Source: Phorcus lineatus (lineage: Eukaryota > Mollusca > Gastropoda > Trochida > Trochidae). Taken from it: a stretch of DNA of 64,000 nt. Positions 1 to 64,000 of the stretch are shown piece after piece (within the stretch, counting starts at the first letter, position 1; every line of letters starts with the position of its first letter). The notes beneath the pieces are model-generated. The model made no database searches and had not been told where the DNA came from. It saw nothing but the letters and a program-made list of their open reading frames with translations. The DNA lies in assembly GCA_921293015.1 (NCBI GenBank), contig OV121090.1, forward strand, positions 4,836,001-4,900,000, in the 5' to 3' direction. Made by a program: the position numbers and the translations under genes.

Positions 1-822
1 ACGAAATGAAGAAATGGATACAATTCTATCAATCTCACCACCAACTCTGTTACATATTCAATTAACTGAATATTTTAGGCATGGAATATGAATTGATCTC
101 CGATATTAAACTTCTCGTTCTTAGCAGCTATTGAATCGTCGAAAAAAGGTTTAAGACCGGATTCAGGATATCATTGTTTAAGAGAAGAATCAAATGAGAG
201 GGAAATTTAAATAAACACTTCGATTCGACTATCAGTACACCTTTTATTCCCAAATTGTTGGATAACTGCAACGACTGACTGGGGAAAGCTTTGAAAAAAT
301 CATCGAAGCATGACTCGAAATCATTCCAAGTGTGTGACGTACTTTGCGGCCTCTGAAACTACCGTTCTTTTTTTGTCTGTCTTTGTCAGCTAATTCAACA
401 TGCAAATAGGGGCAATAGCATTACCGATGTATAACTGCCTCATGATATCATCTTTCCTTCTTAGTCATCATATCCACTTTGATAGGAGTGTGACTCTCCC
501 TGAATTTGTTTTCACTGGTGGGTTTATATATAAAAAGCTTAGAACTTGTGTAGAGTTGTCATATGATGTGATTTTTGCTAAATAATTATTCATTGATATG
601 GAGTGCAAATTGAAAGTTTTTTATGAACGAGATAGTTCCAGATTAGATAACAAATATATATGTTTAATTTCGTGACAACTAAGTACGGTGAGGAGAAGTA
701 AGTAAAGTGGATTATTCAGTTGTTGTTATCTTACATTTCTTGTCATCTTATGACACCCTGTGGCTATGTCTCCGTCTTTGAATGTAACAATCAAAGATGT
801 GACAACATGCCTGGCGCAAGCG

Positions 823-823
<1 letters not shown>
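1..823. other. No recognisable gene
   Basis: AT-rich sequence with only short chance open frames. I see no exon with matching splice sites and no repeat that recurs elsewhere in the window. Confidence 0.5.

Positions 824-879
<56 letters not shown>
824..879. repeat. (TA)n microsatellite, left of a MITE
   Basis: An uninterrupted TA run of about 28 units ends exactly where the inverted-repeat element at 880 begins. It creates artificial Tyr-Ile open frames on both strands, which should not be read as genes. Confidence 0.95.
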
Positions 880-882
<3 letters not shown>

Positions 883-1471
883 CTGCATACCAAAAGTTTG
901 TTCACATACCTGAATATACTAGTGCAAATATCATGTAATTTGAGTTGCCATTGAGGTATCGTGGCGTTGCGAAAAAGAAACGTATAATATTGAATTCTCA
1001 ATACAAATTTGCAGATTCATTCTTCTTTAAGGCAAATGTTTATTGTACCCCCACAATTACCCGTAACAGTTTTGGCAGGTCATTGAGGTGACCAGGGGTC
1101 AAAATTCCGAAAACACTAATTTTTATTTTTATCCATAAAATCCTTTATAACTTATCAACTTCTTTAAAAATTAGTCACGTTTGTTCCTTAGCACAAAGTC
1201 AATGTGATTTGGTTGGTTTTACCTTTAGAGAGTCGATATGGAACATTTTATTTGACATTTAACGAAATCGAAATTTCGAAAATAGGACCCCTTCTGTCTA
1301 TATCAATATGCCAAAATTCGAGTTCAAGAACGGCTATTTCACACATGGACAGTGGGTGACCCATTGTCAGTTTTGCTGAAGTTATTCTATTGACGTTGAA
1401 ACGAAACCCAAATAACATGATATTTGCACTACGATTCAGTGGTAAGTGAACAAACTTTCGGTATGCAGCTG
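880..1471. mobile_element. MITE with about 65-bp terminal inverted repeats, TA target
   Basis: The left end reads CAGCTGCATACC and the right end is its reverse complement GGTATGCAGCTG. The arms stay similar for about 65 bases (AAAGTTTGTTCAC, GTGCAAATATCATG). TA lies on both flanks, as for Tc1/mariner-type non-autonomous elements. No transposase is present in 592 bp. A half copy of the same element lies at 40918-41154 inside the SLC6 gene. The host TA site has expanded to long (TA)n tracts on both sides. Confidence 0.8.
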
Positions 1472-1500
1472 TATGTATATACAATCCTAATATACAATCG

Positions 1501-1502
<2 letters not shown>

Positions 1503-1559
<57 letters not shown>
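1503..1559. repeat. (TA)n microsatellite, right of the MITE
   Basis: About 28 TA units. Both sides carry the phrase ACAATCCTAA, suggesting a short duplication around the tract. Confidence 0.95.
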
Positions 1560-1563
<4 letters not shown>

Positions 1564-2226
1564 CCTAAAAGATTTATGTAAACGTTCCAAACGAGCTACT
1601 TTTTTAAATGATTGTCATCATCGACAAGAAAAGCATTAGCCCCTCTCCTTCTCTTTATTCATTGGTTGAATATTTTTCTTCGAGTTTATTGGTTCATAAT
1701 GATTGGCGTCGGTACAATATACTTTGTAACTCTTGAATGTCAATTATGACCGAATGCTTGACATATTCCGCTAGTGACCAAGGGGTGAAAATGCAATAGA
1801 TGTACTTAGTGACCATTAGATTAAGAATAACTAACCTTTTGATTCAATGCTCTGGTGTACATGCATATTACAATCTATTTACCTATCAATTTATTGCAAA
1901 TACTATAATTCATACCATTATGTGATTGTTTTGCTATCAAAATGTACTCAATATATGTCGTTCTTTGCAGTTATCACATGATCTTAACACAATATCATTT
2001 GAAGCTGGTGTCATGACGTTTTTGGACTTTATAAATGGGGAGAAACAGTATTGTGTCAAAAGGGCACTGATGGCAAGAAAACAAAACATCTGTACGTTTT
2101 TGATGATCTGCTGATATGGAGATTGCACAAAAAGCGTTTCACAAGTTAGTAATGATTGCTGTGCAAGTCGAATAAATAACAAACAAATTACACTGTTTTG
2201 CATTGTTTTGATAATAATTGGGATAC
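1560..2226. other. No supported gene; possible downstream partner of the exon at 2227
   Basis: A minus-strand stretch near 1957-2100 stays open and begins after an AG, so it could continue the exon-like block at 2227-2352. The reading frames give no recognisable domain. Confidence 0.3.
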
Positions 2227-2352
2227 CTTCATTGGGATTGATGATAAGTGTAAATTTAAATTCTTTGACTTTATCTTTGGGAGGATTTGAGGAAAACATT
2301 TTTGCCAAATTTAAGTCCTTTTCTAAAAGCATTATGGAGGCTCCCATTCCGT
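2227..2352 (-). CDS. Isolated exon-like block, possibly MATH/TRAF-like
   Basis: This minus-strand block has a strong acceptor (polypyrimidine CCCTTTTTCTCTGCCCAG) and a donor (GAAG/GTATCC). It is 126 bp long, symmetric in phase 1, and open throughout: a completed D, then 41 codons starting GMGASIMLLEKDLNL and ending KFTLIINPNE. The DGMG start and the later K-x-FKFTLI run loosely recall the 'NGDGMGKGTHLSLFF ... KVTLMLLDQ' part of TRAF-type MATH domains. That resemblance is weak and is my inference. No flanking exons could be joined with confidence, so this may be one exon of a long-intron gene or a relic. Confidence 0.28.
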
Positions 2353-5300
2353 CTGGGCAGAGAAAAAGGGTAAATACAAGATGTTTCAATCACAAAATCA
2401 TTAATCAATGACAGAACATTTATCAGAATTTCAATAATGGAATGCTGATTCAGTCTATAAAAAAGTGTTTCGTAAATAGCAAGAGACCATGATAATGAAT
2501 TGTGTTTTTCGTGCTACATTTGAAATCTATTCTCATTTCATGATTATGTTACAAAGTACAGGTTATCGCTTTACAGCTGTAATAAGTCAAACTAGAAAGT
2601 TATGTAGATGTATTTGTATGGGAAGGGTGGTTCACAAACCAAAACATTCTCATGATTGAAATAGTTGTGTGTTATTATCTTTAGAATAATTTATCATTCA
2701 TGTTATGCAGGAAACAATTAAACGATAGATTTTCTTATGATCAGTTTTTATCTAAGGAAGTGTGTATCTTGCCTTTTCTTAACGAGTGATAATCTTTGTT
2801 TAACTAAACTAGACAAGCGTTTTACACAAATTTAAACGAATTTTGTAATTGTAATATAGTACACGTCCGATTGTTATTTCCATATTACAAACAATATTCC
2901 ATTTAAATATCATGGAAATATTCCGACATTGGACTGTCCTTGCATGGTAAATACCGCGAACAATGACTTATGATGTCAGAGCTGACACTTTATTGGAATT
3001 TGTTTCCGAATTTTTGGCTGTAGGCAAATGCAATATGCATAAGAAGTATATGTCATTACTTAGATCTAACCATATGGATTACGATGTAAAATACAAGCTA
3101 TTTACTTTGCACAAGTAGTTGATGGAAATAGCATGAGTCCCGTATGTTGAACCTCAAATTTGGTCAAGAACTTGAAGTCAAATGGATAAAAATGTTGCGT
3201 TTAGTGGTCGTTCATCTATGCAGTAGATAGTGAGAAAAAGAACATGGCAATGTTACATTCTTTACTTTCTGAATGGCAAGTATTTTACTTCAACAACAAA
3301 AACCACAGATACTGCCTGTAGGTTAGTGAATTTCAAATGCATTATTGAAATGTTAAACCTCAAAAGTTTGTAGCAGATCATATTGAATCACGTTTGCCAA
3401 AATAGATTATGTTTTGGATAAAACAGAAGGGATACAGAAAAAGTAATTTATTCCCTGAAAATAACGGTTTTATCTTATAATTTTTTTAGAGTTACATGTA
3501 CACAGCCCCCATTTAATCAAATCATTTCTACAGTAAGCACGTACGTATTGGTTTTTAATAGCAACGAGATCATGGTTAGGTCAATAAGAATTTCTAACTG
3601 CCTCACTAAGATAATCATGGAAATTTGGCTACTTTAAATGACGATTCACACAACTATCTTACAAAGTCATCTGACCATTGTTTGCAAAAATCTAATAGTA
3701 GCTGTTTTTAATTACATAGGCGGAGTTTTTTAAGAACATATGGCGACAATTTTGTAAATATTTTATGGATATTTTGTGAACAAATTCAAACATTCTGCTA
3801 TAATTTTGAGAACACATAGCAAACACGGTATACATAATTGTTCCCATTAATGTATTTGATAGGTGATAAGACACATCGTGTTTACTGATTAAAATATTCA
3901 TTATTTATGTTCAAAATATGAACCAAAACCTTTGTGAAAGTAACATTATCATATTCAGTTACGAGTAAGAATTTGTCTGACAAAAATTAATTTTTGTTAC
4001 ATATATATTTATTTAATTTCAGGTGACATTTTAGCACCATAAATGGAGGAATATTTACAAACAAGTCAAGTCAAATCTTTATTACAGTATGAAGGCCTCA
4101 GGCCCATATATATTGTATTTACGTTATTATTGTTTACATAATTGGTATTCTATAAATTATAAGCTGTACAAGTATTACATATTTTTTTTACGAATAGGCG
4201 TAGACTAATTGAGACCTGTATTTCTCTCTCTCTCTCTCTCAATTTATATGCATGCCAGGAAGCACATGATATTTCATTCGTAAATTCATTATGTTGCATG
4301 ACTTATCCTAGTAATATTAAACCCTTCTCGAAAAGTTTTGCATGATTATATGAAAGTGTGCAACATGGTGAGTAATTCATTTGTCAAGGACAATAGCAAA
4401 GATCATTTGACCCAAAAAGCAAGATATTCAAAATGTAATCATTGACGACCAGTAAAGAAATGTTAACTAATTTCTGAAACAACGAATCAATTTAACACAC
4501 GAGAATCCACATTGTTTCTTTCGTTTAGCACTTCGAAACATTTTCAATGTTTCATCATATTTTGAGATAATCAATCGTCAGCATGAACATGAAAGAAGAA
4601 GACACCAAATCGTGCTTAACTTGAAATGCACTAATTACATTGGTTGAATGTTCAATGTTTTTCATATTTCTAAGATGTATTTGATAAACAGATAATTTCT
4701 AAAACTATTTATCTTTCCGAGTAAATAGATAGATGATTGGATTGCTGTGAGTAACGGAGTAAGCAGTAGTAAAAGAACCTCTCATGTTTAATGATAGAAA
4801 ACAAATTGGAAACAAGCTATCAAACTCTGTAAGTAACACTGCTTGACAAGTTGTGATAAGAGGATTCAAAAATAAAGTTTGACAGTAATCTCTCAGGTTC
4901 AGATGTTTATTAAAAGCATTTGATACACTTCAAATGTAGTCCTTGTAGCCTTCATTTTGAGAATGCATCACTTTCAAAAGATCTGACATTTCAAACTATA
5001 TTTAAAGTTTGTATAAGCTGTTATCATATATTTCTCAACTTCTATTTCAAAGAAGCAGATAGGTTATTAATGGTGTAAATGGTATGATTTGAGTTGTTTT
5101 AAAAATATAAATTTTTAAATATAATAATATCAAACATACAATGATTATACTTATATTATTTTACTTTTTTAGTGTTCAGTCATGTCATGTCATGTCTCTC
5201 TATCTGTTTATTGGCATAGATATGAATATAATTCAACCTGTTATCTTTTTTCCTTAAATTTCTCTCTTCTAACCATTTAAATATAACTACTTTTGTGACT

Positions 5301-5729
5301 GATTTGCTTCTAACATGACTTAAAGGTTCTTTTTAATTAAATCACAATCATGTTCCGAAAACATTATTGTGTGCTTGCTAAAGGCATTGTAATATACACA
5401 CACCTCTGAAGTGCAAATTTCTTGGTAGGAAATTCAAAGATGATTAATTATAATTGAACAAAAGTACTTTTCCCTTTACTAACCTGAAATCAAATGTAAT
5501 AAACACCACTGACGAAATGAAACTAAAAAGTAGCAAACGCAGATTTTTTATACTTTCATAATAGCATGGTGATATATTTGAAATCAAAATACTTTTGTTA
5601 TTTTCATATTCGGGATTTAATACATGTTATCTAAAAGGAAGTTAAAATAATTGAATACTATGGTTCGTATTAATAGGACGTCAACATTTTGGAAGTAATG
5701 GAAAGTGTTATATAGTGTGTATGTTGTGT
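2353..5729. other. Long gene-less AT-rich stretch
   Basis: No exon pair, TIR or tandem array is visible apart from a short CT run near 4220 and a LINE-type 3' tail at 4066-4135, listed separately. Confidence 0.45.
4066..4135 (-). mobile_element. 3' tail of a non-LTR retroelement (fragment)
   Basis: On the minus strand the text runs ATGGGCCTGAGGCCTTCATA then CTGTAATAAAGATTTGACTTG, with an AATAAAG signal and a short GACTT repeat. This style is typical of LINE/SINE 3' ends in invertebrates. No coding part remains upstream. Confidence 0.4.
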
Positions 5730-6320
5730 CTAACGATTATGTATTTCCCTCAGGATAACTTTTAACGTCTCAAAACATCGTTTATGGTTAACGGGATCGA
5801 TTGAAATCAAACTGATACCATTACCTGGGTAAAACTGCAACAGAAACGCTCCTTGACATGTTGAAATCAGAGGATTGAAATGGAACGTTTGGAAGCACTC
5901 TATTAAGATTGTGAGTTTTTTAAAGAAAATAACATGTTGGCCATCATCAACTTTAATCCTTAGGGTCACATCAAATGTCAAGCGTTGTCTCATCAAAAGA
6001 ACTTCACCATTCAAATGCAAGAAAATTCCCATTTTCAGAAGATGGGGATATTGTGAAGAGCATTTCGAGATTGTTAAGGTACACAACATGCAATCGTTGT
6101 TGAGGAAAAAAATCACTTTTTTTATCAAACTAAATTACTCCAGTGATGTTTCTAATTGATGAAGAACCCATCATAGAACATCCCATAAACTCCCACATTC
6201 GTTACAAATAAATTCCATTTAGTTGCACAAGTACGGACTTTAAAGAGAAAGATGAAAATCAGCTCCTGGAAGAGAATTGAAGGGTTATTGTTTTTAAGGT
6301 AATAATAAATTACTGCTTTT
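5730..6320 (-). pseudogene. Exon-like repeated block, copy 1
   Basis: A 132-codon open frame on the minus strand (5730-6128) contains LTFDVTLRIKVDDGQH and FNPLISTCQG. The nucleotide sequence is clearly homologous to 11845-12420 on the plus strand over about 550 bp, and its last part to 15340-15545. Conservation reaches into the flanking sequence near 6300 (TTTTCATCTTTCTC), ahead of the open frame. The protein is unknown to me. The GE-x(8)-LTFDVTLRIKVDDGQH run loosely resembles the GEYDALLPWPFKQKVTLMLL strand pair of TRAF/MATH domains, but I do not assert it. It could be a duplicated exon, a pseudogene or a non-coding repeat that happens to be open. Confidence 0.4.
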
Positions 6321-9300
6321 TCATTTTACAGCATCTCTTTGAATTGAAGTATTCGTGTGTTAATAGCACCCTTACTTTGATGTTTCAATAATAGTATTGC
6401 TTAACAGATACACCAAAGCAAAGTTAATTCCATACAGCTTGCCCTAATGTACACTTTAATTCAATTTACCGTTTTCTACGTGGCATGTGAAGTATTACAC
6501 TAAAAATAGTCAAATCAGTTCTCATACAAAAAAGCCATAGGTCTTAACAGCAGTAATCTGATGTCGCTTGTTTTCTGTTGTAGAATAAATATCAAATGTG
6601 TTCTGACATGGGCTAAAATGGGATAAAATTGTATCGTTTGTTCTGTTGTTGTAAAAGAAATAGCTAATTATAAGTTCTGATATGGGCCATAGAGGAATAA
6701 AATATTTTGCCACTCAGAGATTGATTATTTCAATGATTAAGTTACAATCCTTTGAAATAAGTAGACGCATTCAATTGAGTTCACAACACGGAATCTACGT
6801 TTTACTCAAAGGCTAAGGGATTTTATCAGGACAATCATGCAACATGTCTTTCATGCAAATTAACTTTTTCCATAAATCTTTCCAACATATTTAGATTTGA
6901 AGTCACTTTTATAATATTTCCATTTGAAATGAATTAAATAAACGTTTAGTTTGTCATTCCTAGAAAGGGCTTATGCTATTGGGATTCATTATCCAAAAAA
7001 AATTTGTATTATATCAATGATGAAAAATAAACAGGAATATTGTAGACATATTGGTTATACTATTATGTTAATAGATATTTAACTTTTTCCTTTTATTGAA
7101 TTTATCTTTATCATTTCATATATTCTTTGTTCTGTGACATTAGTGACCTTTCTGGACTAATAAAACAAATATTCCATTTTATCATATTATCACAGTCTTG
7201 TATTACTGACTGTTGTACCCTTAACAAAAAGAAACACCTTTATTGAAATAGTTTAAAGGACGCTTCAGTTTCTACTGGGTTTAACTTTAAACATGCACTT
7301 TATCACGGCAGTCATTGAAGGTCAAAATAGAATTTGTAATAATGTTCAAAGTGTATGTTATCCAAAGCTTTACAACAGATAATAGATAGACAAGTACTTT
7401 GTCAAGACACGTAAAGTGTTAGTTATCGATGACCCTCTGATGATTACATAATATAACTGTAGTTTTTTAAAAATATGGAAGGTCAGTCATCGTTTTTTAT
7501 GGTATGAACTCACAAATGTCACAGTTGTAAAACAAGATTTATTTATCACGAACTGATTTGCCCATTCGATTAGCAATGTTATTTTAGCTTAATTACTGCA
7601 ACATATGCTAATAGAGCTTGAACTGTTTACCACTATTGACTATGTAGCATGACACTTGTGATCACTCCATAAGATAGTCCAAAAGATCACTGCTGCCTTA
7701 GGATAAAATTTAACTACATACATTCATTCGTGATCAAAGAAATTGAGTCAGTATCATAGACGGTCGGGGAGGTATGATTAGGGAAAATGGCCTACTTATA
7801 GCTAATGATTGTTTATGAATTCTAAGAATTTGTCAACCGACCTCACATAATATAGAACCTTTGTAAATGGTAGCGTGAATTGGAACTATCTTAAATATCA
7901 ATCTTGAAACACCAAATATATGACAATTCATACTTTAAACGACAAATAAACAATGACCTAATGAATGTGCAGAAGCAAAATTCAAATCCCCCATTCAACC
8001 ATTAAAAATTCAAAAACGTTTCCGTCGTCGTTGGACACAAGGGCTCAATGTTCTAATCGATGTTATTGGTCTTCAGACAGCTGCTTTTGAAATTTGTTAC
8101 TTGTGATATTTCAACATCAGACATTTTAAAACTTACATTTACATATTAGTAAGAAGTATAATCATCTGTGTATCAGTATCTGGTGACATTTCAAATAATC
8201 ATACAATCGTTAAAACATAACATAGAATAACGATTGTTCCCGAAAGCTTCATACTAAACACTGAAGACTAAACATTTACGCCAGAAATGAAAGAAAAATC
8301 ATTCCAGAATGAAATAGCTTTCTCGTTGATAATGATTAAACAAGTTTTCAAAAACAAATTATGAGAGTTAAACTTAAACTAAGTAGTCTAAGTTTCCAAA
8401 CAATATTGCTTTGTGCAACCATTTCTTAATATATTACATACCGTTGGCTTATTAAAGAAATAATCACCCGCAAAGAATTTGACTTCTTTAATTTACCTTA
8501 TTTTATGTATCTATTTTTTATAAACTTGCTCAATTTATGCTTTATGAGGGAAAATGCAGAAAAATTAACGGAAACATTTAACCTTCATAAACAAAAGCAT
8601 ATATCGAAAGTGACTTTGACAATGAAGCCCATTACTTGCATGAAACGATTGAGATATGTGCTTTAACCTTCTGAAACCCGATAAGAGTTGTCAAGATGAA
8701 AACTTTATGTTGGTGTGTGTAAAATTAACATTGTACTGTGAGAGAAGCTTTAATTCTAGATCATCAGCAACTGGATGATAAATGTCTTTAAAGCAAAGAT
8801 CATTGTCACCCTAGCGGAAAGTATTTTGTTTCAAAGTTAATCACAAAGTTTTTATTATATCTATCTGGGAATGTAACTTGAAAAAGAGGTTTTAAAGCAT
8901 TCTTGGTCCGTTTTCACAAAATTGGCGTGTAAGATGTTATTTCCCTAGAGTTTTTTAACACTCTGATGAAACAAAGTTAATTCTTAACGTGCATCTTGTT
9001 TCTAAAAAACACAAAGTTATCTAGATAAGCGGGATGGCCCGCATTTTAACGTCCCATGTTGGTGGCATTAGAAATTGCCATATATATCGTGATTGAAATT
9101 TGTTTTACAAAAAATAGGGTGACAATTTGAACTGTTTTGACGGCCAATGTGAAATATGACAAACCATCAAAATCAAGGGGCATCTAAATCTTGAAAAAGA
9201 AAATTTGACAACGAAAGCAGTGTTAAGAAAATGTCCCAAGTCCAACCAAATGAATATAATTATAACAATTTATATAATGATAATAAACGGAGCGTTCAAA

Positions 9301-11844
9301 GTCATAATATTGTCTAAGAAAAAAGGTAATATGCAATATCAAATGAATCACAATTGGCAAAAAGTATATTGACAAAAGTCCTTGCTCAAACTACATTTGA
9401 TTAGAGTGTTGGCTTGTAAATCTAAGACAAGTGGACAAATTGCGCAGCAGAATAATTAGTCAAATGTAGAAGCCAAAATGTGTAAGAAGATGAACTGTGA
9501 ATGAATGATTTCTCATGGCTGGACGTTGTATATCAATTACTTGATTTCCACATCCTTCCGTTTCTAGAAAGACCCAAAAGCAATAGCGGTCTAGAAATAC
9601 ATTGCAAAAAGGAGTTTGTAGACACCACTTGACTAATTTAGTCTGCATAATCAAAACAAGTATGTGACCCATTGTTCAGTGCAACAATGTTACACAATTA
9701 AATTTATTAACATGTAAACAGACAAGTGAACTGAAAACATAATCTTATCTTACATTAAAACTTCGTTCATTTTCATGAATACAGGCTTGAAAGTGCTTAG
9801 ATGAGTTTCTCTGAAGAAATACTTTAACTAAAAAAATTAAGAATTTGTCCAAATCAAATTTGCTATTAGCCTACTGAGTTCATGCGTTTAATTGCTAGAA
9901 ATTTGCCACTGTACGTATATGCGTCTTACAACCAACTTGGAAAGACTCCTTACAACTTTTTAAGATAAAAACACTTTTTGATCTTTAAGATTAAAGTTCT
10001 ACATCTTTTCCGGCCAATTTCACATCAATCGTAGTAATTCACCACTTCTGTCTACAACTATTAAATGCATCGAAGATTTTGGGAGGTGAATTACTCGAAA
10101 TTGGCTATAAAAAACTACAGCAGACTTGTTCTCAAACCAAGTGAATGGCTATTAAACTTCAATTCGTGAAGTATTATACACGGAGGCATTTAACCTTGTT
10201 GTAATGTATGTATGCATTTATAGAGATGAATTATAAATTAATGACTCCTTGTCTTATCAAAGTCATCAACATCTCCCATCAGATTGATTCAGATTTCCAT
10301 CTTTTTCTTCCAAGTCTTAAATCATAGTTTAAAAAGAGATCAGAAAAATAAGAAAACAGAACCATGGCAATTATTCAGAAAAACATAATTGGGCGCTTAT
10401 TTTCGAACTCGATCAAGGTATTTATAACTCAAGGACACATACCGTTTTCTGAAACGGTACGTAGAAAAGCTGCCCCTAAAAGCGAGGGCAAAAAACGAAC
10501 AAGAAGTTCAAGGAAAAAATAAGGGAAATGACAAATGGAAAGTTTTAAGTTATTTCCTTTAAAATGGAGTGTTATAGAAATTATTTAAACCTTTAAAACC
10601 CTGAAATTTCATATAAAATTTTGGCCAAAAAATAAATATTGTGTGTTTTTTAAAAAAACTTGTCATCCCTTAAAAGTGACACTTGAAGTTGAACAAAAAC
10701 GTCTGACATCATTTCAAGTAAACGTTATAAATTCTACCATGAAAGTGCTGGATACTCGATTCTGATTGGCTGTTTTGTCCGACTCAGAGGGTATCAATTC
10801 ACGATTGAAGTTGCTCTGTTTACCCGAAATCAGTTTACAATGTATTAATACATACATTGACCTCCGACTATCCGACAGGTAACTTCAGAGTCGATATTCC
10901 GCTTGCAAGTGGGATTAATCTCTTTCCAAAAGGAATTAATCGTATTTGTTATCGTGTGTTTACACGGAGAGAGCAAATTGTTTTAATTTTATGTCGTACT
11001 GTGTACAAAATAAGAAGTTTGAGTGAAAAATTATCGTAAACTAAGCTTTCCGCTACTGCGCGTTCGGTTTCAATTTAAAATTTACTCGCTATCAATCCAG
11101 TATAACATGTCTCTGATTTTCAAACACACTAGCTTTATCTCCTAATTATTGAAATATTCTATGATGATTTATTTTGCTTTGACTCCGATGAGAACTCATA
11201 ATTTGTTATTTCCTTCAAAACAAACCATCCGCAATTAGTTCTAAAAATAAGATTTGTGTTTTAAAAGATGTATGTGTTTGGATAATGCACTGAAGGGCAT
11301 ATTTAAGATTCATATTTGGTAAGATAAGATTTTCACAATTAGATAAGGTTTATACAATTATTTGAATTTTAGGGAGTGAGAACCATCTATTAACCAGTTA
11401 TCTATAGACTTAGAGTAAGATATCATGTGTAATACGAAACTTCACGAGACCATCAATCGAGTTTAAGAAATGAACTCTCTAAGAAAAAAACAGAAGTAGT
11501 TTTACTCGTTTCGTTAAAAAAGATCGTCCCGACATTGGACAAATTTGAATTTTTTTTATCACCTTATTTTCTGAGAAACGTCCTGTAGTACCTCTAAAGG
11601 TAAGCAAGAAGTGTGTGTAGAATGTTTGAAGAGGACACGAATACAAAGATTAATATGATTGAAATGTTCTAAACAAGCACAGGGAAATTAACTCTGTCCT
11701 GAGGCTGATTTAATTGAACAATACTGTTTTAAAATCATCTAAATATGATTGATAATAGCAAACGAAGATTTTAATGAGATTATGTAAAATGGTAAAAGCA
11801 ATTCTATATAACAACCTTACGATCAATAACTATGTGATTATTTT
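6321..11844. other. Gene-less stretch, 5.5 kb
   Basis: I see no exon with paired splice sites, no RNA gene and no clear mobile element. Open frames are short and unlike known proteins. Confidence 0.4.
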
Positions 11845-12420
11845 CAGGGACAGATTTCATCTTTCTCATTTAAATGGGAAACTATAAGGAGTTAATTTGT
11901 AACCAAAGTGGGCGTTTAGAAGATGTTCCTTAATAGGAACGTCATCAATTAGAGACAACACGGGAGAAAATTAGTTTTATGACATGATGGCAAATTATCT
12001 TCCTCAATCGCACGTTGTGTACTTTAATGATCGAATGATGTTGTTCACAATATCCTTATCTTCTGTAAATGTGAATTAAGTATAATTTTAACTTTGTTTT
12101 GATGAGACACTGCTTGACTAATGTTGTTGCCCTGAGGATCAAAGTGTATGATGGAAAACAATTCATTTTCCTAAGAAGTCATGTTATGAGAGTACTGTCA
12201 CAGAATCCGTTTGAATCCTCTAATTGCAACATTTCAAGCAGCGTTACTTTTGAATTTTCATTCCGGAGATCGTATATAGGATTTCAATTGACCCTTTTAA
12301 CCTTAAATGATGTTTTGAAACATTGAAAGTGATCCCAAGGGAAATACATTAAAATCAAAATGCCTTCTATAAAACATTTTCCTTAAGAAACCAAAATAGT
12401 TCAACATTCCAGTGACCCTA
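11845..12420 (+). pseudogene. Exon-like repeated block, copy 2
   Basis: Plus-strand homologue of the minus-strand block at 5730-6320, so the two form a widely spaced inverted pair. It starts just after a plausible acceptor (TGATTATTTTCAG). Aligned landmarks include TCATCAATTAGA, GCACGTTGTGTACTTTAA, TTTTGATGAGACA and GATGTTTTGAAACATT. A 75-codon frame (12099-12326) carries LRIKVYDG in the place of LRIKVDDG in copy 1. The frame is shorter and more diverged than copy 1, which suggests decay. Function unknown. Confidence 0.4.
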
Positions 12421-14847
12421 AAACCTTATAGACTGTACCCATAGAGTTCAATCATTTCCAAACTCTATTTAGATAACATGTTTTCATATCCGATTTTGAA
12501 TATGAAAAATCACAGAAGTATTCTTATTTCAAATAAATCAACATAACATGACGAACAAGAAAATAATCAAGTTTTGCTTATGTTTTGTTTTAGTTTTTTT
12601 AGTTGTGTTGGTTACATGTGGTGCCAGAGGGGTAAGAAACTGCTTTTGAATATGTATGTTTCTAAATTCCCTACTAAGAAAATTTCACTACAATTGTATA
12701 GTAATGACATCATTCCAACTATGTAAAGTATTATTATATCAAAAGGTTTACGATGTATTTGAATTACATATCTACACTTGCAATAGATATCTTCTATCTT
12801 CTCAATTCAATGATCTTGTGAATAGAAACTCATTCAATCTTTTCAGTTGGTTGAAGTCTGCCTTTAAGTGTAAGTATCTGTCCCAACTGAGAAGTGTGTT
12901 TAACTCCCAGGATATACAGATGAGCTCAATGTAACCTCTTTCTTTGATGAAAATGTCATGTTAGGTTTTCTTTGTTTTAGATGTTATCTCAAAGGACACA
13001 ATCTCACATTTAAACAAAATGGGAACGTTTAACATATCCTTTCTTAGTCATCTGTAAATATCTGAATTTGTAGTGTGCCCAATGTTTAGTTATGTCAAAG
13101 CATAATGTCACTACTTAGATCATGAAAGAGTGTGATTTACTTTCTTCAAACAAAATTAAATTTATTAGAAACATAAGAACCATTGGATCACCGTGAAACA
13201 TACTCAACAAAATAAGTTACGCACCACCCAAAATTATATAATATTGCAAAAGAGATGAGTCCACAAAATGATGCACAAAAAACAGGTACATTAAACATCT
13301 TTGACTGTTTTTGTTGAGTATATATTTAAAAAAATTCCCGCATGTAAAACACGAATTATTAACCAGCAATGTTATTCTTAACTTCACTTTTAAAGTACTT
13401 TTTTCTAGAAAACCTCTCTTGAGAAAGGAAACGTTCAAATAATCGTGTGCACGATTTAAAGACAATGTGAACAGTTAACAACATGTTTAACTGATCGATC
13501 AATCACATTAATCCCGGAATATTGGGCAGAGTGAATAATGCTTCTAAATCATATTGCCATTCAAAAATGCATTTGACAATCGAAATGAAACACAATGTAA
13601 CACTTTGATTATAACTACTTTTTCCTTACTATCATATTTGATAAACATGACAAAGACAAAATTGTATTCGTTATATGTGATAATATATATTATATGATAC
13701 ATAATATACTTAAAGAATACACGTTTGAAAAAGAAGGACATACTCCCGCCAGGTAAGACCATCCACCTGAACAATATTCTTTCCATGTTTAGTTAATGTA
13801 TATATATTTCTTCAAACTGAACAAAAATACAATTTGTCTTCAAAGTGAAACCCCAGGATGTGAATATTAAAACAGGGTAATAAAAACTTCCTAAGGAACT
13901 GAAAATTATTGACAATATTAATTGTGATAAACAATAACAGTATCAAGATCTAATTTCTTTAAATAAGTTGAAAGAAAGCAGAAGAAAGCGTAAATTCGAG
14001 ATTGTCCTTGTGTTGGAGATGTTTTACCTTTTTGGGAACTTCACTTTACTGAAACATTTATTCTTCATAAGAGATTATTAGAATTATCAAGCAACAACTC
14101 AACTCAGAAGAAAAATGTCCTTGCATGTGCTTAAAAAGGAATTAATGTTTGTGTTTTACAGGAGGTATTTTTATTTTCTCGTTTCTAAAATAGTTTTATA
14201 GTGTAGCTTAATGGGATTTATAACAAAATTCAATCTGTTTTATATTTGAGAATTGATGCAAGATGAAAAAAGAGTAAGAAATAGAATCTTGTTTTACTCA
14301 AGGGCTAATGATACGTTATGTGATGTTGTTTTATTCTGGAAACGGTATAACTAAACAAATCACCAAGGAGGTATATATAACAAAGCCTTTGGCAGGAACC
14401 TAATAAGGTTTGGGAAATGATAGTAATTTATTTCTAAACCAACAACTTCAAGCCATTCCTGTTCATGTAAGAAGAAACAATGAGATCATGGCCAATCGGT
14501 TTTTATGCGACCCGATCACGAAATACATGTTGAAAACTTTTTACAAAAACAATTTCGAAGGTTGGAAAATTTAAGAAAGTTAAGAAATATGGAAAGGACA
14601 CAGAGTATAAACCATATTTTTTAAACGAAGGTTGGAATTATTTCAAATTTATGTCAATGAAAACACACAGAAATTGATTATTTATCATGACATAAATTAA
14701 TTTTGGTCAGTGTCCGTATGACATTGTAAAAATTTTAGATAATAAATCTCATACCATTCTCTTCATTAATTACTTTAACCCCTTCTTTAAATCTGAATTA
14801 TAATAACAAATTATTCAAACATTTTATTTTTATTTGATTTTAAATCC
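12421..14847. other. Gene-less AT-rich stretch
   Basis: Only chance open frames (up to 92 codons) without splice support or recognisable motifs. Confidence 0.4.
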
Positions 14848-15293
14848 TTTAAAGGGACACAGACTATGTTGTTAGAGTCACATGTGACAAACTTTATAAA
14901 TGGTGACATTTCATCGACAAGAAGTGGTTATTTCTGAAAATTAACATCTCAATGCTTATAAGTTAGCATAATAACAATAAACAGGAAAAAATGGGAAAAT
15001 GGCGCGCGTCAATGACGTAATTTCGGAAACTTATTTATAACAGACACAGCATGAAAAATAGGTTGGTAGTGCTTGGTAGGTCATTTAACTAGTATACATG
15101 TAAATGGGACGCTGAATTTCGACTTCTTAACATTTATATAACCGTTTTTAATTTACACTCGAAAACAAGAAATGTCATAGTTTGGGCATCTAAGGGATAA
15201 TGATGCAACTTAAGTTAGGCAAATTCAAATAATATTTTGACTCTATTTAAGCAACATACAAACTTCATGAAACATACTCTGTGTCACTTTAAA
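14848..15293. mobile_element. MITE family 'TTTAAAG', copy 1
   Basis: The ends are TTTAAAGGGACACAGACTAT and, reverse-complemented, TTTAAAGTGACACAGAGTAT, with TTTAAA at both borders. Internal phrases (GGTGACATTTCATCGA, AACATCTCAATGCTTAT, GGTCATTTAACTAGTATA) recur in the copies at 16711-18900 and 32544-33034. At 446 bp with no coding capacity it is non-autonomous. The TTAA-type border would fit a piggyBac- or Kolobok-like mobiliser, which is an inference. Confidence 0.75.
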
Positions 15294-15339
15294 ATTAATG
15301 ATAGACAGATAAAATTTGAAGTGTATGAAAAGCTTTTCA

Positions 15340-15545
15340 GAGAACTCCTTAACCCGAGAGATTGCTGTCAAACTCTCTTCTTGAATCCTCTAATGGCAAC
15401 GTGTCAAACAGCGTTACCTTCAGAGTTTTATAAACTGTTTCAAATTGGATTTCCATCATTTAACATAAGAGGTTCTTCCGCCATTGATGATTTTAGTTCT
15501 ATGCAGTCCAAGCATCCGTATTTACTCTTAAGGCGTGGTCAATTT
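15340..15545 (+). pseudogene. Exon-like repeated block, copy 3 (partial)
   Basis: Homologous to the second half of the blocks at 5.7-6.3 kb and 11.8-12.4 kb (TTGAATCCTCTAATGGCAAC versus TTTCAATCCTCTGATTTCAAC). It lies directly beyond the right end of the MITE at 14848-15293, and a 103-codon frame runs from the MITE into it. The MITE may therefore have cut off the 5' half of this copy. Function unknown. Confidence 0.35.
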
Positions 15546-16710
15546 TGAGAAGTTTTATTTGTTTATCATTACATCTTAGAAAATATATGTTAAGTGATAA
15601 TCAACAAGCTGATAAGTTGTCAGAGTGATAAATGATTTCAACACCTACTGTTGTTAGCTACTGAATATTGACATGTATATAACCACGATTGACATAGTGA
15701 AAAGAAGAACCATCCCGGTTCAGCTCGAGTCAAGACAGTCTACAACCACGGGCCTGCAGAAGAAGAAGCCTCAAAAGTCCATATTGTACATTATTATCAT
15801 TGACGCCGGTCTTCCAACCAGAAAACTCCTACCCGCTTTGTTGAATCTTCGAAGTGTGCTGATTGTGCTACACGGGGTTAATTATTTTGTCTTAGAGATA
15901 TCAAGATAAAAATATTGTTCATAAAAAACTCATTTCTATATTAACATAGTGAATGGTTAAAGGTGTGGTCGTTTTTGTCATCAAAGACTGGTAAGTGGGC
16001 ACTTTTTAGTGTCACTTTCGTGAACTTTGTAGTCACGTACTGATGATTATTATCAGATAACTTTTTAAATTAACAACAATTTTCAAGGTAATAAAATATG
16101 GTTTACATTAGAAAAATACTCAAATAATCGGCAAGGGACACAATTCCCACATAAAAAATATTGAGATTTTGTCATGATGTTTGATGAGCCTGTGATGTTC
16201 TGATGGACAATTTGTCACCAATCTTATTTCAGCAGAACAACTCAATGTTCAATAACTGCATCTCATGATATTATCAACGTTAGTTTTGCTTTCTTTATCT
16301 TAAACTCATCAATACTCTAAAGCTGTGATGTAATATAAAAGTGAGACTATTGAAATATGTTTTTAAAAATCTAAGCGAAGTTGTATACGAGTCCTGGCTT
16401 GCCGAAATGTTTGGAATGGAAATTAAATAATACTTTAAAGTGAATATTATAAAGTAAGCTGTTTTCCCCCTTCAAAATATGACGTTGAAGCTATGGCTAA
16501 AATACATAGGGAAAATTGTTTCAAATGTCAATGACTTCATTTCAATATACATAAGCAGTTCAATTCTCAAGGTCCTTCTCCCTACTCAAACGAGCGGGTA
16601 AGGAGCGCTTGGTGTCTCCCATAGTTTACATATCTATTTCGTTCTTTGAAGACAAATAAAAGATAATGTTACCGCTTTTTCAGTTGAGTATTGTGTAAAA
16701 TTAGCCCTCA
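15546..16710. other. No recognisable gene
   Basis: AT-rich spacer. A 78-codon open frame at 15673-15909 has no splice or domain support. Confidence 0.4.
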
Positions 16711-16920
16711 TTTAAAGAGCCACTCCGTGAGTTGTTTGAGTCATATATTCCAAACTTAATAAATGGTGTCATTTGAAGTATCGACTGTTACCAAACAGAC
16801 ACATTTTAAAGCTTATTGTTTTTTTACAGTGACCATGAGAAGGTAGAACGTCGCAATTATGATCGAAAACTGGACAGTGACGCGCGCCAAATAGTCAAAC
16901 GTAATTTTTTTAATCCCACA

Positions 16921-18696
16921 ATTTCAAGATTCTAATGTCTTTCCTGATCCTCAACAATGCGGATTCCAAAAAGGACTCTCATCTCTTCATGCTTCATTTC
17001 TCCTACAGGAGACTATCCACCACTATAAGGAACGGGGTGACTCTCTGAAGGTGGTCTTCCTCGACAGCAGCAAGGCCTTCGATACTGTGTGGCATCATGG
17101 ACTCTTATGGAAGTTGAAGGAGTTGAACATTCACCCCGGTCTGTGGCGCATCTTCAACAACACTTATTCGGGAATGGAAAGTTGTGTTCTAGTCAATAAT
17201 CACTTCTCATCCTGGTTTCAACTCGACCGTGGAGTGAGACAAGGAAGTGTTCTTTCAGCCAAGCTCTATCTAGTATATATAAATGAACTCTTGACAAACC
17301 TTTCAAGTCTTAAGAAAGGCGCATTCGTCTTGGACCTTCATCTTGCTTCTCCAACGCAAGCAGACGATATCTCCCTGATGAGTCCTATTACAACACATCT
17401 CCAGTCCATGGTTACAGAGTGCCAGAACTACAGTGCCAAATGGCACTTCACATTCTCGCCTACAAAAAGCAATGTCTTGATCTTCAATCCTACAAAAAAA
17501 CATTACATGCAACATAGAACTGTATGGAAAAAACCTACCCATTGTTGAAAATACCAAGCATCTCGGTATTCTCCTAAACTCACGTCTCAACAACGATACT
17601 CGAACAGCACAAGCAAGTTCAAAGATGAAGTCAACAGCATTAATGCTAATGAAATCGGGAGCACACAGCTGTGGCTTGAACCCAATCACAAGTTCCAATC
17701 TCCTGAAGTCTGTTTGCGTGCCAAAAGCCTTGTTTGGCTGCGAACTGTGGACAAACTTGAAGAAAAGTGACATCCTCACTGTTGAAAGGGCACAACGATT
17801 TTGCTTAAAAATCTGCCAGGGGTTACCCAAAACAACTAGATCTGATATATGCAACTCTCTCATTGGTTGGTACTCTGCTGAATCTCAAATAGATACAAGA
17901 AAGTTGTTCTTTTTCGGTTCCCTGTGTAACAGAAAGAAACACCTACTGTGCTACCATCTCTTCATGTCACGTCTCTTTACATTTAGAAATTGCATACTCA
18001 GGACAGCGTATGGATTTATACCAGATGTGATCAATCTCCTTGAAAAATACAAATTGATGCCATATATTGATAACTTCATCTCCACCAGTTACTTTATGTC
18101 TCAACCCTCCTGGAAGAAAGTTGTCAAAGAAGCTGTCATAAACTATGAGAAATCGTCCTGGTTGCAACGGATGTCAACTGACCCTGACCTCAGACATTTT
18201 AGAAGTCTGCATCCATCAATAGAACCACACCCAGCTTGGCTACTTGCCAAAAGTCATCCATTCTTAAAATATCAGTGCTTCTTCATAGTGCAAATATGTG
18301 CCATATGGCGTCCTTATCGTGTTAATGGCCCTTGTGATAAGTGTGGAGAGATCTGTGCAGACTTCCTGATTCATGCTCTGACAACCTGTGATGTATCCTG
18401 TGAGTCCAGGGATCAACTCTGGTGTGAACTTGCCAGCGTTGGGCCAATAGAGCTGAGCGCTGAATTACACAACAGATCTGACTTTGACTTGGTGTGCAGC
18501 CTGCTGTCCTGTCGTCCCCCAGTGCCACTCTCTGACGAAGAGACTGAGAAGTACACAATGACTGTCATTGATGGACTCTACACGACTTGTAATGCTTAAG
18601 CAATTCTCGAGTTTATTCTCCTGATTAAATTGTACTCTTAACTTTTCTTGCATTTCCTTGTACTCTCCTTTGGAGGAATAAAAGTGTATATATATC
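16921..18696 (+). mobile_element. Non-LTR retrotransposon (LINE), 5'-truncated, decayed
   Basis: It carries the C-terminal two thirds of a reverse transcriptase, described in the next entry, followed by a short 3' region ending GGAATAAAAGTGTATATATAT. It begins inside the RT domain, so the endonuclease and upstream ORF are missing, as expected from 5' truncation during target-primed reverse transcription. It interrupts a MITE. Clade not determined. Confidence 0.75.
16945..18599 (+). pseudogene. LINE reverse transcriptase, C-terminal part, one frameshift
   Basis: The frame opens with FPDPQQCGFQKGLSSLHASF and reaches VVFLDSSKAFDTVWH, the RT motif holding the first catalytic Asp. GVRQGSVLS follows, then QADDISL, where the usual F/YADD is QADD. 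The frame closes at 17548. The other frame resumes as PIVENTKHLGILLNSRLNN and runs to 18599, covering the thumb region and a C-terminal CDKCGEIC knuckle with H-x(4)-C. The likely slip is at the A-run near 17497. The remaining sequence is well kept, so the insertion is not very old. It is not expected to be functional, because the N-terminus is absent. Confidence 0.8.
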
Positions 18697-18900
18697 TAAA
18701 ACAGCCGGGAGGGCAGTTAGGAGTTGATAACGTTTTTTAGGTTATATAACTAGTATCCCTGTATATTGGACGTGACATCTACACCTCTGTGCATTTATAA
18801 GGCTGTTTTTAGATTTTTTTATTTTATATCACCACATATGACATTTAGGTTCGTACCAAAGGTGAATAATATGTTATGAAATCACGGAGTGGCTCTTTAA

Positions 18901-19478
18901 TAAACATAGTCGTTTGTTTTCGACCGCCATTATATCATAAAAACAACATGAGTGAACGGGTCACCATCCTAAACTTGCACCCTGATATGCAATTTTGAGG
19001 GGTGGAAGGACAATTAAATTTACACTTCTTGGTGTCAATTATACGGTTTGCCTACACCTCATTTCGCCTACACTGTTATCAAAACACAGTTATGGGTTGA
19101 TGCACATGACAGATACAACCTGACCCCTTAAGAAATGAGGATAGAGCCAATTATACAAGATGGTAATTTCAAGTTTTGTTATCGGATCCTTAGCAATTCA
19201 AATTTCGGTGAACATGGACATCACGCCGCTTCCATTTTGAAAGTGGATTAAGCCTAAATCTACAAACTTTAGTCTCCATGTAACCAAGACATTCTAAATT
19301 TACAACCTCCTACTTTAGCTGGTTTTGGTTATCCTCCGACATCCTTGTGGAGGACAATAAGTAAAACCCATGACATGGAGGTATATTATTGATTGGATGT
19401 AAGCGCAATCAATAAACAACAAAAAAGTCATGAGCTTAAATATTTACTTCAAAATTGCTACACAACAAAACAATTCTA
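18901..19478. other. Spacer and probable USB1 3' flank
   Basis: No gene. The part next to 19479 should hold the USB1 3' UTR, but I find no canonical AATAAA on the minus strand within 300 bases of the stop. Confidence 0.4.
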
Positions 19479-22400
19479 TCAAGGGTCATCATCCTGTAGT
19501 GGAAACTGGAAGACCTTCTTGCCTGTCTTACACTGGATTGTTGTGACTTGGAGCACACTGAGGTCTGGGTGTGAGGAGAAACACTCGGTCACTCTACACT
19601 GAAACATAACACACATTTACATGGTGACATAAGCAGCATATTATTCATATGTGCACATGTGAACCTAACACATTTGCCTAGAAACGACTGTTTCTGCGCA
19701 AGTTCCCATATTTCACCATCTGTGACATCATAAATCAATTGTTCATGACATCTGTATAGCCATTTTTTTCTATAGCTCAGTCATTTAAATGGAATGAAAT
19801 GTTAGATAAATATAATCACACTCCAAATTGATCCAAATGACTTTTACAAAACATATGCAAATCATATGTATAATCTGTGTTCTTGCTCAAGTATTAGAAA
19901 ATCATATGTATAATTTGTGTTCTTACTCAAGTATTAGAAAAATTCACATTGGATTCACTTAAGTCATTAGCCACATTTCCTTCCACGCTAAAACATAACA
20001 ATCACACAACAATCACACATTGTGCCCTGTTCCTTCAGTTGCCAATTCCTAAGATTTTGGCCAGGGTGTTACCTAATTTCTGTCAAAGGCAAGTGGCTTA
20101 CTCAATCATTTTAATGGTCCCCTCACCCCAGGGAATAAGAATGTTAATAACTTGTATGATTTCAGTCACAATGGAAAGAGATGTACATGTTTACAATTAA
20201 ATGTATTATACCATATCCAATGATCTTCACCATCTACCTTTCATCTTTATGTTTCAAAGGAAATCAATTGGCCTTGTCCTGACATTTTACAAAGGACAAA
20301 ACGAGTGATTTTTCAAGGTACATGCACTATATATACAAAAGGAATGAGATACACATCCCATATTCTACTACCTTGTATACACATGGGATAAAGTAATGCA
20401 ACACCAATTTTTTCTTGACTTCATGAATGGTCTACAACCTGTCTGAATATGTAAGGGTTTATAAGATATTTGAGAGGTGTTCTTAAAAAATATATTTAAA
20501 CAGAACTACAACCTAACATACCATTACCATTGCACATTTCAGTTACACTAAATACTAACTTTCTTTCTTGTTTTGTGTCTGTCTTCAGTCATGTGCACAT
20601 TTTCACTTGGTAAATATCAAAGAGTTTGTTTGGTTGAACTCTCGGTAGAGTCAATATTTTGAAACTTTTATTCCTCGACTTTCTCGACTATGAAAAGATT
20701 ATCCAAACCTACCAATGTAAGTTAAACTTTCTGGATTACGCGGGTATTGTTCAATCAATAAAGGGGTGAAAAATCAAATGTCTCTATAAATAGAAAACTC
20801 AACACCCTGTTCATCCCGTATTTAATTGAAGATATTGTTACTAAGAGAAAGGGATGCAGAGCCTTCCATGACATATTGCAAGAAAAACCAAGTAATGATA
20901 ATGACTGTAAATACAAACGGAAATGGGAAAAAGTTCTGAAATGCTCGATCAATGAAGAAGAATGGAAAATAATACACAAAGTACCTTTTACATCTAACCT
21001 TAGCTCAAAATTAACATGGTTTCAATATTCCGTTTTACATAGAATTTTACCTACAAATGATCTCTTACATAAGATGAACATTAAAGATACAAATACATGT
21101 AATTTATGTAAAAAAGAAAGCCAAACTATAATACATCTGTTTTACGATTGTCAATATGTAGTTGAGATTTGGAATAAACTCAAAGAATGGTTAGAAGATG
21201 TTACAAGTGCTAAGATAGAACTATCAAAAAGAATTATGTTTCGGATATCCGGAAAAAAGAAATAGAATACTGAATATGATCATAACTATCATGAAATAAA
21301 ACATATTATAATCTAAGAATATCGAGATGAAACCAACTTTTAGTAGCATTAAACAAGACATCAAAAACAACATATACTCAACTTGTAATTATTCGAAATT
21401 TATGAAATTCTGGTCGATTTGTCATCTACTCTTCCAAAATGATTAAAGATTTGTTTGTTCTAATTTGTAAGGACATTCTTTTTCCACTGCAGCTGAGGAT
21501 TCGTTAACGTTTAGTTTCATTTGTAACCAATAAAGGCAATGCTGATACCTCCTTTATCATTTATATCATGTATCTATTTCTGTCAAAATGTACCATCCAC
21601 AACCATGTATCTTTTACCCAAGACTGTGTAAAAATTGATGTATGATTTCTTGTATATGTACCACAAAACAAACCAAAAAAACAAAAAAAGAAAAAAAAAT
21701 ACTTTGAGAGGTGTTCTTAAAAAAATATATTTAAACAGAACTACAACCTAACATACCATTACCATTTTGTGCACATTTCAGTTACACTAAATACTAACTT
21801 TTTTCTTGTTTTGTGTCTGTCTTCAGTCATGTGCACATTTACACTTGGTAAATATCAAAGAGTTTGTTCGGTTTGATATCCAAACAGGTACAGTAGGTTG
21901 CGGTCAGACCATGGTGGAGAGGATAGCCTAGATATATAGAGTTCGAATCTCGGTAGAGTCAATATTTTGAAACTTTTATTCCTCGGAACGCGGTCGATTT
22001 TAATCAGACTGTGCCTATATAGGAACATTCACAGTCTCAGAGTATATCTAAATACATTTCAATTGCAGTATATAAAAGATTTTCATTATCAAAATAAGAT
22101 ATGCAATAGAGACTAAAGTAAATTTTTTTCACAAAATATGATTTACCTTCATGTTTTTCATTGTTTTCTCAGGAATCTCAGCTGTTGTGTCCCCCAGACA
22201 CCAGGCAAAACTTATATGAAAAGATGGGTTCTGAAAGCAAATATGATATTGGTTACATCATTTGCTCGCGGCACTAATCATTGTTTATGTCATGTAATTG
22301 CTAAAAATAATGCAAAAATTGCCGATTAAGAATTGAAAATCAATTGAAATTCTGAAACTGATGAGAGGAACTTTCATACATTGAAGAAGCTATTTCTTTA

Positions 22401-25400
22401 AATTTTCAAAGATGAGGCAAAACCCTAACCCTAACTCATATTTTTGCCATTTTTTGATAATCTAGAATGCGACTACTTATACAAAGGTACTTCAGATGGT
22501 TAAACATTAAAGGTCATACTATAGCACAACTATTCTAGTTTTCAAATTCTTAACTATTTATCTAAAGTCAGAACATTAACAAAACATGTCTTTTCTGTGT
22601 AAAGTGTTACCCATGACGTCATTTCAATTGTTGGCTTGAATTAGAACACAATGACTGGTGACAGGGCATATACCATAGGTACTCAAAGAGAAAGCTCTTT
22701 GACTTATATAATAATTGGAAATATTAAAGCACAGTGGTGTAGTGGTTAGCGTGCTGGCCTCTCACGCAGACGACTCGGGTTCGAATCCCGGTGGAGACAC
22801 CGAAACTTTGTGACCTGGGTCCAAAACTGTGTTGCGCCCTTAGGCAAGGCTCTTCATCCACATTGCACTCAGTCCACCCAGCTGTTAAATGGGTACCTGA
22901 ATATAGGGATGTACGGACCTTAACGGTCGCGCTCAGCACTGAGTAGCTGCTGATTAAAAATCAATTACCAATCTTCCTTGAAGATGTCACCTCTGACTAT
23001 CTACCGTAAACGTTTGGTAGGAACACCCTCCCCCTCCTCTTACCTCATAGTAATGTTGTAACTTGAACTCATCAAAGCACTTGTCCACGGCTCTCACATA
23101 GGAAGGAAGATAAGTTCCATCACCTTGGACCTCTAAGCACACAAATGTCCTGAAATAGATTTTGAATCATAGCCATACTAACATTAATCACAGTGATAAT
23201 TACAAGGCGTTCGTAATGCTTTATTAGACATAACAAATTGAAATTCCAAACTCCCTGGTCATTCAATGTTAGAGACAGACCTCAATCTTAGATCGAGTCG
23301 TCTTTCAAGTGCTATCATTGGTTTGATATTTTGAAGGTAAGAGTAAATCAAAATTAAGTCATTGCACTCTTTTCCTTAAATCTTATCATTTTCTAAAGTT
23401 TGAAATAAATCATAATTAAGTTAATTGTTTCAATTATAGGAAACAAGAAAGTATTTTTATGGAAATTAGTTTAGATTTAGATTTCAATCATCTCACCTAG
23501 TTTTGTCATCATTTGTGTACAGCTTTGGGTGTAATATGTCACAGATAGAGCTGCAACAGATAAGTAAATGCTTATGACAGTGACAAAGAAAACGACTGGC
23601 TACTCTTTTCACTCTAAAAATAAGACTTCCCAAATCTTTTGACAAATTTCAGATGACAAAAATAGAAACTGTTACATCCAAATAAGTATTCCCAGTGTGC
23701 CATATGATATTTACGAAACGAGTTTGACTCAAAATGTTCAACCCTGATGGCACACTAGAGAAGGGCCCACTTAAAAAGAGCTCTCTTAGACTATGGCAAT
23801 AGTTTCTCAATGTTTTTTATGTGTTAAGGGTAACCTTAGCACAAAAGGGAGCTTTGTGAAGAACAGGGCGAGGGTCCTGTTTCATAAACACTATGGTAAC
23901 CTAAATCACTACGGTTGCCTTAGTGCAATATTAAAGAATGGCACTAAGGCTAACCTAAGTGTTAGGTTGCTTTGTGCAATGACTTCTAGATCTTGAAGTC
24001 AATCTGAAATGTTAAGTATGTATGAACAGCAGCCAGGCCTCAAGAAAAGGCTTTTAAGATGTGCTCAGGAAGCATAACATTTAATGTAACCTACATCATA
24101 CTACAATTTGATTTTGAAGAATTTCTGACCTTGAACAAGTTGCAAGATTTTCCCGAAGTGACTCCATCAGGGCATCTATCCAGTGATGTCTGATAACCAC
24201 TGTCCTGGACAACGTAACGTGAAACTCAGACATCCTCTGGAACTTGTGGGGACGGAGACATGTCATTAGAGACTCAAACAGCTCCAGCAGTCTTGTGTCT
24301 GGGGTCACTAAAACAATGAACTGTCTACTTTCATCTCCAAATAGTAGAAATAGAGAATACAAAACGACTTCCCGTTTAATAAAGTTTTTATGAAACAAAT
24401 GTCAAAACCCCTGAAAATAAGTATCCAGACATGTAAAATATTGAATTGTACTGTTTACAGATATCTTAATATGTATCATATCCTGAAATGTCACTATCAT
24501 CATACCTCAAGTGTAAGATACTGCAGTGCAATATTGATACGGCAATACCAATCTCTGTGGCCCCTACCAAGTAAGAACCTTTTCTGAGAATATGAGCTTC
24601 CTTGCATTAGTGGCGTCCACTAAGAAGTCAATACGGTTTTAGGGTGAATATTCTGCAATGACCTTTGTATTACTCTGGCCATCTATGATTCCCCATGCTA
24701 GTTGGTTTTTAAGAACAGAAGTTGCTATGATATTTTATTGGCCTTATGTGTTCTGAATAAAACATGTATCAAAAAAGTCATATGACAGACTTTTAACACT
24801 TATCTCTTTATGTATTAATATAAAATGTCAAGTGCCTTATGACAGTGAACACACCTGGTATGTAAACAAACGTTGCCCAGTTTCCTTCCACGTGGTCAAA
24901 GGTTCTCACACGCCCATCATGTTTAGTCTTATCGTCTTGTTTCTTAGAATCGTCTGTAGAGAACAGATCCTTTATGGCAGATGGAAGGGGAAGAGAGGAC
25001 TCTTGATTACAACTGAAATACCACATACATTCTTCCATTCAAAATGCATAATGCTACAACAGCTCTTCTTGCCTAATAATGATTCATTGGATGAAAAAGA
25101 TACATGCTTAAGTAGCAATGAAAAAGCAGCCATTAGCAAGGCATTTGCAAAAGGGTCTTATTGTAACTAATAATTTCGTAATAATAAATTGAAGTGAACT
25201 TGGTTTAGTGTAAGTATATAAGGTATTCTAGTACGAAATAATTTATGCTTATCTATTAACTTAGTCTGCTCTTGAAATTTATGTCTTATTATTTTCATTA
25301 TTACACAACGATTTGTTCTTATAGTTGATTATATTCTTATATGGAATTAATTAACATATAGGCTGTTAAAGTTCATAACTTGTAGTAATAGGTGACAACG

Positions 25401-25672
25401 TTTACCTCAAACTCGACCCGAAGAAATTGTATATTATAAGTCACATACTAAATTCATCAAGAAATGATTACTTACTTTATTTTCAAACGTTTTGAACCAG
25501 TGTTATTGTCACTTTGACCATTTTTGCCCTCTTGACACGTGTCTGAAAAGCTTCTTTTCAGGTCACTAGAGGATATCCCATCCTTCCTACCGCTTGTCCC
25601 TTTGGCAACAACACCTGTCGTCGTTGACTCATCTTCGGAACTACTGGAGTATTCAACTATTCCTGATATCAT
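19479..25672 (-). CDS. USB1: U6 snRNA phosphodiesterase / 3' exonuclease USB1
   Basis: USB1 trims the oligo(U) tail of U6 snRNA in the nucleus and leaves a terminal 2',3'-cyclic phosphate. Seven coding exons join in frame: 25672-25476, 25012-24855, 24307-24130, 23550-23497, 23149-23044, 22230-22147, 19598-19479. The product is 298 residues (human about 265). It opens MISGIVEYSSSSEDE, matching the 'VGYSSSSEDE'-type start of the family, then a low-complexity nuclear region. GRVRTFDHVEGNWATFVY is the family signature. The two 2H catalytic motifs are FHVTLS (exon 3) and FHISFAW (exon 6). The end is GKKVFQFPLQDDDP. Translation starts at the ATG at 25672; a GTG one codon upstream is not needed. Introns hold a LINE, a SINE and a MITE. 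No lesion seen. Confidence 0.93.
20469..20677. repeat. Left copy of a long direct repeat flanking a LINE
   Basis: From TTTGAGAGGTG to TATTCCTCG it matches 21702-21985 almost base for base. It lacks about 75 bp (including the tRNA-like stretch) that the right copy has. Confidence 0.85.
20678..21701 (+). mobile_element. LINE 3' fragment in USB1 intron 6, L1/Tx1-like
   Basis: A frame from about 20775 to 21265 encodes the C-terminal end of a LINE ORF2. It includes NTLFIPYLIEDIV, a KLTWFQYSVLHRILPTND block and the zinc-knuckle CNLCKKESQTIIHLFYDC, ending KEWL...SGKKK. A 3' UTR of about 430 bp and an A-rich tail (CAAAAAAAGAAAAAAAATAC) follow. The RT core is absent. It is bounded by a direct repeat of 209-284 bp, far longer than normal target-site duplications. 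It is transcribed opposite to USB1. Confidence 0.75.
21702..21985. repeat. Right copy of the long direct repeat
   Basis: Matches 20469-20677 and keeps the fuller version, which includes a tRNA-like B box (GAGTTCGAATCTC) near 21939. The shared tail is GGTAGAGTCAATATTTTG. Confidence 0.85.
22728..22965 (+). mobile_element. tRNA-Glu-derived SINE
   Basis: The head is tRNA-like: an A box in TGTAGTGGTTAGCGTGC, an anticodon-loop region CCTCTCACGC resembling tRNA-Glu(CTC), and a B box GGGTTCGAATCCCGG. A conserved-looking body follows (TTAGGCAAGGCTCTTCATCC, AGTCCACCCAGCTGTTAAAT), then AGGGATGTACGGACC and GTCGCGCTCAGC. The body and tail recur in part at 34735-34915. The length and the non-tRNA body rule out a tRNA gene. 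I recognise the central block as of the conserved SINE-domain type but cannot name the domain with certainty. It lies in USB1 intron 6, upstream of exon 6 in the window's plus sense. Confidence 0.8.
23865..23985. mobile_element. Short palindromic MITE, copy 1
   Basis: A foldback of about 120 bp: AAACACTATGGTAACC on the left and, inverted, CTAACCTAAGTGTTAGGTTG...TGTGCAATGAC on the right, with AAAGAATGGCACTA in the middle. The same plan recurs at 38368-38510. It lies in USB1 intron 4/3 territory, clear of splice sites. Confidence 0.6.
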
Positions 25673-27035
25673 CACAACCGTGACACACGCTTTTCTCCTG
25701 TCAATGTGATTCTCTGTTTACTTCCGTAAAGGGGAGATAATCAGGATCGAAATCGATGCTTTGACATAATGATACTTTTTATGTAACTAGGGTTGTTTTA
25801 TCATCATAAGTGTCATTTGTATATTTTGTAAAAACATATTTGTAAAATATAGAATGTTAGTTGGGTCATAACAGTGGTAGTGACAGAGATAAGTTCCGTA
25901 GTCGTTCTCTGCTAACGAAGTCTCCCTTGTGGCGCGAAAACACTTCGATTGACAGTAGATGAAGCGAACCTAAAATCTAAGCTTTAAGGCTGCATTGCGC
26001 CCAGTGTCATATCATTATAATCTTTATAGATCAACATTTTTCGTATGTTTTAGGTCTTACTGTTGTGATAAAAATAATGAAGATGTGTCAATCTAAATTA
26101 TTTCAAATTACATTACAGCACCCATGTGTTCAACAGTAACATCGGTTACAACTATAAGTTTAGAATATATTTCTTAATGAAAAGTTGCATTTCGGGGTTT
26201 TTTAAATAACCAGAAAAAAACGGGGGAAAAATCTTTATAACATTGACCACATCCTTGATCAAATTTCAAAAGTAAAATTTCCTACATCGATCGTCAACTT
26301 CTTAAGCCTTTGAATCTATCCATTTCATTCACAAGAATCATGCCAGCTGGTTCTGCAACGCCTCTCAAATAAGAATCTTTTTAAGTTAGAATCTTTTAAT
26401 TGTGTAAAAATAATTTACGTCAGAGGAGTTCATGGAAATTGGTTCTTTTCAGCCATAACCTTTGTTCCTGCTTCAGGAAATATGCCGTCAATTTTGATAA
26501 ATTAATATGAATGTACTAGCTTTTTGTAAAAATACCTATATAGATACGTATGTAAACTTTGCCTTTTGTATACTTCTGACCTACTGATACTTATTCTTAA
26601 TTATTATTAAATGTTTTCCACATGAAAATCTCGTATGTGAGAACAAGCGATATCAGCTGTAGGAGACATCATTTTGACAGATCTTCAGCAATGTCATCTC
26701 ATCGTTAAGTTGTTTTTACTTCTATAAATGTTAAGCGGTCAAGTAAAGACATTTTATTTATCTACATGTATTTTATGATTCAGTTATTGAATTTTCCCAG
26801 GCATCGATGTGCATTTACGCTGAGTCGACTCCGGAGAAAACCGGTTGCCTAAGGAACATCATGACGTCATGACCGTATGTTTACATGAGAGCATTGTTTG
26901 AAGACGCCCTAGCATTGGTGGCTGATGATACGTTTCAAAGTAATTTTCACTAGTAACTACTAACGCAATTTATTAATAGATCCCGATGTTTCCTTGGCAA
27001 TCGCATAATACTCTTCTGACATCAAATATATTAAC
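25673..27035. other. Intergenic, upstream of USB1
   Basis: It contains the USB1 5' flank (ACTTCCGTAAAGGGGAGATA just upstream). No gene seen. Repeat-like phrases (GCGATATCAGCTGTAGGAGA near 26648, and a similar one near 27184) hint at degenerate mobile DNA. Confidence 0.4.
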
Positions 27036-27140
27036 ACGAGTAAATTTAACTAAGAAATATCCGAGGCTTTCCGGTGACATTTTTTTCTTTAATAAACGAG
27101 TGTTGATATAGTTGATATCAGAAGACACGAGGTTAAAATG
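27036..27140. repeat. Foldback element with TGTCTTCTGATATCAA ends, copy 1
   Basis: The left part ATATTAACACGAGTAAATTT and the right part AAACGAGTGTTGATATAGTT form inverted arms around CCGAGGCTTTCCGGTGACA. Related copies lie at 27552-27650 and 34631-34725. Confidence 0.5.
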
Positions 27141-27551
27141 TTTAAACTATGTTACAGAGTAGATATCGCTTGAAAAAGATCAAGCGATACCGTAGGAGAA
27201 ATCGTTTTGACAGTAGTTTGCCATATTGCCCTGCTAGACATCACAACTGTTTTTCATCATCAAGTACTGTCATCACAATGCTATGACATCATAAACATAA
27301 TCTACGAGGGCAATCACATCGGGGGTCATATTTTTCATACGATGCCCTAGGGCAAAATACCACTTTTTCATTATTACGTCACGTCGCTCTCGCTCGGGAA
27401 ATAATAATATTAAGCACACGTGTCGTAAGTATAGTATGTCATGGACACTCAAACAACATTAGACTTGGACTGTTAGGATAGTGCAGTTTTCAGCAAATTA
27501 CATTTTTCATAGAATAGAAATAAAAAAATATTTCGAATGATAGATAGAAAC

Positions 27552-27650
27552 TCACCGTCGTGTCTTCTGATATCATATATATCATCAATAGGATATTTGT
27601 AATTTTTATCAACTCGTGTTGTTTATATTTGATATCAGAGGCACTTGGTG
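27552..27650. repeat. Foldback element, copy 2
   Basis: Inverted arms GTGTCTTCTGATATCATATA and ATATTTGATATCAGAGGCAC enclose a short AT-rich loop. Same family as 27036-27140 and 34631-34725. Confidence 0.5.
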
Positions 27651-28015
27651 AGATTCTCTATTTATTACTCGCCCGTGTAAGATACTGCAGTGTAATATTC
27701 ACAAGGCGATTTTACACTAGTGTAATACCGCTGTACGTATGACGTCACAATATTGTGAGGTTGTGACCTCACAATATTAGCACCGCTACCACAATGGCGG
27801 CCAAGTAGCGGAAATGTTTCGTTAATTACACTTTCGGCAATCATGCTTGATTACCGAGGTTAATTAATAAATTAACTTCCTTCTCTTAAATACTATGATT
27901 ATCAAACTCGTTAATGATTTCGTATTAAATTCGCTTTCGCTCGTTTTATACTTAATCATTAACTCGTTTTATAAGAATAGTATCAAACGGAAGATCGTTT
28001 AGTATCCTCTATAAT
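27651..28015. mobile_element. Non-autonomous element with CGTTTAGTAT end, copy 1
   Basis: It begins CTCTATTTATTACTCGCCCG and ends GATCGTTTAGTATCCTCTAT. It contains palindromes with TGACGTCA-like cores and the repeated phrase CGCTTTCGCTCG. The copy at 31498-31852 shares the start (TTTATTACTCTCCCG), the middle (CTCGCTTTCGCTCGTT) and the end (CATCGTTTAGTATTCTCTAT). There is no coding capacity. Confidence 0.55.
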
Positions 28016-28372
28016 ATTATCATCCAAAATCATTCTTCAACAGTTTTCAAAAATAGAATGAATATCTGAAGATGAAATCCTTGCAGCACAGGAAGATATT
28101 GCAAACGGCCTATAAGAGATGAAGCGAAAAAAACAAACTTTCAAATTCGATGAAAATAACCTCGAAGAAAACAAAAACAGGTGAAAACAAGTTTTGACAC
28201 AGTTCATTTATTAGTTAACCGTATTAAATAAGCTGAGCTTACGTCAGAGAGAAATATGTCAATCCACATGTGAAATATTGGTCAAATAGACCAGTTTGCA
28301 CAATGAAGTTTCAGGAATAATAATTCTACTGAAAATGGATTGTGTACAAAGAAAGCCCGGTAGAATATGACA

Positions 28373-31300
28373 TCACTTGTCAGATTTCGTGAACTTATAC
28401 TGTTGTGACAAATTCTTCTCTTCATACGGAGGGGGCTGTGCCAAAGGCGCTTGGCCGGGTATCTCTTCATATGGAGGGGGCGGTGCCGAGGGTTCTTGCG
28501 AGTACGTGTTTGTATATGATAAGGACGGGGCTTGATTAGTTTGGGGCGGGGCTTGATTAGTTTGAGGCGGGGCATAATGAGTTTGGGGCGGGAATGTATA
28601 GATTGATTGCGGTTGTGGCACGCTTATTGGCCCGGGGGTGATGTAGTTTGGTTGAGCAGGGGTTCCCGGCGGTACAGTATTTGAGAATTGATGTAAAGGC
28701 ATCGGTTGGCTTGGACTGTGAGATTCTCTTCCGACAGCATTAGGGTTAACAGTTTGAGGCGGTATCTGAAGCGCAGTTCGTCTGCTCTGTTGAAGGAGAA
28801 TAAGGTTAAGTTATTTTTGGTAATACATATTAACGTTTGATACCAGGACAATATGTAATTTAGTTTAGGGTTCAAATATTTCATTAAGAGATATTTATCG
28901 ACTGAAATGCATTGTAAGCGTCAATTTTATCTATCAAGTATCTAAACAAGACGTTAGAATTTGGAAAGAAAACAAGTGTCCTTAACTTTTAAACAAAGGT
29001 ATACAGTTTAGTTGTTTTTGGTTATATTTATTGACTTCCATTCAATAAAGTGACCTTTAATAAGCCGCTTTATGCCATTCTAACGCTTTTGCTTTCATTT
29101 ACATTTTTTCTTCATTGAAACAATCAAAATAAATTGAAGGGGCAATGCCAAGTGAAAAAATATTTCTTCAAATATTCCGCAATGAACAAAAGTTAATGCC
29201 AAATGTATTATCTTCAGGGGGGTCAAAACATTTCAAGATTCCATCTGATCATCCGTAGTCGTAAAGAAAATATCGGTAACGAGCAAAATCCTCTGGCGGC
29301 CATTTTTGTGTGAACACCTTTCAGTTTTTTTAGGTCGGGCGTTTTGCCTGAGACGTTCAGAATTGATGGAATGACAATGATGTACAGTTTACCTGCTGGA
29401 GGTGTATATTTGTTTGACGTCTCTTGTATGCCCTATACTTTACAAACGCCATCGACCCGAAACAGCTGCAGAAAAGGATTGGCAAGATGATGGTGGCGTA
29501 GGAAGGGAACACAGATGCCGTGTCAATCTCGTGACTTGGACTGAACATGTGTACGCAATCACTGCCGTCCCCGCAGTTGTCGTATCCATTGCATTCAAGT
29601 TGACCGGAAACACATCTCTTGTTTGAACAAAGGAAGTCGAAGGGTTGACAGGTGCCTGTTAATAGAACGAGAAATTTATAGAAGACATTGCTTTACCTTT
29701 AAACGAGTCAAAACTAAGTAGCAGTTACTTAAACAAGGACCTTTTTGGCCCATCTGGCTGTTAGGGGGTTAATCTAAGGCTCGTTTCATCAGATACAGAA
29801 AGAACTGAATAAAGAATACTTTTTAAGAATGTGAAAGGAACTTGTGTGTTGATTATTATAACATAAACTATAAAAAAAACCTAGTGTATCGTCTCTCATA
29901 AATAGCAAGAAGTACTTTCAGCTATGTATACAAATGAGGATTTCGTTGCAAGACAAAGGAACTTTTATTTACAAATTGTCATTGAAATTTTATAAAGTTG
30001 TGTTTAATGCAACACTAACCTCTGATTTAATTCTAGTACTTTCAAAGTTAGAAGTTAGTCGTGCAATTAGAGACGCCGTTTCCAAAGTAATCGTTCGCAA
30101 AGCGTAGGTCATTTCGTATGCTTCGGAATTATAGAATTTATTCCAAATGTACGCTTTCTAAAAAGCCTTTTTAAGGAAAACGGTTACATTATTTTGCAAC
30201 AGAATCAAGGCTTAGGATTCGGTGACAAGCAAGTTTTTAATCCAAGAATAATTTTCATTGGTCTAACTAAAGTAAAGTGTTTGTTGTAGTATTTTACCAC
30301 TCAGGAAATCTACCAAAACGCACACGCATTAAAACAGAGGTTAGTGTATTAAGATCACATTTGAGCTACTTCTGTTTGGAAAGAATGCCATCATCATGCC
30401 AAGTTAATACTTTATTAACAAAGGCAGAGTTTTGGAAGAATTTGTTGATTTTCTAAACAAATCATCTAGCCTACCCCATGAAATGTAGAATGACGTCACA
30501 AGGACTGTGACGTCATTATTGTGTCCACCATCACTGCTGACAACAAGAACGCCTGTATTCCCGGGGGTGATAAATGTGTTGTTCACCGAAGACGAACAGA
30601 TGTTGAATGCCACAACTGTAAAACGAAGCAGATTTCGTCAGTTACAGATACTTTACTAATATTTTTTATCAAATGGGTTGATTGGTATTAAAAAGCAAAC
30701 TTTATATCATACATTTATGAGCTTGATAAAAGTCACATTAGGCATAATGTGTTTAGTTAAGCGATTAGCTTAAAAGCCAATTTGTATCAAGCGAAAGAGC
30801 CAAAAGTGTTGCGCAACGGATTTATAAAATAACCAGTTTTTCCGAAAGCGCGAACAAAGCGAGGAACTTCCGTTTGCAAATAAAGGAACACTGGTTTTCA
30901 TATATTCGCTGCGCAACGCTAAAATTGGCCAACTTTGATGAAATTTAGCTTTCCGGAAGTCTGGTAACCCTGGTAGTCTGATGCAACAGAAAGTAAAAGA
31001 CATTAGTGATTGACTTTACCAAATATATTTTCATTATTGTTTCTGCCGTAAGTTTTGCTCATTCTTAGCTCCCGTAAAGATCCAAAACTTATCAAAGTTT
31101 AACGTATCAATGCTTGAAAACGGAAAACAAAATTCACCATCATTACAGTGTCAATTATCAATTATCAATTTTTCCTTTTGCCTACTTTTTAACGATCTAA
31201 GCTCTAAAAATGGTCACCATCAATCTCATGGTAAACGATTTAATTTGTCTCGCCCCTGTTAGTACAAATCCTGCTACATCAGCGTATTTGTCTCCGCCTA

Positions 31301-34300
31301 GCTCAATCATGTACCCTGATATCCTTCGGCCTAAAACGCTCGTATCGCTAAATATAGCAAGCCAATGAAATGACTCGCATTCAGCAATTGCGGCACAACC
31401 CGGATGATAATTCAAACAAGTGTCAATATAGGCAATAAATAGCCATGAGTAACCAGTCGTAAGCGATACGAGCGTTTTAGGCCGAAGGATATCAGGGTTT
31501 ATTACTCTCCCGTTGAAGATACCGCCGTTTAATAAATCTACAAAGTTATTACACATTGTGTAATAACATCGCGTGTCAATTGACGTCACATGACGTCACA
31601 ATCGTCAAGCATGACGTCACAATGTTAGCGGCGCAGCGACAATGGCTATCCCGGCGATTTTCATGATTTTTCTTTGCTATAATTCAGCGAGTAATAAATA
31701 AAATACTAAACTCAGTCCCGTATAATGACATTTTCATGAAACTCGTGAATGGTATCGGTATCTAACTCGCTTTCGCTCGTTAAATACCAAACCACATACT
31801 CGTTTCATAAATATGTTATTAAACGGGACATCGTTTAGTATTCTCTATATATGATGGAGCTAGGCGGAGACAAATACGCTGATGTAGCAGGATGGTTAGT
31901 ACAAGGTAGCATAGTGATAATCATAATTACAAACCAACTATCTGTATTTGCCGAGCGATAGCAAGATGTAAACATATATTCAGGCACGATTGATGTCAAA
32001 CATGATATGACAAAGAAAAGGTCTCGTTACACATTTTTTTCGAATTCAGCCTTGATTCGCCTCTCAGTCGTTGAGAAGGACAGATAAACACAACAATCCC
32101 CATGTTACGTTATGTCATAGACAAATATGACAATACAATGTAGGTCCTTTATTCAATCAAGTCACTAAAGGGCCCAAAAAGAGATATTTTCTCCAAAACT
32201 ATCTGTAATGGTCTGTCATTATATCTATAAAGAATTACTGATTGAGGTCATGTCCAGCTGACCTTTTACGAACTTTGAACCGGGCAGGAAGTCAGCTTGG
32301 AACCAAGGAAAGACGAGGTTCTTTTGTATCTTGGTTACTGTCAAATGCCGTATTTTACACTACGTTTGACTATATTTATCCATTAAATTTTTTTGTCATT
32401 CTCTGACCTTAGTTGCTAATTTACTTTTTCACAAATGTATAAATAACAAAGAAACATTCCGTCTACAATATATGCACAGAATTGATGCTGCCATCATATT
32501 TTTCAACACAATCCACTGCGATACATTGGTAACAATCGGAATTTTTAAAGGGGCACAGAGTATGTTAGGTAGAGTTAAATATGTCAAACTTCCTAAATGA
32601 TGTTATTTCATCGAAAAGTAGTGGTTGTTTCAGAAAATTAACATCTCAATGCTTATCAGTTAGCAAACTGACAATGAACAGGAAAGAAATCGATGTTTAT
32701 GATCTAAAACTGGACAGTCACTGTGGTGCGACAATGACTCAAACGTAATTTTGGAAAAATATTTATAGGATACACACTGAAAAAAATAGGTTGGTATTGC
32801 TTAGTTGGTCATTTAACTTACAAATATGTTGTTGAGACGCTTAAATTCGACTTATTAAACTTTACATAGCCGATTTTAATGGGCAATCAAAATCAATTAA
32901 ATGTCATAATTTTGGCATTTACGAGATAAAGATGCAATTTTAGATACGCATTTTGGACTAAACTTAGGTCATAAGACATTTTCTATATGTACGCCACACA
33001 CTCAATTCATGAAAGGTTCTTTGTTTCACTTTAATCGAGGTATTCAAGAACGGCGAAAGAGTCGCATTGATCAGGACGTATAATTTTACAGATAGTTTTA
33101 AGACGAGCAGTGACCGGAGTGATCGATCAAGTCATATACAATATATAACAAGGCAATTCACACAGCCATATCAAGCTCCGATATATATGATGTTATAAAC
33201 ATACTCATAAAGCGACATCGGTGCGTATCACTCGTAACGTATTCATAAATGACCTAACTCCAATTCAACAGTGGAATGACGTATATGTCACCTCATTAAT
33301 TAGAGCTACGGTACTTTAATTAGTGAAAGGCGAGTTTTATGGCGTCATCGCAATTTAAGACGGATGTGCCCAGATCGAGGTAAAAAGCTTCGTTCAATAT
33401 GCGACCTCCCTTCACATTTGCCAATAATTAAAAACACAACAAATGCACATATTCCACTTTGACACGTTGCCTTGAACATTATATATTGTATATGACCTGT
33501 ATCGATGTCTTCCGTGCTTGTGAGTTTTAACTAGATAGAACAATATATGAACCACTATCGGCTATGACTGCTTTCTTAGGTTAAGAAAATGAAAACAAAT
33601 AGCTTTACCATCGTTAACATTTACCAATCGTCCATTCATATCTAAATTTGTGCTGCAGTTCGGGAGATTCAAACCCAGCAATGCGAACATCAGTTGGGTA
33701 GCCGGACGCGCCATCAGTGTCACGTGACATTCGTGTGAAGCGTCGAGTTTCAGCAAGAGTGCCCTTCCTTCCACACTTTCGAGATCGACAGTTTCGCCGC
33801 ATAATTCTTCCATGTAAACTAAAAAGAATTGAGAAGCAACATTAATTAAAACAAAATCTTACTTTACCCTATTAATTTCTAACAGGTGTACTGGCCCGCC
33901 CAGTATAAACTTCTCGCTTATGCAATTTAGGACTTTATAAATGTATTATCCAAATTTTAAGAAAAAAACCCAACAAAATTCCAATTTGGTACCTTACATA
34001 GTTTATATGCAAGTTTAAAACCAAAAATAAATTACTAAAGGTGAACATCAACGGATTGCGTCTTGTTTAGTATATAAGATTTCTTGCCTAGGAAGTATAT
34101 ATTTATTTGAAGATATTATATTCAGTAAGCGGTAAACCAATCATATTCATAACATTAATTCATTGATAATTACGGACGAACCTACTATTTTTCGACATGA
34201 AATATCTTACGCCGTAACTAACCTGTCTGTAATGCAGCGTCAATTGCGTGACTGACGATGAACAATATGAGAGCAAAATGTAACATCGCCCATGTTTGCA

Positions 34301-34301
34301 T
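28373..34301 (-). CDS. CUB-like / LDLa single-pass membrane protein with PPxY tail
   Basis: Five coding exons join in frame: 34301-34223, 33818-33609, 30615-30475, 29655-29393, 28786-28373. The product is 368 residues. Residues 1-23 are a signal peptide (MQTWAMLHFALILFIVSHA). Exons 2-3 form a CUB-like fold with four cysteines (CGETV, HECHV, PNCST, NICSS; spacings near 24 and 23). Exon 4 opens with an LDL-receptor class A module (CQPFDFLCSNKRCV, then ECNGYDNCGDGSDC) and ends with a membrane segment (ATIILPILFCSCFGSMAFV) and a basic stop-transfer stretch KYRAYKRRQ. Exon 5 is a Pro/Gln-rich tail with APPPPYEE and QPPPYEE, which are PPxY ligands for WW domains such as those of Nedd4-type ligases. 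A minus-strand AATAAA lies at 28207-28212. The architecture is clear but I cannot name an orthologue; an LDLRAD-like receptor is possible. Confidence 0.88.
31258..31904. mobile_element. Foldback MITE with 9-10-bp target duplication
   Basis: Arms of about 80 bp are inverted: ATCCTGCTACATCAGCGTAT on the left and ATACGCTGATGTAGCAGGAT on the right. They extend to GATATCCTTCGGCCTAAAAC and its complement. The outer repeats are GTTAGTACAA at 31258-31267 and 31895-31904. A 9-bp duplication would be Mutator-like (inference). The right arm is interrupted at CAGGG/TGATGGAGC by the element at 31498-31852. All of it lies in intron 2 of the CUB/LDLa gene. Confidence 0.75.
31498..31852. mobile_element. Element with CGTTTAGTAT end, copy 2, nested
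   Basis: The intact left arm of the host MITE gives the uninterrupted text (CAGGGTACATGATTGAGC on the complement), so the inserted block is defined by comparison. It is homologous to 27651-28015 and contains three TGACGTCA-type palindromes (GACGTCACATGACGTCAC). Confidence 0.7.
32544..33034. mobile_element. MITE family 'TTTAAAG', copy 3
   Basis: It starts TTTAAAGGGGCACAGAGTAT and ends TCTTTGTTTCACTTTAA. The interior matches copy 1 (AACATCTCAATGCTTATCAG, AATAGGTTGGTATTGCTT, GGTCATTTAACTTA). The right terminal repeat is more worn than the left. It lies in intron 2 of the CUB/LDLa gene. Confidence 0.75.
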
Positions 34302-34630
34302 CTTCTGTCTGGACTCGTCAGTTACGACATTATGGGGTAATGTGACGTCATAGGCATGTTACGTCATAGAGGCATGCCTTTTTTCGTCACGGGCAACCCA
34401 GATGTGTTTTGGGTGACAGGGCACACTTTCTATCTTCCCCAAAAGGTAAACATATTTAAAAAAGTAAAATACATTTGACAGATTGAAATTCATTGAATGA
34501 TTCATAACCTAGCCTATAGGACGAAATGGTTTCAAGGTCTAGCTCTTTAACGTAAACGCAATAAGAAAGAGATTATCACAAGAGGAAGCGTGTCATAAGA
34601 CGTACGAAACAAGGGAAATATATAGAGAAC
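34302..34630. other. 5' flank of the CUB/LDLa gene
   Basis: Probable promoter region, with several TGACGTCA-like phrases (TGACGTCATAGGCATGTTAC) within 70 bp upstream of the start codon. No TATA box is convincing. Confidence 0.35.
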
Positions 34631-34725
34631 CTCACCCAAGTGTCTTCTGATATCAAATATATCAACACGAGTAGATAAAATTTTAAAAATCCGAGGCTTG
34701 CCGATGATATGTTTACTTTTATCAG
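34631..34725. repeat. Foldback element, copy 3 (partial)
   Basis: AAGTGTCTTCTGATATCAAA then TATATCAACACGAGT and CCGAGGCTTGCCGATGAT match the copies at 27.0 and 27.6 kb. The second arm is not clear. Confidence 0.45.
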
Positions 34726-34734
34726 TTAAGTGAG

Positions 34735-34915
34735 AACCTGCTAAACAGGGATGTACGGACCACAGGGTCGCGCTTAGAGCTACGAGTACGTAGCTGCTTT
34801 GAATGTACACTTTCTCCAGGGTAATGGTGTAGGTAGCGCTTTGAGCATGTAATAGCACGTGGAGAAGGTGTCATATAAATATCCACATTGTCATTGTTAT
34901 CATTATGTCTCTTCT
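34735..34915 (+). mobile_element. SINE 3' part (5'-truncated)
   Basis: AACAGGGATGTACGGACCAC and GGGTCGCGCTTAGAGC match the tail of the SINE at 22728-22965. It then continues with GGTAGCGCTTTGAGCATGTA and a TCATTGTTATCATTATG ending, the usual 3' style of such SINEs. The tRNA head is missing. Confidence 0.6.
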
Positions 34916-35604
34916 CATGAGTCATAACACCATGTATAACTCCTAGTACTTTCTGATATTGAACAATGATTGTTAGTGTTCTACGAGATCTTGAATACTT
35001 TCCATAAAATATCATATAAGTACATTTGAAACCGTAGATTGTGTGGCAAAACGAACACCTTCGTCTTTGGCATAAGATGTCACACGTGCCAAATAAGTCT
35101 TGAATGATTTGATAAAAATACTCAAATAATATTTCATTGCTTTAAACCAACGTGTACTGCATCGAAGAAGGACAAAACACAGATCTATATGCATATACAT
35201 TATATATTTTTTGTTCAGAAAAAAGTTCAAGCATATCAACTTTTATTTTCAAGAAAACTTCATTTTTCGCACACCAACTTAACCGTTGTAATATATATTT
35301 GTTAACAAAACTGAAATTTGAAGCGGGCAACCTGGAGAAAGTATAGTAATATTCCGAAGGGAGGAAGTAATTTTCCGGAGAAAGTAATTTTCCGAAAGGA
35401 GGAAGTAATTTTCGGAAGGGAATATTGAGTTCTGTAAGATATGATTGAACAACTTGATGTACGATTTTCCTATTCGACCCAAATAATCTTACTGGCAGCG
35501 TTGAAAAGGTTGTCTATTAGATCACAGATGAATGAATGCGGTTTTGTGGGGAAGAAATTGTATCACGAAAATTGTTAAAAAGTGTTATTGATATACATTT
35601 TTTT
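34916..35604. other. Spacer with a short tandem repeat
   Basis: Three irregular copies of GGAGGAAGTAATTTTC lie at about 35359-35420. Nothing else is recognisable. Confidence 0.4.
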
Positions 35605-36770
35605 CGGTCGGAAGTCAATAAGTTCATAGAAGTGAATATCGATAGACATCTGGCCATAGGACATTTGGCGACAATCTACCGTTCCAGATCATTTACTTGA
35701 GATTTACAGCCTGTTGAACACAGGTAAATTCCTGCTGTTTCATTGAAATTCTTAAACGGAGCATCTAGTTTTTCACGAAAAAAGGGTGAATGTGACCAAA
35801 ATACAAAAACGTATGACCAAAGTGTATGGGAAAAAGCCCCCAATATACTACTGTTGCAAACTGGTCAGCTGATAAACGGGGTCGCAGCTCCGAGGACGAG
35901 GACTGTGGAAGGCATTACCGATGATATTGTTGCATGGGTCAAAGGCTCAATCATTTCCGATCGTTGATTAAGGTGGACGAGCTACCTTAAGAGTATGGCA
36001 TTTATCATGGAGGTATTTGCATCAAAATTTATGAGCACTTTCATATGTCCAAGGTGTCTGCAAGATGGCTGCCACGAAACTTAAATGATTGACTTTAAGA
36101 TCGACACCAGAGAGTAGAATCGAGTCGTGAGCTCTTCTGCAATGTTGATCCCGATAACTTTTATGCACATCTGGTTACAGGGGATGAAACGTGGATTCAT
36201 CACTGGGATCCTGACACCAAGCATGAATCAATGAAATGGAAGCATAAGCACTCTCCTGCACCCAAGAACTTCCGAACTCTGGCAAGATCATTGCGACCAA
36301 TCTTCTGAGATTCAAGGGACGTGATACTTATGGACAATAAACCACCTAAAAATACATAAATAGAAGCCCACAATGCTGACTTGTTGAAGCAACTGATAGC
36401 GGTGATAAAGAAGAAGACGCGGGCATGATCACTCCTAGAGTTATACTTTTTCATGACAACGCTCCAGTGCACAAGGGTTGTATTGCACACGCTGCAATTC
36501 ATCAATGTGGCTGTGAACAACATAGCCACCCATCTGTTTCACATTTTGAAATCACACTTGCGTGGTACAACATTTGGCGATGAACAGCTACTTAGGCATG
36601 GCTGAAGGGCCAGCCAGAAGACCTCTACCGCAAGGGCAAAGACAGTCTCAAAGACAAATGAGCAAAGTGCATTGAGGTCCAGGGGCATTATATTTAAAAA
36701 TGAAAATCAATATCTCAACCAGTGGCTTCTGTATAATATCCACGTCTACGAACTTATTGACTTCCCCTCG
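35605..36770 (+). mobile_element. mariner-like transposon, inactive
   Basis: The inverted ends are GGAAGTCAATAAGTTCATAG on the left and, complemented, GGAAGTCAATAAGTTCGTAG on the right, with TA beyond the right end (the left TA has decayed to TT). The 1.17-kb length fits a nearly complete mariner of about 1.2-1.3 kb. It sits between the CUB/LDLa and SLC6 genes. Confidence 0.85.
35740..36540 (+). pseudogene. mariner transposase remnant
   Basis: Fragments in different frames are recognisable. A helix-turn-helix/linker part ends in SIISDR. A catalytic block reads NFYAHLVTGDETWIHHWDP, holding the first Asp of the D,D34D triad, followed by TKHESMKWKHK. HDNAPVHKG holds the second Asp. At least three frameshifts or stops separate these pieces, and the region after the second Asp is unreadable. 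It is therefore a fossil copy of the Tc1/mariner superfamily. Confidence 0.8.
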
Positions 36771-37537
36771 TATAAGTGATCGAGTATATTGTTTGCCTTT
36801 AAAAGATCTGTTCTCATTGGCATTAGTTCTAAACTGTCACTTGCTCCATGCTGTTAATCATCTAAAACATTATGATAAAATGGGTAATACGTTATGTCAT
36901 TAACTTTCATCCATACATAACATGTGTGAAGCATAGGCAGAAGGACCCCTTTTAAAATATAAAGAGGAGAGATACCTTTTTTCTAAATGAAGTTGAAAGT
37001 GGGCTGCGATTGGTCAATGCAAGTTGCAACATGATTATATATTCTAACACAAACCACTTTCACAATGGTTGAAAAATACGAGAAAGCACAGGCGAAATAA
37101 CACAGCTTTGCAGGACTCCCATGTTTATGATTTGTGTACTTGATATGCTCCAATTAAAGGCACTATAGCACGATCTTTTCATTTTTATTTTTTTCAAATT
37201 TTCCTTTACAGAGAGTCAATCATCTCATTAATCAATCGATAATCAGTAGACGTCGAAAGTATCACGCATCAAATAAGAACTGCACGCAGCCATTTTAATG
37301 TGAACAGCTCTTCCTTTTGAGTTCAGGAAATTTAAGGACTTTTATTGGATCGACTAAAGTCTTGCAATTATTAACATCCCCTTTGAAAATCGTGCCACAG
37401 TATCTTTTAAGTTCACATACTGCTATACAAAAAATATTTTCCCACTCAATCAGATGGGAATCACCTGAAGCTTTCATGAGTAGTCGTTTTACATCTAACC
37501 GCTTTTTATATAGTTATAAGTTTTGATTTCATCATTT
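36771..37537. other. Spacer and SLC6 3' UTR
   Basis: A minus-strand AATAAA at 37341-37346, about 195 bases past the SLC6 stop, is a good poly(A) signal. Beyond it nothing is recognisable. Confidence 0.5.
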
Positions 37538-40500
37538 TCATGGTTTCGTGAAAATGTAAAATAGTTTCTCCTTAAACGTTCGTCGGTTTCTCAAAAGCTT
37601 TTCCCTATATTTAAAGGTATAGTCCCATTCATGCGGCATCCAGGTACCGTCCGGTTGTGTTGAAGCCTTGACTTTCTGAAAGCATTAATAAATAAAAAAT
37701 GCAACTAAAGTTGTTTTTTTAACAACGAATGCATCAATAGCTTATGCAACGTGTTATTAAATTTTCACAGTAATGTTTTAAAACCTGTTCCTCAACAATT
37801 AAGTAGGATTGAGTACTAATGACCCCAATTGGAAAAAATTATGTTTAAACTGATAATGCAAGATTATCGAGTTTCATCATCTTTGTATACATTGTATTAT
37901 ATTGGGATGACGATTCTAATTTTGTTCACTAATAATATATTACGTTCGGTTGTATAGAAAAAAATTAATCACCTTTGCTAGTGAATTCCCTTTCTGACTT
38001 GCTATTACCCTGGCCATGAAGACGGGTATAGGCAAGACGGGTATGAGAGCCACGAACCACCCGACCACGCTGGCATATTGCGGGTAGACGTAGGAACCAT
38101 AAGTGGGTGCCTTGTACTGGGATAGAGTCACAAACAGGATTATCTGGGGATAGATTGATCAGCATGTATTCTCGGATATGGTAACAACCGGATGATCCGG
38201 TGATGGATAATCACCTTGGTACTTAGTTACATAAAATAAATAACATGAATATTTTGGGATAGATTTGTTGAAATGATGTTTGGATAAAGTTAAACTGAAA
38301 TGATCACAGTATTCAGCAAGTGTTGACTTCAACAAAGAAACTGGCGGGAAAATCTTAAATTTGTCAACAGGGCCCCATTGCACAAAGCACTAAGGTAACC
38401 TTAAATCACTGAAGTAGCCTTAGCAAACGGTTAAAGAATGGCACTATGGTTAACCTTAGTGTTGTTAACCTTGGTGCTAAGTAGCTCTGTGCAATGACCA
38501 CCAGGGCTGTAAAGGCAAGCTAAATATAAACGATACCTTATTGTTTTGATAAAAAACATTGTTATGGATGACAATTTCTCTGTTTATTTTCCCGACGTTT
38601 CTGGGCAACTTCTTGCCCCTTCATCAGGCTGCTTGCAAGAAGTAGCCCAGAAACGTACAGAAACGTGTAGAAACGTCGTGAAAATAAATAAAGAAGTTGT
38701 CATCCATAACATTGTCTAGTATCACTACACAAACTTCTAAATTCCTTTGAAGAAACGTATTGTTTTATTACGAGTAAATGATGCCACCTACCATAAGTAA
38801 CATTGGTGTGACGAAGGCCCAGAGAATCTTCACTAGAACGGGTAGTTTTCTGCCCATCATCATCTCAATATCACTGTCTAACTGATGGATACCTGGCAGA
38901 AGAACAAGCTATTAGACAGTAACACAATCTAGTCATAAAGGTCAACACTGCCAACAATCGTGTTAAACAGTGATTTTCATTCTTGTTAAACTGTGACAAA
39001 GTCTTTTTAAAACGTGGCATATATGTGTTACAAGTACATATTTAATCATCTTAGGCAGACCAGTCGTATGAGACGGTTGCATAGCCCAATCGGCCTTTAA
39101 AAGCCGAACAAAATCGTGTTGGACATTGACACACTTAGACAGTCTTGTCATAACGTGCTACAGTTGATTACGACAGGGGAACAGTCGTGTTAGACGGAAC
39201 ACAATTGTGTTAGACTGGAACACAATCGTCTTGGAAGGAAACACAATCATCTTGGACTGGAACATAATCGTGTTGGACGGAAACACAATGGTGTTGGACG
39301 GAAACACAATCGTGCTGGACGGAAACACAATCCTGTTGGACGGAAACACAATCTGGTTGTATGGGAACACAATCGTGTTGGACTGGAACACAATCGTGTT
39401 AGACTGGAACACAATCGTGTTGGACTGGAACACAATAATGTTGGACTGGAACACAATCGTCTTGGAAGGAAACACAATCATCTTGGACTGGAACATAATC
39501 GTGTTGGACGGAAACACAATGGTGTTGGACGGAAACACAATCGTGCTGGACGGAAACACAATCTGGTTGTATGGGAACACAATAGTGTAAGACGGGAACA
39601 CAATCGGGTTGTATGGGAACACAATAGTGTAAGACGGGAACACAATCAGGTTGTATGGGAACACAGTGTAAGACGGGAACACAATCGGGTTGTATGGGAA
39701 CACAATAGTGTAAGACGGGAACACAATCGGGTTGTATGGGAACACAATAGTGTAAGACGGGAACACAATCGGGTTGTATGGGAACACAATAGTGTAAGAC
39801 GGGAACACAATCGGGTTGTATGGGAACACAATAGTGTAAGACGGGAACACAATCGGGTTGTATGGGAACACAATAGTGTAAGACGGGAACACAATTGGGT
39901 TGTATGGGAATACAATAGTGTAAGACGGGAACACAATAGGGTTGTATGGGAATACAATAGTGTAAGCCGGGAACACAATCGGGTTGTATGGGAACACAAT
40001 AGTGTAAAACGGGAACACAATAGTGTAAAACGGGAACACAATCGTGTTATATGGGAACACACTCATGATAAACGGAGACTTTGCTCTGTAAGACACTGAC
40101 ATATAGATGTACTATGGTTACACTATTGCGTTAGACAAGCATAATGTTTATTCACTTATCTAACATTCAATGTGCTTATATTACTGAAATAGTTGTTAAC
40201 AGAGTCATATTCGCGTGTATATTAGCAAGATACAGATGGCATCACTTACCATAGATCCAAACTGCAGCGACACATTCCACTGTACAGTAAATGAAGAGAG
40301 ACATTGCAACAAGATACCAGTCGAGCAGTTGGAATATGTACGGACCTCCCTGTAATGAAAGTCACTACTAGAAATCCTAATATACAGTGCAGTAACTTCA
40401 ATATACGAACTCCCTTATAACAATTGAAGACGTGTAAGATTTCAGCAAAGGTGTTTCATTTGGATTGTAACATGGGACATGCCACCAGCCTTTAGTAACC

Positions 40501-43500
40501 ACTGTTTGTGGCATTTCAAATATTTGAACTATAACAATATTAGAAAAAGGAAAAAAACTCAAGGCACATATTATCAAAATTCAAGTCAATTCATAATGCA
40601 TTATCAAAACATAGTAATCACTGTTGTATCCCAATTATGGATCTATCCCATCTTAAGATCTGATGACTATCGGTTCTATCCCAACTATGGATATAGCAAT
40701 TTCTATTTTGGATATACAAATCTAAGATAGGAAAGCAAGTTAATATTTTGATTTTGATAAGAATACTGATTTAAAAATTTCAATCTTGCAAGAAATGACT
40801 CTAATGAAAAAATTATTTTGATTGGAGAAAATATTTTGATGAAATATTGATTTTGATGAAAAAAGTGAATTTGATAATATTTATAATATTTTGAAGGCGA
40901 ATAAAGTTAGATGGTGTACAGCTGCATGCCAAAAGTTTGTTCACATACATGAATATACTAGTGCAAATATCATATTATTTGAGATGCCTTTGAGTTATCG
41001 TAGCGTTGCGAAAAACCAACGTATAATATTGAATTTTTTAAAACACATATGCAGATCCATTCTTCATTAAGGCAAATGTTTCTCGTACCCGACAATTATC
41101 CGTAACAGTTTTGGCTGGTCATTAAAGGTCAAAATTCCGAAAACACTCATTTTTGCCTACCTGAGTGCAGATGATACAGCCAAGCAGAAAGGCCCCGACA
41201 CACAGACCCGCGGTCACCAGAGTCCGTCTCCGGCCCAAAGTATGGGGGAACTGGTCAATGATAGCAGTGGACACGATCTCCGCGAATAGGAACTGCAAGG
41301 TGAATATGTAGAAATTATCATAACTTGCATAAATTTAAAATTTAGGTTACGAGATGAGTTCGTTACAGTTATCATTCGAGTTGCAGGTGAGCATGAATAA
41401 GATATGTGAAATGCAAGTGCGATATTAATGCGATCATGATTTGCGTAGTTCTCATAACAATAATTTCAAACATCAACATAAAAATATTACGCGCTTAACA
41501 ATCATTTTATGTGTTTTTGTTACTTAATAAAGTAAGCATTCTATTAATGACGCTTCCAGATAAACAAACGATAGTCCGTCGCGGATCTAGGGATTTTGAA
41601 AGTGGATTGGTGGGGGCCTATCCCCTTTTAAGATCGATTTGGGCAAAAGAGGAGGGGACGATTACAAAATGAACTCCCCCCACCCCAAATTCTTGAATTA
41701 TCACACAAGTGACTTGTACTGTGGTTATAGGTAAGTATCGTTACAAGATAGCTATCATAATATGTACATGTAAAGGACCGTGAACAACTCGGTTGCTAAC
41801 CACAGGAGAACACTAGTTGAATAGACTTGAATGATGAGTATGACGGTCCCCCTAGCTGATGGTCCGGTCCCCCTACCTGGGAGTCCGGTCCCCCTAACTG
41901 GGAGTCCGGTCCCCCTAGCTGATGGTCCGGTCCCCCTACTTGGGAATCCGGCGCCCCTACCTGGGAGTCCGGTCCCCCTACCTGGGAGTCCAGCCCGACG
42001 GTGAGGAGCATGAGGAAGAAGAGGAAGGCCCACAGCTGGGGGAGAGGAAGACGAGACAGGGCCTCTGTGTACGCCACAAACCCGAGGCCAGGACCTGGAT
42101 TGGAGCAGCGAATCACGTGACATTTGTAAAATCACAATTGCATTATATTTGTTCCGCCAAAGCATTTACATTGCGGTGTATGAGGAATGCTTTGGTAATA
42201 AGTTATAATTTGCCTGAACCTGGTACAAGGCAAAACAGTTACAAATGATAGGAATATGGAGGCACAAATTTGGAATTAACATTTCAAAAAGTCTGAAGTT
42301 GACATATGCCGAGTAATGAACAATTTCACGAACTCGAGGTCGCCAATAACCGAAGCTTGTGAGACGAAACTGACAGTTTGAATAACTGTGCCCGGAGAGA
42401 TCTCTATTATGCGTAGCGTAGATTAAGGACTTCATTTGATAAGATTGTCATTCTCATATGGTTGATCTTTTAATAAACATTTAAAAACATGATGCATGTC
42501 GATAAGACATATTTCTACATATCTGTAGTTTCTATGTCTTCACCAAATGTCCCACTGTTGCGTATGATTAAACATATGTCTCTCTCTGATCTTCAATTCG
42601 AATATTAATCGTAACCTAGGTACAGAACAATTCAAAAGTATCGTACGGTAAGAGTTAACAAAATTGAAATTATCCAGAAAAACCCACCTGAGGACACGAC
42701 TTTAGATATTACTACGCCCAGTTTGTTAGCCATGACACCCAGGACAGAAAAGGTGACAAAACCAGCGAATATGCTCGTTCCTTCTGAAGCAGCACAAAGT
42801 ATCACAGAGTCTCTGGAAGCAGGAAGTGATGAAATACCATTGTTAGGAAAAAGGGAATTTTACATTTCTTTTTTAGTTTTTAAAACGAGATTGAAAATGT
42901 TTTCGATATATGCCTTTCTGATAGTTCACAAATGTAACATTGTTTTATTGCGGATCAAACCATCTCCAGTAGTACACATTCTTGTACTTCTTAGGTCTTT
43001 GCAGGATTCGAACCCATACACTCAAGGCAATAAAGGCAGAATCAAATTCACGAGCATTTAACCAGCTCACCCATCTCGCCTGGACATCGTTTGTCAATTA
43101 TGTTTGATTAAAAATCAGTGCAATACATATAAATCGTTCAATTTTAGCATCTGTCGATTTCAAGTTGACAAAGGTTTTATTCTGTACAAAGACGACTTTG
43201 CTTTTAGTTATTCGAATTGAAGAACAGATGTTTAAACCGTACCTATATACTATGGATTTGTGAATATATTTTCGCCGTATTTCAATTTCCGTTTATCTAA
43301 TTGATGCTCGACTTACCGTCGTGTATGTTGACCCTTCGTTGGTTAGAAAGAGAGAAGCCAAATTGGATTTTATCATAAGTAGGTCATCAAACGGCGACGT
43401 CGTTTCGAAAGTTATCATTTAAAAGCCTCAGCTGTTTCCGTATAATTAGGGAGAAAACTTTTTTTATTCGACTTTTGACTTTGAACTTTCTTTCAGCCTT

Positions 43501-46500
43501 TCTGCCTGGCTATTTGATTATTCTTGACAGAACACGATCATGGCAGAGGTTTGGGTGACACTCAGCAAACATTCGATCTAAGAAGTGTTTTTATTAGCTG
43601 ATATTTTGTCTTGGAGTCTTTTGCAGGTAGGGAATAGAGCGTATGTTTCAGAAGCGTTCTTACTCAAACAGAAGTTAGTATAGGAATATATCACTTGATC
43701 AACAATTGTAGGGAGAGAGTTAAAGTTCATATGGTGAAATATACAAGTTAAAGGTATTCGCACCTGAGAAGAGGTTCATTGAAGCGGTTGTAGCTGGACG
43801 AGGTGGTTATGATACCCCAGCCCGGGCCCAGTGAGTAGAACACCTGGATACACGCCTCTAGCCATACCTGGGGATCATACAGGTGTTTGGTCAGGTGAGT
43901 GAGTAAGTTTAGGAGTTAACGTTTTTCCACTATTTTTCTGTTATCAAACACTCGATTTGGCTAAAACTGACAACGTTTATGTCTCATAGAATATTGTTTG
44001 GCTTTGCTACGTGTCGAAATACAACAAAACCTGATTTAAGATATTCATCCCCAATCATATTTACGTGTTTTCGATAATACTTTAGAAAAGTCCTTGGACA
44101 GGTTTAAAAGCCTTACTTGACAGGTCAAATTTTCAAATCAACTAGTTAAAAGACCCTGTAAAATTACTCGTCTTCTAGTCATATATAGAAGAGTTTCGAA
44201 AATTATTTACTTGATGACTTTCACATATTGTTCGTCAAAAATATTCGTTTGCCTTCATCTTCACATTAGTTAATGCATTTCAGATACATTCTGAATGTAT
44301 TAATGCATTATACTGCTCGAGTACAACTCATTTTACCTGTGCATGCAGTAGTTTGCTGAAGTCAGGGGTGATGTAGTACACCAGTCCGTCCACAGCACCG
44401 GGCAGTGTCATGACCCGGATGAAGATGGCGGTCAGTAGAATGTAGGGCAGTAGAGCTGTCACATAAACCACCTGTGTACAGATGAGATGTGACATCATCT
44501 TTTCTATCATCATTATTAAACCTTTGCAATACCTCGATGTATTTATGCATGTCATTTATTGCATGTCATTTATGTATGTCATTTTATGCATCAGATATAG
44601 ATTCAGATTGATTGCCATGCCATCATTTAGAAACCTACACCAATCATATCTTACGTTAAACTTGTTATAGAAAACGTACTAACTGGGCATATAAGATTAA
44701 GCAGCTATTTTACGCTTATGGGTTTGGACATGTCTGGGTACAACAGGGAGTAGGGGATAAAGTTTTATTTTTAAAGATATTCAATGAAAGCTGAATTGAT
44801 TGTGCAAAACGAGACTGGCACGCAAAACTTACAGATAAAGTCTCGCCACAATTCTATTCCACAATAAAAAAATAACTTATATACTTATATATAACATAAA
44901 TAATATAAAGTACAGGAAAGCATTGCTTATTTTCAAAAGCTGTTACATCCGTCTTGGAATACAAAAATGGTTTTTGTGACTGAGAAATCTGATAGTAAAT
45001 GTTTCATTATGTAATGTAACTGAAGATGAAATACATATTGTATATCATTGTCCAATGTATCGAACTCGTCGTGATGATGTACCGTTATTATTTAAGAAAA
45101 ATATAAATAGTGTTCAGTATTTAATGGAATCTTGATGGGAAATTTTTATCAATTCTTAGATAACGTGTTTCGTGTACGAATGTGCATGTGTGTTAAATTA
45201 TTGGTCAAATGGCCTCGAAACAACAAAACTGTTGAATTGAATTGAATTTAATTGAAATACCTCGATGTGCCTTTCGCCGCTAATGGCTGAAATATTGCCC
45301 AAGCGGCGTTAAACAATAACTCACTCACTCGATGTGCCTTGACCATATGATTCACCTGTATACAGGGTGAATAAGGAGGAAACAGGATGAGCATGCACAG
45401 ACAGGGATATTATGAATGATTGGAGATACCTCTAATGTCAATTTGTCTATTTCATTTATATTTGTAATTTGGGGGAGGGACACCTTACAGTTTGTAAACT
45501 AATGCATATGTCCATCATTTGTCATGGCCGTCTTTATCTCGTACCAATACGAGGGGGGCTTGGAACTATAATTTGCCTCATATGGAACTTTTCAACATAT
45601 AACAACATTATAAGGCATGTTGATCTTAAAGGCACTATTGCACGAAGTTTTAAGGGAAATACCTTCATCTTACGATAACGAAAACAACTGTAACTTATTG
45701 CAAGACAATATCTAAATCAACAAGATAACTCATTAATAAACGATGAGTTTAGACTAAAATGGTCGCATCCAATTTCCCCTTGAAACGTGATCATTTTGTT
45801 CGGTTCGGGTCGATTTATGAAATGTTGACCCAATGAAATAAGTACACACTGCATTAACTAATATTTATTAAGAAAATTTTAAAGAAATCCTAAATTGCAC
45901 AGTGTCGTTTAGAGATAAAAACATCACAGTGGCCGTGCATCTAATCTTACCTTGCCCGTTGCTTTCACTCCACGGAACAAACACAGGAAGATGATGACGT
46001 AGGAGGCAAAAAGACAGCCGAGAATGTGCCACTGCATAGACCCCATCTTGTGAAGTCCAGCTGATACACCAAGCACGTTGTATCTGGAAGCAGAAGTTAG
46101 CAATGGTTGACTTTGAGAAGGTTGCCATAAATCGCTTTTAGACTTGTCATAGACCATGGTTATCATTTTCTAAATTTTAACTTTTTTTAAGCGTTAAACT
46201 AATGCTGTATGAAACTTTGTGCTCGGTGGCATCGCTCAACAGCAAGGGTAGACAGTACAGAGCACTATATATATATTTTCACTATCACTTGCCATCTTTG
46301 CCAGCAAGGCATATCATACGCAACTCTCAATCACCGGTAATCTAAGCCTTGTCGGATATTCGCAACTTCTCTGTACTACATATTTAATCTACTACAACGG
46401 ACCTTGATGATTCTTTTACAGATATTTTCGCGGTTGCTACTCATCGCAATCTTACGCGCTTCAGACACACCAAAAATGTTGGTGCATACAGCAAAATTGA

Positions 46501-49360
46501 ATTAACCATGATGGTAGAAGTTGATGACTCACTGGTAGAACTCCTCCACTGCAGAATGAGACAGGGTCCTGTTCTTCCACATATCTGCGACACTGATGTT
46601 GGTTTGAGGGAGGGCGTTGGTGATTAAGTTTGAAGTGTTTGTTGATGTAGAGTTTGTGAGATCTTTCTGGAAACTGTCAATGTCCTCCACACACAGGTCG
46701 GTGTTCCATGAATTCCCACACGTGGTCCAAGGCAACACCGAGCTGCACGATTTGATCATGTAGTAGATAGGCCAGGCCAGGAGAACGTTATAGTAGGGTA
46801 GACACACAATCACCTGTAGCACCGCCCCTATACCTATACCTGATGTACAAATAAAGAGGTGTCGTAGTAGGGTAGACAAACAATCACCTGTAGCACCGCT
46901 CCTATACCTATACCTGATGTACAAATAAAGAGGTGCTGTAGTAGGGTAGACACACAATCACCTGTAGCACCGCCCCTATACCTATACCTGATGTACAAAT
47001 AAAGAGGTGTCGTAGTAGGGTAGACAAACAATCACCTGTAGCACCGCTCCTATACCTATACCTGATGTACAAATAAAGAGGTGCTGTAGTAGGGTAGACA
47101 CACAATCACCTGTAGCACCGCCCCTATACCTATACCTGATGTACAAATAAAGAGGTGTCGTAGTAGGGTAGACACACAATCACCTGTAGCACCGCTCCTA
47201 TACCTATACCTGATGTACAAATAAAGAGGTGCTGTAGTAGGGTAGACACACAATCACCTGTAGCACCGCCCCTATACCTATACCTGATGTACAAATAAAG
47301 AGGTGTCGTAGTAGGGTAGACACACAATCATCTGTAGCACCGCTCCTATACCTATACCTGATGTACAAATAAAGAGGTGCTGTAGTAGGGTAGACACACA
47401 ATCACCTGTAGCACCGCCCCTATACCTATACCTGATGTACAAATAAAGAGGTGTCGTAGTAGGGTAGACACACAATCACCTGTAGCACCGCTCCTATACC
47501 TATACCTGATGTACAAATAAAGAGGTGCTGTAGTAGGGTAGACACCAATCACCTGTAGCACCGCCCCTATACCTATACCTGATGTACAAATAAAGAGGTG
47601 CTGTAGTAGGGTAGACACACAATCACCTGTAGCACCGCTCCTATACCTATACCTGATGTACAAATAAAGAGGTGCTGTAGTAGGGTAGACACACAATCAC
47701 CTGTAGCACCGCCCCTATACCTATACCTGATGTACAAATAAAGAGGTGCTGTAGTAGGGTAGACACCAATCACCTGTAGCACCGCCCCTATACCTATACC
47801 TGATGTACAAATAAAGAGGTGCTGTAGTAGGGTAGACACACAATCACCTGTAGCACCGCTCCTATACCTATACCTGATGTACAAATAAAGAGGTGCTGTA
47901 GTAGGGTAGACACACAATCACCTGTAGCACCGCCCCTATACCTATACCTGATGTACAAATAAAGAGGTGTTGTAGTAGGGTAGACACACAATCACCTGTA
48001 GCACCGCTCCTATACCTATACCTGATGTACAAATAAAGAGGTGCTGTAGTAGGGTAGACACACAATCACCTGTAGCACCGCTCCGATACCTATACCTGAT
48101 GTACCAACAAACGGTGTTGCAGGAGGGAATCGTAATAATAATAATAATAATACTGATACTGGTATTGATATTATCCTTTCCATAAGAAATGACGATTTAT
48201 CAGAAAAGTCTTTGAAGGACATTTAAGATCGGAACACATTAGAACAAAAAACTCTGAATAACAACATCTTGTACTGTGACAATCACGCTTTTTATAGAAA
48301 ATACCAAAATACCAAAGAGGTTGTTATCCAGAAACATAATTTTTATCTTAAATCTTATAAATCAAATTTGGCTTTAGGATAAAATTGATCGTTATTCCTA
48401 AAAATAAGATGGCTACAGCCACACTCACCTTTAAAGAGCGGACAAAAGTTCCACACATGAACAGCTCCCTTACCCGAGAACTGACCGAGACAAGACTCGA
48501 GGTAGAACATGGGGAAGGCGGTGATTACCAGGAAGAACAGGAAAGGAATCAGGAAGGCGCCTGCAGGAAGAAATTGAAAACAAGTTAAACAATTGAATTA
48601 TGTGTCATTTCATTTCAATTTTGGGATTCAAGAAAATCAACTAGATAGTATGTTTGATGACTATTCACAAAGCAAGAATGAAGAATAAATCAAAACTTAA
48701 ACATTATACAAAGTCAGGGGAGATACAGATTATCAATGTTGACTTCGTTATCCTTCTGTACACCAATGGAATTTGAAATCTATTTTTAAATGAGTGATAC
48801 GGCATTCACTGTAGCAACAACATTTTGCTACATGTATATATGTTCATCGAGATATAAACACTTGATAAAGAATGGAGCCAACGGCTATGAACTCATATTC
48901 ATGAATTTGTAAAGGCAGATTTCGAAATTGATCAAAATGCTGTTTAAAACCTAGAGATAAATGGGATTAAATGATTATGATTCAAACTATTATGCCAAAT
49001 GTTCCAGATTTGTTTCTACAATTTAGCCGCATACAAATAATGAATTGCCTATATTTATCATAAATGTAAGAGAACATGTCATGCAGCAAATTAAATTCAT
49101 TTGGCAAGACGTAAAATACCTCCCCCGTTTCTGTTGCAGATGTAAGGAAACCTCCAGAGATTTCCAAATCCGACACAGTATCCAACCATTGACAGAAGGT
49201 AGTCCAGCCTCGATGACCACTGTCCACGCTTGTATACATCGCCCGCGTCATCTTCACCCGAACCATTCCGGCTATCGGTGGACTGGACACTGGTAAACGG
49301 GATCCCCTCGGAATTCTGGATCGTTTCATCGCCCTCCTTATAAGGGAACTCTTTGTTCAT
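37538..49360 (-). CDS. Sodium/chloride-dependent SLC6 neurotransmitter/amino-acid transporter
   Basis: Thirteen coding exons join in frame to 643 residues: 49360-49120, 48560-48429, 46839-46533, 46083-45951, 44471-44337, 43867-43764, 42812-42688, 42094-41982, 41292-41161, 40349-40250, 38892-38792, 38143-37973, 37675-37538. TM1 reads [20 protein letters not shown]; Gly sits where monoamine carriers have Asp, so an amino-acid, glycine or GABA-type substrate is likelier. TM2 has [15 protein letters not shown]. Exon 3 encodes extracellular loop 2 with the [12 protein letters not shown] disulphide pair and Asn-X-Ser/Thr sites ([14 protein letters not shown]). TM6 is [14 protein letters not shown]7 is [11 protein letters not shown], unusual at the chloride site. 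The start chosen is ACAATGAAC at 49360. An acceptor-like CCCTTTCTTTAAG lies 15-20 bases upstream, so a 5' non-coding exon is likely. Two splice junctions lie in tandem arrays (exons 3 and 8). The exact subfamily is not settled. Confidence 0.93.
38368..38510. mobile_element. Short palindromic MITE, copy 2
   Basis: CATTGCACAAAGCACTAAGG on the left is answered by GTGCTAAGTAGCTCTGTGCAATG, inverted, on the right. The centre AAAGAATGGCACTA matches 23865-23985. It lies in SLC6 intron 11. Confidence 0.65.
38557..38715 (-). mobile_element. Foldback with hammerhead-like core, Penelope-type terminal motif
   Basis: The arms are inverted: TGTTATGGATGACAATTTCT on the left and GTTGTCATCCATAACA on the right, with CGACGTTTCT and AGAAACGTCG inside. 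On the minus strand the centre reads CTGATGA, then a hairpin GGGGCAA-GAAG-TTGCCC, then A-GAAAC. This is the order of the conserved hammerhead ribozyme core. Such motifs are known in the terminal repeats of Penelope-like retroelements, which is my basis for the name. The base pair next to the core is a mismatch, so activity is doubtful. The right arm carries three AGAAACGT copies. It lies in SLC6 intron 11. Confidence 0.45.
39170..40075. repeat. 21-bp minisatellite, about 43 units, SLC6 intron 10
   Basis: Units are of the type GGAACACAATCGTGTTAGAC with a G or A added. The right half is organised as 42-bp dimers alternating an ATCGGGTTGTATG form with an ATAGTGTAAGACG form, while the left half shows a longer block duplicated (39207-39360 versus 39436-39590). 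Because 21 is divisible by three, several frames stay open, including 314 codons on the minus strand. These are artefacts of periodicity. Confidence 0.95.
40918..41154. mobile_element. Half MITE ending at the exon 9 splice donor
   Basis: From CAGCTGCATGCC through AAATTCCGAAAACACT it matches the left 40% of the MITE at 880-1471 (for example TAGCGTTGCGAAAAACCAAC versus TGGCGTTGCGAAAAAGAAAC). The right half is absent. Homology stops at 41154, and the SLC6 exon 9 donor GTAGGC occupies 41160-41155. Confidence 0.8.
41845..41991 (-). repeat. 21-bp minisatellite of the exon 8 splice donor, 7 units
   Basis: In the gene's sense each unit reads GGACTCCCAG/GTAGGGGGACC or a variant. The exon-proximal unit is the real exon 8 end (LDSQ). 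GT at the donor position survives in four of seven units (proximal units 1, 2 and 3, and unit 6) and is changed to CT or TT in three. Units carry DSQVGGP or DHQLGGP in frame with exon 8. Confidence 0.95.
42999..43082 (-). mobile_element. tRNA-like sequence, probably a SINE head
   Basis: On the minus strand, GAGATGGGTGAGCTGGTTAA resembles a class II tRNA A-box region, and GGGTTCGAATCC is a perfect B box. About 40 bases lie between, and no stable acceptor stem is visible. A tRNA pseudogene is the alternative. It lies in SLC6 intron 6. Confidence 0.4.
44790..45255 (+). mobile_element. LINE 3' fragment in SLC6 intron 4
   Basis: One frame gives [20 protein letters not shown], the 'C-x-x-C ... E-x-H-x(3)-H-C-P-x-Y' knuckle that closes many LINE ORF2 proteins. 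Upstream remnants such as [14 protein letters not shown] are in the same frame. It ends in a TTGAATTGAATT microsatellite, the usual CR1-style 3' end. Several stops upstream show decay. It is antisense to SLC6. Confidence 0.6.
45256..45345 (+). mobile_element. LINE/SINE 3' tail with CACTCACTC ending
   Basis: CGCCGCTAATGGCTGAAATA, then a GCGGCGTTAAACAATAACTC stretch, then CACTCACTC. Such tails are very common in gastropod genomes as I know them. A shorter related phrase on the other strand, GTGAGTGAGTAAGTTTAGGA, lies at about 43895. Confidence 0.5.
46789..48110 (-). repeat. 74-bp tandem array of the exon 3 splice acceptor, 18 units
   Basis: Unit starts are at 46801 and every 74 bases after, with two 73-bp units (47541, 47762). 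In the gene's sense each unit is about 24 bases of intron end (CTCTTTATTTGTACATCAG) plus the first 50 bases of coding exon 3 (from GTATAGGTATAGGG). The lowest-coordinate unit runs into the unique part of exon 3. The highest (48057 on) is the most diverged. Reading from any 74-bp upstream copy meets TAG at the start of the next copy after about 26 codons. Confidence 0.97.
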
Positions 49361-49417
49361 TGTTGGAGTCAACCGGTCCTTAAAGAAAGGGAAGGTATAC
49401 TTCACGGGTATGTACAA

Positions 49418-49608
49418 AGGAAAACGACAAAAACGTTTACAGATAATTTTTTGTACATAAATGTCTTACAAATTATTTAAAATTTTAAGCTTTGATCTAA
49501 GTGCACATATGGCACGTGACTTGCTCTTGTTAAGCTTTGCAGAGAAGGCTCCTATGCACAGCATATTCGTGCGTGATCAGTAATGTTTATTTGGCAGGAC
49601 CCCAGACA
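49418..49608. other. SLC6 5' flank
   Basis: Immediately upstream of the first coding exon in the gene's sense. No clear first exon or TATA box on the minus strand. Confidence 0.35.
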
Positions 49609-49804
49609 AAATGAAATTTCTGTCGTTTGAGCTGGGCGAATAAGAGAGAAATTGAATTCTCTTATGGATCAAACCAAATAAAAAAGGGAGGTAATGCTTG
49701 TATAGAGGGCGCTATGAGGTGTCTATAAATGTGATGACAGAGCGCGGGAAGTTTCATTCTCGGCTGCGACAACTAGTGTATCAAGTTGATGAAATGTCAT
49801 ATTT
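49609..49804 (+). repeat. 195-bp direct repeat, left copy
   Basis: From AATGAAATTTCTGTCG to GAAATGTCATATTTTA it matches 51685-51880 at well over 90%, with one 4-base indel. It contains GTGTCTATAAATGTGATGAC, a TATA-like phrase, then GAAGTTTCATTCTCGGCTGC about 25 bases on. I cannot tell whether this is a duplicated promoter or the terminal repeat of a non-coding element. The 1.88 kb between copies holds no recognisable gene. Confidence 0.75.
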
Positions 49805-51684
49805 TATTATGCGGGACACGTTGAAGTTATTGCAAGTTGGCTTTGGTATTGTGTTTTTATAGACCTCATTAATTCTTTTGGAGCAGAGTGCAATGACATA
49901 TAGACAAAGAAACATTTGAAAAATGTAGATATTATTGGAAGATGGCCATGAGTATTTCGTGAAGTGTGTCGGTTTTATTAACTGCAATATTTAGATGGCT
50001 GGACCGCTGATGTTTTGCTTGTAATGACAAATTCACAGTCCGTTCTCCGAATATTATGTTGTATCGACTGGTACACAGTCTATCGCCTCTACTACACGCG
50101 TCATCTTCCCTGAAGCAAGGTGCACGTGCTTCTCGTGCGAAGACCTGGTTCTTCAGCGTTGAGGTTGCCTTCACAGGACGCACTCGACAGCAAAGCATAC
50201 CAATGAAAGTGATCAAAATCGACAAAATGGTAAATTATGTTGTTTCTATTTACTTTTAGGATGAATAAAGTCATGATTGTGCTGAATTTAAAGTACGTGC
50301 CAGTTTAAGACTATGTCAAAGTGTTCTATCCGGCTTATGCTGTATGTACGAGTAGAATGAAGTTGTCATGTGTCATGTCGGATTATGTTTAATTCTTGTG
50401 GAAAGTTAACGAATATGTTTTTGTATTGGAGCATTAGAAGTGAAGACATCTGTACCTAAGGTTATTCAAGACTATGGGAATGCACAGGTGAACACCTTTA
50501 GTTGTCATGTCACCGTGGTTGTTTCAAGCTTGTAGCTTTAATAGCCTCTACTACTAAGTAAATTGTTAACGCATGAGGGGATACCAATATTTGCTGTGGT
50601 GATGTGTGCAGATGTACGAGTTTGGAGAAAAAGGCGTCCCTTCTTTATCAGATGACATTTGGCATATCTAAGGATAAATCACAGCTTAAATGGATACTTG
50701 CACTGTTGGGTTTTTTAGGGAAACAAAAAACAAAAAACAACAAAACCAAATGTTAATTGATTCTTCAATGACAAATTTCTGTTTTGCTATTTATTTCAAC
50801 CCTATTTGAGTATGTGAATGAGACCTCTTGGGTTTTGTAAGCTAAGCTTTAAGAATGAAAAGGTTATGCAGGTGAGGTTGAATGCGTAGTGATTGCGAGA
50901 ATCATATAGCCGGGTCCACGAGAGGACCTTCATGAACTAAAAAAAGTGATTTACAAAGTTTGTTTTACTCATTATCAAACGGGGTGACGGTTCGCTGAAA
51001 GTCATGTCAAGTATATGTTTGCACATATGTTATACAAGACCTAATTTGATCACCATGTGACCAATGAACGTATTTGCTGCTGTTGTATCATAATCGAAGG
51101 AAAAATCATTTCTGATGACGGAAAAATGTTTACAGATCGTTTCCCCATAAGGAGCCAGCGCTATTAAAGGAAACAACTTACTGAAATAGAAAATTTCACC
51201 ATCTGCCTAGCTATTGTTGTGTCCGAATGATGCGTTCATGTCGGTGTGAAAGATGCCTTGCATCGTTCAATGTGCTGAAGGGAAAATGCACTGTTTGGAT
51301 GTTGAAATGCTTGTTTGTGAATAATGTTATAATGTAAACTTGTACATGCTCAAAGCTCGTATTATTGATGTTGACTGATTTAATCCATACAATCTCCTTT
51401 CTGTTTCAGGTATTACGTGTTACCATTGTTTCGGTTTCTTAATGTACCTCGGTTAAATGTAGAGGGGTTTATGAAATGCGTAAGTATGAGTTATTGAAGC
51501 TGACAGGATGCTATCTACTTGTTGCGGAAATTTGATCGGTAGAGGCAACGGCTATCGAGTAAAGTACTGCTTACTTGATTTGAAGTGTTTTGTCATTTCC
51601 ATTCCCTTTCTTTTTATCTCGGCAAGTGTCGCAGGAGACTTCCAGTTTAGTGTTTTATTTGATTTGTAGTGGATGGAAAGAGAA
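49805..51684. other. Sequence between the 195-bp direct repeats
   Basis: No gene, RNA or tandem repeat is recognisable. Open frames stay below 100 codons. Less AT-rich than the first 16 kb. Confidence 0.4.
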
Positions 51685-51880
51685 ATGAAATTTCTATCGT
51701 TTGAGCTGGGCGAATAAGAGAAATTGATTTCTCTTATGGATCAAACCAAATAAAAAAGGGAGCTAATGCTTGTATAGAGGGCGCTATGAGGTGTCTATAA
51801 ATGTGATGACAGAGCGCGGGAAGTTTCATTCTCGGCTGCGACGACTAGTGTATCAAGTTGATGAAATGTCATATTTTACG
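51685..51880 (+). repeat. 195-bp direct repeat, right copy
   Basis: Matches 49609-49804. It is followed after about 35 bases by the 18-bp minisatellite. Confidence 0.75.
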
Positions 51881-51927
51881 TTAAATCGTGTGTATATATT
51901 TGAAACGAGAGATGGTGCATGGTTGAG

Positions 51928-52795
51928 TGAAGGTTTATGGTGCAATGATGGTACATGGTGCAATGATGGTACATGGTGCAATGATGGTACATGGTGTAGT
52001 GAGTTGCAGCAATAGTACATGGTGCAGTGATGGTACATGGTACCGTGAGGCGCAGTGATGGTACATGGTTCAGTGAGGTGCAGTGATGGTACATGGTGCA
52101 GTAAGGTGCAGTGATGGTACATGGTGCAGTGATGGTACATGGTGCAGTGAGTTGCAGGGATGGTACATGCTGCAGGGGGTGCAGTGATGGTACATGGTGC
52201 CGTGAGGTGCAGTGATGGTACATGGTGCAGTGATGGTACATGGTGCAGGGATGGTACATGATGCAGGGGGTGCAGTGATGGTACATGGTGTCGTGAGGTG
52301 CAGTGATAGTACATGGTGCAGTGATGGTGCAGTAAGGTGCAGTGATGGTACATGGTGCAGTGATGGTACATGGTGCAGTGAGTTGCAGTGATGGTACATG
52401 GTGCGTTGATGGTGCATGCGGTAGTAATTGTACATGGTGCACTGATGGCACATGGTGGAATGATGGTACATGGTGGAATGGTTGTACATGATGCAGTTAT
52501 GGTTAATGGTTGAGTGATGGTACATGGTGGAGTTATAATACATGGTGGAGTGATGTTGCATGGTTGAGTGATGGTGCATGGTGCAGTGACGGTACACGGT
52601 GCAGTGACGGGGTATGGTGCGGCGACGGTGCACCGTGCGGTGACGGTACATGGTGCAGTGAAGTACATGGCGCAGAGATGGTATGTGCATTGTGCAGTGG
52701 TTGTGCATGGTTTAGTGACGGTACATGGATGCATGGTGCAGTGATGGTGTACAGAGAAGTGATGCTGTATGATGGAGTGATGGTGCAGTGTAAAA
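51928..52795. repeat. 18-bp minisatellite, TACATGGTGCAGTGATGG type
   Basis: About 45 units of TACATGGTGCAGTGATGG with frequent inserted GAGGTGCAG or GAGTTGCAG pieces. Units degrade gradually to the right (GTTGAGTGATGG, then GTGGAGTGATGG, then GTGCGGTGACGG). The divisibility by three leaves minus-strand frames open for up to 293 codons of His-Cys-Thr-Met-Tyr repeats, which I do not regard as protein. Confidence 0.95.
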
Positions 52796-53039
52796 ACAGT
52801 GGCGGTTGATAAGAGTGAGTCAGTTTATTTGTTACATGTGATTGGTCATGAGGTTGTAGTTCAAATGGATTACCTGGATGCAGTAACAGGAATATAACAT
52901 TTAGGTGAATGGATGTTACAGTAGCGTGCAGTGTATATCATGGTGCTGGTCTAATGATTTCTGGTGAAAAGAGTGGTGGTTGATGGAGTGTACGTTGATG
53001 AAATAAAGATGATCATGTATTGGGAATTCTTGAAGTGAA
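52796..53039. repeat. Degenerate end of the minisatellite
   Basis: Phrases such as TGGTTGATGGAGTG and TTGATGAAATAAAGATGATC continue the same flavour. The long-TIR element at 53048 inserted in this decayed part, and similar text (TTAATGGTTCATGAAGTGAT) continues beyond it at 59141. Confidence 0.5.
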
Positions 53040-53280
53040 CGTTATGGCACACGGGCGTGTATCGCTTAGAAATAGCTTAAGAAAGACATATATACCTATA
53101 AACCCTACCCTACTACTATATAAAAGGGGCGTGTATCGCTTAGAAATAGCTTAAGAAAGACATATATATACCTAAAGACCCTACCCTACTACTATATAAA
53201 AGGGAAGGGATGTAACGACCAAACCACCCCATGCTCGAACAAAGTCAGTTTTCGCATCCAAAATAGTTTTTCTGGACAAA

Positions 53281-53574
53281 TTGTTCACTACGATTCGACA
53301 GCTAAATGATTTCCCTACAAAACGAGCTATGGATTGTCAAAATCGGGAAATTATTTCAAAAGTTACATGCAACGACGCCCCGAAAATCGCTACCGCCAGA
53401 TTTTCAAGCCAAAATCCCCACTCACGAAAAACAGCAAAAACTCACCGTTTAACATCGTTTATTGATTCCAGCAATGTTGACAACACCAATCTAGAGCTCG
53501 ATTCGATCGGCGACATCGAACTACATGTTCACAATATGAGAACAGCACCTAATTATTATTTCTACGAGTGTTAG
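53281..53574 (+). other. Open frame in the left inverted repeat, probably non-coding
   Basis: A frame of about 97 codons (LFTTIRQLNDFPTKRAMDCQ...) is present in both arms (mirror copy 58613-58903). The four differences I can place inside the frame are three amino-acid-changing and one silent, which gives no sign of coding constraint. The first in-frame ATG is 16 codons in. No domain recognised. Confidence 0.3.
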
Positions 53575-53664
53575 CTGACATTCTATAAAAAATCATCTGC
53601 TTTGCGGTCGCCTTGTCGGCCATAGCAGTGGCCTTGACATTCATTTGACCTCGTAGCCGCAGCA

Positions 53665-54373
53665 AATAAGCAAGTGAGCGAACTCTGAGCGAACTCCGAA
53701 CTCTGATCGAACTCCTCACAGTCCTTTCAATAGCATGTTTGTAAACAACACAACGTGGTCGAAAAACGTTTAGGATTTTTAGACGTGTCCACCTTACCAC
53801 AAGAAACTTGAGCTGGTTTTTTTGGAAATTAGTCACATATAGTTATTTAAAAGAGCCTTTTGTAGGAGTTTAAATTTTTATGTCTGAATCGGCAAAAGAA
53901 AAAACGATTCTCCAACTCCAAGCGCTTCGAATCACTTCCCTCCGCTGATGGCAGTGCTGGGAATAATTAATGGACCGATCGATGTTTTCACTGATAATTA
54001 TATTCTTTTCTTTAATTGCCATCAATCTATCATTTCATCATCAATTTATCATTTTAATTTAGTGATTGTTTAAACATCTCTAAAATGTTATTTATAAATC
54101 TAATTACTTTGCCAATATTCCATCCAAAAAAACCAATAAGACACGCTTCATTGATCATTGATTTTAGATGAAAGTGCCATGTTTTTAACATATGACAATA
54201 ATACCAACTTTATCGATTAGTTATGCATGCCTCTTGAAAATTTGAAGGTGCTATATCTGTATATTATTATAAAATATATATGTGAAACTAGAATAGGTAA
54301 ATGATTAGTTCAATTAAGTTTGAAACCATTTTAACAAAAGTCTAAGTCACATGATTTTTAATTTGGATTTCAG
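53665..54373. other. Interior of the long-TIR element, left part
   Basis: AT-rich, no open frame of note. Any 5' exon of the unit at 54374 should lie here or in the left arm, but I could not identify its donor. Confidence 0.35.
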
Positions 54374-55755
54374 ATGAAGGCATGGCACAGAATTCTTATA
54401 AACAGTAAGTATTTGATTGAGAATTTATGTTATTTTAATGTTCTGGTTATCAATTTGATATAACACCATCAAATGCATTTACCAGCACTTCTATTTCTAA
54501 GCTGCTCAATATTTGATTTTTATTCAAGACTGTTAGAATACCTGAATTATTCACATTTTGTAATATCATATTTATACATGTAGATGATTTAATGATTGAG
54601 CCTTATTACACTTACAAACTGATGGTGACAGCTGGTTAATAGCCTTCTGGCTTTTTGTAATAAATATCAAATTATATGATCATGTACATATCTATTCATT
54701 TGGGTAAAAGTTTCTAAAGAGTAGCAGAGAAGTATGGTTTTAATTTGACAAGCACAAATACATGATGTAGCCTAGAATTATCCCCCTAAAAATTAATTTA
54801 AGAAATAAAGGGATGAAATGTACATTGATTATAATATAGAAGTGTTTTTTCAAAAAGATTATCTCTTTGCAGGCATGTGTCTCAATACAGGAGGAGGGAG
54901 TGGAGACACTTTTCCATCATTATTTGAAAGTTTCAGGTAAGCACAACAGCCACAATCTAAAGATTTGGATCTTTGCATGATATACTTTTTTAATTTTTTG
55001 TTAATGTATTTCAGCAGATAATGTTGAGTTTTAGATATATGCCACTGAGACATGATCCATTTGAAATATGTTTCTCAGGGTAATGTTTTAGATATATTAT
55101 TTAATAGTTGTTTACCATGAGTGAGAAAAGGGAAGACAATTGTCACAACAGGTTTAATGGGAGGAGAGGTAGTGGAAGGGCCTAACCAGGGGGAAAATAA
55201 GGAGATAAGGAGGGGGCTTTGGGGTTATTGGTTAGGTACCATGTCTCAAGCTGTTGTTAATGATGTATGAAACTTTTTTGGTGAAAAGTGTCACTTTGTT
55301 TCTAGAGTTTGATTGAGCAATTCTGTAAAAGAGGCAAAAGAAATCCAACTTAAATTTAAAACCTATTTATTTCAGCTATCTTAAAAGCAAAAGGTTGTAA
55401 TTATAAATGTTTATACAACACACCTTTACCAATGTAGATTATGATTAACCAAATATTAAGTTCCTTGATTGTTTGAATTATGAGAGCAACCACTCTGACT
55501 ATACTTTGTTATTTAAAATGTTAGTTTGTAACATTAAATACAATAAATATTGCAGTACTTCAGGAGCTATAATGACAATGGAACAATCTTTTTTTGCCTC
55601 ATATTATATTTTATATCAATTTATATTTTTCAGTTACAAGATTCGATATCAAGAGGGGACAGTTTAATCTGGAGAATATCCTTGCTGCATACATGGAAAA
55701 GAATCTCTAATACATGGACACTCTTGAAAACTTTCTGCTACTGTAATTCAATAAA
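54374..55755 (+). CDS. Small three-exon unit inside the long-TIR element
   Basis: Exon-like pieces: 54374-54404 (acceptor TTGGATTTCAG, donor GTAAGT), 54873-54936 (acceptor CTCTTTGCAG, donor GTAAGC), and 55634 onward (acceptor TATATTTTTCAG). They join in frame from ATG at 54374 to TAA at 55665-55667 and encode 42 residues (MKAWHRILINS..., TGGGSGDTFPSLFESF, SYKIRYQEGTV). AATAAA at 55750 and a second one near 55763 form a polyadenylation site. Four strong splice sites with compatible phases in a row are unlikely by chance. I do not recognise the protein, and it may be only the 3' end of a larger host gene captured by the element. Confidence 0.4.
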
Positions 55756-55799
55756 ATCTTCAAATAAAATAAATTGACTATCAATGAATTTATTTGTGA

Positions 55800-58519
55800 C
55801 GATTCTTTAATATGTTTTTGTATATATACAGACATACAAGTGAGTCCTCAATTAAGAAAACAATACATTTACTTTCATCACTTATATATCAAATTATATT
55901 GATTGTATTGAATTCAATTGATTCTTATTATTTGATATGTGATCATTATAGGTGCCATTAGCCTTCAAAGAACTCAACCTGTGTTTTGAGGAGTGTAAAG
56001 TTAGATATTTCATGTGTTTAATACATGAATTTCTAGCCACCTATGGATAACACCTCCCTTTTCAAAGTTTTAGGTTAATACCATTAACCATGAGTAATTG
56101 TTAACACTTTGCATAACTTAGATGATCAGTAGGTTGTACTTCATAAAAGCCTTTCATGATGTTTTTATGAATATTTAAAAGGTTGAGTTGGTAAATTTTA
56201 AAGGAAATTCAATACTGAATGCAAATACTTTTATGACTATAATATACACGTCAATAATAGGCAAGGAAAGTTTATTTTGGCATAACTTGTAATGAGTGCT
56301 TTACAGTAGGTGAAATATGGACTGGAAATCAAATCTGTTTCGTGCTGGATTTATAACAGATGATGTACAAAGAATGTGTTTTTAGATTTTCAATTAGAAT
56401 TTCTACGTCAAATATTCTATGCCAATTGAATTAAACTGCAAGCAAATAAGTCATTCAATTTCACTTTTCAACTCATCTAGCCTGACATGGGATGGTGTCC
56501 CAATATACTTTTGTGTACCAATTCCTTGACTACTAAGGATTTAAATTTATAAATTTGGTGACCTAAGAAAGGCCTCTGAGGCCACTCCTGAAACCTATTT
56601 TCATTTTTTTTCTCCTAAAGATGATAGTGAAGAAACTTGATTTTTTTTTTTGGTACATTCTAATGAGGATTCTAAACTTTATATTAATATATATATTTTG
56701 TTTGTCCCTCACTAAAGTCACACATGTCATGGCGTTATAAATATCGTCTTCTTTAATAATCTTAATAAAGCTTAAAAAGATGGAATATTTATATGCTCCA
56801 TAAGCGAGTGGTATTATGATACTATGGCTTAGTGATAATAGATTTTAAAGCCTGATTAGCTCCAGGGTCATGGCTCTATTCTTTTAAAACTGAGAAAAAT
56901 ATAACTGACTGATGTGCCTCTGAGCCTGTGAACCTTGTAAAAAAGTTGAGTGTGTATCACTGTTAAGGTTTGTTATTTTATCGCGCTCAACTAAAATTAA
57001 TTCCAGTGAGCATAATTAATTTCTTTGAAGTGTAAAAAAGGTAGAGCCTTCTTTGATTACAATTCTAACCATTACTGACATGTTAATGAAACGAAAGAGT
57101 TTATTGCCTGCAAGGCAAACAAATTCAGGACATTTTGGGGGAAATGCCATCATACGCAAATATTCTAAAAAATATAACTAAATCAGATTTATTGCATTTG
57201 AAACAGCAATTAAAGATACAAGTACTGTGCCAGTCTGGAGATCTGAGATCTGTCACTTCAGACATGCTTTTTTTTACCTTATTACTGATTACCTGATTAC
57301 TTTAAGAATGAAATTTCTTCTCTTATTTATTGGACACACTGTTAATGTTTGTTCCTTTATTGGGGAGAGACTGGCCAAATTGAAGTAAAAAGATACCTAT
57401 CATTGCATGCTCTCTGCCAACAGGACAATTTGCTCTCAACTTAATCAAATCACCTTTTCATGAGGCTAAAAAAATCTACCTTTCAACTAGAGTTATAAGA
57501 AAAGTTGTTTTTTTCAACATTATACATAACCGTTAATAAGTTTTAATGCAGCATATTGAAACTTAATATGTTTTTTGTTGTTTTAATCTTTTTAACTATG
57601 AAAATCAAAATTGCTTCCAATAAGAAGACTAAGTAAACCTTCCAAGCGAGGCATTGCATTTATGCCCCTAACCACCAGGGTGGTTGAACAGTATGAATTA
57701 CAAATACAAGTCATTGTCAATGATTGCTATCCACATCTTTCATGATTTTCATCTCACTCCTGAGCCAAGTCAAAATTGATAAAAATATATAATTCTGTCT
57801 GACCCCTGAAAATTAATATCCCCTTTTTTGTCAAACAGTTTTGATCATTTTAATTATATCACTGTTGTTTGCAGAAATAAAATTAAATCACCAATCTAAT
57901 GGTAAACTTATTTTATTAAATAATGTATCTGAACTGCACATCAAATATTCAACATGGAAGTAGTTTAATTATCTAGAATTAGGAGTTGTTTTCAAATTTG
58001 CCTTTGAGATTCTAACCTCTTTACAAATTCTTTTAATTTTTGAATATTTTCTTTTCCAATTATAAAACATAACTGAGTTTTAAAAATATATGCTTTAATT
58101 AAGAAGGATAGCGAAACCTATCAAGTTAATGTACGTAACAGTTTAATATTTTATATGCCATCACTTTTTGGAGAAAAAGATCAAAACAATATTTTTAGGT
58201 AAACCGAGTAAAAGTCTTTAATAAAACATGAAAAATCATACTAATAAGTATATTGTTCTACATCAGTTATACAAAAAAATTATTGTCAATTAAATCAAAG
58301 GTTATGTTGCGATTTTCTAACGATTCGTTTGACAGTTGCCAGTCGAATAATTACATATTTCTGGAACGTTTAAGAAAAATTTTAATTTGACCCATAGTTA
58401 TATATAAAGAACGAGTTTATTTAATATTTTGGGCTCATTAAAACACACACGACTGCAGAAGGGAATTTAATAGAAAATACTCAATGTTAATTTCTACCAA
58501 ATCCTATAAATTGTAAATC
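55800..58519. other. Interior of the long-TIR element, right part
   Basis: 2.7 kb of AT-rich sequence without recognisable genes or internal repeats. Confidence 0.4.
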
Positions 58520-59132
58520 TGCTGCGGCTACGAGGTCAAATGAATGTCAAGGCCACTGCTATGGCCGACAAGGCAACCGCAAAGCAGATGATTTTTGATA
58601 AAATGTCTGCTATCACTCGTAGAAATAATAATTAGGCGCTGTTCTCATATTGTGAACATGTAGTTCGATGTCGCCGGTCGAATCGAGCTCTACATTGGTG
58701 TTGTCAACATTGCTGGAATCAATAAACGATGTTAAACGGTGAGTTTTTGGTGTTTTTCGTGAGTGGGGATTTTGGCTTGAAAATCTGGCGGTAGCGATTT
58801 TCGGGGCGTCGTTGCATGTAACTTTTGAAATAATTTCCCGATTTTGACAATCCATAGCTCGTTTTGTAGGGAAATCATTTAGCTGTCGAATCGTAGTGAA
58901 CAATTTGTCCAGAAAAATTATGTTGGATGCGAAAACTGACTTTGTTCGAGTATGGGGTGGTTTGGTCGTTACATCCCTTTCCTTTTATATAGTAGTAGGG
59001 TAGGGTCTATAGGTATATATGTCTTTCTTAAGCTATTTCTAAGCGATACACGCCCCTTTTATATAGTAGTAGGGTAGGGTCTATAGGTATATGTCTTTCT
59101 TAAGCTATTTCTAAGCGATACACGCCCCTGTG
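58520..59132 (-). repeat. Right terminal inverted repeat of the 6.1-kb element
   Basis: Inverted copy of 53048-53664, including the doubled 74-bp outer block (GGGTCTATAGGTATAT...GCGATACACGCCCC twice). The inner border is the same GCCGCAGCA phrase in both arms. Confidence 0.9.
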
Positions 59133-59140
59133 CGTTATGG

Positions 59141-59499
59141 TTTATGAACTGAAAGTTAATGGTTCATGAAGTGATAGTGTGTGGTTCAAGAAATGATGGT
59201 TCGTGGTTCACTGCTGCTCAGCAGGATTGAGTACCTACCTTGTAGGCCAGTAGATGTTACGGTGACATCAGGTGATGCTTGAATTGAAGTATGAGGCGTA
59301 ATGTTCGACACTGCCGCAGTGTTCGAATAGATGTTAGCAATATTCAGCATCACCAGATGTTACTCTATCTGACTGATATGAGATATACATGGAATACGAG
59401 GCCACTTATTTGTACGTGTTAGTTTCATTATCGATTTTTCAGACTCTTTCGTAACCTCCAAAAATTAAGAAAATTTTATCAATTTGAATAGAGCTTGAA
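59141..59499. other. Spacer between two DNA elements
   Basis: It starts with minisatellite-like text and otherwise shows nothing recognisable. Confidence 0.4.
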
Positions 59500-62400
59500 C
59501 ATAGGGTCATTCCAGCTCAATTCGACCAAAGCCTACCAGTTGATGTCACCGATCTCTTTCATTTTCACACCAACCAAAGTACGTTTATAGGTCATTACAA
59601 AAACAAAATATTGTTTGCAAATTCGCATTGGTTTTGCTGTAAGGGTTGTGTAATTGTGACACGTAACGCAATTCTATAAAATACACCACTTGCAGAAAAA
59701 TGTTCGCTAAAAAATAAATTTTTGCTGCTCATTGTTATTCTTTTGTTTATAGGTTGTTAATATAATTTCAAATTGGCATACGTTTACATTTTGCAGATAT
59801 CTAAGAAATACCCTGAGTTACGCAAATTTCAAATTCGGTAAAATTTTAAGCGATTTCAGGATATGGTCCATTTTCTATAAGTTGTATCAACGAGATTTGA
59901 TAGCTTGAGTGATAATAATTTGTATGAAGGATAACAATATTAATCGGACAGTCCAAAACTTCAACCATACATATTTTCACCTATCCGTATTTAGTTTGAA
60001 TAAATTTAAACATACCTACCCTCGGCAAAAAAACCCGGAAATTCTACCATATTCTACCAAAAATGAAATTTGGACAGCTTATTCTTCATTATATGAACGC
60101 TAACATATCCAAAAATCACGAGGGTAAAATTCAAGAAATAAATGTTTTTTTTATATTGCCTATTAAACATAAGTAGAGATTTTAAGGATGTTTCATATCG
60201 AACAGTCTGTCCAGCATAACGTTTCTTCGTAAGAAAAAGGATATATAGAAGTAGGCCTGGAACAATACAATTTACTATGCTGGTATCAAATGAAACGATG
60301 GGGAACAATGTCCGCGAAGCAGTAACGTTCGCGCGAATGTTTCTGCCTCTTAATTATGAATTTCCATATACATATTTCGCGCCTTTGCCCAGGCATGTAG
60401 GAGTTTGTTAGTGTTCGTATTGATGGTGAAAAGGTTCACAAACAGAAAAGATTACTCTTAGGAAAGCTTAGAGAACTGTATGTTTCTTTCAAAGAAGAGA
60501 CCAGCAACCTCTACAAAATTTAATTTTCAAAGTTTTGTGAATTGAGACCAAAATGGTGTATCTCTGCTGGTGCTCCTGGTACACATTCAGTGTCAGATAC
60601 ATCAAAATGTCAAACTGACGCTCGCTGCATTTCCTGGGTTGAAATTGAATATTCAGGAACTTTTACAGAGGGTTGCATGCAACGTCCAGGCACAAGAATG
60701 CATGTTATGTCGCTGTCATAACTTGAATTGATGCACTGAAAATCGTTATAGAGTCACATCTCCAGGATGAGGGTCTAGATACAGAGGATGAAATTTCATA
60801 TAAAACCTTATCACAACATCCTCAAGTCCTCAAGAATTTGTTGATGCCCTCTTGCACAAACTTGAAGATTTGACAGTTCACCATTTCACTGCAAAATCTC
60901 ACTCAGCCTTCTTGGCAAAATTCAAAGACCAGTTAGATGATGAGACTGCAATAATTATTCTTAATTTTGCGGAGAACTATTATTTTGTTGTACAAGACGC
61001 AGTCCAGGGATTCCACTGGGAAAATTCCCAAGCCACTGTTCACCCAGTAGTGGTTTACTACAGACAGGGAAACGAAATGAAGCATTTGAGCATAGCAGTG
61101 ATCAATGACTATCTGAAGCATGATTCTGTGACAGTTCATGTGTTTCTCAAACATGTCTTGCGACACTTGAGAACTTGCCTTCCGGGGGTTTAAACGGTCA
61201 TATATTTTAGTGATGGTGCGCCAAGTCAATCTAAAAACTACAAAAATTTGTCAATCTCTGTTCTCACGAAGAGGACTTTGGACTAAAATCAGAGTGGCAT
61301 TTCTTTGCAACTAGTCATGGCAAAAATGCTTGTGACGGGATAGGAGAGGACAATCAAAAGACTTGCAGCAAAAGCCAGTCTTCAAGCGACTTTCCAGACC
61401 CAAATCACAACTCCAAAACAACTGTTTGATTTGGCAGTGATTGCTATTCTTGCTACAAAAATTTTGTTCGTGAAAAAAGAAGAGATCGAATAGGAAATTG
61501 AAAACCAAGACTTGCGCTTTTTTTGCCCAACTGTTCCCGAGACAAGAATTCACCATTCATTCATTCCAAAAAGTGCAACAAATCTGGCAATAAAACGTGT
61601 GATACAAAGCAATATATCAACAACAGTAACGTTAAGAAAGAAGGAACAGGGGAAATGCAGATAACACCAGGATTACGTGATCGGTCATGATTGGACAACC
61701 GGAAACGTTAATGTCTGTAGATGATGACAATCAAGACATGATCATTGATGTTCTGATTCCAAGTGGAATCGAGCTCCAAACGTTAAAGACGCCAAGACGA
61801 AAGGCAAAGGTGACACTGCCTTTTGATCATATTATCAGCTTGATGTTGACATCAGACTGGGGTGCTACAAGCTTTCTCCGGAGAGCTACAGGTCAATTTG
61901 CCAAAAATTTAAAGAGTTTGCTCTCGAGCGTTTCGGTAGCAAATAACTTGAAATAAAATATCTAAAAGGTAAGTTGATCCCCAAGGAATTTTAAATAAAG
62001 TGAATTGGCATGAATTCACCGATTAACAACCTCTTGATTATCTCAAACATAGAGATGTCAAATCAATGTGAAGCGTCGGTAAAATCATCTGAGGGTTGCT
62101 TTAGTAAATCACTTGCAGAAGGTGAACGGAAAATTTTACCCCCGCCAAATTTTGATATTTCGTGGTGTATACTATGGGCTACATGTGTGCAAAAATTGAA
62201 GCCTCTGACAGGTGCGCCTTTTCCTATAGCCAGCTTAAAACATAGGGCATTTTTTTTACATTTTTCCGAACAGTGGGTAGATATAAGGTAGCTATTGTAA
62301 CACAAGAACATAATATATTGTCAAGAATTACTAAATTCCATCTCTTGATGCCCCAAGGAGACGAATCGAAGCATGTTTGGTGCACTTCATTCCTTCGACT

Positions 62401-62826
62401 TCCAAAAAAAGTGAAAAGAAATCGGTCAAAAAACGTAAAAACTAAATTTTGCAGATGAAATTATGCTTTCATTGTCAAGCTATTAAACCAAATAAATACA
62501 ATTTTTTAAAACGAATATTATATTTATGGATAACCCATTCCAAATTCTATCTAATATATAATTTCTAAGCCTCTACGTCTAGAACTGTCCACGTAAGAGA
62601 CATTTAAAGCTATTAAGGGTTTTTCTCAAAAACGTCACATTTTGAAGACCCCTGTGTCCTAATATCCTATGCCAAACGCAAACTCGTTTGAGTACGAACA
62701 AAAAAATTTGTATTTCCCTTCTCTGAAGATATAGTAGCATCTATTCTAATTGAAAATTCCAAAATCTGTGATGTCAACTGGGGATATCCCCAGATTTTGG
62801 TCGATTTGAAATGGAATGACCCCATA
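59500..62826 (+). mobile_element. 3.3-kb DNA transposon with GGGTCATTCCA ends, 4-bp target duplication
   Basis: Target copies CATA lie at 59500-59503 and 62823-62826. The left end is GGGTCATTCCAGCTCAATTC and the right end complemented is GGGTCATTCCATTTCAAATC; both continue as GACCAAA and reach GATGTCAC or GACATCAC. The interior contains one decayed transposase-like gene (next entry). I cannot assign the superfamily: TTAA-dependent groups are excluded by CATA, and several groups make 4-bp duplications. Confidence 0.8.
60420..61960 (+). pseudogene. Decayed transposase-like gene of a widespread unnamed animal family
   Basis: The longest intact part (60852-61193) contains FAENYYFVVQDAVQGFHWEN, SQATVHPVVVYYRQGNE and VTVHVFLKHVLRHLRT. 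Upstream pieces give QKRLLLGKLRELYVSFKEET and ELRPKWCISAGAPGTHSVSD. Downstream pieces give FSDGAPSQSKNYKN, a SHGK block and ERTIKRLAAKASLQ. I know these motifs in the same order from many multi-copy 'uncharacterized' proteins of cnidarians, molluscs and fish (family recollection, not a search). The DGA-x-SQ-x-KN and HGK blocks look like an RNase-H-type catalytic core. At least five frame breaks or stops make it inactive. Its position between matched inverted ends supports a transposase role. Confidence 0.65.
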
Positions 62827-63430
62827 AGCAAAGTCATCATCCATATGGGCTCGGAAAAGGCATTACATAGATTACGATATTTCAAACACGTGTAATAAAT
62901 CGCAGTGGCAATTCCATACCTCATTTGAGAAAACACGTGAGCTGTGGGTGGAAAAGTCCATGCTATCAAGAATCTTACTATTTGTTATCTATTAATAGAT
63001 ATTTTCTGAGTCATAGGTCAAGCGCGCAGCTTTGAGTAAGGTTAGGAAAGTAAAGCGACAGTTTTTACGTTTTACCTTGACACAAAATGGTTCGGAAATG
63101 GCGTTATTTGGTAAGGTTTATAACCATGCTCACCATTCAACAATGCCCGTCAACTAGTTAGAGATTTATCGATCACCAATATTGATCACCAATTAATCGA
63201 TGATGTCGAAGAATTTTCTTGCATTCGAAATTCTGAGTTTTGTGACGCTCTGACTATGAATAAATCATCTCACTAGCGCTACGTCATATAGATGTAACAA
63301 CAATCGTGTCAGTAAAACGATGTTTCCCTCGCTCTCGCTCTGAAATATATTGAAACAGTCACTCGTTATGTAAAAAGACTATGATATCTTTTCTTCGTTA
63401 ATACTCTCTATATATGTACAAGCCACAACA
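62827..63430. other. Spacer with CGTTTAGTAT-type repeat remnants
   Basis: CCTCGCTCTCGCTCTGAAAT and TCGTTAATACTCTCTATATA near 63330-63415 resemble the ends of the elements at 27651-28015 and 31498-31852. No gene. Confidence 0.4.
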
Positions 63431-64000
63431 GTATTTATGAAGAAACTAATCAAAAAACCCTGTCGGAACGTGGAAATATATCTCAGTTCTACAAAATGAA
63501 GAATAATCTCGCGCCTCAATATCTGTGTTACCTTCTACATACAACACCTAGCAATAAGAGAATACATCCGTACGAACAGTGAAATGTAGGACAACGATAT
63601 ATGCAAGATCGTTTTTACCTGATACAATAAAACTCTGGAATTCTTTAACTACTGACGTACAAAATTTTGATACATTTTTCGGTTTAGAAATTCGCTTCAC
63701 GGATATGACAATAAAACTATTACTTTCGATCTAAACTAAGGGCCAAGAATTTGCCAGATTCTCCACTCTCGCCTCAGGCTCTGCTGTAGTGACCTTAATG
63801 CTGATAAGTTTAACAGAAATATCATTGAAAGTCCTGTCTGTTCGTGTGGTCACCAAGTCGAAACGCTGTCCACTTTTTCTTCACATGCTACAAAGTACAT
63901 AGTATAAAGACAGAATCATTCTTTTAACTGAAATGATTAGAAATTTTACTATCAACGAGGTTCTAAGGGGATGTACATCGCTCTCATTAAGTGATTCAAG
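63431..64000 (+). mobile_element. LINE ORF2 3' fragment running off the window
   Basis: Pieces of a C-terminal LINE reverse transcriptase are readable across frames: NNLAPQYLCYLLHTTPSNKR, then FLPDTIKLWNSLTTDVQNF, then SDLNADKFNRNIIESPVCSC followed by GHQVETL and a Phe-rich knuckle. This order (KNNLAP.., PDTIKLWNSL, CSCG-x(6)-H..C) is the usual end of Jockey/CR1-like proteins. Several frame changes show it is inactive. It continues beyond 64000. Confidence 0.65.

Follow-up and report, generated by a model that had tools for sequence, protein, structure and literature searches.

Tandem arrays across two splice sites of an SLC6 transporter gene resemble the mirage minisatellites of amphioxus

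The window analysed here, a stretch of 64,000 nucleotides with a G+C content of 35.5%, carries on its minus strand an SLC6 gene whose model is unbroken: 13 coding exons amount to 1932 nt with one terminal stop, the introns have GT donors (12/12) and AG acceptors (12/12), and GC3 is 0.60. The Pfam domain SNF (PF00209) matches residues 45-586 of the protein with E=8.4e-178 and over profile positions 1-519 of 524. The domain thus covers the full transporter, which places it in SLC6 (sodium:neurotransmitter symporter). A search of the PDB matched 104 distinct sequences; among the best 60 of these 104, on which the ranking rests, the top chain is glycine transporter 2 (GlyT2, E=6.5e-151), followed by other glycine transporters and then by proline, betaine, creatine, GABA and monoamine transporters. 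By best match only, the protein would be a glycine-type transporter. An extra exon near 38500 was considered and dropped, since joining exon 11 directly to the exon at 38143 preserves the frame and TM11, whereas the extra exon does not. The parts of the gene that are needed in the following are these (a slash in a sequence marks the splice junction):

37538..49360, minus strand: coding part of the SLC6 gene, 13 exons, 643 aa
48429..48560, minus strand: coding exon 2, with the donor AAAG/GTGAGT
46840..48428, minus strand: intron 2, 1589 nt long; the 17 extra array units account for 1256 nt of it
46533..46839, minus strand: coding exon 3, start of TM3 by GlyT2 alignment
41982..42094, minus strand: coding exon 8, ending in ...GLDSQ at the junction, TM8 by GlyT2 alignment

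The first-pass annotation had described an 18-copy tandem array made of the end of intron 2 and the start of exon 3. This array is real: Tandem Repeats Finder (TRF) places it at 46791-48111 with a period of 74, 17.9 copies, 96% matches and a score of 2446, the highest among the 28 TRF rows of the window, and cutting it into units yields 18. The 74-bp unit with the first 50 bases of exon 3 holds for 16 of the 18 head-to-tail units, but units 5 and 8 are 73 nt long and contain 49 exon bases. Splice-site and branch-point scores, here and below, are approximate matrix scores, and branch points are only loosely defined.

46790..48119, minus strand: tandem array of 18 units, each joining 24 nt from the end of intron 2 to the first 50 nt of exon 3 (only 49 nt in units 5 and 8)
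46790..46863, minus strand: unit 18, the exon-joined copy; its acceptor AG ends at 46840 and exon 3 begins at 46839
48046..48119, minus strand: unit 1, the copy at the intron-side edge, the most diverged; acceptor score 6.2 against 10.1

The acceptor AG/GT is unbroken in all 18 units. Over positions -19 to +1, units 2-18 share one common acceptor sequence, so that acceptors 2-17 are letter-identical to the exon-joined acceptor 18. This sequence has a matrix score of 10.1, which is rank 3 among the gene's 12 acceptors and about the 99th percentile among 3142 AG sites of the minus strand; the acceptor of unit 1, with 6.2 on the same matrix, still falls within the range of the used acceptors (4.9-13.0). 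The exon part of the unit also contains, 26 nt from its start, a donor-like CAG/GTGATT, present in 17 of the 18 units (unit 11 is without it) and mid-rank among the gene's 12 donors with a matrix score of 8.5.

It had been claimed that only the copy joined to unique exon sequence gives the transporter, and the paths that we built from the array bear this out. Use of an upstream acceptor leads to a stop in 17/17 cases, and inclusion of one to six 26-nt micro-exons does so in 6/6, leaving no productive product among the paths built (0/17 by acceptor shifts, 0/6 by micro-exons). The stop had been expected about 26 codons on, at the start of the next copy. This describes 15 of the 17 upstream acceptors, where the reading frame runs for 25 codons beyond the junction codon and ends at the TAG within GTATAG of the following unit; with the acceptors of the two 73-nt units, 5 and 8, the stop comes only after 74 codons.

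The first-pass annotation treated the array as a single oddity, a view that does not stand, since the donor of exon 8 in the same gene is arrayed as well.

41845..41991, minus strand: second splice-site array, seven copies of 21 bp that contain the exon 8 donor, each with 10 nt of the exon end and 11 nt of the intron start

Copies 1, 2 and 6 of this array retain CAG/GT with a matrix score of 9.0, copy 3 retains its GT within CAA/GT and scores 6.0, and in copies 4, 5 and 7 the GT is gone, leaving CAG/GT in 3/7 and GT in 4/7 of the copies. Splicing from donor 2 or donor 6 would add 7 or 35 residues after GLDSQ in TM8 without a frameshift. In the two displayed alignments both arrayed boundaries are gap-free against GlyT2-type chains, which makes extra residues at the exon 3 and exon 8 boundaries unlikely. 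Since the 7 or 35 residues would fall in such a gap-free TM8, it appears that a normal transporter is compatible with the exon-edge donor copy only.

All 24 junctions of the gene were scanned for sequence duplicated in tandem across them (lags 8-120). The score was 318 at the exon 3 acceptor, 64 at the exon 8 donor and 2 at the exon 12 donor, with the remaining 21 junctions all at 0; tandem repeats thus lie at the exon 3 acceptor and the exon 8 donor only. When seeds of the six TRF periods found within the gene were placed in it at random, at least two of them crossed a junction in 3.0% of 200,000 draws; with the three arrays of at least five copies, this happened in 1.0%. Two boundary-crossing arrays in one gene are, by this chance estimate made after the fact, only mildly unusual.

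Two further repeats of the gene keep clear of its junctions. Intron 10 holds the third large minisatellite of the gene, at 39181-40061, with about 42 copies of 21 bp (or 21 of 42 bp). It lies off all junctions and by eye has no AG in its coding-strand consensus, and so provides a contrast within the gene to the two boundary arrays. A short tandem repeat of 14/27 bp at 44537-44591 ends some 65 nt before the exon 5 acceptor and thus stops short of that junction.

The flanks of both arrays suggest how they might have arisen. In the exon 3 array, unit 1 is preceded in intron 2 by CCCTCCTG, the exon sequence that follows the unit is CCCTACTA, with 6/8 letters alike, and the joint between units reads CCCTACTAC. 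Slippage or unequal exchange between the first two, a short imperfect direct repeat, could have duplicated the 74 bp including the acceptor. At exon 8 the corresponding pair is one GGAC on the exon side and another on the intron side, which could have led in the same way to the duplication of 21 bp around the donor. Both arrays are most likely recombining intronic minisatellites that started from short direct repeats on either side of a splice site.

The later growth of the exon 3 array has left a pattern among its units. Among units 2-18 the mean number of differences is 0.87 at an offset of two units versus 2.88 at an offset of one; units 10, 12, 14, 16 and 18 share a single sequence over 73 nt, and units 2, 4, 7, 9 and 13 form another identical set. 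This pattern suggests growth by unequal exchange, largely in two-unit steps. The functional copy at the exon edge seems to have joined in this exchange: since unit 18 is identical to units 10, 12, 14 and 16, the working start of exon 3 is homogenised with the array. Mutations of the array could thereby flow into the third membrane helix of the transporter.

Tandem repeats spanning exon-intron boundaries have been described in amphioxus under the name mirages and are known there from Adh3, the globins BflGb6 and BflGb9, TnC and PGBD5, as given in excerpts of two reports (PMC3087553, PMC3902484). As in these amphioxus cases, the SLC6 units cross an exon-intron boundary, at the 3' and 5' ends of exons, and many of them retain AG/GT (18/18 acceptors; for the donors, CAG/GT in 3/7 and GT in 4/7). 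The unit lengths reported for amphioxus, 10-72 bp in Adh3 and 60-160 bp elsewhere (60 and 108 bp for TnC and PGBD5, with copy numbers that vary between assemblies; PMC3902484), bracket the 21 and 74 found here. Concerted evolution with a diverged edge unit would be a further likeness, though a partial one: in the acceptor array the internal units are homogenised and unit 1 is diverged. The SLC6 gene has its acceptor and donor arrays on two different exons, and PGBD5 also has two; with 18 units the acceptor array compares with 6 and 3 in the BflGb6 haplotypes and 2-7 in PGBD5. One difference counts against the fit: the exon-side edge unit 18 is not diverged, unlike the edge units of the amphioxus globin arrays. 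On their shared anatomy we would assign both SLC6 arrays to the described mirage class, with splicing judged here from the DNA alone.

Our preferred reading, which we regard as probable, is that both arrays are mirage-type minisatellites, seeded by direct repeats and carried as intron, with the exon-edge copy being the one mainly used. For the splicing machinery the exon 3 array would then be part of the intron, and the exon-edge acceptor would be the main one in use, owing to its position beside exon 3 and the exon 3 donor and because no other choice lets the gene encode an intact transporter. The amphioxus mirages, with the same anatomy at 3' and 5' boundaries and with reportedly normal splicing, are a precedent in favour. 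The upstream copies would be used rarely or never, and transcripts in which they were used would be premature-stop substrates for decay. Two observations speak against this account. The local sequence does not favour acceptor 18 over acceptors 2-17, and the 24-nt intron part of the unit leaves the source of a branch point for the exon-edge acceptor unexplained. The best branch-point match in every array unit has a matrix score of 3.33, compared with 3.55-5.14 in the other 11 introns. Because of this low match and the 24 nt of intron per unit, the branch point would have to come either from the duplicated coding sequence of the array or from a distant site.

It might also be possible that the array acts as a built-in tuner, in which the productive acceptor faces competition from the 17 upstream ones, and the number of units sets the share of mRNA that goes to nonsense-mediated decay. 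All 17 upstream acceptors are intact and lead to stops, 16 of them are identical to the productive acceptor letter for letter over -19 to +1, and all units except unit 11 bear the donor-like site (score 8.5) that could define a 26-nt micro-exon, again with stops. That the AG/GT sites of mirages could serve as cryptic sites has been noted before, in an excerpt of the amphioxus work (PMC3087553). However, RT-PCR and cDNA are reported to have indicated that amphioxus mirages do not interfere with regular splicing (PMC3087553, PMC3902484), and the Adh and TnC mirages are stated to generate no aberrant mRNAs (PMC3902484). A two-unit RNA of 148 nt folds no better than its shuffles (z -0.03), and three of the four kinds of substitution in the exon parts are synonymous versus an expected 0.28, which with P about 0.07 is not significant, the kinds being too few; junction position 50 and the 1-nt deletion were set aside in this count. 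A tuner is possible but unsupported, as are competition among the copies in the cell and variation in copy number; the amphioxus precedent speaks against it, and we consider it unlikely.

A second alternative would rescue transcripts that use upstream units. After each splice a donor is regenerated (AAG/GTATAG), so that the RNA could be spliced onward unit by unit until the exon-edge copy is reached. The AG/GT in 18/18 units provides the sites for it, and an acceptor immediately followed by GT has the layout of a recursive splice site, as in the ratchet points of Drosophila (PMC8605326). Re-splicing is reported to be able to proceed even from donors with a poor match (PMC8184009). Compared with the Drosophila ratchet points, however, the regenerated donor is weak, scoring 4.9 and thereby equalling the weakest of the gene's 12 donors, and intron 2 is short with just 1589 nt. 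The stronger in-unit donor 26 nt further on (8.5, in 17/18 units) would leave a stop-bearing micro-exon; donor competition of this kind is known in recursive splicing, as an excerpt of PMC8605326 describes. In addition, a branch point would be required at each step, and the exon junction complex is reported to suppress re-splicing (PMC8184009). We consider such stepwise removal unlikely.

A bolder version, a long shot in our estimation, would make the array an unstable mirage outside the cephalochordates, with 17 equal decoy acceptors ahead of one transporter exon and decoy donors after another; the array length, shifting by unequal exchange between individuals or cells, would then set the fraction of productive mRNA. 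If true, this would be a length-tunable splicing rheostat that needed nothing but short direct repeats at a splice site as its seed.

Although the array is real, its copy number may be off; that this number is an artefact of assembly is, however, unlikely. Near-identical units are easily miscounted, and among the amphioxus cases an assembly error affected one mirage, and a second has 7 versus 2 and 6 versus 3 copies depending on the assembly (PMC3087553, PMC3902484). Against this, the variants of the units here come in an ordered mixture, with alternation in steps of two, 73-nt units at two separate places and divergence at one edge, and the second array of the gene is an independent case.

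The arrays also invite comparison with the gain of introns by tandem duplication. In potato a new intron arose from a tandem duplication across an intron-exon boundary, as given in an excerpt of PMC4974935. As in the Rogers model of such gain, the SLC6 duplication crosses an intron-exon boundary and brings along an acceptor and an in-unit donor candidate, and AGGT lies inside the unit. Unlike in that model, the gene reads without a new intron or exon, and the extra copies just lengthen intron 2. We considered intron gain of this type for the array and set it aside: the array lies wholly within intron 2 and the start of exon 3, and the gene reads as an SLC6 transporter.

The locus, with 18 acceptors of which 17 are indistinguishable over 20 positions, offers a natural test of how splicing settles on one of them. 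It is also a sizeable member of a class from which, according to a published proposal, new introns could be built. In the open-access literature we found no mirage outside the cephalochordates, all printed cases that we found being from this group. If the host is not a lancelet, boundary-spanning minisatellites would reach beyond the cephalochordates and be wider spread than the literature found says. The low G+C of the window and the character of its LINE frame would favour a mollusc over a lancelet, whereas the GC3 of 0.60 would agree with a lancelet. Gene prediction at loci with boundary-spanning minisatellites calls for care.

The surroundings of the gene are rich in other repeats. Upstream of the SLC6 start codon, an 18-bp-based minisatellite of about 47 copies occupies 51911-52733, and a direct repeat of 162 nt (49645-49806 and 51717-51878, 98% alike) has its second copy adjoining this minisatellite. 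Three inverted-repeat pairs with arms of 504, 79 and 75 nt, 97-99% complementary and about 5-6 kb apart, connect 53053-53667 with 58517-59092. They look like a recent mobile-element pair, and the frame at 53200-53571 gave no Pfam match. LINE remnants are located at 16895-18596 and 20762-21262, with matches to the reverse transcriptase domain RVT_1 (E=5.6e-21) and to zf-RVT (E=1.1e-11). A LINE frame compared with genome contigs gave 44 pattern matches and a piece of the SLC6 gene compared with viral contigs gave 3, of which none was confirmed.

A neighbouring gene is indicated by minus-strand frames at 28376-29692, with an LDL-receptor class A domain at 29360-29692 (E=3.5e-08). Its proline-rich frame at 28376-28810 (minus strand) had no Pfam match; a 21-bp repeat within it, at 28526-28592, stays in frame. 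Near the start of the window, AT dinucleotides form perfect runs at 825-879 and 1503-1559.
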